The notes below the pieces were generated by a model. That model was not told the origin of the DNA and made no database searches. It worked only from the letters and a program-made list of their open reading frames with translations. DNA of 64,000 nucleotides from Hericium rajendrae (Eukaryota > Basidiomycota > Agaricomycetes > Russulales > Hericiaceae): positions 2,232,001 to 2,296,000 of the forward strand of contig CM065886.1 in assembly GCA_033439255.1 (NCBI GenBank). Direction: 5' to 3'. Both the position numbers and the translations under genes were made by a program. Below, piece by piece: positions 1 through 64,000 of the stretch (position 1 is its first letter; every line of letters begins with the position of its first letter).

Positions 1-240
1 AATCTAGGGAAATAGGCGAGCGACAGGGAGCCTATAAGTACTGGGACGACAATGGGAAAAGAACAATGGACACCATAACGGGTCGAACAATAGAGTGAGA
101 ACAATGGTGGCCAAAAGGAGAACAATGGGAGGGAGAACAATAGGATGTCCCAAAGGGGAACAAGGGCATGGGTGAAGGATAGCCCCAGGTCATGTGAGGA
201 AGTGAACATGTGATGGGGCTGCTGGAGCACATGACCGACG
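1..240. repeat. Imperfect GAACAATGG minisatellite
   Basis: The first ~160 bases carry several imperfect copies of a core close to GAACAATGG or GAACAATAGG, for example near 55, 88, 107 and 135, in purine-rich DNA. No convincing coding frame is present. The block lies just outside repeat module A, in the position that the GC-rich block at 47550-48835 occupies beside module B, so both modules border low-complexity DNA. It runs off the left edge of the window. Confidence 0.5.
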
Positions 241-749
241 CGATGCCTTGATGGCAGAGAAGAAGGCGGAGAGAAATGGAGCGATCCGTGACACTCGTTG
301 AACGAGCGATACTCGCTGTGTTAGTACAAGAAACGAATGAAAGAGAGTTTTTTACTTACCTATTAGCCCCCCAAGCCGTCTACTAAGCCCTTCCGAGTCT
401 TGAAGACGCCGTGTATATGGAGAGAGAGGGAGACGAAGGAGGAGATGGAGGAAGTGTTGCAAAGACAGAAGTCGCGCAACGACTTCAGCCACAGCAGCAT
501 TCGACTCTCGCGTTTAGCGGTTTCGACTCTAACAAATCAAATAAAATCCATTTAATTCACGCAAAAAGTGGGAAGATATAGAACACCGGTAGAAATACAA
601 TGAATCAGCCATCTATGTAATTACCATACAACACGCTCGCAGGTATGAAAATCCACTTAGTAGAATCTAACGGCCAGCCTCTGGCACGATGCCCGGCTAT
701 GCCCGGCCCGGTCTCGGCAAGCTGCATTTGACGCTCCGATCGCCACGTC

Positions 750-757
750 TATATAAG
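750..757 (+). promoter_or_regulatory. TATA box of module A
   Basis: TATATAAG is followed within 10 bases by GCGCGACGCGC and then a C/T-rich stretch. The same order occurs at 49337-49344 in module B. The pyrimidine-rich leader downstream is typical of fungal transcription starts. Confidence 0.5.
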
Positions 758-1016
758 ACGTGCGCGACGCGCTTCCTCTCTCTCCTCTTACCACTATCAT
801 CTCCCGTCTTTCGTCGCTCTCTCTTTTCCTGCCTCAACTCTCTGACGTTCGGTAAGTTGTTATACTGTTGCTATATTGTTTCATTGTTCACTAACCCTAC
901 TGTTCTTTATAGACTTCTACATTTTCGCTTTTATTATCTTAAGTAAGTCTTATGTTTTTTATATCTGTATCTTGTATACTAATTTGTTGACTTTGCCTTT
1001 AGATTATTTTCGCTTT

Positions 1017-1140
1017 TTCTTATCTATGTAGTAAGTCTTATCTTATCTTACTTATCTATTCTTTTATCTTTCAGTTTTATCTTATCTCATCTTTGAATCT
1101 TATCTCATCTTATCTTGTATGTTTTGTTATCTTATCTTGA
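1017..1140 (-). promoter_or_regulatory. GATA-site array (TTATC repeats), module A
   Basis: About ten TTATC pentamers lie within ~125 bases. TTATC is the complement of GATAA, the core bound by fungal GATA-type zinc-finger factors (nitrogen, light and iron regulators). The array lies inside what would be the intron downstream of the microexons. It may be a true regulatory cluster or only a microsatellite that happens to read as GATA sites. A matching array lies at 49596-49790. Confidence 0.4.
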
Positions 1141-1374
1141 AGTGTTGGTTTTTGTAGTGTATTATAGATGTGTAGTGTCTGTAACTTTGTATTAAATTAA
1201 ATGTGTTATAATTAAAATTTTTTGAAATATAATGCTTTTAAATTTTCGATGTTTTAAATGTTCTAGATGTAATAAGATTGGAATATATAATATATATGAG
1301 TATTTAAATATATTTTTAGTACTCTTAAGCAGCATACAAGACATAGGTGATATAGAGTAGATAGTAGCCCTACT

Positions 1375-1535
1375 AGCTAGACATGATATGATAACAGAGA
1401 TATATTGCATAGCTGACATAGCTATGATAGCCATTATATGCTATAGCAGCTATGAGAGCTATGATAGCTTATAGTCTATGCTATGATAGCTTATAGTCTA
1501 TGCTATGATAGCTATGATGGCTATCATAGCTCTAT
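1375..1535. repeat. CTATGATAGC satellite
   Basis: Tandem and interspersed copies of a near-palindromic core, AGCTATGATAGCT and its complement, occur between the GATA array and the TPR tail. The same motif occurs at 47200-47345 and at 50040-50170, each time next to a TPR coding tail. Confidence 0.6.
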
Positions 1536-1644
1536 ATAGATAAACTCACTACTATGGAGTAGCTATGTAGAAAAGAGGACTCCTATGGCCCTATCAGAGC
1601 TATGTAGGCTACATAGTGTCATATACCACTGGTCCTTTTCTCAG

Positions 1645-1818
1645 ATGTATCTGGGTGCATTGAACATGAGGCTAGATGATCTTGACTCAGCAAAGCATCA
1701 TTTTGAGAAGGCATTACAGCTGTATCATCAAGCTTCTAATTTCAGTGGTTTAGCTCAAGCCTCAGCATTTCTGAAAAAGGTTGAAGCTAAGCTGGAGCAG
1801 AGATTGAAGTCATATTAG
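1645..1818 (+). pseudogene. TPR gene tail (NLR fragment 1)
   Basis: An open frame from an ATG at 1645 encodes 57 residues: the second half of one tetratricopeptide repeat (NMRLDDLDSAKHHFEKALQL), then a charged C-terminal tail. This matches the last repeat and tail of the intact NLR-like protein at 20490-23625. No NTPase or upstream repeats remain. The ATG directly follows TTTTCTCAG, which resembles a splice acceptor, and the flanking bases (ACCACTGG then TTTTC, CAGATG) recur before the TPR tail at 50270. The frame could also be read from 1585. It is most simply a truncated relic; translation as a short TPR peptide from module A is possible but unproven. Confidence 0.6.
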
Positions 1819-2196
1819 AGACAGGTCACACATGAGGTAGGACTATCTCTATTGTATGACATGTTGTAGTTTAGACTGACCTTAAATTATTTCAATTTGT
1901 CAGTGTCATTTTCTTGGTCTGTATATCAGTTTATCTTTCTTGCATAGTGTAGATATCTAACAGATATCCTGCACAGATGTAATACAATCATCAGATTTCA
2001 AAAAAGTAGAGTGCACTATAAGATAATCACACACGACCATTGAGAGAATATGACTTGAGACAGAAGGCATAGTAGAAAATTGAGGATAGAAAATGATGTG
2101 CATTCAAGGAAATTCATGTACAACTATCTTCTAATCTCAACCGGATCAGTCATATATCTACATAAGAAAACTTTTTCCTTCCATGTACTCCTCGGG
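1819..2196. other. AT-rich spacer
   Basis: This is AT-rich 3' flank between the TPR tail and the 3' end of the prolyl-tRNA synthetase gene. I see no gene or RNA in it. Confidence 0.5.
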
Positions 2197-4658
2197 CTAG
2201 TACGACCGCCCGAACAACGTCCAGCGTTTCGCGTTGTTCCCGCACGCAGGGCACTTCGTCTCGCCTGGAACGATCGGCATCCACCGCGACTGCTCGAACG
2301 GAATGGCCAGCGACTTGGCACCCGCCGACGGCGCCCGCTCGTCCTGCGGTTCCGCCGACCGGCCGCTGCGCTCCTTGATGTCGTCCTCGCATGCCTCCGC
2401 CTCGCACCACGGAATCGCAACGACGCACTTGTCGTCCAGCGCGGGCACGACGTCCTCCCACCTTGTCACCTCCTTCACGCGCGCGTCGTACGTGTCCTTC
2501 GCGCGCTGGAACATCTCCGCCTGGATCGTCTCGAGCAGCGCCGGCACTGCCTGCTCGATGCCCGCGAGCGCGATCGGCGCCTTCGCGCCCGTATCGCGGC
2601 GCACGCCGAGCGTCTGCGCCTTCACGAGGTCCTGCGGCCCGATCTCGAGGCGCAGCGGCACGCCCTTCTGCTCCCACTCGTTGAACTTCCACCCCGGCGT
2701 GTAGCCCTCGCGCAGGTCCGCCTTGGCGCGCACGCCCGCCTTCTTCAGCGTCTTGACGAGCTCCACGCACTTGTCGCTGATCTGCTGCCGCTGCGCGTCC
2801 GTCGTCTTGGCTGTGATGCCGCATGGCACGACGACGGCCTGCACGGAGGCCACGCGCGGGGGCAACACGAGGCCCTGGTTGTCGCCGTGCACCATGACCA
2901 TGACGCCGATTGTGCGCGTCGAGAGACCCCAGGAGTTCTGCCAGACGAAGGTCTTGCGCTGACCGGTCGGGTCGTTCGGGTCCTCGACGAAGATGTTGAA
3001 CATCTCCGGCTTGGAGAAGTTCTGCCCGAGATGGTGAGAGGTGGCGGCTTGGATGCCGCGGCCGGAAGTGGGGATGAATCCCTCGACGGTCGTGGTGTAG
3101 TCGCCGCCGGCGAACTTCTCCTTCTCTGACTTGACACCGGGGATGACTGGGACAGCGAGGAGTTCTTCATAGACGCGGCGGTAGAGATCGAGAATTTCAA
3201 GGACTTCCTTGTCGGCCTCGGCCTTCGTAAGATGTGCGGTGTGTCCCTCTTGCCAGAGGTATTCACGTGTGCGGAGGAAAGGCTCTGAAAACATGTCAAT
3301 AGCGATATCAGAGCCGAGAATTAGAGGCTCGTACGCGGACTCTTGAACTCCCAGCGGACAACGCTGTTCCACTGGTTGAGCTTGAGCGGCAAGTCACGGT
3401 GGCTCTTGATCCACTTTGCGTAGTCTGGTTTGCGGTAAGTGCAATTCGCGAGTAGCGTTGTGTTGAGACTTACAGGGATACATGGCTGTTTCGGAGGTGG
3501 GACGGATGGCGATGGGCTCCTCCAGATCTGACTGGCCACTGAACAAGACGTCAATTTTACGGACATGGCAGATCAAGTAGTCACTCACGCTCGTGTTACC
3601 CAGGCGACTTCAGGAGAGAACCCTTCGATATGGTCCTTTTCCCTCTCAAGTGCTTTCGCTGAGATGAACATGGGGAAATACGCGTTCTCGACCTCCATCT
3701 CCTTGATCTTTGCGTTGAACCATTCTAGTCTCGTAGTTAGCATACATCACACGGAGGATGAAAATCATATACCTTGGATAACCTCCCAAATGCTAAATGA
3801 CCAGGGTCTAAGGATATAGCAGCCACTGACGCTGTAATACTCGAGCATGTCCGCCTTCAAGAGAACCTGAAGAAAACCAGGCGTAAAAGCGTGTATTTCG
3901 TGCGATGGATGGTCGACTCACATTGGTATACCAAGCTGAAAAGTCAACCTCCTTCTTCACACCGATAGCAACCTGTGGAGCACCCTCGATCTTCGCATCT
4001 TCCTTCTCCACTTTTTTCTCAACAGGTTTGGCCGGAGCGGGGGCAGTGGCGCCGCCCTCCGCCTTCAGCGTGACGAAATCGACCTCATGCAATTTGGTAT
4101 CGGCTGTTTCCAGTTTTCGCAGGTATGTGATGAGATCCTGTCCGGACAGAAAAAGCGTGGCGCTGGAAGAAAGAGCATGTACGGCGAGAGGGGAGGTGGA
4201 AGACGCGATGGACGCATCGACGATGGTGATTACTTTCGGGAATGTCTGCTCGTTGATTGCGAGAGGAGATACTATTTTATGATAGATCAGTAGAAAACAA
4301 TAGCACAAATGTGAATATGGGACGTACGAGAGTCCTTATCCAGAGCGAAAAACTCGGATAGCAGGTCCTCCGATGCCAGTCTCAGATCCTTCAAATTCAG
4401 CTTCTTGCCTAGAGCAGCCGAGCTCGTCTCCGTCTCGTCTCGCGCGATCATAACTACAGGAACAGGAATTGCGTTTTTGGCGGTTTTGGGCTTGAAAACG
4501 AGCGTCTTCACGAGCTCGAAAGATTTCGGGGCAGCGGGGTCGCTCTGCAGTGCCTCCCGCCACGCAGCGGGAGACTTTGCCTGCGCATGCGATACAGACG
4601 CTGTGGGCGCGATTGACAGCGCAGAGAGTGTCTTTGTGATAGACTCGAGCGATGCCAT
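2197..4658 (-). CDS. Prolyl-tRNA synthetase, eukaryotic cytosolic type
   Basis: Class II synthetase that charges tRNA-Pro with proline in the cytosol. The ATG at 4658 opens [15 protein letters not shown] and is the first start that gives a clean family-like N-terminus. Exon 1 and the exon near 4275-3921 carry the N-terminal YbaK/ProX-like editing-type region and a Lys/Glu-rich linker. The next exons give the catalytic core: [19 protein letters not shown], then [16 protein letters not shown] (motif 2 area), then [19 protein letters not shown], then [16 protein letters not shown]. The last exon (2197 to about 3330) holds the anticodon-binding domain and the C-terminal domain ending [18 protein letters not shown], a hallmark of the eukaryote/archaeal-type enzyme. 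Several short introns interrupt the 5' half. It lies downstream of the isoleucyl enzyme on the same strand, about 420 bases apart, and looks intact. Confidence 0.95.
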
Positions 4659-5075
4659 GGTGGATGTTGAATGATATGTACAAGATCGAGAGGAGTGAGA
4701 TGGTTTGGCAGGAAAATTGGTGCGTGACTCGACGCGTTGGGCTGTTATCAGATGCGCCAATGCGCGGTTGCTATTCGCGGTGAAGCGTCTGAGCAGTCGA
4801 GGAGAGATGCAGCGGGCTGCCAGCATGCGATGGACAGCGGACAGCGCTGCACGTCGTCGGGAAGAGAGAACGGGATGGCGGGAGGACGAGGAGGACGGGA
4901 AATTTACGTCGCACCCGTCACATTCGCGTCTCGGCTCACGATGTGAATCATGCGCGCGTATGTCTCGCACTTCGGCAAACGCGGTATTGCAGAGATGTGA
5001 ATGCTTCTGTATGAAGAGTAAACTACATTGATGTATTATAGATGAGGAATATAAAAGCTCTAAATATGGTACGGT

Positions 5076-8000
5076 CTACTGAACGGACACAACCCCCGCG
5101 CATCTTTTGCAGAGGACATCGTCCTCCGGACGGGTATAAGTCCAGCATCTAGGGCATTTACCCTGTGTTGCGGGACGGACACGAACAGCGATGCCTTCAC
5201 CGGAATCTATGCTATGTGTCAGAAAGAAAAAGCATGATATCCAAGGTGAGCCGTACCCAGTGAATCGGAGTACGTCCAGGCTGGCGACGTCGTTCCGAGG
5301 GAGCCCTCGTCGGTGAAAGATACATTAGAAACGATGAATAACGTCTTCAGGAATGATTCTGCACCATCAGAGTTAAACGAGTTGAATCGTATTATTCCAA
5401 GAAAATTCAGACCTTCACTTCTCAACAACTTGATCAGCGGCATATCGGGTGAGCCCCGGCTGGGCAAAATCAGATCGACTTCAGCCTCCAACGAGCTCTT
5501 CAGATTCCTATGAACACGATCAGCTATAATGCCATGGAAAAAAAAAGAGGAACACACTTGTCTCCTCGCGCCTTCTCGAGAAGGGCCAGAACAGCGCTAC
5601 GAACGCGAAGCAGTTCGGTCATATTCTTTTCAGCGACCACGTCCTCCCAATTCGGCGGCTAAACATCTCCTGCATTAGAGCCGACCTTAGCACTGCAAGA
5701 TGAACAAGGACTTACGAGTGGTTCCCACTTCTTCGCGAACACCGAGGACCCTACAGTCGGATCTTCGTACCCTTGCAGCGTATGATGAATTTCCTCCGCC
5801 AGATGAGGTAGCACTGGGGCCATCACACGAGTCATCGTCGTGAGCACTTGCTCCAGGACAGTGACGACCGAGCGCCGTTCGAAGCTGGACAGACTATCGG
5901 CATAAAGACAGTCTTTCGTGATGTCGAAGTAAAGGGACGAGAGGGTGATGTTGGCGAAATTGCCAAGCGCATTCATGACTGAAGGAATGGTTCAAGTCAC
6001 GACAAAAGATGGACGTGGGCGAAGTGCTAACCTTTTGGGAAGTTGTAGTTCGCGTATCCCTCGAGCGCAACTTGCTCAAGCTTATATAGCTCGTGCATCA
6101 CGTATCGCTCTGCCTGCGCCATGTCGTAAATGCGACGTTCGGATAGAGCGTGTCGAGACAGAGATCAACTCACAATACGCATGTCCTTCTGCTCGACTCT
6201 CACAAGTTGCTCTCGAACTTCCTTCGACCCGATGTTCCCAAGGATGAACCGCGCCGAGTTGCGGATCTTGCGCAGCGACTCGGCCGTCTGCGACAGAATC
6301 GTCTTGCCGATGGACATGTCGCGCCAATACTCCACCGTCGCAGCCCATAGACGGAGGACATCCGCCCCATAAGCCGGATCCTTCTTCTTGTCCTGCACAC
6401 ACCTTCAATAAACAACGCAGGCAATCGAGAATCCGGCCGCACCTTCCCACCCTTGATGACAGTCATGGGGCTGACAATGTTTCCCAGCGACTTGCTCATC
6501 TTTTTGCCTTCCTGATCAAGCACCATCCCATGCGTGATCAGCGTCCCGTACGGCGCTTGCGCCGGGCTCCCTTCCGAAGAGCGTGCACCGACGGCAGTGA
6601 GCAGCTGGCTCTGGAACCACCCGCGGTGCTGGTCCGAGCCCTCCAGACACACGTCCGCGTGCTGTTCTGGGAGCTGCGACCACGACGACCCAGAATCAAA
6701 CCACACGTCCATTGTGTCCGTGCCCTTTCTCCACTCGCCTTCCTCCGCGCTCAGGGACGGCGGCAGGAAGTCAGACACGGGTCCGTCCCACCAGTGCGCG
6801 ACGCCCTTGGTCTGGAGGACGGAGAGTATATGCGAGAGGCTCTCGCGGGTGAGGACGGCGCGGTCCGTGGGGATGTGATGCAAGGAGGGAATCGGCACGC
6901 CCCAGACGCGTTGGCGGGAGATGCACCATTCCGATCGAGATTTGATAAAGGATTCCAGACGGTTGCGGGCTGCGATAGGGTTAGCAGGTTAAGAGAAGTG
7001 GTGGGAGAGACGCACAGATCTCTGGGTAGAAGGATACCTTTCCGAGAGCCTGGAGGGCATCTTGCTTGATACCTTCCAAGTTTGCGAACCACTGAGAAGT
7101 CGCGCTGGATGAAAAAAGGATATCAGGTCTTCGTGCAACGTTGTGAGAAGGGAATGGCCATACGTGACGATGATGGGCTCATTTGTCTTCCAGTCATATG
7201 GGTACCGATGGCGAATCTTCTCGATCTTAACCAAGGCACCGATGCCCTCCAGCAGGTTTACCACCGCCTTTGAGCCACCCTTCAGCACCTCTTGCCCCAC
7301 GAGCGTCTTGCCGGCCTCTGGCCCAACAACAACAGCCACCTCATCCGTGAATGCACCCTCCGCACCGACATGGCAGACTATGCTCGTAGATGATGAGATC
7401 AGGTTGAGAGCGCGGAATGCATTGTAGTCCTCTGCACCGTGCGCTGGCGCGCAGTGCACAAGGCCTGTACCAGAGTCCGGGGTAACATGAGAGGACGGCA
7501 GAATGTGCAGGGGTGCCGATGCAGCTGCAAGGGGCGAGAAGATTGGAATGTATGCGGTGTCAACGAGGTCTGACCCTGCAGATGATGAAATTAGACATCG
7601 CGCTGAAAGCACATCGCACTGTAGATTACCTGTTACAGTTGCTAAAACATCCACGTCACCGACAACAGGCTCCAGAGCGAGCCGCCGGTCTGCTGCAATG
7701 ATCAGGATACCGTCACCAGCATCTCGACCTCGAACCAGCTCATAGACCATTTCTGGATGCACAGCAATACCCTGATGGAAATGACTACATCAGTAAAGAG
7801 AAGCAAATTCAACCCGTGCATGCAGCTACCATATTCGCAGTCAAGGTCCAGGGCGTAGTCGTCCAGACTAGCAGACGTGCACTTGTTTCTCCGAGACTTC
7901 CCAGCAGCTTCTGCAAAGCTGGACTTGCGGAATTAGTGTCGACCGAGAATGTGACGTAGACGGAGTGAGAGACGTGGTCGTCTGTGTAGACTAGCTCGGC

Positions 8001-9046
8001 TTCAGCCAGAGCCGACCGCGAAGACGGGGAGTAGTGGACGGGGCGGTAATGGCGGTAAATAAGACCTGTTTCAGATTTTCATCAAGTCATTGCATCCTGG
8101 AACAAAAGGTGAAATGGACCTCGCTCGACCATTTTCTGGAATACCCGAAGCTGCCGCATCTCGTATTCGTGATCTGCATTGATTCAGGCATTGACCAGAA
8201 GTAGAAGGACAAGAAATTCATACCTAACGTGCGATATGTTGTCGGTTCGCGCCAGTCGGCCATGATACCAAGTTCCTGGAACTCTGCCTTCTGCGTCTCG
8301 ATCTCTCGCCTGGCAGTCGCTTCCGCCGCTTTACGGATGGTATTAGGTGGAAGGGTATGAGCCTCTTTCTGAAAGACACTGAGCATCTACGTCAAGTCAC
8401 CAGCATGGAAAGACTCACTCTGAGATCCTTGAGTGCTTTGTTCTCTATGGGTAACCCGTGACAATCCCATCCTGGGATGTAACTGGCATGCCTGTCAGTC
8501 TCGCCGCATATCTGGCTTCTATCGAGACTTACTGCACTCTATCCCCAATGGAGACATGATAGCGATTGATTATGTCCTTCAGAATCTTATTCAAAGCATG
8601 GCCTAGGTCACATAACATCCTGTAAGAGAATGGCATTCCCGACTAAAGACGCGTCTCACCCATGTGTAGGTGTCCATTAGCATATGGCGGTCCATCGTGA
8701 AAAACAAACGACGGGCCGTTCGCATTTTGCCACTACTTCAAAATGATTCGTTAGCGTTCCTACTGAGTGGATATCGACGAGAATACGACCAGACCTGCCA
8801 CTGGTAAAGCGCGTCACACGTCTTATGACGGAACGCGACCTCGGTTTTCGCAGGGTCCGTCCAGAGCGAGAAGGTGGTCTTCGGGAGCAGAAGCGTCTTC
8901 GAGAATGCCTTGCTATCTACCTTGGCGTCGCTAGCTTGGTCTGCCCGACGCGGCGTAGAACATGTTATCCACCGTTTCTTGCAGGAAAAGGATGGCTTTC
9001 GAAGAGGCGCGGTGTAGGCGGCGAGTTGACCGCCTATGAGCCGCAT
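5076..9046 (-). CDS. Isoleucyl-tRNA synthetase, mitochondrial type
   Basis: Class I synthetase that charges tRNA-Ile; family features and an Arg/Ser/Lys-rich leader after the ATG at 9046 suggest mitochondrial targeting. Pieces in order: leader and [12 protein letters not shown]; an exon with the HIGH-type motif ([15 protein letters not shown]); [17 protein letters not shown]; the CP1 editing domain with [19 protein letters not shown] at about 7430; the second half of the Rossmann core with [31 protein letters not shown] and the KMSKS loop ([14 protein letters not shown]); the helical anticodon domain ([17 protein letters not shown]); and a C-terminal zinc finger, CPRCW then CKRCAG, ending at the TAG at 5076. 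More than ten short introns are needed. All signature motifs are present, so the gene looks functional. Its exact exon edges were not all fixed. Confidence 0.93.
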
Positions 9047-9820
9047 GGAGTGGTAGACTCCCGGCTCAACCCTGCTTCCAGATAGGGCTTGTGGTTACCT
9101 TGTAAACTCACGAGAAAATGCGAAGTGGTGGGGAGGAGAACTTTAAGAACTCGAGAGTGACGCCCGCACAGACGCATGGAGTCACGTGCGCGGAGGAACA
9201 GGCGCCCGGGAGATAATTGGGCAATTTCTTGTTGACCTTCGCCACGAACGAGTACGCATATACCTGCACTGGCTATTCTACAAATTCTAACATCTTTTGG
9301 ACTAAATGCAAGCATTTTCACCCTTCCCACGCAGAACAAACGCGGGAATGACACCTGGTACGCACACATCGGCCTTTTCGCTGGACTCGGGGCATGCACA
9401 CCATGTACACTACCTGATCGAATGTTGTTCGGCTCTTGACCGGGACCCTTGTGGTCGATCTCATACCGCGCAGCTTCACATCTGTATTTCAGGAAAGTGT
9501 CCGTTTACGAGGTCTTCATCGTGGGTATCATGCGGATGTTTCTCGCAAGCCCGTACAATCTCGCGAAGCTGAAACCATTCCTGGAATAATACTAATAGGA
9601 ACCCTTCTTCCTATGAGGATATCATCGGACAAGAATAGCCTGCACTGGTTTCTAGAGCTTTTGTCCTTTCGACGATGATCACAGGCGGAGTTCATGCTGC
9701 GGCCGTACGAACGGTCCCGCCCGCAGTGTCTCCGGTGCACTGCGCGCTGACACTCATTCCTCCATATAACCCATATTACCTTCCTTTATTTTCACACTCC
9801 CACCTCTCGAACCACTCAAC
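9047..9820. other. Divergent intergenic region
   Basis: 774 bases separate the start of the isoleucyl-tRNA synthetase gene (minus) from the start of the P450 gene (plus). It must hold both promoters. A pyrimidine-rich stretch with TATAAC lies 50-60 bases before the P450 ATG. I see no supported coding frame. Confidence 0.5.
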
Positions 9821-12202
9821 ATGTCGAGATATCTTCTGACCGATTTTCTCGTCCTTGCTGCCTTTGGCCTGGCGATGCTCTGGGTCCGGCGGAGTAGGAA
9901 GCTCGCTGCAATGCTGCCAGGTCCGCGCGGCCATGGACTGTGGCTCGATAACAGCCAAGAGGTGCTCAAGAGCGGAAAACCTAGATGGGTGGTGTTTGAC
10001 AAGTGGAAGGACGAGTGTGGTGAGTCTTGTCAGGCGCTCAGGCGTACCGGCGACGTTAACGCGGGCTTCTTCTGGGTGATAGGCCCGATATTCACAGTTC
10101 GCCTAGGAACAAAAGCCGGTCTAGGCATGTGAATTCCCTGCGGTGATGGTTTTAGACTGACTACATAGGACACACAGTCATTTCGAGCGCTCAAGTTGCC
10201 CGGGATCTTCTCGAGAAACGAGGCGATATCTACTCCAGCCGTCCGCGAAGCATTGTCGCGTGAGTCTGCTTAAGACTACTTAATAATATATCACTTATTT
10301 ATTCATTAGAGGTGAAATCCTCTCTCGAGGTTTCCGGGGCATCTTTGCTCCCTACGGCGATAAATGGAGGAAATTTCGAAAGGTAGCAGACACCTGGTCT
10401 GCATTTGGTCCACACGTTGATCCACTGCCCGGTCGCGTGTAGATTTTGAATATTGGGCTTAGTGGCAAACAGGCCTTGACATATCGCGCGTTTCAGACAC
10501 TTGAGTCCACGGTGCTCCTGCAACAGATTTTGGATACACCCGCATCGTTTCTGCATCACGTTGAAAGGTATGTTTACCTTAAGTGCTTCAATTCGCGCTA
10601 ATGTTGACTTGTCGGGTTGAAGATTTGCGGTTTCCACCGTGTTCTCTATCAGCTATGGGCGCCGGATCAAGAGCATCGAGGATCCTATAGTAAAAGAGCA
10701 CACTGAAGTCATTAACGATAAGACTATTTGTTGATTTCGAGTAGAGAGCATTGTCTTACGCTGCTAGTCAGGGCTCGTTGCGTACGTCCTATCTATTGAC
10801 CGTCTGGCATACTGATCTAAGGGATTGTTGCCACCCTCAGAGCAAGGTAAGATATTTAGTTGGTGTCCATACCATTTCTGATCATACGGGATCAGTCGCC
10901 CCGGGCGTTTCCTTGTTGAATACGTGCGTCTTAGACAGTCCGTCCACCACTTCCATCCTCTCTGAGTACCCTTTCAGATCCCGGCTTTGCTGTATCTCCC
11001 TGTCAGTTCATCCTTTTCAACATTCAACCCTTCTTGAACACTCGGCGCAGAGACCTCTCCAATGGTTCCGCTGGGAGGCGGACGCCCGCTTCCAGGCTGA
11101 CCTACATCTCTTCTCAGGACACCTGCATGAGGTGCGAGAAAAGATGGCGAACGACACTGCGAAAGAGTGTCTATCCTCACGTGTGCTGTCTGCAAACATG
11201 CCCGAGGGCTACAGCGAGGAAGGTCTTGCGTTCGCAGCTTCTGCACCATATGTTGCCGGTGTCGACACTGTAAGTCTACGAAGGGCATACTACGATGGTT
11301 CCCTGACTTACGCCGTTTTTCATGCAGACGCTAGCTACGCTCCACGTGTTCCTTCGTACGTGCTAAATACCATTCCGTGCCCGCATCGCTCATCTTGGTG
11401 CGCAGTGGCAATGGTCTGTAATCCTGAGGTCATGAAGAAGGCACAAGCAGAACTGGATACGGCCGTAGGTCGTGAGCGTCTACCAACTTTTCAAGACGAG
11501 AATATCCTGCCGTATTGCGGCGCTTTGATCAAAGAAGTCACCAGGCAAGTGTCGCTTGAGCTTCGTAACCAATTCTGTTTGCATGGCTGACCAGTCCATG
11601 GATAATGTAGATGGCGTCCCATCGCTCCCTTAGGTGTCGCCCATGCCACTACGCGAGATGATTATTACAACGGCTACTTCATTCCAGAGGGAACAACGAT
11701 CTGGCCGAACATCTAGTAAGTTCCATCCCCTCTTGCATCTGATATTCCGTTTCATTGGTCTGCGCTTAGCTCAATGGTTAAGGATGAAGAGATGTTCCCT
11801 CGCGCGGCAGAGTTCCGGCCAGAGCGATTCTTGGACACCGACGACCCGCGCATGGTCGACTTCAATCTGCCGTTTGGTTTTGGGCGCCGGATTTGTCCTG
11901 GCATGCATGTCGCGCTGCAATCAGTGTACATCATCATCGTCAGGTAATCCCGTGGCAGCGTCTCCGATGAAGTACCGGCTGAAACTTCTGTGTCCAGGGT
12001 TCTTTGGGCATTTGATATCTTACCTCCGGTGGATGCATCTGGAAAGCCTGTCGTTCCGGACCCAGAGGCATTCGTATACGGCGGTCTTGTTCGTGAGCCC
12101 GTGCCATTTGGGTTCGAGATTAAGCCTCGTAGCCCGGACGTGGCGAAGATGGTGGACATGGAGGCTCTTGAAGCCGAGACTGTTCTGAAAGAATGGGAGT
12201 GA
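9821..12202 (+). CDS. Cytochrome P450 monooxygenase
   Basis: Membrane-anchored haem monooxygenase of unknown substrate. The ATG at 9821 starts a hydrophobic anchor (LLTDFLVLAAFGLAMLW), then a basic stop-transfer and a Pro-rich hinge (LPGPRGHGLW). Later exons give YSSRPRSIVA, GIFAPYGDKWRKFRK (C-helix), the I-helix AGVDT joined across an intron to TLATLHVFL, an ExxR-type helix near GALIKEVTR, the PERF region (FRPERFLD) and the haem loop FGFGRRICPGMH at 11873-11908, with Cys as the fifth ligand. The C-terminus ends VLKEWE. About nine short introns are needed. One intron (starting about 10130) fits best with a GC donor. All key motifs survive, so it is probably functional. The fatty acid hydroxylase gene follows on the same strand, but nothing in sequence links the two in one pathway. 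Confidence 0.9.
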
Positions 12203-12528
12203 TAGGACTTTCGTCTAGCTCTTACCTTATCACGTCGAGATTTCTACATTACGAACAATCGGACTGGCACTGTCGAACATCATGCATCATGATACTAGGG
12301 TACTACGTATATGTACTTCAAATATTCTTCGCCTCATAACATTCCTGACAACATTGCATGTACTGTAAGTAGATCTAGACAAAGTCGCCGCTGGTGATTG
12401 GCGCTTGGCGGCGAGACCCGGCGAGACGCTGCGGTTGCTTGCCTTACGTAATCAATCAGTGGATGGTCTGATCCAAAAGTCAATTAGCAACAAGTTCCGC
12501 CGTACGTCCCTCTCTCCTTTGTACGCCC

Positions 12529-13965
12529 ATGATGTCCAAGCGTATTCGCATCTTCACGCTCGCCGACGTTGCGGAGCACAAGTCCGCCGGCAGCTGCTGG
12601 ATCACGTCCAAGGGCCGGGTGTACGACGTGACGACGTTCCTCGCTGACCACCCAGGTGGAGATGACTTCATTTTGAAGCATGCTGGGGAGGATGTCGAGG
12701 ATGTCATGAAGGATGCGGAGGTGCACGATCACTCTGATAGTGCATACGACTTGCTCGAGGAGTTCATGATCGGGCGAGTTGGCGCAGGCGAGGAGGTTGT
12801 CCGCGAGGATTGGGAGGCGACGGACGACTTTGAGCCCGAGGACACGGATTCAGCCAGGGACTACGAAAGGAACCAGTTCCTGGATTTGAGGAAGCCCCTG
12901 CTCCCTCAGATGTGGTTTGCGAACTTCAGGTGAGTTTTGATTGCTTTCCGAATGCGTTGCCGTGCTAATGCCGTCTGATGCGTTCAGTAAATCGTACTAC
13001 CTGCAGCAAGTCCACCAGCCGCGTCATCTCGCAAAGTCGGCCCGCCTCTTCGGCCCAGGATATCTCGAGGTGCGTGACTGTCGCACTTGCCTTACTGCAG
13101 GCCGCTCATATGGGTACCACAACCACAGGTCTTCACGCGCACAACCTGGTACTGCATCCCTCTCATCTGGCTTCCAATCGCCACCTACATCGGACTTCGC
13201 TCCCTCTTCCAGTTCGCAGGGCCCCTGCCATCGTTCACGCGCAACCCGGCACTCCCTCTCAGCGCGTTAACCTCCCTGCCCGCTGATGCCTATTACAAGT
13301 TCGCGCTCTGCTTCTTCACGGGTAATTTCATCTGGACGCTTCTGGAGTACTTTTTCCATCGCTTCCTCTTCCACGTGGACTACTATCTTCCCGATGACCC
13401 CAAGTTCTTGACGCTTCATTTCCTGATGCATGGTATTCACCATTACTTGCCGATGGACGGGTCAGTGTCTCTTCTGTTTGTTCGGTTGCAAAGCTGATAT
13501 CTGGTCTTCCAGATTGAGACTGGTCATGCCGCCCGCGCTGTTCATTGCCCTTTCTACGCCATTCACCCGTCTCGCTCATACGCTGTTCACGGCTCCAATT
13601 GCCAATGGTGTCATCTCGGGTGCCTTCGTGTTCTGTATGTCGTCTTGTTTTTGTTTACATGTGGCTATCGTACTAAGTCATCGGTACAGATGTCGTCTAT
13701 GACTGCATGCATTACGCGTAAGTACTGTCTGCACGCTATCCGTCCATCGCGGTGCTTATGTCGACGTAACAGCATGCATCACACAAGGCTGCCGGCATAC
13801 CTGCGTGAGATGAAGAAATATCATCTTGCTCACCATTACAAGAACTTCGAGCTCGGCTTCGGCGTTACCAGTACGTTGTTTTGCTGCTGTTGCTTGGGGT
13901 TGTACTCATCTTCTGTCGAAGGCAAAATCTGGGATATCGTCTTCAACACTGCCCTCCATGTCTAA
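12529..13965 (+). CDS. Sphingolipid/fatty acid alpha-hydroxylase (Scs7/FA2H type)
   Basis: ER di-iron enzyme that 2-hydroxylates the very-long-chain fatty acid of ceramides. Residues ~8-85 are a cytochrome b5 domain with the haem-binding HPGG and a second His in VHDHSDSAYDLL. After a linker with FLDLRKPLLPQMWFANF, the hydroxylase domain has hydrophobic segments (WYCIPLIWLPIATYIGLR) and the His clusters expected for the metal centre: HRFLFH, HFLMHGIHH, an HH at the start of the last-but-one exon, and HLAHHYKNFELGFGVT. The C-terminal exon gives KIWDIVFNTALHV. There are about seven exons. The start at 12529 is MM; the second Met is an equally good start. The gene appears intact and of normal length for the family. 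Confidence 0.93.
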
Positions 13966-14339
13966 ATGCAGTACGATACAAGTTGAGGGCAAATGAGGAT
14001 CCTTCGGATAGTCAGATTATTCCAGTGCAGACTTTGATATCTCGTTTACATTTAGTTATGTTTTACTTTACTGGTTATGATAATATGTGACTTTTCACAA
14101 CTCTGCTGTGGCTTTTCAGCTTGCTCTAGTGAGATGAGCCTCAAAGATATGGATATAACAATCATTATTTGGAGCTGCATAAAAACTTGGTCATATACAG
14201 TATGAGTGGTATAGATGTGTTTCTGTAAACCATTTATTATACATTCTCATCATCAGGTAGATAAGTAAAGGATGCTAAAAATGTTGAGGTTAGCAAAGTA
14301 CAGAAGAAATAAAAAAAGTCAGAGATCCTATCTAATATG
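13966..14339. other. AT-rich 3' region
   Basis: AT-rich DNA follows the hydroxylase stop, up to the relic TPR gene on the other strand. I see no gene. Base composition falls sharply here from the CpG-rich hydroxylase to the CpG-poor relic. Confidence 0.4.
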
Positions 14340-14933
14340 CAACCTTAGGTAGCTTCTGTTTTAGCTTAGCTTCAAATTTCAATCTCTTGGAGTAATTTCA
14401 AGATCTGAGCTTTCTTCTTTGGATGACAAGCTTCCTTATACAACTTATGTGCATTCTCAAAATGATGTGCTGTTGAGAAAAGATTATTCAATCTCATATT
14501 CAATTCACCTAGATTTTGCAAATCATTAGCCTGGCCTAATATATCCTGAGCATGTTGATGCAGTGTGAGTGCATTTTGAAAGTGCTGCTTTGCTGAACCA
14601 AGCTTATCTAGACTTATATACAATTTATCCAGATTTTACCAATTATTGGCCTGGCCTGATATATTCTGAGCTTGTTTGTGCAGCTGCTTTGCTAAATCAA
14701 GCTCATCTAGCCTTATATCTAATTTATCCAGATTTTGCAAACCATTGACCTGACCTGAGATACTTGAGTAGTGGATATAACTCTTCATGTAAAGTAAAAT
14801 ACAGTAGGTGAGAGCAATTCTACCCTTTTCTGCTTAGCATCATCTAGAATTCAAGCACATCTTCTAAGAATTTGCAAAAAAAAACTAGTAATTGAGCTGT
14901 TCAGTGTTAGCACATCTTCAATGTCATCTTCGT
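14340..14933 (-). pseudogene. NLR/TPR relic (fragment 2)
   Basis: Minus-strand remains of an NLR-like gene with a large internal deletion. The upstream end (about 14933-14800) keeps pieces of the region after the NTPase: EDDIEDVL, ITSFFLQILRRCALIL and DAKQKRVELLSP, matching EEDIQKVLEF, the NCALISED segment and KRLKLLSPILLYM of the copy at 44175. It then jumps to TPR repeats (QNLDKLDIRLDELDLAKQLH; QNLGELNMRLNNL) with one stop between repeats and an open final part at 14372-14623 ending in a short charged tail (LLQEIEI). Frame changes occur in the upstream part. The N-terminal domain and the P-loop are gone. Composition is AT-rich like the other family members. It shows that the family has been present here long enough to decay. 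Confidence 0.75.
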
Positions 14934-14936
14934 GTT

Positions 14937-14985
14937 ATTCATCTTCATTTCTTGTAATTCATCTTTATTTCTCGTAATTCACCTT
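14937..14985. repeat. Short 20-nt tandem repeat
   Basis: Two full copies and one partial copy of a 20-nt unit (ATTCATCTTYATTTCTYGTA) lie at the upstream boundary of the NLR relic. This marks the edge of recognisable homology. Confidence 0.6.
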
Positions 14986-15042
14986 TTATTTTTATTATAT
15001 TCACCGGCTGTTTGGAATCTCTGAGAAAACACGATACGTATC

Positions 15043-17208
15043 TCACTTCGCCTCCTTGAACGCCGCGACCGCTCCGAGTACTGCGCAAAGCCCAACCAAG
15101 CCGACCGCCGCAGCTTTCGCAGTACTCTCCACCGCCCATCGATACCGCGACCAGTCTTCATCCTTCCTCCTAGATCCAGCTCCACGCCGCCCCAGAACCA
15201 AGGAGCTAGATACTCTTGCATCCGCGGCCGCCTCGATATCCCCTTCATCGCCGCGTCCAAATTGAAATCGATCAACGTCACGCTGGGGAGGGCTGCTCGC
15301 TAGACGCCAGTCCAAGAGAGCATCCAGCAGCTGTGCGCCGTCGAGGTGCGGAAGCGGAAGGAGGTTGAAGAGGTAGAGCGATAAGGTCAGCATCCGCATG
15401 TATCTGGGAGCAGCAAAACGGTCAGGGAAAGCGAACTCTGTCATCAGCAAGCGGGACTTACGAAAAGAAAATGCCGAGGGCGTCTGGGAGCCCCAATGGC
15501 AGGAATGACAGGCGCGGAAGGTAAACGGAGACGGCCACTACCAATCAGAGTGAGAATGTGGTGAAATATACGCAAACATTGGGTGGACAACGTACGTTGT
15601 TCATAAACTTCGGCGCGGGGACCGTGCCAGAGGACGACGCGCTCCTTCATGTAACTGTTATGATCTGATGGACTAGAGACTATAATGCGCAGAAGCATCT
15701 GATCTGTGCGCGGACGAACGCAGAGCTCATTTTCGGAGCAAGTTTGTAAGTCTGACCTGCCCTTTGCACCTGTGGAGGCCGTGGCGTATTGACATCGAGT
15801 ACGGGTCGAAGGTGTGGGAGTCAGGATTGGAATAGGGTCGACACAGCGCAGAGAGGTTCCAGGAAGCGAGGCGGTGAAACATGCAAGAGAAGTTGCAGAT
15901 TCGGCAGTCGAGGCAGTGCAACAGGAAGGCGACTGAGCTGGAGAAAGACGGGAATTAGGTCGTCTGCACACCCCGATAAAACTCAAGAACGAACAAACCT
16001 GTAAACCACGTCTCATTGACACACCAACCACCCCCATCGATCTTGTGTACGTTCAGTAGATAGTCTGACCAAAGATCACCTTGCGGGTTTGTGGCAGTAA
16101 AGTCGCTAAACTTGAAGTCGTCGAGACCAGTAATAACGTCCTTTATGAAGATGAAGCCATCTAACGAGCTCCCTTCTTCAACACCTACGACGACCCTTCC
16201 CCATTGCGCATTGTTCTCATAGCCAAGAAAGCTCCAGGCAGGTGAAAAGGGTAGCATCAACAGCAGGTAGAGCAGGAGGCTATGCAGCGGACCAGATGCG
16301 GCGAGACGTGCAGTGCGCCGCGCCTTCCTGGATCTGGATGGGCCTGAAGGAGTGGTGGTGGATGACGTTGATACCGAGGTAAAGAAGGAAGGGATCACAA
16401 CGGTCAAGGCTACGCCCATTGAATGGAGGGGGACATTATCCCTTCACCACGAGTTATTCATTGCAAAAGTGAGATGGGCAAAGAGGACTCACAAGGCTGC
16501 ACACAGAAAGTGCCCCGCTTCATGGATGAGCTGGGAAACCGCCAATGAAAGGAAAAGCGGAAAGAAGTGCGAGGCAGGGATGGTTACACCTGGAATCTTC
16601 GCATATATGTTTACTCTCCAGTGGACGATGAAGGAAAAAAATGGACATACCAGGAGTTTCATTTGAACTGAGCTTTGAGATAACAGTCCAGAGGTATTTA
16701 TGCTACCTGCGGTGGCCAATGAAGGTATTGTATCTTGTATAGCTCTCTTCACCACGCCCACAGCCGAAATTTCAGAAACATTGATTGCGTCGCTTCGGAT
16801 GCTTGCACCGAATACTGCCCAAGCCAATTGCCAACATGTCCATGCTATGCACCCGAACGCACCGATCATCCCCAGGACCCCCATTATGGTCCCGAAATCA
16901 TAAATTAGTTCTAACGTTCTTCGCCCGAGGTATGTAGAGGCCAAATAGGATGTTATCTTGTCGTGTAAATCATTAAGCGCAATGGTCGAAAGACGAAGAT
17001 GGCATGGTGAGAGCACTATCCTGCTGGTATCAGAGCGGTAAAGCTGCGTTGGACCCAATGCAGTGGTAGACGGCGCATGGTGCGAGTGGGAGAGAAGAGG
17101 TGCTGGTAAGAGTGCATTGTGAGATTTGTTCAAGCGATGGAGAATAGCCGGGGTGCTATGGACGACAAGCCAGAAGGCGACAATACCAAGAAGGATAGAG
17201 AAGGTCAT
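15043..17208 (-). CDS. Site-2 protease, M50 intramembrane metalloprotease
   Basis: Intramembrane zinc protease; in fungi this family cleaves SREBP-type sterol and hypoxia transcription factors. The ATG at 17208 starts with a hydrophobic segment (TFSILLGIVAFWLVVH). A second pair of hydrophobic stretches (TIMGVLGMIGAFGCIAW) precedes the zinc-binding HEAGH in SQLIHEAGHFLCAAL near 16500. The second exon has more transmembrane stretches (LLLYLLLMLPFSPAWSFLGY) and a Cys-containing lumenal-type segment (GGGWCVNETWFTGLF). The C-terminal exon holds the third zinc ligand in LLPLPHLDGAQLLDALL and a last membrane helix (AAAVGLVGLCAVLGAVAAF). Both catalytic motifs are present and spaced as in S2P rather than bacterial M50 enzymes. 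The start codon lies 498 bases from the divergent DNA polymerase X gene. Confidence 0.9.
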
Positions 17209-17706
17209 CCAGGTGTTTCCGAGTCGACAGGGCTAGGCCGAGGAAGCTTTCACAGATAGCAAAGATCATTGAAGAGGACCGTCTTGCTCCAGGTTCTTCA
17301 TTTACGGATCATGCCTGACGCGTGGTCGTCTTGTAAGTGGGCCATCCCATGCAAGGAAACTGAAGCCGTTGACTCACCGTTCCGTGTTCTCTACACAGAA
17401 TACGCGACTTTTGGATGATGTCGGTGTGGTCCAGGTGTTGAGCCAAGCCCAGTGAATTGAGCGTGAGAACTCTCTTTCGCGTATAGACGCCGAGCAGTTG
17501 CATTAGGAGTCGAGCGCTTGCTTCATACCTGTTCAACGCCATTATGACACTTGACAAGCACTTCACAGCTCTGTCTTGTGATCTTGACATGACTTGAATG
17601 AACCCAACATACACATTGTAAATAGTAAGGTCGAAGCCATCTCGAACGACTTTTTTGACTAATGCCCTCCAATTTTCCTCGTCTGTAAAGTCTTGACTCG
17701 TACATC
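17209..17706. other. Divergent promoter region
   Basis: 498 bases lie between the site-2 protease start (minus) and the DNA polymerase X start (plus). I see no supported coding frame or RNA; it must contain both promoters. CT-rich DNA precedes the polymerase ATG. Confidence 0.5.
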
Positions 17707-20076
17707 ATGCCATTCAAACGTCCAGAACCTCCTTCCGATTCGGGCGCGGTGTCTTCGGGTTCAGTGACCCCCGCTGAACCGTCTCAACCTCCTCGGAAGA
17801 AGTCACGCCCATCGCAGCTGGGCGACTTGTTGAAAGGAGTCAAGATCTTCGTCTTGCAGACGAAGCTCGAAGCACCCACCATTGCTGAGCTTCTCTCCCT
17901 CATCGAGCGCAGCGGTGCAGAGTTGTGTAAAGATGTTAAAGAGGCCAGCGTCATAATCACGGCCGTCCGGATGCGAAAGCGGCTCGAGCGGCATATTGAT
18001 TGGAAAATCGCTGTAGGTACTCCTAACGCTGTTCAAGAACCGCGCGCCATTGCGCACCCCATCGTGCGAGCACTCCCAATGGCGGGATTGACTTTCTCGT
18101 GCAGAAATCAAAAGCTGTGGTCACCCCAGATTGGCTCCGAGATTCGGTGCGGAAGAAAACGCCGATGCATTGCGGTGACTATGCGGCCCTGCAGGACCTC
18201 GAGGGTACTACCGAGGCCAACTGTCCCACCGAATCCGACGGCGAAACCTCAACAGCTTCCCCCGCTCTCTCCACTCCTCCTCCACAGCGCAAATCTAGCA
18301 GCCCCCGCACGCCTTCTCGAGAGCCAGGACCGTCGAAATCGGCGACTCCACCGCCTGCGAATCTGCTTCCTCCTGATCCGCCATACGAATTTCATCCGGA
18401 GGACCTCGATTATCGCTCTCGATTTGCATGTATGCGCGCGTCTCCGCTGAAGTGTCCAAATCAGCAGTTGTGTGAAATGCTTGATGTGATGCGACAGACC
18501 CGCGAAGTGGAGGGTGAAGAGAGAAGCGAGTTGAGCTACCGGCGCGCTGTTGCAGTAAGCTATCCTCTACATGGACTGTGCGATGTTCTAAATATATTTC
18601 AGGTCCTTAAATGTGAGTACATAGTAGTGAGAGCTTGACTGCCTTGCCGATCGCCCCTGTTAGCTTGTCCAACGAAAATCAAACACAGGCGCGAGGCGGA
18701 GAGACTGCCGTACATCGGAACAAAGCTGATTTCGATGGTGAGTCTTTCTTTGCTGCGCTGCATTCGACGACAAACACTCATTTTGGGACAGATTGAAGAA
18801 TATCTCGACACGGGGCATATCAGCGAAGTTGGTCAGTTGCCCGATTGATCCCTCAACCCATTCATCGAACTCAACTGATTATAGATTCCACATTGGCTTC
18901 GCCGCGCTTCCACTCCCTGACTGCGTTCTCGTCCATCTACGGCATCGGTCCCAAGACCGCCCGATACCTATATGGCCTCGGCCTCACTACCATCGAGCAG
19001 CTCGAGACGTACTATGGCGTCAAGCCGTCTGAGCAAGGTGTGATGTTAGATTCGGAGAAGGACGCGCGCGACGTGATGGAGGAAAACTGGATCAAGGTCG
19101 CACTGGGACTGCGGCATGACCTGGCTATCAAGTGCGTCATGCGACCTTTCCTCACGCGGGCGGTTATGCATGCTTCTAAAAATAGGATTCCCCGCGAAGA
19201 GGTGGAAGAGATTCATCGCGTCATCATGGCCGAGCTCGATGAGGTCGAACCCGGATGCGTGAGCACCATAGTGGGCGGGTGCGTACGCTCGGCACATACA
19301 GTCGTACCTACAACCGATTGGTTTGGGATAGCTATCGTCGCGGCAAGACCGAAAGCGGGGATGTCGACATCGTGTTCACCCATCCCAACGCGTCGCGAAC
19401 AAAGGGACTTTGCAAGCGGTTCATGAAGCGGTTGTATGAGAAACGTACGCTGTTGCATTTTTGAGTATAGTGCGAATGCTCACCCGTTGCAGGCCTTGTC
19501 ACGCATGTGATGCGTCAGTTACCTCCTGCCTAAAGAAAATGTCGTATTGAATTCTAACGCCGGTTTCAACGCAGACCTGTCAGGTTTTCACGCTCACAAT
19601 GCGTTGCGCACGACTCACTGGGATTCATTGGAGAAAGCATTGACGATTTTTGTCCTTCCGGGGCACACCACGCGCAGGCGTGTCGACTTCATTTTTGCAC
19701 AGCCGGAGACCTACTGGACCGCGGTCGTGGGCTGGTGCGTAATTGCTTCCGGTCAAATGGATCAAATATTGAATCACATGGACAGGACTGGATCTTTGAT
19801 GTTTGAGCGGGACCTGCGGCTATGGGCGAAGCAACGGTAAGTGATATTCATTGCCGATGATACAGTCTCACTTAACATATTGTAGAGGTCTCAAGTTTGA
19901 CAGCTCCGGGATGTATGTTGCATGTTTTACGGCGAAAATAATTGAAATCTCACCTCCAATTCTGCAGGACGCGTAGGAGGGACTCGAAACACCTCTATCC
20001 GCAGACTGAGAAGGAAGTTTTTGATATTTTGGGCTTACCATGGATTGATCCCACGATGCGAAATGCAGATGTGTGA
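17707..20076 (+). CDS. Family X DNA polymerase (POL4, lambda/mu-like)
   Basis: Gap-filling polymerase of base excision and end-joining repair. Exon 1 (from the ATG at 17707) has a basic linker (PPRKKSRPSQ) and starts a BRCT domain, which continues with VVTPDWLRDSVRKKTPM in the next exon. A Ser/Pro-rich linker follows, then the 8-kDa and fingers region (LPYIGTKLISM; FSSIYGIGPKTARYLYGLG, a helix-hairpin-helix), and the palm: VGGYRRGK joined across an intron near 19280, the first two catalytic aspartates in DVDIVFTHP, and the third in RRRVDFIFAQ. The thumb has TGSLMFERDLRLWAKQR, GLKFDSSGM and the C-terminus DILGLPWIDPTMRNADV. Ten or so short introns. Conserved residues are intact, so it is probably functional. 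Confidence 0.93.
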
Positions 20077-20489
20077 TGTGCATGTGCTGGTAGACACTAA
20101 TGAGATGAACTATATGTCTCTTGTCTCTTACCTTCAATCCTATCATTAAGTTATGAAGTGACACACTCCTCATTTTAAAAAAATCCATATTAAAAAAGAT
20201 ACAAGAGAAGAAAACAAACTCGGAAAATAGACCTTCAATATTCAAGTGCATTTTATAGTACAAAATCAAAAACTCAAACATAAGACTAAGGGCTTCATAG
20301 AGAGAAAAAATGTTAGAGAAACAATTGATAAAGGAAACAATGGCTATAAGTGGATAGAAGTCATGAAGAAGGAACAAAAGATGCCATTGGAAAAAAGAAA
20401 AGATAGTTGAGAACTGAGCATGTCAAAACAGATTCAAAGCAGTTATTGTTAAATACACATACAGAGCAGTTGTATATTGGATATTTTGT
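20077..20489. other. AT-rich convergent spacer
   Basis: AT-rich DNA lies between the stop of the polymerase (plus) and the stop of NLR gene 1 (minus). A minus-strand frame of 169 codons here (20377-19868) overlaps the polymerase 3' exons, shows no family features, and is not called. Nothing else is seen. Confidence 0.4.
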
Positions 20490-23400
20490 TTAATCAACTA
20501 TCAGTTTCTTAGCCAATTTAGCTTTAACTTCTTCTAATAGCTTCATGCTTTCCTCAGTAAGATGAGATATCTGCTTATGCAATTGTAGTGCTTTTATTAA
20601 ATATTGCTTTGCTGCATCAAGCTTATCAAGTTTTATTGTTAATTTACCCAGAAGTATCAAGTCATTAGCCTGTCCACTGAACTCCTGAACTTGATGATGT
20701 AAATGGAGTGCTCTTTCAAGATGCTCTTTTGCTGACTCTAACTCATTCATCTCAATTTTTAATTTTCCCATAAGTGTTAAAGTGTTGGCTTGTCCTAAGA
20801 TATCCTGATTGTAATTATATAATCCTAAAGCTACATCAAGATATCTTTTTGCTATATCTAACTTATGTATTAAAATATTTACTTCTCCTAAGTATGTCAG
20901 ATCATGAGCTTGACCTAGAACATCATTAACTTGCTGATGCAAGTCTAATGCCTTTTCCAATTCTTGTTTTGCTATATCCAAGTTATTTAATTTTTTATTC
21001 ACATTTCCCAAACTTTGTAAAGCATTGGCTACTCCTAATATATTTGTAGTATCAGTATGTAAATCTAAAGCCTCTTCAAATTCATCTTTGGCTTCATCAA
21101 GTTGATTTAATTTTTCATAATACATTCCAATTGTATAACATATATCTCCTATGAGCTCATCATTATTTAGAGAATTGGCTAAAGAGGAAGCTCTATATAA
21201 TTCAGGTGAAATATCATGTATACTATCAAATCTAAGCTTTATCTCAGCATACAATTGGAGATAACAGATCTCTGCAGCTATTTCAAGTTCCTTCATATAG
21301 GATTCACATTTAGATAATAAAGCAATTTCATTAATTCCTAAAAACTTTGATTTATTAACAAAAGTGCAGATCAAATCTAGAGTTAAAAGCTTATTATCTC
21401 TATTTAGAAGATAATGTTGTAGCAATGTTCTCAAATTGTTACCATCAGATCGTATATCTCGAGTCTCCTCATTCTTAGTATTGCAAGTTTCAATATAAGT
21501 ATTTAAGTAAGACTGAAAGACATCTGAGTTTATATCTTCTCTTTCAAACATTGAACTTGTAATAAAATTGTTATGATGTATCACACGCATCAACTGAGCA
21601 TTATCATTATTGGCATGAGTATATTGTTCTAACATCATATTTAAATGAGTGTCTTCAGGTCTCAAAACTTGAAATGTTTTATTACAGGCTTTAATCCAGC
21701 TATACAAATAAGTTTGTAGATTAATATGACCATCAGGGCTTATTACTTGAAAAGGATGATGTTTTCTCATATAAAGTAAAATAGGTGATAACAATTTGGA
21801 TCTCATATGATCAGTATCTTCTGAGATCAAGGCACAATTTTTCAACCTTTGCAATGAATCTGTAATTGGATCTTCAAATTCTAGTACTTTTTGAATATCC
21901 TCTTCTTGTGATTCATATATACCATCTGGTAGCATGGACAACACACTAAGAATTGGCAAACACTGAGGATCATTTAATCTGGGACTTTGTAAAGAGAGTT
22001 CAATTGAATATTCAACACTAGACAATTTGTTGTGCAAGGCTTGCTTGCGTGTTAGCAGCTTAAAATGCTCTGAACTAGACCACTGCTTCCAAACTTTAGT
22101 TGGTGTGCTAGTTCTGGTATAATGTGCAAGCAAAGTCACTGCCAATGGGATACAATCCACAGCTTTTATTAGATTCTCAACATCTGCATCATTATAATGA
22201 GAAATGTCATAAAAAACTCTTATAGCAGCATCTAGAGACAGTGGTTTGATTGATGGTATTTGAGCTGTCCAAGATACATTCCAAGGATGTTCTTCACCTC
22301 TCATTGTGATCAAAAGGTGGACAGAAGTGATATCAGCCAATTTGAGCAAAAATTCCTCCACTTCATTGCTTTCAGATTCCCAGGGTGTCTCAAAATTGTC
22401 CAGACATAAGATAGCTCTGCCCAGATTTTTGACAGCATCAAGAACCCTAGCTTCATCTAAACCCTGCTCTGCATTTGCATAAACACCCAACATCTGACCA
22501 ATAGACACAATAAGAGCATCTCTGTTTTCAATGGCATCACAGGCCAGAAAGTAGCATGCATTTTTATAGCTCTCTTGAATATCATCATGATGCAGCACAG
22601 AAAGAGCAATAGAAGTCTTTCCAATTCCTCCAGGGCCCAAGAGAGCAATTCTAGCAGGAGGGCCATGCAAGATAGAAGCCACAAGTTCAGCGATAATATC
22701 ATCACGGCCATGCATGATCCGAGGTTTTGCTGGTAGGCTATATCTGATCCTAACAAATCAATTTGAGTATTCAAATCCTCTATACTTCTGCATATACACA
22801 CCTGATACTTTGTGACGAAACCTAGACTGTTGTCAGTGTCACATGTTTTTAGATTCTGGGGGTACGCACATTTACGTTCGAGATATGGCCATGGATGCTT
22901 CGGAGGAGACGATTATTCGCAAGTCCCACTCGAGTCTGAGCGACTCGTGTCAAAAAGCACTATACTCGCTCAGCAGACAGATCGACTCACATTGAAGAAG
23001 ACAAGTTCCGCGCGAACTTGTTCCTTGCACTTATCGACCATAGATCGCAGTTCACGACGCCGAAGTGCTATGCGGAGGAGCTCCGACTTGCCTTTCCCGG
23101 AGCAACGAGATAAGGCCTTCGTCACACTTTCGAGTACCCTGCCGCAGATGACAATTAAGCTTATGTGCACTTCGAATGAAAGCGTCAAGTACTTTTCAAG
23201 GTCACGCAGATGGGTCTTGATGTCATCCGACAAAACCGTGTCCGTCGGATCGGCCGAGTCCGCATGTTCGGCGATGATCTTCTGAATTCCCTGGATATCG
23301 CCCATGACCTCTGCCCATTTGTCCCGGCAAGCGGTCACCTCCTGCAGGCCATTCGACTCGGTCAGAACTGACAATGTTATACATCATGGGAAGAACTCAC

Positions 23401-23625
23401 GTCTTTGATCTTTAGGATCTCGAGCATGATGCTAGCGATCAAGCCCACATACGGCGCGTTCTGAATCATACTGCTCGCGTCCTTGAGCAAGGTGAGGATG
23501 GTCTGGGCAGTCGGCGCAGCAGATGCCTTCGCAGACGCCAGAAAGCCGCTCTTCGGTGAACCAGCAGCATTTGCCCCGGGCGCAGACTGCATACCAGGGG
23601 AACGTGGAGTACTGTCAGAAGACAT
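20490..23625 (-). CDS. NLR-like STAND NTPase with TPR repeats (gene 1)
   Basis: Predicted cytoplasmic signalling NTPase of the fungal NLR type. Six exons fit GT-AG rules and keep frame: 23625-23401, 23341-23193, 23138-22991, 22935-22876, 22821-22802 (20 nt) and 22749-20490, giving 953 residues. Residues 1-194 are a helical N-terminal domain (NAPYVGLIASIMLEILKIKD, then RDKWAEVMGDIQGIQ), perhaps a four-helix-bundle effector of the HeLo/MLKL kind. Next is an NB-ARC-like NTPase: P-loop LLGPGGIGKTS, Walker B AILCLDNFETPWES, sensor LLITMRGEEHPWNVSW, GxP-like CIPLAVTLLAHY. A linker region follows, then five or six 40-residue TPRs (for example NKKLNNLDIAKQELEKALDL) and a Lys-rich end. The last exon is AT-rich and CpG-poor, unlike exons 1-4. 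A possible role in self/non-self or defence signalling is inferred from the architecture only. Confidence 0.85.
22802..22821 (-). other. 20-nt microexon of NLR gene 1
   Basis: GTTTCGTCACAAAGTATCAG is flanked by CTAG upstream and GTGTGT downstream. It encodes VSSQSI plus two bases and is the only piece found that restores phase between the phase-0 end of the exon at 22935-22876 and the start of the last exon (G ATC AGA). The other long copy has the matching 20-nt unit at 45005-45024, encoding ASSQPI, in the same place. Confidence 0.7.
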
Positions 23626-24164
23626 GGTATCGGGGTGTTGTTGTCACTAGATGTCGCAGATCGAGAAGTTCTGAGTACCGCAACGTAGTAGTAAGGCGAT
23701 TTGGTGGTTGATCGAAGGTGATCGCAGTATAGTTGCAACTCGCCACACGAGGACGTCGACGTTGAGTGCAAGAGAACTAAGCGCTGAAGCAGGAAGTTGA
23801 CGTAAGTAATGGGCGTCTTTCGCACCGTAATTGACATTTCCACCCAACTCTCCATCTGAGCATCTGACGACATTCAGATGTGTATCTCATGCTGCATTGA
23901 TCGACATGTGATGCAGCATTAGTGACGCAGGAAGTGACTCAACAACTTAAGCAAACCAAAACGTGCTGACTCGTAAAGCGTCAGCGTGTTGGTCTTGCGA
24001 CAGGGATACAGACCACCGATGAGTGATACTCTTGTAGGCCGTAAAATGCCTATTTGCTGAATAAACTGGTATCATGCATTCTTGCACAGTAGCGAGATCC
24101 ACATGGTATTACAATACACGAGGGAGAGGATACCATTGGCCAAATGCTTTGATTGAGCCATGTT
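23626..24164. other. Upstream region of NLR gene 1
   Basis: 539 bases lie between the NLR start and the glutaryl-CoA dehydrogenase stop, both on the minus strand. It is GC-balanced and CpG-containing, unlike the NLR last exon. A short near-repeat around CATCTGAGCATCTGACG and a TGATGCAGCAT motif occurring twice (about 23888-23920) are the only structure seen. It presumably contains the NLR promoter. Confidence 0.4.
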
Positions 24165-26261
24165 TTAGTTCGCAAAAGCTTGTATCCCCGTCATAGCCTT
24201 GCCAAGGATAAGCGAGTGAATGTCCTGAAATAAATGTGCGTGAGCATGACACAACACCTAAATTCGCCCCCAGTCCACGTACATAGGTTCCTGTCGTCGA
24301 AGAGCCGTCAGTCCAGTTATAACACCTCACGACAGCAAACGCGACACTCACCCTCATACGTATTCGTAATCTGCAGATTTGCCGCATGCCGCCCAATCGC
24401 ATACTCATCCGAGCACGCATTCCCACCGAGTATGTCCAGCAGCGCGCGCGCATGCTGCAGCGCCTTGCCGCAGTTGTTCCGCTTCACCATGCTGATCATC
24501 TCCGGCGCGACGCGGTCCTCATCCTTCAACCGCCCGACGCGCAGGCTCGCGTGCAGGCCGAGCGCGATCTCGGTCTGCGCGTCAACGAGCTTCTTCTGCA
24601 CGAGCTGGAAGGACGCGAGCGGGCGCTTGAACTGCTCGCGCTGTTGTGCGTAGTCGTGTGCGCGGTGCAGGCAGTCTTCGAGCGCGCCCATCACGCCGAA
24701 GGAGATGCCGAAGCTTCAGAAATGACGTTAATTAATGCGCGAGGGGAAAGATTACATTGGGATGGGAGACGTACCGTGCGCTGTTGAGGCAGGAGAAGGG
24801 CGCACCCAGGCCGACGCCGCCAGGGAGAAGGGCATCGTGCGAAACCTGAACCGAGTCCATGAAGATGGAGCCGGTTATTGAGGCGCGCAGCGCCAACTTA
24901 TGCGAAATCTTCGGCGCGGATAGACCCTTCGCCCCCTGCAAGGGGTCAAACGATGCCGATAAAGCATTCCGAAAAGAAACGGACCTTCTCGAGGAGGAAT
25001 CCGCGGACCTTTCCATCCCACTTGCATCTTGCCCAGATGAGAAACAGATCACTGTGTTATGTGTCTTCAGGATGAGGCTACATCAACTGGTTAGATGCAG
25101 TACGCACGCAATTGGCGCATTCGTGATCCACGTTTTGCTGCCGTTCAGCACGAAGCCGCCATCGACCTCCTCGGCCACGGTCTCCATACCCGCAGGGTCT
25201 GAGCCATGGTTGGGTTCCGTGAGGCCCTTTCCATCGTGTGAGATAAAGAATTGGAGACAATAAAACAACATACGAAGCATCCAATGATCTCGCCCTTGGC
25301 TGGGGTAGGAGTGCGAGCTAAGCCGCAGAAGATTGAACATGAGGAACAAAGCTAGACATACCGAGAGCAGGGAGATATTTCTCCTTCTGTGCATCCGTCC
25401 CAAAAGTATCGATGGGATGCATGACAAGTGAAGACTGCACAGAGGAGGTCGAGCGGTAACCTGAATCAACCCTGAGAAAAAATGTTGCGTAAGTATCCCC
25501 GGAAAACTCAACACGCGGAAGACCAAAGCGGAATCATGTTGTCTGGTCTGCTGTAGCATTAAGAACGTACCGCTCGATCTCACGAGCTATGAGCCCGTAA
25601 GCAACGTTACTCGCGCCTGCGCATCCATAGCCCTTGATCGTAGCCCCAAGAAGACCCACAGACCCCATAGACGGTAAGATGGAAGGATCATAATCTGCGA
25701 AAAGCAATTATTTTGACATATCAGCGGCTAGCACATCCGGACAGAAAGGAAACGCACTCTCTGTTCGGTGGGCTTCAAGAACACGCGGGGCCAGATGTTC
25801 CTGTTTTAAATATTTATATAAGCCTGGCACAAATGGAAGGAATAGCAGACCAAGATTGATTGAATGACTCACTTGGCAATACTCTCGCGCGGTATCTCTG
25901 AGAAAGACATAGAAAACACGTTGGCTTGATAATGATGTCATAAAAATGAACGTGTACGTGCCGTATGGCAATCTCATCCTCAGTCAAGCAGCCTTCGAAG
26001 TCCAAAGGATCCTATTTAGACCATGTTCAGACTTATGATTGAATATGATCCGGATCCGACCAGCACTGACCTCCCAAACAAATGGAGTCCGACCTGGAAC
26101 GAAAGAAAAGCTAGCATCCAAGTAGCATGATGGGTTGACTATGACTCACTCGAGCTCGAAGCATTCCTGGCAGGCTGCGCGAACGCAATGGCGCTCGCGG
26201 TGCGTGCTGGTTGTGTGCGAATGGCAGACAAGGCCAAAGCTCTGTGACGGAGTGACAACAT
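24165..26261 (-). CDS. Glutaryl-CoA dehydrogenase, mitochondrial
   Basis: FAD acyl-CoA dehydrogenase that oxidises and decarboxylates glutaryl-CoA to crotonyl-CoA in lysine and tryptophan breakdown. The ATG at 26261 begins [20 protein letters not shown], a typical Arg/Ala/Ser mitochondrial presequence with no acids. Later exons give [93 protein letters not shown] (substrate and FAD loop), [31 protein letters not shown], the helix [19 protein letters not shown] and the C-terminus [20 protein letters not shown]. The EGTYD acid is the expected catalytic base position. The stop is the TAA at 24165-24167. About ten exons. The subfamily call rests on the [10 protein letters not shown] and EPNHGSDP motifs. 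It looks intact. Confidence 0.92.
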
Positions 26262-26715
26262 GAATGGACTCTTTTCTGCTGTGAGGTGTTAGATTGCGGG
26301 GCCTTTTTATCGTGGTAGCAGAATGCGCAATATATGGCAGTAGGGAACTACTCTGAGTCAAAGTGTGTAGTTCAAGACTCGAATAATTACATACTTGAAT
26401 GTGATTCTGAAAATCGGTCTTACGGAGATCCGCCGTCTAGCGCGGTAAGTTCGGGCCGGCCTTAATACCGACTGTTCTCGGAGTGCTCAGCAGTGCGCTC
26501 TACTCTGCTCCACTCTTCCCCCTCAACAGTGCATACGCGCTCGTGTTATATACCGATTGTTGCCGGAGTCCACGGATATGATCTTCTATGCCTCTTGTTA
26601 CAAGTATTCATCATCATCATTCTGATCTACCCCATAACACCTCTGCATGCTTTGCTACGTACGCCGAACACCATCAATAATCTCAGGAAGTTCGAGTCTC
26701 TGATTGCGAATCAAA
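26262..26715. other. Promoter and spacer
   Basis: 454 bases lie between the dehydrogenase start and the end of the small hypothetical gene, both minus strand. I see no supported gene. The sequence near 26690 resembles a tRNA B box (GTTCGAGTC), but no A box or acceptor stem fits. Confidence 0.4.
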
Positions 26716-27198
26716 TTACTTGAACAATATCTGCTCAACCGGCCGAGGCTGCTTGTTGTATATCGCCGAAAGCCTGTGCAAGTTACCAAGCGCCTTGACT
26801 CCCTTCTCAACCTCCTCGACGCTCGGATATTGCACCAGCCCAGCTTCTCTCAGTCTTTCGATCGCCTGGTTCACCCAAACACGACATGTCAGCCCCTCCT
26901 CCTCCAGCTGTCCATCCTTCGCCTTCATCAGTCGGTCCAGCTCCGCCCATCGTTCCTCGGGGATGCCTTCTGAGATGCGTACGAGGCACACAAGCAAGAA
27001 TGTCTTCTGTATCGCGCTTTCGGGAGCGTGTCCTGCAACCCAGCTGGCAGAGTTGAGGTTCGTGATATGATACTTGTAGCCACCGGGGCGTGAGGTGGCG
27101 GGCTTATGGAGGTAGAGTGCCCAGTGGAAGGTATCGTCGTCTGGGTTGTCAGAACGGAGAGTGAGGACGATGTAGAGCGAGCCAGTCTCGAGGGCCAT
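26716..27198 (-). CDS. Conserved hypothetical, small 160-aa protein
   Basis: Single open exon, 160 residues, starting at the ATG at 27198 with MALETGSLYIVLTLRSDNPD. The pattern LYIVLTLR followed by DTFHWALYLHK, then YHITNLNSASWVAGHAP and a helical C-terminal half (PEERWAELDRLMK; CRVWVNQAIERL) is one I associate with a basidiomycete-specific family often present in several copies (possibly DUF6914). No catalytic motif, signal peptide or membrane segment is visible. The function is unknown. It sits between the dehydrogenase and the DJ-1-like gene, on the opposite strand to the latter, with no sign of shared function. Confidence 0.75.
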   Translation of the reverse strand: MALETGSLYIVLTLRSDNPDDDTFHWALYLHKPATSRPGGYKYHITNLNSASWVAGHAPESAIQKTFLLVCLVRISEGIPEERWAELDRLMKAKDGQLEEEGLTCRVWVNQAIERLREAGLVQYPSVEEVEKGVKALGNLHRLSAIYNKQPRPVEQILFK

Positions 27199-27734
27199 TG
27201 TCTTTGTGGGTATGAGCTGCTGCAGGTACGGTATGAGTGGTTATCGACGAAGTTCTGCTATGGCTCTGGTGGTATTCTATCGCCAGATGCAAGCCAGATA
27301 TAAACAACTGTTGAGAACATTAATGGGATGATCGTAGGCGCACGATACCGATACAAGGCCTAATGTGGGCCGATTACGTTACGTTACTGTCGTACTGTGT
27401 TGGATCTGCATTCGCATTCACCTCAGAGTCGCGACCAAATCCTCTGTGGTCCTGTTCAGCTCGTCATTTGGATTCTCATAAGCATTATATGTGCGTGCAT
27501 GAGGGCTTTCAGCAAATCAATGATCAGTTGTCGCCGGACCGTCGTTGAAGACGTTTCTCGCTTCTTGCCTTATTTGGAGTGATATGACGTTGTTGCCCCT
27601 CCTGTTCACCGATAATGCAGACTTCACAACTCCAGGCTTGCCATCATCATACAGCACACGCGAAATAAGTCCTGTAAGTTCGACTTGTTGTCTGCGGAAG
27701 AGCTCACAAACTCCCGCTGCTGGAAGAGAACACC
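27199..27734. other. Divergent intergenic region
   Basis: 536 bases lie between the small hypothetical gene (minus) and the DJ-1-like gene (plus). It contains both promoters; no coding frame is supported. Confidence 0.4.
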
Positions 27735-28637
27735 ATGCCTTCTGCTCTGATCTTGATTGCTGATGGGACGGAGGAGATGGAGTTGTGCGTGTCTAGATTC
27801 AGCATGCTCGCGATTGTACTGACGCCGCCCGACTCATGTGTGGGACTCGTAGTACGATCACGTACGACACCCTGGTACGCGCTGGCGTCACTTGCACGTC
27901 TGCGTTTGTCCCCACCCCAGCCGACGCAAGCACACTTGAAGCGACGAGTCCTCCATTCGCCAGAGGGTCTCGAGGGATCAACATCTTGCCGGACACGTAC
28001 TTCTCTCCCCAAGCCTTGACTGTTGTGAGGACACTTTCCCTCTAGATCGACCGCTCTTTATCTTGACGGTACGTCTCGCGCACAGGACAAATTTGATGTC
28101 ATCATCATCCCTGGTGGTGCGAAAGGTGCTGAGACTCTATCTGAATCGTCGCCTGTCCAACATCTCGTTCGGGAGTTCTACAACTCGAAGAAAGTTGTTG
28201 GCATGATTTGCGCGGGTCTGTAATCTTTGGCTTCCGTGATGGGAAGTTAGCTCACGTTCGAACGATATTAGGGAGCTTGGTCGCGCTGACGTCCTCCCTC
28301 CCCTCTCAACCCATCACTTCCCATCCATCTGTGAAGTCAAAGCTGGATTCCAGTCAGTATCTCCATTCTGCCATGCATATGCCCAGAGCTGAGACCATTT
28401 GTGCAGTTTTCCAGTACAAGGAAGACCCAGTCGTAGTATCGAACAACCTCGTCACTAGGTCCTTCGGCATCTCTCCAACTCTTCTCAATGTTTATTGATA
28501 TTGCATTTCACCTCCACAGCCGCGGTCCAGGCACAGCATTCCCCTTCGCTCTCACTTTAGTTAATCTCTTATGTGGCACCAAAAAGAGAGATGAAGTACG
28601 GGGCCCGATGATGTTCCCGCCAGGAACTCCCTGGTAA
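27735..28637 (+). CDS. DJ-1/PfpI family protein
   Basis: Small cytosolic protein of the DJ-1 (PARK7) branch, linked in other organisms to oxidative-stress defence and glyoxalase or deglycase-type chemistry. Exon 1 gives MPSALILIADGTEEMEF, with the conserved acid of the active site. After an intron ending at CTCGTAG come TITYDTLVRAGVTCTSAF, then DKFDVIIIPGGAKGAETL, then the nucleophile elbow VVGMICAG, whose Cys is the redox-active residue. The last exons give EDPVVVSNNLVTSRGPGTAF (with the usual SRGPGTA loop) and FALTLVNLLCG, ending GPMMFPPGTPW at the TAA at 28635-28637. Introns split the VVGMICAG-S joint and the VTS-RGPG joint. All key residues are present. Confidence 0.88.
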
Positions 28638-28915
28638 TGGGGCATCCGATGGCTTCATGTATATGTGATAGCTTCGTTAGCAAGAAGGATGGACTTCTTA
28701 TCAAATTGTTCAAAAGGAGAGAAGCTGTGTATGATAATCATGTACAAGGATTTCCTTCCCCAGTGCCTTGTATCATAATCTCGTTGACGCTTTATTGTTT
28801 TCCTCCCGGCTTGCTTTTTGGGCCTCTAGTCATCGCTTCGACGCTTTGGCCATTGCTTTCCCGTTTATAAGGCAGCGTTCATTCTGGCAGTTCAGCTCTT
28901 TCACCCGCACCCATC

Positions 28916-29528
28916 ATGAAACACTTTGCCGCACGTCCTCTTATGCGAACCGATGTCTCCCCTCAGGCACTCAAAGCGCAGCTTGCCATACTCAAGCAGG
29001 AGCTGGATGGCTTGTCCGCACTCGACAAACGTTTTGACACCCTCAATGCGCGTGTAGATGCGCTTGCCACACGCGTGACCGCAATGGACAATGGATTCGG
29101 CATTCTAAAACATCGATTTGAACGAATAAATGAATCCTTGATCTCCACGACTAGATCGGCCGCTATAGTACGTGTTCAGTTCTTTAATCCATGCCAGACA
29201 TCCGGATTCCTCACTGATATCTCATTTTCAAGAACTACAATCGACACTGTGCAGGAGGCAGCCATCTGAAGTTTGAAGTGGTGCCTTTTATCAACGGGTC
29301 TGATCCTGTAGCAATCGTGAATTGCCTTCATCTCCTTGACTCGTTCATGCTTAACGACGTTGACAGTTCGGTTTGCCGCCCCTCTACAGCAGTGAGGCAG
29401 TAGAAGCGCTGAGCGCGGCGAATTCGTTTACCTACCATACTGGCTATTACCCTGGTCAGCCCATCCCTGAAGATAGCGCCGACTGCAAAGCGGCTCTACT
29501 TAGAGCAATCGCTTGTGAACAGAAGTGA
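28916..29528 (+). CDS. Mug135-like coiled-coil protein
   Basis: Start ATG at 28916. Exon 1 encodes a heptad-rich coiled coil (AQLAILKQELDGLSALDKRF, then LNARVDALATRVTAMDNGF). After an intron with donor GTACGT and acceptor TTTTCAAG, exon 2 reads NYNRHCAGGSHLKFEVVPFI; a further intron joins NGSDP to FGLPPLYSSEAVEALSAANS, then YHTGYYPGQP and a stop at 29526-29528. The pattern VVPF-NGSDP, LPPL-S-EA---L and Y--GY is that of the Mug135-type C-terminal domain, widespread and multi-copy in basidiomycetes and of unknown function. The name comes from a fission-yeast gene upregulated in meiosis. The product would be about 160-170 residues. The introns are inferred from frame continuity. Confidence 0.7.
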
Positions 29529-29913
29529 CAATTCTGGGAAGTGAGCGAGCGCCGCTGCTGTATTGGTTAGAAGCCGCGACTGTTCTTATGTTCGCATGAT
29601 GTTATCCTGGTCTCGACTCTCTGTACCATTATTTGATGATCTCGATGTGTACCGTCTCCGCTGAACTCATCCAAGTTGAGTTCAGCATTCGCCTTATATA
29701 CTAGTGCTTGAAAGTGGGAACATACGCGAAGATCAAATCAACTTGTCGACGCTGTAAAGATGAGAAGTTGTTGCAGTCATGACGCGCGGTCACGTGACGA
29801 CGGCCAATTCGCGATGCCTGCAGGCAGGAGACGGCCCTCTCTTTACCCAAACTATTCCCGCACTTATCTAGCCGCGACGTATGCGCCCCCCAGCATGAAC
29901 CGGACAACCCACT
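29529..29913. other. Intergenic spacer
   Basis: 385 bases lie between the Mug135-like gene and the RdRP gene, both plus strand. I see no supported feature. An in-frame ATG upstream of the chosen RdRP start was not preferred. Confidence 0.4.
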
Positions 29914-32900
29914 ATGCCTACACTAAATTCCGAAGGCTCAACATGCTCAACCAGCTACTCGGATCCAGAAACGGACGCATTGATTGCGGCCGTGCCCGTT
30001 GACTCCCCAGATCCAAGCCCAAACACATCAGAGGAGTCACACGGAACCAGGACGACGGCGGGGAGAAAACGCAAAGCCGAGTCACTCTCACCTAGGCCGG
30101 AACGGGATCCACGCTACAAACGAACGCGGATAGAGGGTGACTCGGGTGAGACCTGCAAGCCGTTCATCGTCGTAAGTCTGAGTATATGCGCATATACTCA
30201 TCGTGATCTCATTTTGGGCCCTTATCAGGCACATTCACAGCTCGTGCAGAGATGCATGGATGCACGGGGCTTGGCTTGGGGTGTGCAGTGGGAAATTGCA
30301 CGCCTCGTCAGCTCAGGCAAGATTACATGGGCCGATGTCTCTCCCGGACGCCTCGACCAGCTGAGAGGCAAGTGCCAAGACATCGCGCCTATGCTTGAGC
30401 GCATACTTCTCCCAGACGACCTTGTCCATGACGCGAGCAAGCGTGCAAGAATATCGGCAGACGAACTGTCCGCTCGTGTACGTGCCGTTCTTTACACTGC
30501 CTGCACAGTGGTATTTTTTGCAGAAGTAGTGGAACTCTTTTCTCAGCTTTCTGCATGAGCGTCGATAATAATGCAACCAACTCTTTTCGCGGATTCCAAA
30601 TCCGAAGGTGTTAGTTGGATTATTACGCACATCTGCAGAAACGTTATCCAGAAAGCGGTTCAACTACATCTCTCACTCTTCCCATGTGGAAAATACCACA
30701 GTGCAGGCAGCATTTCCTATTGACTGTCTTGACATTCAATTGCTTTCTGACTTTAGGCCCCGTGGAAAGAGCTGGATAGAGAAAGCGATGCCTTTTCTAT
30801 CTCAGACTGTGCTTGTCTTGGGACAGAACCGCTGCCTGCAGAATTTCCTCAAGGATGGTACGGTGGCAAGGTCGGATTTTCAGCGAAGCTGGTCAAATCA
30901 GAAAAGGATTTACGCCTGGAAATCCTGCAACCGGAGTTAAGTTCGTCGTCTCGTTTCACGCGCCGTTTCGGCTCGGATTTCATCATCCGTGTCCGCATCA
31001 ATGAGAAAGTATTCTTTGAGAGTAGTTTCTTGTCAAAGCTCGAGAGCCTCTTTTCACGTCCCTGGGTCATCAACGGTCGTGTGTTCCGTTTCTTCTACGC
31101 CAACAAGGATCGCCATGCCTTCCTGGCCGCAACAAACGAGACGTACGATGAACTGCAAGGCATCCGATGTCACCCGTATATGCCAAGGAGGATGGCATTA
31201 CTTGATTTCTTGAAGTGGCACAATCCGACGAGGACAAACTCGCAGCAGGTAAATCATCGTATCTCTTCTACTTCACACAGCTACTGATAAGGCGAAGACC
31301 ATGGCTAAATGGGCGTCTCGTTTTGCTCTCGGTCTTTCGAACTCGGTCCCCGGCATCCTTCTGGATGCTAGTCATGTCCGTCATATAGATGAAACAAGTG
31401 AGTAGATTAGCGAGACCGGTGGGTTGCTTGTTGACGATTATCAGTTTCCGAGCACTATTCTGGCTCTGGCAAAGTCCCGCCTGAGATGGAGATGACCGAC
31501 GGCTGTGGCTTCATCAACGCGGCTGGACTCCGTGCGCTGCACAAACTCGAAATATGGGACCGGTGCCCGACAGCGATCCAGTGCCGCATCCAAGGCGCAA
31601 AGGTACATCACACGCTCTGCCCACCTCTCTCCACTGATCTGCCGCCCAGGGTCTGCTGGTCCTGCATCCCGGCAAAGAAGAGAATGCGATGGAGCAGCCG
31701 TGCGTATGGCTGCGCCCGTCGCAGAAGAAGATCAAATACTCGTCCACAGCGCCGCTCGATCCCGCACAGCTGACAATCGACGTCCTCCGCGCTTCGCACC
31801 TGCGCACGCCCGTGCGCCTCTCGAAGGAGATGACCATCTGCCTCGCAGAGAACGGCGTGCCGCATGATGTGTTCGGGCAGCTGCTGCGGGAAGCACTGCA
31901 CGAGTGCGTGCAGAGCTTTATCAGCGGCTGGGACGACGTCGACGGCATGCTGCGCCTGTGGCGCACGGTCGCGAAGGAGGGAAGCGTCATGGCGCAGCGT
32001 ATGGCGCGGCGCGCGACGGGGCTCGCGCGCGTGCGCGGGCTCCGCGCATTCGATGAGGACGAGGACGAGGACGAGGACGGCGAGGACAGCGGCAGCTCGT
32101 CGGCGTGGTGGGAGGACGAGGTCAGCGGATGCCCATCGACGCTCGAGGAGACCGTGCTCGTGTTCTTGGACTCTGGCTTTCGGCCCGACAAGAATTCAAT
32201 TCTGGCCGACAAGCTACGGGCGGTGGTGAAGAAAGCAATTGGCCAACACTCGAGGTATCGCATCGAGGTGACTATGGGTTGTTCAGCTTTCATTATTCCT
32301 GGTGCGTAATGTTGCAAGTTGCTGCGTGTTCGATGCGATAACGTTTGTGCTCGTGAAAGATCCCTCGGGGAAGCTGAAGCCTGGTCAAATTCACGTGAAA
32401 AGCTCCCATCACAACTTGAAAATGCCGAATGGAGACATGACTGATAGGCTGACCGGCACTGTATTGGTATGTTGAACCTGTCTACCGTCAGCAGAGATGA
32501 TTTCAACATGCGCCCGTAGGTTACGCGTAATCCTGTCAAGCTATCCCGCGACGTACAAAAGGTTGGTGCTGATCGCCTTTGGGCGTATACGTCACTTAAA
32601 AACGCCCGTTGTCCAGGTCGAAGCAGTGAAGATTCCGGAGCTTGACGACTATCTTGATGTAATTGTCTTCTCGACGCAAGGCGAATGTTCGCTTGCAAGT
32701 CTCCTTGGAGGAGGCGAGTCAGTGACGTTATATTGGGTTTCGCTGGCTTACCATTACCCAGGCGACTATGATGGTGATAAGGTCGAGGTCATATGGCAGC
32801 CCGAAATTGTGCAGAACTTCACCAATGCCGACCTGAAACTGTCCAAGCCACCCGCCAATCTTATGAGATCATTCAAGGTGGAGAACGAGACTGTCACAGA

Positions 32901-33928
32901 TTTCCTGCAGAGGATGTCCAAGCAAATGGGCTCAGCTGAGGCTGAGCGAATTCGAGGGTTTCAAAGCGTTCTCATGGCTCCGCTGCGCGAGCCCGAAGTG
33001 GTTGGAATTTATTCCGGGCTGCATGATAACGCAATGTACTCCCTAGGATACAACAGCCCCGAAACCGTTCGGCTGGGATATATGTGAGTGTGACCTATAT
33101 CTTCCCCTGATTAAGGCTTGAACACAGAGTAATGCCAGGTTCTGTACCACCCTTGACGGTGCCAAGACGGGCTTGTCGGTCCTCAACTCGGTATTTACGC
33201 TGGATAAAAACAAATACTCTCACCAGCGGGCACCTTTATGGAAGAACAAGTTCGAAGAGCGCAAGGAAAACAAGGAAAAATCAGAACTCAAGATCAATAA
33301 GTCGAACCAACCCCGCATTCCTCGCGGGGAGAACCTACCACTGTTCATCATGGACTACCTTCAGAAAGTCGTAAAGCACGAGAGCGACGGCCAGTACGCA
33401 CTGGTGGAGAGATTTTTCAAGCAATATGAGGTGCTCCCAAGCGACGAGGTCCTCGAGAGGCCCTATAAATTGGCCAAGGCACGCACAGAGAGACAGTCCG
33501 AGCCGAACCAGGAATGCATGAAGGCGGAGCTCTCCGTTATCGAGATGCACGTCAAAGAGTGTTACGAGTACCATCGGGATAAGATGACGGGGGATAAATT
33601 TACGGTACTCCCTATCAAGAAGCGGCAGGACATGCTGCGCGATCTGTCGCGCGAGTTCATCAGCAAGCCGGCCGAGAACAAGTTGTCATTCTTCTCTGAA
33701 GAGGACGTATGGAGAATCCGCGCTTCTTATGCGTACTACTACGACCACTACGAGCTCTCCGACGAGGAGCCCCCCAAGGAGCCCCGCAAAAGGAAGCCTA
33801 CGAGGTTCCCGTGGAACGTGGCGATGCGCACATTGGGTGATATCAAGAGTGGGGTTAATCACCTACACAAGACGATTTCTCCTGAATTCTACCCATTGAT
33901 GGAGGTACGCAAGTCGGCGATTACTTGA
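29914..33928 (+). CDS. RNA-dependent RNA polymerase (RNA-silencing class)
   Basis: Eukaryotic RdRP that makes double-stranded RNA for small-RNA silencing. Exon 1 (ATG 29914) encodes a polar, nuclear-type N-terminus with basic clusters (AGRKRKAES; RYKRTRIEGD). Later exons give an N-terminal helical region, then APWKELDREDQDAF, GKVGFSAKLVK, an RNA-binding core (EMTDGCGFINAAGL; CPTAIQCRIQGAKGLLVLHP), an acidic insert (DEDEDEDEDGEDSG), and the double-psi barrel half: VLVTRNPVKLSRDVQKV, ELDDYLDVIVFSTQGE and, after an intron ending at 32761, the catalytic DYDGD at 32764-32778 with its three metal-binding Asp residues, followed by KVEVIWQPEIVQNF. The C-terminal helical domain runs to SPEFYPLMEVRKSAIT. 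The protein appears complete at well over 1,000 residues. Confidence 0.9.
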
Positions 33929-34367
33929 AGGCAGACCTTGGTGCAGTCGGAAGGGAGTTGGAAAGGTTGATCTCTTGTGGTTTGTATGTTTTCTTGCTTT
34001 TCGTTGTTGCTCTTCCACTTCTTGGTGCCAATATTGTGCTCCGACCGGCGTGTACGAGTATCATGCATGTGTAGCGCCATTTACCCCGGGATCTTGACTT
34101 GATTCCTATTATACCACAGTATCTGCGTCCATATATCGTTTCACATCTACTCTTCAGGATACATGTTGTGCTTGATATCTTCATACGGTAGCCATAACTC
34201 ATTCCGGGTGCATTCGCATTCATTGTACAAATGTAGCTTTCGCAATCTTGCTTTCTTGCACGGCATTCATATACCATAGGCATTCCATTGATTAACCCCA
34301 CTACCACCCAAATCCGACCGCATTCGATCTCTTGACGATTTCGCTTCCGCTATGTACAGCTGCAAGC
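33929..34367. other. Convergent 3' spacer
   Basis: 439 AT-leaning bases lie between the RdRP stop (plus) and the aldo/keto reductase stop (minus). It probably holds both 3' UTRs. Minus-strand frames here show no family features. Confidence 0.4.
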
Positions 34368-35669
34368 TTAGTCGGCGCCGACAGGGTTCCAGCTGATTGC
34401 ACCTGCCGCACCCTGATCTAGGTCGTTCAGGGCTTTCATTTCGTCTGCGCTGAGCTCGAAGTTGTAGACGTCGGCATTGGACCTGATGCGCGCTGGATTG
34501 GCCGACTTCGGCAGAGGGATAAAGCTACGCGTCGGTAGCCACATCAGAATAACACGGGACAGAGAGATGACAAGGACATAGACTGACCCAGCCTGGAGTG
34601 ACCATCGGATCAGGATCTGACCGGGATCGCGTTGGTGCTGAAGCAAATATGAGAGGAATGCTATGATGCAACGTGGGTGCAAGCACCTTCTCGGCGATGT
34701 GGACGATCACAGGATGATCCGTCTTGCCGCGTATGAGTGGGCAGTACGCCTCGACGACGATGTTGTTCTTGCGGCACCACTCCACGATGGGCTTCTGCTG
34801 GCAGAAGGGGTGGATCTGCAATGTATGCGCATGAATAACCCTTAGACCCAAAGATGGCGCCTCTGATTACCTCAATCTGGTTTACGGTGGGTAACTCTAA
34901 CCCTGCCGCCTGGATCTCCTTTAAATGATGAATTCCACTGCAGTCCCGATCAATACGAAGATATGCAACAGACGATACTTCACATACTAATTAGAGACAC
35001 CAACGCTCTTGACTTTGCCGTCGTCTCTTAGTTTCAGCAGAGCGCGGTACGTTTCGAGACGTCTTTCCGTCCCCGACAAAGGATCATGAATCAGGAAAAG
35101 ATCGATATAATCTGTTGTTGAGAATAGTGAGCATATGATTGCGGGCGCATATTATAGCGATGTGGACTGACCGAAACCAAGGCGATTCATCGATTGCTGC
35201 ACGCCTGCCAACGTGCTTTCATATCCATGATTCTGGCTCATGACCTTGCTAGCTGATAAATTAAAAAAGACGAAGGCTTGACCGATCGCCAAAGGACGGC
35301 GGGATGGAAAATACGCACTAACGAAGACCTCGCTCCGTGGAACACCACTCGCTCGCACGCCTTGCCCGACCTCCGTTTCATTGCCGTAGTGTTGTGCGAC
35401 ATCGATATGTCTGGTCAGACCAGACAGTATAACCGATGAGCATTGCCTGCCCAACGATTTCAGCGGGACGTCACACCTGTATCCCACCTTAATCGCATCG
35501 GCGACTGTTTCCACTCCATTGCGATTCAACGCAACGCCATATCCGAGCAGAGGGATCTCGTAACCTGTATGATAACAGAATCTGTGAAGCAAACATGGCT
35601 TCTGGAGATAGCAGTGCGAGGCTTACCGGAGGACAGTTTGGCAGTCGACTGAAGCGTCAACTGAGACAT
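34368..35669 (-). CDS. Aldo/keto reductase
   Basis: NADPH-dependent carbonyl reductase with a TIM-barrel fold. The ATG at 35669 begins MSQLTLQSTAKLSSG, followed across an intron by YEIPLLGYGVALN. The active-site region is IDVAQHYGNETEVGQGV: the catalytic Asp and Tyr are present, and Gln stands where many members have Ala. The catalytic Lys region is around KVMSQNHGYESTL, followed by SMNRLGFDYIDLFLIHDP with the conserved His. Then come DDGKVKSVGVSN, VNQIEIHPFCQQKPIVEWC, VVEAYCPLIRGK, and the cofactor loop FIPLPKSANPARIRSNADVY. The C-terminus is ISWNPVGAD. An in-frame upstream ATG at 35756 would add MPHRFTSLIAPLRSPYALAG, which looks like a mitochondrial presequence, so two forms are possible. 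The substrate is unknown. Confidence 0.88.
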
Positions 35670-36164
35670 AATGCTATGGATCGCGTACCTGCGGACTCCT
35701 GCAAGTGCGTATGGCGAACGAAGAGGTGCGATTAGAGAAGTGAATCTGTGCGGCATAAATACCTGGTAGGACATGCACTGCGATATAAATACACTCACTA
35801 GTCTCTCTCTGGTATCCACAGCGCGGGCGTTCTATCGGCTCCAGTTAGGAGACCCACGTACTGAGCGCTAAGGCGATGTTTCCACGATGCGCAGATTGGC
35901 AGGTGGGTCCTGGTGTATAGCAACGACGCCCCAGCTCGAGTCAAGGTCGCTGCGGCTTCGCGACATCGGTTCCTGCACGGGTTGTCGACATGTCAACATA
36001 AAGACAACGAGTCAAAGCTCGATTTACTGGCGTGACAGACGAACGTCACAGGCGCGTTACAAATCGTCACAACTTGTTACATGACACGACGCGCGTCGAG
36101 GTGCACCGAGTCGCGGTCATTCCAGAGACGCACACCCCTTTGCACCCACCCTCATCCTACCACA
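35670..36164. other. Divergent promoter region
   Basis: 495 bases lie between the reductase start (minus) and RPN1 start (plus). The left part may encode an alternative targeting leader for the reductase (to 35756). A motif GGTGG-C-A, typical of proteasome gene promoters in yeasts, was looked for and not found in clear form. Confidence 0.4.
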
Positions 36165-39100
36165 ATGCCGGAGCCAGTCGAACTTGCAGTACCATCTAAA
36201 GATGCGAAGAAGAAGGAGAAGAAGGAGCAGAAGGAGCAGAAGCCCGGCGAAGCCAATGGCAAGCTCATTCCTGAAACGAAGGAGGGAGAGGAGCTCGTGC
36301 GTTCTCAGAATTGTGAATTATAGCGGCATAAGGCTGACTGGCGTGGTTGTCACAGTCGGAGGAGGACCAGCAACTGAAGGGAGAACTGGAGATGCTGGTG
36401 GAACGGTTGAAGGTACGTCTACATCGAAGTGGTCGCTAGATTCCAGCCATCGGAAGCCTACGCGTCCTTGCATGCTTTCATCGTCCCGGGTTCGGTGACT
36501 CAAGCTTTTCTGAATAGGAACCGAATACTGAGCTGTATCGGCCTGCACTGGAGACTCTCCGAACGCTTATTCGCACATCGACCTCTTCGATGACGTCCGT
36601 GCCCAAACCATTGAAGTTCCTCCGACCATTCTATCCTGAATTGCAGACGCTATGGGAGACCTGGCCAGCATCCGAGGACAAGGTAAGCAGGCTTTCCTTC
36701 CTGCCAAGTTTGTTATTAACGTCGGTCGCCGCAGAGCCTCTTCGCCGACATTCTCTCTGTCCTCGCCATGACCTACTCCGACACAGAACCGCGCGGTACC
36801 CTCCGCTATCGCCTGCTCGCTACATCCCTCCGTCTACCTACATCTCCGTTACACGACCCGAGCGAATGGGGCCACGAGTACATCCGCCACCTCGCCGCCG
36901 AGCTTGGCGAAGAGTTCGCCCTGCGTGAGCAGACCGAGCTCGGCGAGCCGATAGCGGACGTTGAGCTCATCACCACGCATCCGACGTTTCCACCGGCCGA
37001 GCCCGAGGCAGATGAGGAGAAAAAGGACGAGGCAAAGGAGGCGGAGGAGGCGGAGAAGAAGGAGAAGGAGCGGAAAGAGCTGCTGGAGGTCCTGAGGAAG
37101 CGGCGGACACCGATCGATGTGGGGACCATCGACGATCTGCGCGAGCTTGCAGTCATGTGCGCGACGTTTCTGCTGCAACACAACGCGGAACCGGACGCTG
37201 TGGACCTGCTGGAGGAGCTTGAATTCATCGAGAAGATTGTCGAGCTGGTCGATGAGAACACCTACGGCCGTGTCTGCGCGTATATGGTCGCGTGCGTCTC
37301 TTCCGCCCCTTTTTTATAGAAACTTCACACTAACAGCCTATTCAGCTGTGTGAACCTGCTTCCCCCAGACGACGACCGCACCTTCCTCAGGACGGCGCAT
37401 CAGATCTACGAGCAGCACCATAAATTCACAGAAGCGCTCTCCCTCGCCATCCGCCTCAACGATCCCGAACTCATACGCAAAGACTTCCATGCACCGGGGA
37501 ACCGGTACGTACCACACACAAAACCTGCTCTCCCTATTTATTCACACTTATCTTTAGGTCAATGAAGCGCCAGCTCGCATTTATCCTTGCGCGTGCGCAG
37601 ACACCGCTGGAATGGCTGCAGCCATCAATATCAGACGAAGAGGCTGCCGAGGAGCTGCCTGAAGACCTTTTGGAATGTTTGTCCAATGCGAAGCTGAGCT
37701 CATCTTTCCGGGAGTTTGGCAAGGAGGTCGGCGTTGAAGAAGCTAAGAGCCTGGAGGACGTGTACAAGAGCCATCTTGAGAACACAAGTATGTGCATGCG
37801 CTTTCGCTCGGTCGCGTTTGATTAATTTCCTCGCACGATACAGGAACTGCGGCAAATATTGATTCTGCACGTGGTAACCTGGCCGGGACTTTCGTCAATG
37901 CATTCGTCAATGCAGGATTCGGAAACGACAAGTTGATGGTTGAGGCCGAAGAGGGTAGCAGCTGGATCTACAAGAATAAGGACCACGGTATGTTCTTCTA
38001 ACTGTCTCTTGAGCACAACAATGCTCATGGTGCACTTATAGGTATGATGTCTGCTGCAGCAAGTTTGGGTTTGAGTTTACTCTGGGACACGGACGTCGGT
38101 CTCAGCCATGTGGACAAATACACTTATTCGCATGAGGAATATATCAAGGTATATCTCTTCTTGTACTGTTTCGACTTCTACTGAGCAATTAATAGGCCGG
38201 TGCTCTCCTCGCAACTGGCATTCTCAACACCGGTGTCCGTTCAGAAGCTGATGCCGCTCTTGCTCTCCTCGGCGAATACCTCGAGAACAAGTCTACCACA
38301 CTCAAAACAAGCGCTATCGTTGGTCTTGGGCTCGCATATTCCGGCTCACACCGTGAAGATCTGCTCGCCATGCTTGTGCCGCTCATCAGCGACGACTCGG
38401 GCAGCATGGAGATTGCGTCATTGGCGGCGCTTGCAACCGGCCTCGTCTTTGTCGGCAGTGAGAACGGGGAGGCTGCGGGCACGATCTTGCAGACGTTGAT
38501 GGAGCGCGAGGATGCCGCTCTGGATTCGAAGTGGGCGAGATTCATGGGTCTTGGATTGGCTCTGCTGTATCTCGGTACGGCTACTCTTGTTTATGGCCAT
38601 ACAGGAGGTTAATGGTTGTCGCTTTTAGGTCAAAAGGGCAGCGACTCGTATGACGCAACGATTGAGACGCTCAAGGCCATCCCGCATCAAGTGTCCAAGC
38701 AGATTCAGATCCTCGTCGACATGTGCGCCTTCGCCGGCTCAGGCGACGTGCTTAAGGTTCAATCGATGCTCTATCACTGCGGTGAGCACGTCGACACTTC
38801 GAAGAAGGACGAAAAGAAAGAGGGCGAAGAGGCCAAGGGCGATGAGAAGAAGGAAGAGGAACCGCAGAAGATCGACGATACGTTCCAGGCATTCGCCGTC
38901 CTCGGCATCGCGCTCGTCTCGATGGGCGAGGATATCGGCTCGGACATGTCGCTGCGGACATTCAACCACCTCATGCACTACGGCGAGCCCGTGATCCGCA
39001 AGATGGTGCCCCTTGCACTCGGCCTCGTCTCTGTGTCGAATCCGCAGCTGCCGATCATGGACACCCTGTCGAAGTACAGCCACGACAACGACCTCAGCGT

Positions 39101-39812
39101 CGCGCTGAATGCGATTTTCGCGATGGGCCTTCTGGGCGCGGGCACAAATAACGCTCGGCTGGCGCAGATGCTCCGGCAGCTCGCAGGCTACTACTATAAG
39201 GAGCCGGACTGCCTGTTCATGGTGCGCATCGCCCAGGGATTGGTGCACATGGGCAAGGGCACGATTTCGCTCAACCCCTTCTTCCTGGACCGCTCGGTGA
39301 TGTCGAGGACGGCAGTGGCTGGTTTACTGGCAACACTGATTGCATTCACGGATGCCAAGTCATGTACGTGTAATTCTTCCTGGTCGACATCGATTTATTG
39401 ACTGGTGGATATTTTGCAGTTGTTCTGGACAAGTACCATTGGATGCTCTACTTTCTCACCCCAGCGATGTACCCGCGGTTCCTCATCACCCTCGATGAGG
39501 ACCTCAACCCTCAGCCAGTTACCGTGCGCGTTGGACAGGTGCGTGTCTCATTCTCTTCCGCGAATTTTGAACAATTGTTTATGGGCATTGCTTGCACCTC
39601 AGGCTGTCGATGTTGTCGGCCAAGCTGGCAAACCGCGCACGATCTCCGGCTTCCAGACACATTCGACGCCCGTGCGGCTCGCTACCACCGAGCGCGCAGA
39701 GCTGGCGACAGAGGAGTACCTCCCATATTCGCATGTACTGGAGGGCTTCGTCATTCTTGGGAAAAACTTGGGGTATGAGAAGGAAGAGGGCGGCGTTGGC
39801 ATGGAAGTTTAG
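36165..39812 (+). CDS. 26S proteasome regulatory subunit RPN1
   Basis: Scaffold of the 19S proteasome base that holds ubiquitin-receptor and shuttle proteins. The ATG at 36165 gives [20 protein letters not shown], with a Lys/Glu-rich N-terminus; an in-frame upstream ATG at 36081 gives no family match. Then come [79 protein letters not shown] and [17 protein letters not shown], all strongly RPN1-like. An acidic/basic insert ([19 protein letters not shown]) precedes [18 protein letters not shown]. The middle holds the proteasome/cyclosome repeats ([36 protein letters not shown]). A second charged insert lies at about 38810. The C-terminus ends [17 protein letters not shown]. There are about nine introns. 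The 3' end lies only 205 bases from that of MLH1. Confidence 0.95.
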
Positions 39813-40017
39813 ATAGCAGCTCTTCTGTACGAGTCGGACGTGTAGAAGTCGAGATAATAATTCATTTTCCATTCTTCTTGTACTCTTGTATTCCATGTGT
39901 GCGGCGTCGAGGTGGACAGGGAGACTCCTTGATATACTATTAGCCAGAAACCTGGACAGAAGCTATGGTACAGATGGTCTATATGGTGACTGTAAAACTG
40001 TAACATAAAAGAGACAT

Positions 40018-43000
40018 TCAACACCTCTCGAAGACGCGATATAAGTCCGGCAAATTTGCAACCTGTACGACGTCTCGGGATAGTAGCGACTTCGGCGCGA
40101 CGAGGTACTTGCGCATCGCCGGGAACAGGACATGCTGGATCTGCCACTTCTCTGCCTTCTCATCGGAGTCCGTACTTTCCTGTGAGGCGTCTGGCGCCGG
40201 AATCGAAGGCGGGAGCGGGCCTGGTCCGGGGGTATAGAAATAAGCCAGTTCGCGGAGAAATGATTCAAAGCACTCGGCCTCGGAATTCCAGTTCACCTAC
40301 TCAGGGAAAGTCAGAGATTTGAACACTCAGAGCAAAGTGAAACAGACTTGTGGACCCAGTCTCATCAAGAAGAGTGGCAGCTTGTCGAGGTTGGGGGTAT
40401 AGTCCCGTAAAATGAGCGGGAGCGCCTCTACCAGTCCGTCTGCCGTGATTGATAGCGAGAAATACTCGACTAGCATTTCGCGGCGGCCGATGAGTGTTTC
40501 TACGATGGCCTATGGCATGTTCAGCATGTCTCAGTTGACACGACAAGTCGAGGAGAAATACGCACGTCAACAATCTGTTCTTTCGACATCTTGCTGCGTT
40601 CGGTCCCTTCTTCTGCCTCAACGGCAAGAGCAACCAACTCTCGAAGCGGCGGCGGAGGGTCGAGCTTGAGGCGGGGCAGATTGCCAAATTGGCGAAGCCC
40701 CAGCTGGAAGAACAGCTCTTCTCTGGTCATGAAAAGCGAGCACAACGGTGAGGACAACTTCATAATGGCTTGGGCAGAAGTGACGTACGCAAGGGCTCCA
40801 TGACTAACAAGATACAACCGCGTCGAGTGCTGCACCAGGCTGAGCTCTCTCTCCAGATCAACAACGCCCACGAAGATATGCTTTTCCAGGATCTCCGTAA
40901 GCTCTGCAGATTTTCACATGCATAAGCTCCGCACTGTCATCTAGAACACGAAGAATACAGTCCACGTACGTTTATGCTTTCCTTTGCTAAGCCGCTGCCG
41001 CAGGATCTGCACGCTCGTCAGGAAACACACCGACTCCTTGATCACCTTCGTCTTCTCCTTTTCACCGCCGAGCGCCTGGTTCGTCGTCGGACGGCCGCCC
41101 TGCACGGGAAACATCGAGTCCAGCGTCCGATCCGCGACCGAGGTGCGGACTTTGTGTTGGGACAGCACTGGCTTCTTCTTCGCAGGTGCTGACGGTCGCG
41201 GTTCCTCTGCCTTGTCCTCATCGTCATCCTCAGGGGAGGGCTCAGTGCGGACCTTCTCGCTCGCTCTTTCTTTTCCTTTGGGCGAAGGCTCGGGTGGTGG
41301 CGCGATACCACCAGTAAGAAGGGTCTGAATAAAACAAGATTAAGATCAGCTAACGCGCAAATGTGAGCAAGACGACAAATAGACTTACCTGATATTCAAA
41401 GGTACGTTCGCCTATCGCGGATAGCTTCGCCTGCATCGCATCGGCCACTTGCTCTGTAATTGCCTCCTCGTCTAGGAAATGCACCTCGCGTTTCGTTGGA
41501 TGTACGTTCACATCGACCGTGGTAGGATCAAGTTGAAGGCTATTACACTGCATGTTAGTATGGCAGGTAGAATCGAATGCAGAGTAGTATGGACCTGAGA
41601 TAGATGAATGGCGAGCTTCCTTTGGGCAGGATCCCCATGTACACGGCTTCAATCGCTCGCTTGATCCTTGAGGAATCGATCAGGCGATCTAAGCACCGCA
41701 TATAGTCAGTAAATTACGACGATGACAGGGTATATGCGCGTACGATTGATGAACAAGAGGAACACCATCTTTTTGGCGTGGTAGTTCGCATTTGTGAAAT
41801 GCACGTCCGCAGTCCATTTTGGGTTTCCCTCTACGTGCGGATCTTCCTCGTCGTCTTCACCGCCTTCTTCCTCCTGGTCTATGTGTTTGCGCTTTCCGAG
41901 GGAGACGTCTGTGGCCTTCCCCTTTCGCTTGGTCGAAGGAGATACTTGCAGATTTAGTAGATCTTTTGCAATGCTTTGTCCGTAAAGCACGCGGATTGCT
42001 TGCTGTGTTGTTTCAGTAGCAGGTGTTGATAGGTCAGGAGAGGGACTACCGGACTAACGTTACACTCACATCAGTTCGACGCTAGGAAACCGGAATAATG
42101 GATAAGCCTGACCTTCTTGCAGATAAAGGACACGTGGCTGTTATGCACGGCGTATTTCGTCACGACGTCCAGGATGCGTGCATGCTCCTCGCTCGATGAT
42201 CGAAGGGCAGAGAGTCGGGCGGGCGTGTTGTAGAAAAGATTCTCTACCTTCAGAGACAGAAACCTGTGTGAAGAGGGGGTGATGAATGAATATGAATGAA
42301 GCCATACCGTGATGGTGGTCCCGATATTTCCTGCAAAGGGCTTTGGATCGGGGCTGACGCCTGGTTTAGACGGTGCAAGTTCACCATCCACATAGCATGC
42401 ACTATAAACATGACAATTGGGTTAGTGACGGAACAAGGAATGCCAACACATTAGTGACTAATAGCGACCACGAATTTCTTAGGCATCATAGAAAACCTAC
42501 CGCCATGCACACGGGTCGCCGCGAATCTTGGTTATGACACTGAGCTTCGCAACGTGTGAGATAGATGCAAGAGCCTCGCCACGAAAGCCATATGTGGTAA
42601 GCCGAGAAAGGTCAGAGAAAGTTGAAAGCTTCGATGTCGTGTGTCGATGTGCAAGGATGGGAAGAGAGGATTTCTGACACCATGGTTTAGCAGGCCTCGA
42701 CGTGTTCTCGCATGCCGGGGCATTGGGTGCTGAAGAGCTCACCTGAATGCCGGAACCGTTATCCTGGATCTGAAGTAATGTCATACCACCGTTCTTGACT
42801 GTGACACGGATGGACGTCGCTCCTGCGTCTAAACTGTTCTCGAGCAGTTCTTTGAGTGCGGAAGCCGGTCTATGGATTATCTATCAGAAATGGCACATCG
42901 AGTATCAGTTTTCAGGAATATATGCGGCATTAATCATAGTCCAGAAAGTGCGAACCTCTCCCGCGGCAATGCGATTGATCAGGGACTGCTGAAGGCGGCG

Positions 43001-43069
43001 GATGGGCTCCGGTTCCGGAAGTTTCTTCTCGTTGTCTTGGGCAGAAGACTGTGCGTTATCAGCGCTCAT
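40018..43069 (-). CDS. MLH1: DNA mismatch repair protein MLH1
   Basis: MutL-family ATPase that couples mismatch recognition to excision and also acts in meiotic crossover. The ATG at 43069 gives [11 protein letters not shown] and then [17 protein letters not shown]. Next are the GHKL motifs: [12 protein letters not shown] (motif I region), [20 protein letters not shown] (motif II), [19 protein letters not shown] and [20 protein letters not shown]. The transducer domain has [20 protein letters not shown] with the conserved Lys and His. An acidic, Ser-rich linker ([18 protein letters not shown]) leads to the dimerisation domain ([39 protein letters not shown]) and the C-terminus [14 protein letters not shown], which matches the FERC end that is invariant in MLH1. 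It is complete, with about ten introns. Confidence 0.96.
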
Positions 43070-44174
43070 ACCGTCAACTCAAATACTGTATGCGATGATG
43101 AACCAATATAAACGTCGAAAGTGTGGAGCGAGAGAACGATGCGGCTCGAAGAAGGCAGTTCTTCGACTGTGAACAAAGCTTTTCAGAGCAATTTCGAGGA
43201 GCATGTAATTTCAAGCGACGATAAGGCAGATAATGGGAAGAGTACTGGAGGGGTATTGGCCAGAGCAGCCCGAGAGCAACTCAGCAAGATGCTGACGCGC
43301 CGCTCAAGAGGTAACGCGCGCCAAGTCACAGATCACGCGCATACTGGTCACAGTCACATGACCAACTGCAGAGTTCGTGCCTCTGAGTCTGCCAGTTGCA
43401 AGCTGTCGTTCAGACGTTCGGGTTCAGGATTGTTGTATCTTCTCTTTTCCGACCGCCACATCCTTACACGAAATGCCCACCATGGAATCTCAGGTGAGCT
43501 AGATGATGCATTGATATCAAAGCCAATCCACAACATGCGCGCTACAGTCAGTGCGGTTGGAAAGGTGCATACACGCTGACCGACAGCGACTGAACCCGAA
43601 TGGCAGATACAGGCTTCGCGAACTTCTGCGATGAGACATCTGCTCCAGGACACGAACGACTTCCCCACCCTGGTGATACAGCCCAGTTCGAACCACCGCA
43701 TCGCTGCCTTAACACCGACCGCTCGTCGATCGCCCCCTCCCCGGGTGCGCGAGACACGATTCTACCCAGTGAGAAAATGCTGCCCGAGAGTTCACAGAGA
43801 TGGTGAAAGAGGTGGACGTGTTGTGGAGCTGGCAGGCGCGTATCATTCTCGCCCCCCACGCGGCGCACAAAGGCTCCATCCTCGACCCGCATATATGCAA
43901 GGAGAGTACAGCTGGTGCAGAGAAGATTGTTCACTGCAAGTATTGCTGTTGACCGCAGGCTCTGGAACGTGCTCTTTTTTGACGCCGAAGGATGAGAGAA
44001 GGTCTTCGAAAGTCTATGAGAAGAACGGGGCCTCGTGATGATCATAGCCTCACGGCCGCAATAGTGAGCACGTCTTGCACATCGTCGACGAGTGTCTCAC
44101 CACATCCGTGCTGTTCCTCCACTATTGAAACCATCATCTTGATCATCTGAAGTTTCGAATTACTCGTTGAAGAC
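43070..44174. other. Intergenic region with an unassigned possible coding stretch
   Basis: 1.1 kb lie between MLH1 (minus) and NLR gene 2 (plus). The part 43473-44040 has coding-like texture on the plus strand: an ATG at 43473 (MPTMESQ), a plausible intron (GTGAGC to CGACAG, ending near 43586), then a frame beginning ATEPEWQIQASRTSAMRHLL and, in another frame, TEMVKEVDVLWSWQARIIL. I could not join these with credible introns (the candidates are shorter than 30 nt) and recognise no family. It may be a small gene, a broken gene or chance. The rest is promoter DNA. Confidence 0.3.
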
Positions 44175-47100
44175 ATGCCAAAGAAGAACAGCAGTGTCGC
44201 AGCGACTGCAGCAGCCCGATCGGACACCATCGATCCTGCGTCGCCTTCGCCCGCACCAGATCCTGGTCGCAAAGGATCATCTCTCGCCATCCCAGCATCA
44301 CCCAGAGAGCTCATCGCATCCAACCTTGACACGATCTTCAACTCGCTCAAACTCGCAGGCGGCATGGTGCAGAACGTTCCGTACATCGGCCTCGTCGCCG
44401 ATATTATGTTGCAGATCTTACAGATCAGGGATGTCAGTATTGTTGGATTTTTAGATGGGTACATGCTAACGGTATATCAGGAGGTAACCGTGTTCAAAGA
44501 TAAGTGGAAAGATGTCATGAACAATATCAAGGAAATGAGGAGTATCATCGAGGATTATGCGGAGACGTCTGTGCAGCCAGACGGGTCTCCGAGCTTAGTG
44601 CTTTCGGAAGACGTCCAAGGCCATCTTCGTGCTCTCGAAAGGTATGCGACGTACTTTTGTTCACGGCCTGATGTAACGATTTGCTCCAGATTGCTAGAGA
44701 ACATTGCTCAGGCTTTGTCTCGTTGTTGCCCGAAGCGCAAAGCAGATCAGCTTCGAATCATATTGCAGCGCCGCGAACTGCGGTCACTTGTTGACGGCTG
44801 CAAAGTGCAACTACAAACGGAACTAGCCTTTTTCAATGTAAGCTTAGCTGCCATTGCTGTCTATAGTTTCTGATCTGTCTATTAGACCAGGACCAATCTG
44901 TCGAACAACCGCATCTTGCAAAGTATCCGTCGTGATGTCCCACAGAACAAGGTTTGTTTTGCGACTGCTTTTTATATACCATCATTGATCATTATCACCA
45001 CAAGGCGTCATCTCAACCTATCGAGTCTGCACCTCATGCTTCTTTATCTTTAGATGTGCAATGCTGATTATGATTGACAGGATCAAGTACACTTTGCCGG
45101 CCAAGCCTCAGATCATGCATGGCCGTGATGATATCATTTCTGAACTTGTGACTGCTATCTTGAATGACTCTTCTGTGAGACTTGCTCTCTTGGGCCCTGG
45201 GGGCATTGGAAAGACCTCTATTGCTCTCTCAGTGCCGCATCATGATGATATTCAAAAGAGCTATAAAGATGCATGCTATTTTCTGGCCTGTGATGCTATT
45301 GAAACTAGAGATGCTCTCATTGTTTCTATTGGCCAAATGCTGGGTGTATATCCAAATGCAGAGCAGAAACTTGATGAAGCCAGGGTTCTTGATACTCTTG
45401 GAAATTTGGGCAGCATTATCTTGTGCTTAGACAATTTTGAAACAGTCTGGGAGTCTCAGAGCAATGAAGTAGAGGAGTTTTTACCTAAACTAGCAGCAAT
45501 CAATTCTGTCCATCTTGTAATCACTATGAGGGGTGAAGAATACCCATGGAATATATCTTGGACAATGCAATTGCCACCAATTGAACCTTTGGACTTGAAT
45601 GCTGCTATGAGAGTATTTTATGACATTTCACACTATAATGATGAAGATGCACAGAGTTTGGTAAAAGCTGTGGACTGCATTCCATTGGCAGTGATTCTAC
45701 TTGCACATTATACTAGAACTAGCACACCAGAGAAAGTCTGGAAGCAGTGGTCCAGCACAGAGCATTTTAAACTCTTAGCTCGCAAGCAGGTACAACATAA
45801 CAGATTGTCTAGTGTGGAATATTCCATTGAACTTTCCTTAAAGAGTCCTAGATTGAAAGATCCTCAGTGTTTGCCAATTCTTAGCATTTTGTCTATGCTA
45901 CCAGATGGTATATATGAATCACAAGAGGAGGACATCCAAAAGGTACTAGAATTTGAAGATCCAATTACAGATTCTTTGCAAAGTCTTAAAAACTGTGCTT
46001 TAATCTCAGAAGATATTGAGCATAAGAGACTAAAGTTACTATCACCTATTTTATTATACATGAAAAAGCATTATCCTCTTCAAAAAATAAGTCCAGATGG
46101 TTATACAAATATGATAGCTTATATCAAAAGCTGGATTAAAGACTGTGAATATCAAAAAAATCACAAAGATATAAAAACAGATAGCAACAATCTCAGAACA
46201 TTGTTATAGCATTATATTATTGCTAATGCTAAGAAAAGTCCAATAATAGATATGATTCTGACTTTTGTTCGTATTTCTATGTTTGAAGAAAGAAATGAAA
46301 TAAACTTGCTATCTAAATGTGAATCCTATGTACAAAATATTGATGATTTGTCTATACAAAGCAATTATTTTCTTTTATATGCTGAAACTTATCTTAATTT
46401 TGATAACATAAGTAATGTTAAGGACTACTTATCAAGATCTCTATCTTTGGCAATACAGATACATGATGTAGTTCTACAAGCTAAGATTTATCATATAATG
46501 GGAAATTATTATACTAGATCATATCAACATGATATAGCAAGATTGCATCTTGTAAAGGCCCTTGAGCTACATACTGAAATTGCAGATATCAATAGTCAAG
46601 CTCAAGACTTGTAACACTTGGGTGAAGTAAATATTAGATTATATAAGTTTGATATAGCAAGACAATATCTTACCAAAGGACTGAAACTTTTTACTCAAAC
46701 TCAGAATGTTTTAGGTCAAGGACATAATTTGCATTTTTTGGGTGAAATAGCTATGGAAAAAAATGACATTTATACAGCCAGACATTATTTTGAGAAGGCA
46801 TTGAAATTACATACTCAAGCTCAGAGCATTTTAAGCCAGGCAAATGATTTGCACTTTCTTGGTAGAGTTGAATTTGATAGAATAGTAGATGATTTAGAAA
46901 AAGCAAGGCAGCATTTTGAGGAAGCTTTAAGGTTGCACACTCAATGTAAGAGCATTATAGGCCAAGCCAATGATTGGACTTATTTAGGTTTATTGGACAA
47001 GAGACTGCATAATTTTATAGCAGCAAAATTACATTTTGAAAATGCATTGATGTTACATATTCAAATTTAGGATGTTAGAGGTCAGGCTCATGATTTACAA

Positions 47101-47199
47101 GGTTTAGGAGAATTGAGCTTAAAGCTAGATAAGCTTAATGAGGCAAAGCAACACTTCACAAAGGCATTAGAACATCTGAAAAATCTGAAATCTACATAG
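44175..47199 (+). pseudogene. NLR-like STAND NTPase with TPR repeats (gene 2), broken
   Basis: Close paralogue of the gene at 20490-23625 in the same exon plan: 44175-44432, 44481-44641, 44690-44837, 44886-44951, 45005-45024 (20-nt microexon) and 45081-47199. The N-terminal helical domain (QNVPYIGLVADIMLQILQI), P-loop (LLGPGGIGKTS), Walker B (IILCLDNFETVWES) and sensor (LVITMRGEEYPWNISW) are intact. The last exon stays in one frame from end to end but holds three stops: TAG at 46207, TAA at 46612 and TAG at 47068. Each falls where the paralogue or the TPR consensus has Gln, so each can be one C-to-T change. If translated to the first stop, it would give the N-terminal domain plus NTPase without TPRs. 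Recently inactivated is the simplest reading; a truncated product is possible. Confidence 0.85.
45005..45024 (+). other. 20-nt microexon of NLR gene 2
   Basis: GCGTCATCTCAACCTATCGA encodes ASSQPI plus two bases, between acceptor CACAAG and donor GTCTGC. It aligns with the 20-nt unit at 22802-22821 and restores phase to the exon starting at 45081. Confidence 0.65.
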
Positions 47200-47345
47200 C
47201 TGCCAGCCAATGCTATTCCTGGTTCTATAGTGCTATGGCTACTATGTAGTTGGGCCACACAGCTATACAGGACTATGGTAGCTATCATAGCTATCATAGT
47301 CATGGGTGATAGGTATATAGTATTATATAGTAATAGGACACTACT
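47200..47345. repeat. CTATGATAGC satellite behind NLR gene 2
   Basis: Copies of GCTATCATAGC and CTATAGT-type relatives begin right after the NLR stop. They are the same near-palindromic family as at 1375-1535 and 50040-50170. Confidence 0.55.
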
Positions 47346-47549
47346 ATGCCTGCTATGTAAGTTATGTATTTTGAGTCTCCCTCTATGTATCCTATAGATA
47401 CTATGTTCCTTACAAAGCTTCCAAAGGTTACTATGGGGTCTTAGGCTGCTATAATATCTACAATTGGTGTAGAGTCTATGATTTTGAGCATACTATACTC
47501 GAAACTAGGTCAAATTTAATTATATTTAACTACTACTACTACAGTCAAG

Positions 47550-48835
47550 TATACTACATTACACACACACCGGCGGGATGACAAGGCATGCACACACACA
47601 AGGGTGCGGCTGATGCGCGCGATGCTGCATACGAGATGCAATGGCGCGCGCGAAGCCCGGGACCGTGCGCGGGAGTGCGCATGCTGCGGGGCCGATAGGA
47701 CGGGCCTGCGCGCGGGAGACACGGAGCGTGGGGTCCGTGCGCAAGTCATTGGGCCTATGCGCGAGGTGCGGGGACCGTGCGCGAGGCGCGGGGAACGTGT
47801 CGGAGATGCGAGGGACGCGCGCGAGGCGTCAGTGGCAGCGGCGGAAGGCAGAAGGTCCGTGTGCGAGCCGTTGGCACGACGGGCCCATGCGTGCGATGCT
47901 GACGTGCGACGCTGGCATGCGACGGACCCGTGCGCGGAGGCTAGAGGCTGGTGCGGGTGCGGGGGGCATGCGCGACATGACAGATCCGTGCGCGGGGCTG
48001 CAGGCATGCGCGCGAGGCGCGGTGGCCGCACAAGCGGGAGGGCGGCACGAGGCGTGAGGTGCGGAGATGACGTGCGAGGCGTAGGGCTGCGGCGCGCCTG
48101 CGCATGGCCATGCGCGCTGCCCAGCATGCGCTGGTGTGCCCATCCCGCATCGTGCAGCACTGGCGCGCCCGCTCTTGGTCGCGTGCGATGTGCGCGTGTT
48201 CATCCGTGCACGTATGCTGGCATCCCCGCACGGCTCTGGCCATCCGCCGTCCGTGCGTGCGCTGGCAGGGCCTTGTGTGTGCTAGCGGGGCCGCATGCAC
48301 GCAGCACGGCGGGGCGGGCCATGCTCGAGACGCGGAGGCTGCGCGGAGCGTGCCTGGCGCACGGGCCACGCAGCAGCGCCGTAGGCGGGGCGACGGGGAG
48401 ACGACGGGGCCATGCGGGAAGGGCAGAGCCCGTGCACGAGGCGGCGGGCTCGCATGCGCGTTGTTCGGTGTGTGCATGCGCCAGCACACACGATCGCGGT
48501 TGTTGAAGACAGCGGGGGGTGGGCTGATGCGGGAAGACGGCGGCGGGAGGCGGAGGGAAGGGAGAGCCGCGCGAGGAGGGCACGGGCGATGAGGTGGCAC
48601 GTCGTTGACAACGCGCAGATGGCGTGCAACGACGCGCGTGCGTGGCCCGTGCCCCAGTGCACGAAAGGAGGGAGCCCGGGGCTTGTGCGTCGTTCAGGTC
48701 GCACGCAGGTGTCGTGGGTGTTGGGAGTCGCGCATGGGACGAGGAAGTTGCGCGCGGGCGGATGTGGTAGGCAGGGAGCACGAAAGGGGCGGCGGGAGTG
48801 ACGGGGAGACCGGAATGCGCGAGGGGCCAAAGGAA
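47550..48835. repeat. GC-rich CpG-dense minisatellite-like block
   Basis: About 1.3 kb of extremely GC- and CpG-rich DNA, with recurring short units such as CCGTGCGCGAGGCG and GGCATGCGCGCG, sits between AT-rich flanks. Long frames exist on both strands, including one of 300 codons at 47604-48506, but they overlap in several frames at once, are made of Arg, Ala, Gly, Cys and His, and match no family. That is what very GC-rich DNA gives by chance. It borders module B on its minus-strand side. Not called as coding. Confidence 0.6.
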
Positions 48836-48847
48836 GAAGAAAAGAAC

Positions 48848-48880
48848 GAGAGTATCGCTCGAAAAACGAGCGATACTCTC
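48848..48880. repeat. Perfect 14-bp inverted repeat
   Basis: GAGAGTATCGCTCG and its exact complement are separated by AAAAA. It lies directly downstream of the minus-strand intron acceptor of module B. Copy A keeps the right arm (CGAGCGATACTCGC at 304-317) but only a weak left arm. Confidence 0.8.
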
Positions 48881-49336
48881 TGTCTTAGTGCAGAAACAAC
48901 GAAGATGAGTTGTTTTTACTTACCTCGTGAGCCTCTGCTTACTATTAACCACTCCCAACCATCGAGTTTGACAACCTTGGAGAGAACAACGGAGGAAGTG
49001 GCGAGGGAACGGGGAGAACAGCGAGGAGGGACGAGACAGAGAGTAAGACGAGTCGAGATGATCTGTCAAAGTCGAAGCGCGTTCGGTGCTTCAGCCACCG
49101 AACGCGAGTTCAAACGGTTTGAAGCATAACAAATCTAATTAAACAGTAGAAATTCAGAGAAAAAGAAAGCAGCTACCGATTGCTCGTGTAGATACATCAA
49201 ATGAGAAAAATATACATCTACTGCAAGATGTGTTCGTGCATACCGTATATAAGATTGTCACGTCTGGGATCCAGCCTCTGACGCGACGCTCGGCAAGCGC
49301 CCGGCAGCCACGAATCCCAGCTCTGCCCGGGATTCG

Positions 49337-49344
49337 TATATAAG
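49337..49344 (+). promoter_or_regulatory. TATA box of module B
   Basis: TATATAAG is followed by GCGCGACGCGC and a pyrimidine-rich leader, as at 750-757. Confidence 0.5.
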
Positions 49345-49595
49345 GCTCGCGCGACGCGCGCTGCCTCTTGCTCTTTAACTCCCACTATCTCTTGCCACGT
49401 CGACGCCTTCGTCGACGTCGTTTGCTCGCTCGTCGTTGTTTTTTGCTCGCTCGTTGTTGTTGTTGTTTCTTGCTCGTTGTTGCTGTCTTTAAGGTAATCT
49501 TTTAATTGTTGGTCTCTTATTGCTTATACTAATACTAATGTCTTTTAAGTTAGTTTTTTAGATTTCGCTTTTTGTTACTTTGGTAAGTTCTTATG

Positions 49596-49790
49596 TGTTA
49601 TCTTTATCTTCTAAGACTTATGTTTTCTTATCTTTTCTTACTAAGTTTCTTATATTCTCTTATTCTCTTATCTTGTATTCTTTTACTTATCTTATCATAT
49701 CATATCTTCTTATCATATCTTATCATATCTTATCATCTTGTATTATCTTATCTTATCTTATTATTTTCTTACTTATATCTTTGCTTTTTA
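49596..49790 (-). promoter_or_regulatory. GATA-site array (TTATC repeats), module B
   Basis: More than ten TTATC pentamers lie in under 200 bases, often as TTATCTTATC or TTATCATATC. It occupies the same place relative to the microexon and TPR tail as the array at 1017-1140. Confidence 0.4.
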
Positions 49791-50039
49791 GTTAGTAGTA
49801 GTGTTTGTGATATCAATATAATCTTGATGCAATGAAATACTTTATATCTGTGTGATCATATGTTATTAATTTTGATATAATTGTAGAAAAGATTTAAAGT
49901 TCTAATAAATTTTATTGCTTTAATATACATATCAGATCTACATATTGAATGTAGGATATGTGAGACATATATTATACATAGGTTATGTGAGACACATATT
50001 GAATATAGGATATGTAAGACATATAAACCTTATAGCTTT

Positions 50040-50170
50040 AATAGATACTGATAGCTTTCATAGCTAGTCATACTATCATAGCTACACAGTTAGCCCTCAT
50101 AGCTATGATAGCACTCCATAGCACTCCATAGCATCACCTTTGAGCCTCATAGCACTACATAGCATCACCC
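50040..50170. repeat. CTATGATAGC satellite before TPR tail 3
   Basis: Repeated GCTATGATAGC and CATAGCACT units lie between module B and the TPR tail, matching the satellite at 1375-1535. Confidence 0.55.
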
Positions 50171-50269
50171 TTTGGCTATGTGGGCTATACAATAAAGGGC
50201 GATACTATGAAGCTAGGAGATCTATGTAGACTTTATAGAGCTATGTACCACTGGCAAATTTTTCAGATG

Positions 50270-50601
50270 AACTACATGCTAAGACTGAGGATGCTTTAGC
50301 TCAAGCTATTGATCTGAACAATTTGGCCAAGATAAGTGTAAAACTAAATAAGTTTGATGCTGCAAGACAGCAGTTAAATGAGGCATTGAAACTGAATATT
50401 CAAGCTCGAGATATCTCAGCCCAAGCTGATGTTTTACACTATTTGGGCATGTTGGACATAAAGGTAGATAAACTTGATGAAGCTCAGTATTATTTTAGCA
50501 GAGCTTTTCATTTGCATGGTCAAGCTTCTCAACCTGATGGTCAAATATGGGACTTACAACAGCTACAAGAAGTGAGAGATAAGCTGAATGAAAGATTATA
50601 A
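50270..50601 (+). pseudogene. TPR gene tail (NLR fragment 3)
   Basis: One open frame encodes the last two and a half TPRs and the C-terminal tail of the NLR-like family. It enters at ELHAKTEDALAQAIDLNNLA, continues ISVKLNKFDAARQQLNEALK and DIKVDKLDEAQYYFSRAF, and ends LQQLQEVRDKLNERL. The first in-frame ATG is at 50323, but family homology starts earlier. Just upstream is a stretch shared with TPR tail 1 (TACCACTGG, then a T-run, then CAGATG), yet the two tails enter the repeat at different points. No NTPase remains. It is a relic, or possibly the last exon of a transcript from module B. Confidence 0.65.
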
Positions 50602-50869
50602 TTTTTGTTTGAGGTATATATCATTTGTCCACTTATGATGTGAGAACTCACTAATCATTCTGTACTTGTTTTCGTGCAGTTTGTAGGCTTAGGTTTAGAT
50701 CAATCTGCAAATAACGAGTAAAATTATATAAGATGTCCATGGCCTGAGTTAGAGTTAAGTATCCTTGCATGAAAATCTGTCCCAGATGAAAGTCCGAAAC
50801 TTGCTTAAGCATCAGAGTACTCGGTGTTTGAGACCGACGATGAAGACACGAAACACCACTATCTTAGGT

Positions 50870-51831
50870 TTACAGCTCTGCTAACCACTGACGCAGCCCT
50901 GATAGACTCGAACTCTCTTTCTCATCCACAATCTTCACAGCCTTCCCGCTACCTGCACTCGTCCCAAGAAACTCGATCTCGCCCCCTTCCCATTCCGCAA
51001 ACTTGAAGACCCCACCCGACGCTCCGCTGCACTCGAGCCCCCCCATCTCAGAGTTCTCCTCACCCTCGGCACCAAGCCCTTCGATGCCGACCGCGCCTGC
51101 CTGCGACGCGCGGCGCTTCTCGAGCTCGCGCTCGAGCACGGTTTGCACACGGTTCACGGCGAGCTGCGCGGACGTCGCGGCCGCCGAGGCCTTGAGCAGA
51201 TCACACTTGTGCGCAAGGACGAGGAGGTGTGGTGCTGTTTTCGATGGAGGGAGGGAAACCAGCGCATGGAGTACGTGGTGTAGGTGTCTGTTCGGTGAAA
51301 GTCACGTCAGTCAAGGACGAGGGCAAAATGAATGCACGCACTCAGCGACCACCGGGCCGTTGCGTGAGACGTTACTCGCGTCTACTACGAAGACGACGGC
51401 CTTTGCATCGGCAATGTGTTCGCGGAACTGATCGCGCAACCGAGGATGGCCTGGGATGTCTACGAGGGAGCGCTTGTCAGATAGTCGAAAGAATGAGGAG
51501 TTCGTTTGCATGGACGTGACAGTCGGTAGTCGTTGTCCGTATACGAGCTAGTAATAATAATTTAGCTGAATGTCAGGGCGAGAAATGAAGCAGCCGCACC
51601 GAGGACAGGATCGCAGTCTTGCCAGCATCTAAGGCTCCCAGAAGCAGGATAGTGGTCCTGCGTGCTCTTGACCGACGTCGCAGCCAGAAAGTGATTACTG
51701 TATCGTGTCAGGCAGGGAAATGAACAAGAGCATAGTTGCGACGGACGAATCAGCGCGATGGCTAATGACAACGCGGCTATCGGGATGACGGGAGACGTCT
51801 GGACGAGATCCAGGAGCTTCGTGCTTGACAT
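50870..51831 (-). CDS. Signal recognition particle receptor subunit beta
   Basis: ER-membrane small GTPase that anchors the SRP receptor alpha subunit and couples it to translocation. The ATG at 51831 gives MSSTKLLDLVQTSPVIPIAA with an N-terminal membrane helix (IPIAALSLAIALI), then VITFWLRRRSRARRTTILLL and the P-loop LGALDAGKTAILSS. Switch and G3 region: SLVDIPGHPRLRDQFREHI; DASNVSRNGPVVAE follows. The G4 motif is VLAHKCDLLKASAAATSAQL (HKCD in place of NKxD, as in this family). A long C-terminal part includes VNRVQTVLERELEKRRAS and ends SSLSGLRQWLAEL. Three or four short introns. Complete. Confidence 0.93.
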
Positions 51832-52446
51832 TTTAAGTATAGGTCAAGTAGGTTAGACGACACAACCGTAATGTACAACTAGAGAGGGATAAGGTGAGAG
51901 CAAGCGAAGAGTGATGGACGCAACTTGCTGGACGCGACGAATTCGCGACCGATGTCGATTATTTTGGACAATTATTTATTTAAACTTAGCCTGATATAAT
52001 TAAGGGTCTTGTCATCTTGGCATAGTATAATATTGCCACCCACATATTATAGTCAGTACTGTACTCACCAAAGTTTGACTGGAAATCCGCAGACCAAGGC
52101 AGCGCATTATCAATTATGCTAAACAAAATGCATAAGTCATCAGACGGCCATAGACTGGGCTAACACCTCTTATTTTGAAGTAGAACGAACTAATTCTCTC
52201 GATCTAAACTCGAATATACCAAGTGCTACAGTACAGGTCTGTCATAATCCGGTGTGTCCCCATCGAATAATTATAGTCATTATAGGAGAAAGAAGCGAGG
52301 GAGATCTATGCAATGCAACGCAATGTGACTACTTGTACAAATGGACAGATAATGCAACACTTTGAGTGGAACGAAAGCGAGAGACTGTATGATGAGCATA
52401 AAGCAAAGACGAATCAAGATAAAGAAAGCAGGAACATATAACACAA
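51832..52446. other. Spacer with 3' and 5' flanks
   Basis: 615 bases lie between the SRP receptor beta start and the Furry stop, both minus strand. It is AT-rich in the middle. I see no coding frame or RNA gene. Confidence 0.4.
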
Positions 52447-55400
52447 TCACCGAAAGCGCGCACCGTTCGCGGCACGCAGCTTGCGCATTGCAGATGGTGA
52501 ATCGTAGATGAACGCATCTGAGTCGGAGCTGTCGTCAGAATCGTCGTCCGAGTCATCCTGCACGCCGAACGGCGCCATGCCATCCACGCGGAACACGTCG
52601 ACAAACGGCGTCTGCGGCATGTCCGAGCCTACCTCCGTCGATTTCGCGAGAATCGCAGCGACGCGCGCCTCAAGGCCCTGGCTCGGCATACTTGGAGTCG
52701 GCGGGTGCGTTTTGGGTGATGAGTGCATGCTGTCCTCCTGGAAGAATGTGCTCAGCTCGTGGAGATTCTGCACAAGATCGCCGAGGTCCTCATCAAGCGG
52801 CCGCGGCGAGGACGCCTGAGGTGATGCAAGGCCTTCGATATCCTCCGGTTCGAAGTCGATCCGTGAGGGCCGAGAGGGTACTTTGCAAGTGTCGAAGACC
52901 GCCATGACGTTCGCACGACATGTCTCCTGCAGCTGGTCCTGACGTGCGACACACCAACCCGAACGCTCCGGCACACCGAAGACTTCGCCCACTGCTTCGC
53001 GGTCCTTCACTGTCTGCGTGATATGCATGCTCATGCGCAGGACCTGTTTGGCTGGTAAACCACCTGTGATGGTCATAGGCTCCTCCAAGACCTCGAGTGC
53101 TCGAGGCGCGAGATCCGTTTCCAGAAGTCGCAGCAATGGCATAAGAAGTTCCGAGCCCAAGAGCTCCACCGGACTTCGAGTCTCTCGTTGCTGAAACAGG
53201 ACCTTGAGAATCTGAAGCGATGACACGCGCAACCAATGCTCGGAGTTCAGGACCAGGCTGAGCAAGAGCGTCACAATTTCTGTCCAGTGATCGATGCCAT
53301 AGTGCTCTCGGAGACTAGCGACAGATTGCCGCAGGAAGTCGTCCTTCGTGCGGAAGCGCCCCTTCACGAACGATGTCATGATGCGACTGATACTAGGTCG
53401 ACCTTCTTCCTCTGCTAGCTGTCCAAGATTCTCGGCGAACTCCTCTAACTCAGCGTCTATCACTTCATCGGTCATGGCCCTGAGACACAAAGGCAGCGAA
53501 ATAGTGTACAGATCGCGGACGCGTCCCTCAGCTGGGTCTATGAGTCTGTTGTCGAACACCTTGGACAGCCTTTGAAGCATCTCAATCGTCGGGCCGAACG
53601 TGACAGACGATCGGAGGCCGATGAGAAGAGGTGCCTGCAGAAACGACTCGCCTTGCCAATCAGGTGGACGTTGTGATAGTAGGAAGTCGACTGTGTTCTG
53701 ATCGTTGAGGTCGAGCCGAGACAGAACTGCTTCCAAAAACCTGACCACGTGGAGGAACTCGGTTTCGACGGTTGTGGAGAGACACGCGCATGCAGACCAG
53801 AACATCTGCGGGACGACGGCCACGTCCAATTCTTCTGATGATGCCAGAGCACTCAGCGTCTGCAGAAGCTCTGTGGTGAAGGTCTGAATATTTTCATCGG
53901 GAGCGCCAATCGTATTCGAGAGCCGACCGAGCAACAATGCCAAGTCTGCCTGGGTTGCTGACGGAAGGAGGGCACGAAATATTTGCAGAGAACGAAATGC
54001 GATGCCTCGGATGGAACAAGCAGTGCCCCATAGCAATGCCTGAGAGCCCCATTGTTGCGCTAATTTCGTGTGCAACGGCGACAGCAAGGTCAAGACCTTG
54101 GAGCACAACCAGCGCATCTTAGGCTCTGATTGAGAGCCAGTTTCGTCTTCCCTCCACAACCTGGTATCCATCTCGGCTTCAAGCTCCATGATATTCGCTT
54201 TCAGAGAAGCGCGACTGGGATGAACAGATCGGTCCGGAAGCTCGTCGTAGCCGGACATCCACGATCGTAGTACCTGGAAGAGCAGATGCCGGGCTTGCTC
54301 CCGCACGAAGGCAAGACGATGGTCCAGATGAACAAAAATTGCATGGAGAATGACAGGAAGCTGTGCCTGAAAATCCCAATGGCGCTCTATGGCAACGTCT
54401 GCCAAGAAAAGGAGAGCGAACTGGCCTGCACCGAGAGATGACTGCCTCGGCTGTTCAGCAAAAAGAATGTCCAAATCGGACCAAAGCTCCATATCCTCAG
54501 CATTGGGAAACGCCAGCTTGTGGTCAATGGTAGGTAGCATGCGGGCCGGCTCGATGACGCTGCAGAGATCCTCGACTACTTGTCGTCCGATGGCGGACTG
54601 GGCCAGACAAGCAACGACCTTCTGGGCGCATTGAATATATGGAACGCTTCCAACTTTCTGTGACTGCTCCAGCAGGAATCGAATGGTAGCATGGCCATTA
54701 GACTGATAGGGCGCCGCTACTAATCGAATCCAAAGTACTTCGATCTGCTCTGGGAAGTTACTTGCGTAACGCAGTGTGAGAGCCACGAGATGATATAAAG
54801 CGTTTCGTCCACTGTGTGATAGACCGGATTTGTCTTCGGACATGAGGTTTATATCGGGACTCCAATACTCTAGGCTCTGCAAAAGTACTAGAGGCAGATT
54901 GGACAAGTCGAAGACCTCAGGCAACCAGGCTGAAAATTGAGAGAGGACACTGATAGCCTTATCAGGGTGCTCGCCGGCCAGTACATCAGATATCAAGCGG
55001 AGTGCATGAAAATATGTGCTGGGTGCAGAGCTACCGATGGCGGCTTCAAACTGTGTCAATGATAGCATCCCCGATGACTGCTCATGAACGACTTCCAAGA
55101 TTCTCAAAGCTAGACTGCGGATTGGGAGGAGGGCATGAGATAGATTAAAGAGCCCCAGGCAAACGACCTGTTCGAAGTGGAAGCCGTGACCTTGTCCGTT
55201 ACAGATGACGTCCACGACAACCTCGAAGAATCGAGCATTGCTTGTGTCGAGATCCTTCGACGTCACGAACGCCCGACGTATCACCTCGGACACCAGCTGC
55301 GAGTCGCGTTCGCTATGTAACAGAAGCGACCGAAGGGCTTTTCTATGATTCAGATCAAGGTTAACGGCAGGCTGTAGAACAAGTATATATAACTTACTTT

Positions 55401-58400
55401 CCACTATCCTGGATCGTACGGTCGTGCGCTGCCAGAATGGTGTGAATTCGCTCGAGAAGTGGAATTGGCTCCAGGGTCTTTTGATATTCCGGGGCCGGCA
55501 CTCTCTCTGTTGGAGAGCCCGAGGCAATGTCGGGAGGGAAGTACGCTTTGGCCTAGAGGAATAGTGAGCATATAATGAGAAGAAGGAAGAATCCACGCAC
55601 GCATAGCGATGCCATGGCACCGATCGCCGCTATAGACAGCAGTTTGGTCTCTTTCTGGAAGAGCGCAACCGCCTCCCCTCTCTCAGAAGGATCCGATACG
55701 GCATTCGTTGCCGCCCGCTGCATAATGATTAGACGCTGCTTAGCGGTCTCCGATTGCCGGCCGAATTGACACCACTCTTCACATAGACGAAAGAGGGAAA
55801 GATGCATATGAGCGGGGATGAATCTATCCGTGTCGTTCAGCGTCGTGAGACCGTCAAAGAGACGCTCGATCGTCCCGCAGAAATACCGGCGAAGCTTCTG
55901 TAACTTGAACTGGTCCCGCGACTCCGCTGAGGTGAGAAAGGCTTGTGTGTTGCGTACGAACTTGAGTACGGGCGAGAGCGCTGCCTGCCGACCGCTCGAC
56001 CGCTGGTCTTGCAGATAGTATGCTGTCAGAAAATAGATACGAGCCACGGCCGTGAAAAGACGCTCTTGCCGGCGGCCCCGTTCCGTCACGGGAGATGATC
56101 CAGACTTCGAGCGCGTATCATCAAACAATTGTCGATGAGAAAGCAACCCCAGTTCCTCGAATAGCTGTGGATAGCCTCTGGATGGGAAGGAGCTGATGCA
56201 GAACACAGCTGCATCCCTAAATACCGAATGTTCCGAGTCTAGGAATGGCGTCAAGTAGCGAATCAGGCCCCGGTTGGTGGTGAGACGCTCGCGCTCAAAG
56301 TTGACATCCGACGAGGCCCGTGTATGATCGCGATGAATGAGGGCCGGGCGAATGTCTACGACCGATGCCATGGAACACAATATCTTCGTCCACATGTACC
56401 ACTGAGCGGTCAGGGCCCTGTTGTCCGCAATGGCCTTCGCAATTTCTTTCTCGCCCCCACTGGGACCGCGTGACGGAGGAATAGCCGGCATCCTAGCATT
56501 GAGCCCAGCCATCGCAGCCATAGTCGGGTGGAAACGCGAGGCAGCAGCAATGAGGGTTTCGCGGAGGATGGTCAAAGCCGGAGGTAATGGCTGCGACTCG
56601 TCACCACTGTAGCGATGCATAAGAGACGAAAATACCCATTGCCATATAGTCCGATCCCTGTTGTCCTCGCTATCCGCGATACGGAGCAAGAAGTCAGCCT
56701 TATTCGAATTCTGCCATTGCGCCAAACGGTCCAAGTCGTTGGGTTCCAGGACGTGTTTGAGGTTATCCAGGCAGGTACTAGAGGAAATTCTTCCCTGTAG
56801 GACGTCGACAACACGGCAGCCTTGAGCGTCCGTCTCTGAGATAAGTTGTGACCATATTTCAGTTGAGACAAGACCGACCAGCCGAAGGAGCTTGACGCCA
56901 ACGCAGTGCACTGGCCGAGACGGGTGGCAGAGGAGAAACAATGCCCCTGCCTCAATCTCGTCTAGCCTTGCGACCGCATTCGATACTTCATCTTCTGGTA
57001 GCGTGCTGATCTTCTTATCTAAAATCTCGTGTATCCAGCCATCAATCAGGCTCACCCACAGATTCAGGAGGCGGACATTCTCGATGACGAGCCTCGAACT
57101 TGAGCCTTCCTGCGCAACGTGCGTAGGGTCGAACAGAAATGCAGTATACCTCTTCAAGACTGCGCTCGAATACAGCGGGGTGCTCATGAACCTGCGCAGC
57201 GCCGAAGTAGCCGCCTCGCCGATTGTCGGCTCGACGTGGATGACACCGCGCACGAGCATCTCAATAGCGTCGTCGAGCGAGAGCGACGCATGCAAGCACC
57301 GCGGCCAAGCCTGGAAGCATGTTTGGAGGAGATGCAGCTGTGGCGCAAGGGAGTTCGGGTATGCGATGATGCCGTCAGGGTGTCGCCGGATGGTATAGCT
57401 GTGCGTCTCGTCATACGACGGATTCAGTCGAGCCATAGACCAAAGATCGTCAAAGACGGACATGCGCCCGACGGAGACAGCACATGTCGACGCGACGTGG
57501 CTGATGATGGCCCCAAAGCGGTCGAAGAAATCCTGCATTCCTGGCTTAGAGAGCAGTGACTGAGGCATGAACTCTGCGGAAGGTGAGTAGTCGTGCCATG
57601 ATGGAGCGCCAGAGAAATCGGAGCTGGAAGGCCAAACAGGGACTTGTTCCTCTCGTTCCATCAGATGCAAACTCAAAAGGACAGCCTGTACTGCGATAGT
57701 CATCCTTTCGAAAGAGAGCACTGTTGGCAAATTGGATGGCTTGGAGTTGATTGTCTGCTCCTGCATTAATCCCATAACGACGTCGACACCGAAGTCGAAA
57801 TGCCTGGCAAAGACGAAGTGGACGATATAAATGAACGGCTCCAGATGGTCTTCGTGCGGAAATATCGAGTTCCGATTCGGCGGAAAAAAATGCTTCAGGA
57901 GTGCTTCTATCTTTGTCGTCGATGTCGTATTGGACTCGCGACAGCGGAACATGTAGGTCCAGACCAAACGCATCATGCCATTGAGAACGGGTATGCGGTA
58001 CGGTTTTTCCTGTGAGAATAGACATCAATGCATCGTCAGGACAAGGTCACAAGCTACCCACCTTCAACTTGCTGAGACCAGCTTCAAAACAAGATGTCCA
58101 GTTGCGCAGGAAATATTCCGTCGGGGCGACACAAAGACTCGCAATCAGAAGCGGGTATGCCACATGCCAATATCGGGGCTTCGTCGACATATCCTTCGCC
58201 TTCGGATAGACGATCTCGATTGCTTTAGCCCACTGGGGGTGATTGACCTCCGCTTGAGCGGTCTGGCGGATAGGATACATCAACGGGCGAACATAAGAAG
58301 ATAGACCAAACCACTGACTTTAGCAATCGGATGCAGGAGATGAACCAATGTCTCGGCGAAAGCGACCTTGAAGCGGTAGCCGTGCGCGTTATCGAAGGAC

Positions 58401-60275
58401 TTCGCCAGCCCCTCCATGAACTCGGCTCCTTCCTCAAACGACTCAGGGGGCCAGACCTATTGGGCACAGGCTCAAAATGTTTGTCCATTTGTCCAAATGA
58501 CAGATCATTAAGCTAACCTTGATTTGAATGTGTTTCAGCCCACGGACGAGATTTTCATACTTCATATCCAAGTCTTTTGGTACCTGGCCTGCAGCCACAG
58601 GGCCGAACTCTGACAGAAATCGGTCTGTCACACTCATGAATCTATCGAAGACGTTAGCCTAGAATACAGCGAGCACATGCATGTATCTGCTTACCGTGTA
58701 TTAGCAAGGTGACCTAGCAACGTCGCATACAACTCGGCATTCGTCCTGTGGTTCGCACTCTGCGCGAGCAGCTTCAAGTCTGGCTTCCTGAACTGCTCAA
58801 ATGTGGTTTCCTCGAGGCTGTATCCCATTGCCTCTCCGAGTGCGTCCTTCGACAGCGACTGCACAACGGCGATGAGGGCCCGGCACATGATGTAGATCGC
58901 CGCGAGTGCCTTGCGCTCATTCAGCACCATATGCGCGTCCTGCGGCCGAGCGCCACGCCCGGACGCAGGCGACTGCCCGACGTGCTGCCGCAGAATGTCG
59001 CTCGACACCGGCTCGTTCTGCGTGCGCCGCCAGCGGCGGATGCAGTCGACGACCGGCTTCGCGTTCTTCTGCCCGATGCGACCAAGAGTCTGGATAATAT
59101 CATCGAAAGCCTCGTCGATACCCGGACCCATAAAATCCGCGAGAGGCGGCTCTCTCTCCTGTGGCCCTCATCAGTATGTATCACAGACAAAGGAGCAATG
59201 CCTGCACGACACAGTATTTTTGCTGTAAAGACCTTGATAAGAGTTTTAGATAGATTGACGTCCTTTTTCAGCATCCTATTTGGAAAAAGGACTCTAATGA
59301 GTCTAACACTCTTATCAAGGTCTTGTTTGGAAGAAATCTATGTCACGCCCGCAGTGGAGAGCAACTACTCACGAGTCCCTGCCTCAAGAACACGTCGATC
59401 TTCATCTCCGCCGCGGTCGCAAAGCGCAGAAACACCGCATGCAGCGCATACTCCGCCGGCGTGCGCGGCTCGATCTCGACCCTGTCCTCCTCGACCTCCG
59501 GCAGCGACGCATTCTCGCTCTGATAGAACCCGCCAAAGAACCCGTTCGGCATCGGCGGCACCGGCGGGGTCGCGAGAGTCGTGACGAAGCTCGTCCCGTG
59601 GTCGCTCCCGCCGTCCGACATGTGGAACAGCGAGCCCGAGTGCGAATGCTGCGAGCGCGCGGACGCGTGCCCGCGCCCGCCGCGCGGGGGGCGGTGCGGC
59701 GGGCTCGGGCCGTCCTGCGGGCGGCGCAGCACCGGCGCGTTGTGCGCGAGCGACGAGGTCGAGCGGTTGAACGGGTTCTTGAGCACGGGGTACGAGCTGT
59801 GGTCGAGCGGCGGCAGCGGCGGCGGGTCGCTGTTCTTGCTCGCGCTCTTGAACGCGTTGCGGATCGACGCGAAGCTCGGCTTCTTCGTGAACGGCGAGCT
59901 GCTCGTCGTCGCGATGGACGAGTGCGTCGAGTGCGCGAACGGCGTCGTCGAGCCCTTGCGCGCCGGGGGCCGCACGGAGTGGTTCGAGTCGTCTGATGTG
60001 ACGGAGTCGCCGCGCGCGTGGAAGTAGCTCCTGTCCGCGCGTTCTGAGAAGGGCGTCGGGGTGCTCGCTGTGGGCGAGTCCAAGCTAGAGCTCATGCCCA
60101 TGCTCCCGAACCCAAACCCCGTCCCGGTGCCGGGGGTGCGCCCAAAGGGTATCGGCGTGGACCCAAAGTCCTCATCGTCAAAGTCTAGAGACCCACAAGT
60201 CCTTTAGCACCTGTATATCCCAGTAATGACTGTTCGCGCACCTGGAATAGTGATCTGGATCCGATCTGCGCTCAT
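52447..60275 (-). CDS. Cell morphogenesis protein, Furry/Tao3/Mor2 family
   Basis: Very large HEAT-like scaffold of the RAM/MOR polarity pathway that activates an NDR kinase. I start it at the ATG at 60275: MSADRIQITIP, joined by a short intron to DFDDEDFGSTPIPFGRTPG. A long Ser/Pro-rich disordered N-terminus follows, then PRTPAEYALHAVFLRFATAA, ERKALAAIYIMCRALIAVVQ, MKYENLVRGLKHIQIKV, WAKAIEIVYPKAKDMSTKPR and RIPVLNGMMRLVWTYMFRC, all typical of the conserved Furry N-terminal domain. Two long exons (about 58010-55550 and 55350-52447) carry the rest of the alpha-helical repeats. The C-terminal ~130 residues are acidic and Ser-rich (DDSDDDSDDSSDSDAF) and end RKLRAANGARFR. A 55-nt intron near 55390 shifts the reading frame between the long exons. 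One intron, 59372-59159, is 214 nt instead of ~55 and contains a hairpin. Confidence 0.93.
59228..59324. repeat. Hairpin (MITE-like or small-RNA-like) in a Furry intron
   Basis: Two 42-nt arms, 59228-59269 and 59283-59324, are inverted copies with a 13-nt loop. The outer 17 bases (AAGACCTTGATAAGAGT and its complement) and the inner TCCTTTTTC pair perfectly, with a handful of mismatches in between. It explains most of the extra length of the 214-nt host intron. No clear target-site duplication is visible. Confidence 0.75.
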
Positions 60276-61163
60276 GGCTGCTATGGACACGCGCTGCTAG
60301 TCACCTGAAAAACACGCTCGGCCGTCGAGATGTAGCACCAAACTATGAGTGCCCTTGGAGCGCACTGCAAGCTATGCAGTTCGCCAACGCGTGCCGGAAC
60401 CAGAAACTGCAATGAAGGTGAGACGAAAGGCTGAGACCTGATGGAGGAGCAAGTACTGCCTAAAATCGAAGTACAAGGCCAGATCACGTGGTTGCTATGG
60501 GCGATTGTGGGACCAGGTTTGATCCTGTTTTACATTTGTACTGCACGGAGAGAAAAAGCATTCCAAATATCTCAACCGGTAGCTCAAAACATGCAAATCC
60601 ACTGGATTACAGAGACAGAGTGACAAAATCCAGAGCAAAGCAGTGCAGAGCAAGTGTTACTGTGACAACGTTAACGACGATGGAGTGGTACCCGTAGAGA
60701 GACATCAGGAGCATAAGAAGACATGGGCGGTATCGTGATATGTTGTATGTACGAAGAGAAGGCGGTACCAGCAGGTATTCTGAAAGTGGGGAGTGGATGG
60801 ACCATATCGAATGATCTATACTCTAGCAAGGTAACCGGAACCAGCAGACGAAGGGTGAAACGCAGTATACATAAGGGAAGACGATGATTTTACGCAGCGT
60901 GATGATGATAGTGTTGACGACAGTGAAAGACGATGGTGATGATGAGGGTCATAAAAGTACGTATGCGTGCACAATGCTTTTGACTGAGTGGCTTGAGTCT
61001 GACCAAGAAAGAGATCATGAAAAAGACGAAAGGGAGAAAACAGTGCGATGCAGATCCGGCATGCGGATATATCGACACCTACATAATTTACGTAGGTTTC
61101 CCGTTGTTGATGATTGATTGATTTTGACTTGCGCGAATCCTTCCTTCCAATCCTTCCTTGCCC
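60276..61163. other. Intergenic region
   Basis: 888 bases lie between the Furry start and the stop of the RING/RRM gene, both minus strand. It should contain the Furry promoter and the 3' UTR of the upstream gene. Small frames exist on both strands but none shows family features. Nothing else is seen. Confidence 0.4.
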
Positions 61164-64000
61164 TCACACCATACCGGAGATCCTCTGAGCCAGTGCCTCG
61201 ACCAGCTGCGAGTCAATGCCGAACTCTCTGGCAAGCATGTCGAACGGGCCAGGACCATGCTGGCTCTGGACTTGCGGGACCGCATATACACCGCCGGCGG
61301 AATACGGGTTCATGTTCACGATCGAGGAATCAGGTGTCTGCAGACGGGAGCTACGGCTGCTTCCGCTCGAGGCCGGGCTACGAGACTGAACATAATCAGG
61401 GAGGTCGAAAATTTCGACAATATGCGCCCTTTGATCTTTCGTGAAGGCTGAAGTATGAGGCGGTGAGCACGAGAAGCCAAGCACAGTGGGGGATACGAAC
61501 CTTCACAATGCAGCGCAACCTGGAGGAGTTGCATCACAAGATCAGGCTCGTTAGCAAGGGCTCTGTTCGACATGAGAGCTTGAATTGCAGCTATACAAAA
61601 ATGCATCGTCAGACTTTTGTCATATTTATGCAGAGAAAGAACGCACTCATCGTCAGGTCTGTGCGCGCATCGTTTACAAAAATCAATACCAAAAAAAAGT
61701 AAATGAGGCAAAGAAACGCACCAAAGAGCGCATCCCGGGTCGTGGCCGACCAAAAGACGCGGGGATCTGCCTCCGCCGGGAACTTCGCCAAAATGCTGAT
61801 CAACGAATGATACGGCAGCGTTGGGACCTTCAAGAAGTGCGACTGTCACCATGCATCATCAGCACCATCCCCACACCATACAATGATGAGCAACAACTCA
61901 CATCCGGAGAGCGGATCAGGTGCCCCAGGGCGCGCACTTCTCCCTCCTCGATGAGGGCTCCAACACCTTCCCTCCCTGCCCTTCTCACTGTCGGCTGCCC
62001 ACCGGGCCCCTCAAAGCCGCCACGCCACGCTGGAAACAGCGCACGCATGAGCTCCGCTTGCCCACTGCGCGTGACGGTGACACCGCGCGCACGCCGGCCC
62101 TTGCCAAGCACCGAGTTCTGAGCCGTCCGCAGCGCAGCGCGCGCCGCATCCTCGTCCGCCATCTCGGCGTATGCGTGCGAGAGCGTCTTGCCCTTGCGGT
62201 CGAGCAGGACATGCACACATTTGACGGGATGTTTGAGCCAGGCGCGGATGGCAGGTGGAGTGATGTCCTGCAATTAACGGTTAACGGACTGATCATCTTG
62301 AAGGAACGATGACCTACCCAGGGAACATTGTCAATCCTCAGCACTGGGGTTTCTCCCGCCCTTCCAGAAGACACTGCAACCTGCCTCCTCGCGGCGCCAG
62401 TCGGCGTCCCGGCCCGACCGGCCTCGTCACCAATGCTCCCAAACCCTCCCCGAGGTCCACTCGGACTCGAACCTTGCGAGCCAGAGGTAGATCGCAACGT
62501 GAAGTTGCTCACACCCGCCTTGCAAACCGCACACTCCATGTCCTTTTCCCCAACAATGTTCAACGCGCTTGTAAGGCAAGCAGAACATAATACGTGACTG
62601 CAGGGATCGAGGACGGCGAGGGAGGACGGGGCGAGACCGCAGACGGAGCACACGGACGGAGACGCCGGAGCGGGCTCTTCAGGAAATATATCCTGTGGAA
62701 CAGAAATGGCAGGCCCGAAAGGAGAGGACTGAAACTGAGAAGTTCCGAACATAGAGGTTCGAGAAGATGCGAACGGGGAGGACTGCGGTGAACCTTGCCC
62801 TTGTGAGATATGCAACGACTCGGCAGCGGCGGAAAGGCTGAAGCCAATGGGGCCCTGCGGGTCATCGAATGGGTCGTTGAGGGCGAGCGGCAGCGTGCGA
62901 GGTTGTGTAGGCGAGAACGAAGGGTACGGTGCATACTCGTCTTCATCAATATCGAACAGGTTCGTCGGGGTCTAGTCAAACAGGGCCGAGTGCGAAGTTT
63001 ATTTCACGTTTGGTCCGCATATACACAGATGATGACGTACCTGTCCAAATGCAGGCCGTCGCCGCGGATACGCCGGGTCCGAGAGGCTTCCCTTGAGCTT
63101 AAGGCGACTCACGTTCGACGCGCGCGGCGGGGGTGTGTTGAGTGCCTGCAGGGTACGACGGGCCGGCGTGTGGGGCTGACCTCCGGAGCCCAGACCTTGC
63201 TGGTGAAGAGGCTGTGGCGGCGCCTGGTGAACGATTGTCTGAGCGCGGGTGCGACGCTGGGCCGTGAAGAACGCTGGCTGGAGAGCTAATCCGTGACATG
63301 CGCCACAGGGAAGATCGATAGCACGTCAGCGCGAAGCGGCTGGATCAAGGACAAAACAGCCTACCTGGGCATCACAACGGATGTGAAGAGCAGAGAAGGC
63401 CAGCGCGAGGACGGGGAAGACAAAATGATGATGAGCACACGTAACGTTATCCCCCATCATGGCAGGCAGGCAGGCAGGCATAGCATCACACGCCGCCATG
63501 CCAATCAGGATCAACAACTCACCTTCATGGTCTTGCGTATGAAAAAACAGCCCTGCACCAGAGACATTGGCTTCTGGGGCAGTATGGTCGCTCCCTGGAA
63601 TCCGAAGCGGACGCATATAGATGGCACATAGGGGTGAGGAAAGGAATAGAAGAGGACGTCAGCACGTGGAGACAAACCAAAAGAGACGCATATATGCACC
63701 TGTGAGAGCCATGAGCAACCGCAAAAGAGCAGAGGATTCCAAACTGCGCAGTCACGTACCTTCGTCATCGGTGTACGACGTATCTTCGCATCCAGCCGCC
63801 ACCCGAATCCCGTTTTCGCTTGCCCGCGAGCGCCAGTCCTCTGTGGAGCCCAAGTTGTCGCGCTTATCGCTGGCATCAGGCGACGCAAACGCATTGATGT
63901 TGCCCTCAGGCGAAAGGGCTAACGGGAAGGGTATCTGCGCGAGCGACCCGGGGGTATTGAGCGCAGAGCTGCCGGGCGACCACGAGGAACGGCTGAGAGG
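61164..64000 (-). CDS. RING-type zinc finger and RRM protein (5' end beyond window)
   Basis: Multi-exon gene whose 5' end lies beyond 64000. The visible N-terminal part is Ser/Pro-rich (PLSRSSWSPGSSALNTPGS; INAFASPDASDKRDNL). A short exon reads GATILPQKPMSLVQGCFFIR, and another Gln/Pro-rich one has LNTPPPRASNVSRLKLKGSL. The exon ending near 62330 begins LFDIDEDEYAPYPSFSPTQ and holds a RING-like cluster: CSVCG, then DPCSHVLCSACL, then CAVCKAG. An RRM follows across an intron: TPVLRIDNVPW then DITPPAIRAWLKHPVKCVHV and LSHAYAEMADEDAARAALRT. The last exons are helical (PYHSLISILAKFPAE; ALANEPDLVMQLLQVAL) and end EFGIDSQLVEALAQRISGMV. It is probably an RNA-binding ubiquitin ligase or a regulator of RNA fate; the precise function is unknown. 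Confidence 0.75.

Follow-up and report, generated by a model that had tools for sequence, protein, structure and literature searches.

At two places in a 64,000-nucleotide stretch of the Hericium rajendrae genome (the window; C9:2232001-2296000), the same ordered series of promoter-like and intron-like signals lies directly before coding sequence for TPR repeats. What is this module; is it the promoter of a family of host genes, or is it a piece of something mobile that has come to lie beside them? Having searched the whole assembly (GCA_033439255.1, 46.8 Mb in 19 contigs), we conclude that the module is very probably the middle and right-hand portion of TIR DNA transposons that move by cut and paste, belong to a large family and are apparently non-autonomous.

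The two copies, which we call A and B, both carry the listed signals in the fixed order given in a preliminary description of this DNA, and these signals recur in the genome far beyond chance. The TATATAAG-N4-GCGCGACGCGC core, with up to two mismatches, is found at 391 places (196 + 195) against 2 (1 + 1) in a reversed control, and the microexon motif with its donor (TTTCGCTTTT then GTAAG) at 426 places (217 + 209) against 3 (1 + 2). Searches of the genome with window positions 281-860 and 48840-49500 returned 44 and 81 matches, from the best 40 scored of 172 and 407 candidates, respectively. As had also been proposed, the signals are kept while the intervening sequence diverges: copies A and B are alike only locally, their best common block being 82.5% identical over 63 bp, and the 42 cores in the loci examined (some double-counted, in overlapping loci) fall into 22 sequence clusters. 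One listed signal fared differently; the exact form of the CTATGATAGCCTATGATAGC satellite is absent genome-wide in an exact search, and degenerate subterminal repeats are found instead.

Where does the unit begin and end? Near-identical copies start at CATCTGAGAAA and stop abruptly at ..TTTCTCAGATG, and the flanks before the start and beyond the stop are unrelated. The element termini are CATCTGAGAA..TTCTCAGATG, with conserved inverted termini of 11 bp. The unit is longer than the module first described, having a GC-rich left half as well, and the bases up to position 293, which had been counted as part of the module, are the end of a nested LTR element. Right ends fall at 1647 in copy A and 50269 in copy B, with the TPR tail, earlier assigned to the unit, outside in both cases. 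The features of copy A are as follows.

1-293, no strand assigned: right LTR end of a nested LTR retrotransposon, inserted in the copy A hairpin
294-1647, plus strand: right part of copy A, a TIR DNA transposon with termini CATCTGAG..CTCAGATG
316-359, minus strand: intron signature of 44 nt, GTAAGT..CTAAC ACAG, leading into the hairpin
750-772, plus strand: core promoter motifs, TATATAAG at 750 and GCGCGACGCGC at 762
852-912, plus strand: leader intron signature of 61 nt with branch point CTAAC, preceded by a CT-rich leader
913-942 and 1003-1030, plus strand: two microexons carrying ATTTTCGCTTT / TTTCGCTTT
943-1002, plus strand: intron signature between the microexons
1637-1647, plus strand: right terminal inverted repeat TTTCTCAGATG, followed by TA
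1648-1818, plus strand: 3' end of the host NLR gene (last TPR repeat and stop), outside the element
L041:1655-3206 (C9:2223655-2225206), outside the window: left part of copy A, split off by the nested LTR element

Downstream of the microexons, copy A has a TATC-rich array and then CTATGATAGC-type repeats. Its left terminus, at L041:1655, lies 8.3 kb before the window, and its junctions read GGGATA-GT-CATCTG on the left and CAGATG-TATCTGG on the right, that is, a TA duplication plus two extra bases (GT). Relative to a copy on C3 (in L021), the two parts are 98.4% identical over 1354 bp and 99.5% identical over 1557 bp, so the transposon family has moved recently. The nested element that splits copy A runs from L041:3207 to window position 293 and has two identical 423-bp direct repeats with TG..CA ends, the left LTR at L041:3207-3629 and the right LTR ending at window position 293; near-matching 5-bp flanks (CTCAT/CTCGT) surround it. 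The identity of the two LTRs suggests a very recent insertion, and an element of Gypsy type is suggested by minus-strand frames in L041 that resemble pol on inspection by eye alone. Window positions 1-293 also match three other loci (L031, L036 and L038) at 97-99.7%.

Copy B is complete within the window and has the following features.

44175-47172, plus strand: 5' part of an NB-ARC/TPR host gene, with NB-ARC and TPR matches
47173-50269, plus strand: copy B, a complete transposon of 3097 bp with CATCTG..CAGATG ends
48850-48878, minus strand: hairpin GAGTATCGCTCG-loop-CGAGCGATACTC, directly downstream of the minus-strand intron signature
48880-48923, minus strand: intron signature of 44 nt
49337-49359, plus strand: core, TATATAAG at 49337 and GCGCGACGCGC at 49349
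49494-49561, plus strand: leader intron signature of 68 nt
49562-49582, plus strand: microexon of 21 nt, in which the motif is ATTTCGCTTT
50270-50602, plus strand: 3' part of the host gene, with a TPR match in frame from 50269, outside the element

The duplication flanking copy B is AA (47171-47172 and 50270-50271). Much of its left half is a very GC-rich degenerate stretch (47560-48840) in which the long frames on both strands have no Pfam match.

To describe the family more broadly, 21 copies were paired by hand for having both termini, copy A, split over two loci, being left out. All 21 have CATCTG..CAGATG ends, as expected of copies so chosen, and 20 of them measure 2,659-3,501 bp (usually ∼2.7-3.1 kb); the remaining copy, of 5,754 bp, has another copy nested inside it. 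Exact target-site duplications of 2 bp flank 16 copies, of 3 bp two and of 4 bp one, and two copies have none. Duplications of 2-3 bp (18 of 21) compare with a mean of 3.1 for shuffled flanks, and those of 2 bp (16 of 21) with a mean of 2.8 and a maximum of no more than 10 in 20,000 trials. The exact terminus TTTYTCAGATG occurs 1,033 times genome-wide against 24 in the reversed control. The 100 terminus places listed all lie on C1; of the 32 adjacent pairs among them that face inward, 17 span 2.6-3.3 kb, and nine of these 17 short pairs contain one of the 34 hairpins on that contig, where ∼0.3 would be expected. In the two copies counted, the outer 350 bp have 6-8 CTAT/ATAG words in every 100 bp, versus 0.2-0.8 inside. 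Complete copies have a GC-rich left half (72% GC in the left interior of the one copy measured), with the left terminus ∼1.3-1.6 kb left of the hairpin, and no Pfam domain is present in the long frames scanned, four in copy B and five in the L025 copy. Copies number in the hundreds, with mutually unrelated flanks. In other words, inverted termini, duplications, subterminal repeats, unrelated flanks and the lack of a recognised domain together make up the anatomy of a non-autonomous TIR DNA transposon, and the earlier suggestion of a repeated unit belonging to a mobile element is borne out by the 391 cores, the 1,033 termini and the duplications in 18 of 21 copies. Against this reading stand the two copies without a duplication, the two extra bases at the left junction of copy A, the 25 of 34 C1 hairpins outside any short (2.6-3.3 kb) terminus pair, and the fact that an autonomous copy was not found.

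What, then, are the kept signals for? The most striking lie on the minus strand. The hairpin pattern GAGT-N4-CTC..GAG-N4-ACTC, which is palindromic and therefore counted once on each strand, is found at 433 places genome-wide against one in the control. In the loci examined, a donor and branch-point intron signature stands directly before 40 of the 42 hairpins, and of the two exceptions one looks unrelated. After shuffling, 1.7 of 40 upstream stretches satisfy the same rule, as do 1,130 of 54,000 positions taken at random (2.1%). In an alignment of 27 hairpins, preselected for at least 9 of 12 complementary bases and for fixed GAGT/ACTC ends, which favours pairing, 98.5% of the cells pair and five of the 12 pairs are changed on both sides. 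Such double changes occupy 14 cells in the 27 sequences, compared with 2.7 (sd 1.4) after shuffling and at most 2 in slid controls; the copies are related, so these changes are not independent events. At the free arm positions, four in each arm, 35 of 48 listed places are fully Watson–Crick and 45 of 48 pair when G-T is allowed, and these 48 places show several stem types. Pairing of the hairpin is therefore maintained, and its arms covary. Would the paired form be RNA or DNA? Among imperfect internal pairs, read on the intron strand, G.U outnumbers A.C by 8 to 1 (two-sided p 0.039), and by 12 to 6 when the loop-closing pair is included (p 0.24); this excess, among related copies, is only suggestive of an RNA rather than a DNA hairpin. 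Rfam gave no match at or above the gathering score within the window, and 12 sub-threshold matches in four loci. At one further locus (L044, C14:1902500-1904499), three related but diverged intron-hairpin units stand in tandem, with hairpins near 312, 807 and 1584, spacings of about 490 and 780 bp and C-rich stretches after each hairpin; two long frames there have no Pfam match.

On the plus strand, the core recurs in most of the 22 clusters together with a leader that is rich in pyrimidines and varies in length, short introns whose branch points read CTAAT/CTAAC, and microexons bearing TTTCGCTTT or a motif close to it. A first intron was found by rule in 18 of the 22 cluster representatives, and in these 18 the leaders are not depleted of ATG (26 versus 23 expected), a count to be read with the fact that the rule misplaces some first introns. 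Diverged subfamilies keep predicted spliced-leader signals with microexons.

These observations can be assembled into a mechanism. A transposase supplied in trans, perhaps from the CACTA-like Plavaka group, would bind the subterminal repeats and move the elements. The central region would act as a divergent promoter, its rightward transcript yielding a leader cut into microexons and its leftward transcript a 44-nt intron ending at the covarying hairpin. The signals may have been kept since the elements, or the autonomous lineage behind them, depend on these transcripts. The simplest view is that an autonomous element uses, or once used, this central region as its divergent promoter, and that the region has been kept in the short elements.

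Is the region still of use to the short elements? It is possible, though on the whole unlikely, that they are mere deletion derivatives of an autonomous element, in which the common promoter of two divergent genes persists as a leftover that is not selected. Two genes arranged head to head would need just such a promoter, divergent and with spliced leaders that are not translated, and in the two short copies tested no coding domain was found; however, the diverged copies that were read share the order of signals, with no coding remnant seen between leader and right end, which would make the loss old, and the hairpin arms covary between short elements. A more ambitious proposal, which we offer tentatively and hold to be rather doubtful, is that the elements live partly through RNA. 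Their divergent promoter would drive a leftward transcript whose 44-nt intron leads into a covarying 12-bp hairpin where a clear 3' splice site would be expected, and a rightward leader divided into repeated microexons; the hairpin would be a structured non-coding RNA controlling splicing or 3'-end formation, kept across diverged subfamilies.

Which superfamily do these transposons resemble? CACTA-type non-autonomous elements have short inverted termini, dense subterminal repeats and short duplications, and they include internal deletion derivatives. The first three features are common to the elements described here, and the fourth may be; their termini, however, are not CACTA; an internal promoter, microexons and a covarying hairpin are, to our knowledge, not standard features of that class. 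PlavakaB, as characterised in the available text of a 2025 study, ends in CATCA..TGATG and has target-site duplications that measure 2 or 3 bp (PMC12730594). Four of the five terminal bases agree (CATC..GATG), duplications of 2-3 bp flank 18 of 21 copies here, and the group is known from Agaricomycotina (PMC12730594). Plavaka matches are abundant in the H. rajendrae genome. The fifth base differs (CATCT..AGATG here), the copies tested here have no transposase, and a divergent spliced promoter with a hairpin is not mentioned for PlavakaB in that text (PMC12730594). Because the fifth base differs and transposase hits are unlinked to the modules tested, we describe the element as functioning in the manner of a non-autonomous CACTA/Plavaka-type element, without assigning it to PlavakaB. 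In the available text of the literature on Plavaka, introners, CACTA subterminal repeats, promoters of non-autonomous elements and Agaricomycetes NLR genes, including PMC12730594, PMC9860276 and PMC9674265, the element is undescribed.

The genome carries a heavy burden of DNA transposons: KDZ accounts for at least 130 loci, Plavaka for 81, and Transposase_21 for 31 matches, of which 29 exceed the cut-off, the matches having been merged by hand into loci. Could the elements be mobile promoters that express neighbouring transposase genes, as one half of a split autonomous system? We regard this as very unlikely. Some copies do lie within 1 kb of Plavaka or KDZ matches; for example, a 2,659-bp element at C7:2313 kb (L042) is ∼670 bp from a Plavaka match, and another copy, at C3:2499 kb (L043), lies in a KDZ-type gene. 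Across 152 modules (100 of the 391 core places plus 30 of 40 and 22 of 40 scored search places, overlaps dropped), however, transposase hits number 4 pairs for Plavaka, 8 for KDZ and 2 for Transposase_21, where ∼4, 7 and 2 are expected by arithmetic for a uniform genome, with KDZ loci taken as at least 130. For these 152 modules, this near-uniform frequency rules out a promoter of Plavaka, KDZ or Transposase_21 genes; moreover, only 5 of 14 pairs have the orientation of an outward promoter, and the L043 copy breaks its gene, being inserted inside the CxC2 domain, with coding to the right of its end resuming at model position 18. Neither copy serves as an autonomous one, since the frame at the left end of L042 has no Pfam match and L043 is inside the CxC2 domain. 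Longer terminus pairs, of 4-8 kb, are present on C1, at 56705-63527, 284685-291103, 428212-434305 and 575119-583560, and there is another on C14 at 1900320-1906329.

Equally improbable, in our judgment, is an introner-like role, in which the whole transposon would be an intron, its terminus TTTCTCAG the 3' splice site, and insertions would be spliced out. The available text of PMC9860276 describes some introners as non-autonomous DNA transposons that have terminal inverted repeats and bring a 3' splice site of their own. The terminus here, with its terminal CAG, could likewise supply a 3' splice site, and each terminus, read towards the outside, is a pyrimidine tract followed by CAG. The family medians of 30-654 nt given there contrast with copies that are mostly 2.7-3.1 kb (PMC9860276). 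A CTRAY motif lies within 50 nt of 24 of 29 internal microexon acceptors (shuffled 4.1), yet of none of 28 right termini (shuffled mean 5.4), these ends being drawn from loci that were selected because they closely resemble the window copies or have transposase matches nearby, so that many are near-identical and older subfamilies are under-represented. At the left ends, similarly chosen, 15 of 29 have a CTRAY within 50 nt (shuffled 5.8), which would suit an introner; in 12 of these 15 the motif is a single CTGAT lying 48 nt upstream and common to related copies. Additionally, no conserved donor was seen by eye near the entry end, at the other end of the element from the acceptor, and the host gene of copy B looks decayed. 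The lack of right-end branch points also disfavours the terminal TTTCTCAG|ATG as a working splice acceptor and start codon, as does the undepleted ATG count of the leaders, and because the right terminus differs in this from the microexon acceptors, splicing from leader to TPR through it is not favoured.

We return, finally, to the TPR genes. Coding sequence for TPR repeats was sought by tblastn (P0002 and P0003) in up to 900 bp of flank, some flanks being shorter where a locus ends, and was found at 2 of 28 right ends and 2 of 29 left ends of the same selected set. The positive ends are the two window insertions seen from both sides, the gene continuing on the far side both times. Copies A and B are inserted within the TPR regions of two related NLR genes, parting the tails from the bodies. 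Since TPR coding occurs at 2 of 28 right ends only and the gene resumes across both insertions, the TPR tails are host sequence outside the transposon, and a TPR tail as part of the unit is ruled out. For copy A, the 5' part of the host gene is L041:1-1650, a frame ending in a long TPR array and preceded by an NB domain match at C9:2221164; the tail at 1645-1815, a weak TPR match (E 9.4e-5, below the Pfam cut-off) that also matches P0003 by tblastn, resumes that array. For copy B, the TPR coding to the right is in the frame that continues the interrupted repeat. The copy B host gene, whose first part (44175-44870) has no Pfam match, is probably decayed because three stops, near 46209, 46612 and 47070, interrupt a single frame.

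That the module is a promoter cassette which was copied along with the genes of a large NLR/TPR host family, its leader being spliced onto TPR exons, is scarcely credible: both window copies do lie directly before TPR coding, and the terminal ATG of copy A is in frame, but TPR flanks so few right ends, both genes resume on the far side, NLR relatives (P0001) give 15 genome matches against 391 cores, right termini have no branch point (0 of 28), and the ATG of copy B is out of frame. Eight of those 15 matches are on C9, six of them forming a cluster of related places within ∼130 kb (2.15-2.28 Mb), and between the two split genes sits a third NB-ARC/TPR gene, which has a long open frame (window 20490-22715, minus strand). 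Two hits in one cluster are too few to indicate an insertion preference for NLR genes. Other neighbours are the C-terminal part of a prolyl-tRNA synthetase (ProRS-C_1, HGTP_anticodon; 2197-3372, minus strand), just right of the split NLR gene, and a MOR2-PAG1 cell morphogenesis protein (52447-57976, minus strand).

The preliminary description had allowed that genome-wide copies might prove to match a known transposable element terminus with no link to TPR genes; transposon termini without such a link are largely what we find, although an exact match to a known element is not. Its picture of a mobile repeated unit with kept signals stands, but the carrier of TPR tails and the promoter of NLR genes do not. 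The apparent promoter plus TPR module is instead explained as transposon insertion into immune-type NLR genes, and this explanation is a warning for gene models in such genomes. The family also offers a testable case of a non-autonomous DNA transposon that keeps divergent spliced-leader signals and a covarying intron-hairpin but has no recognised coding domain, with a possible function at the level of RNA. If they are transcribed, several hundred promoter-bearing copies could influence nearby genes.
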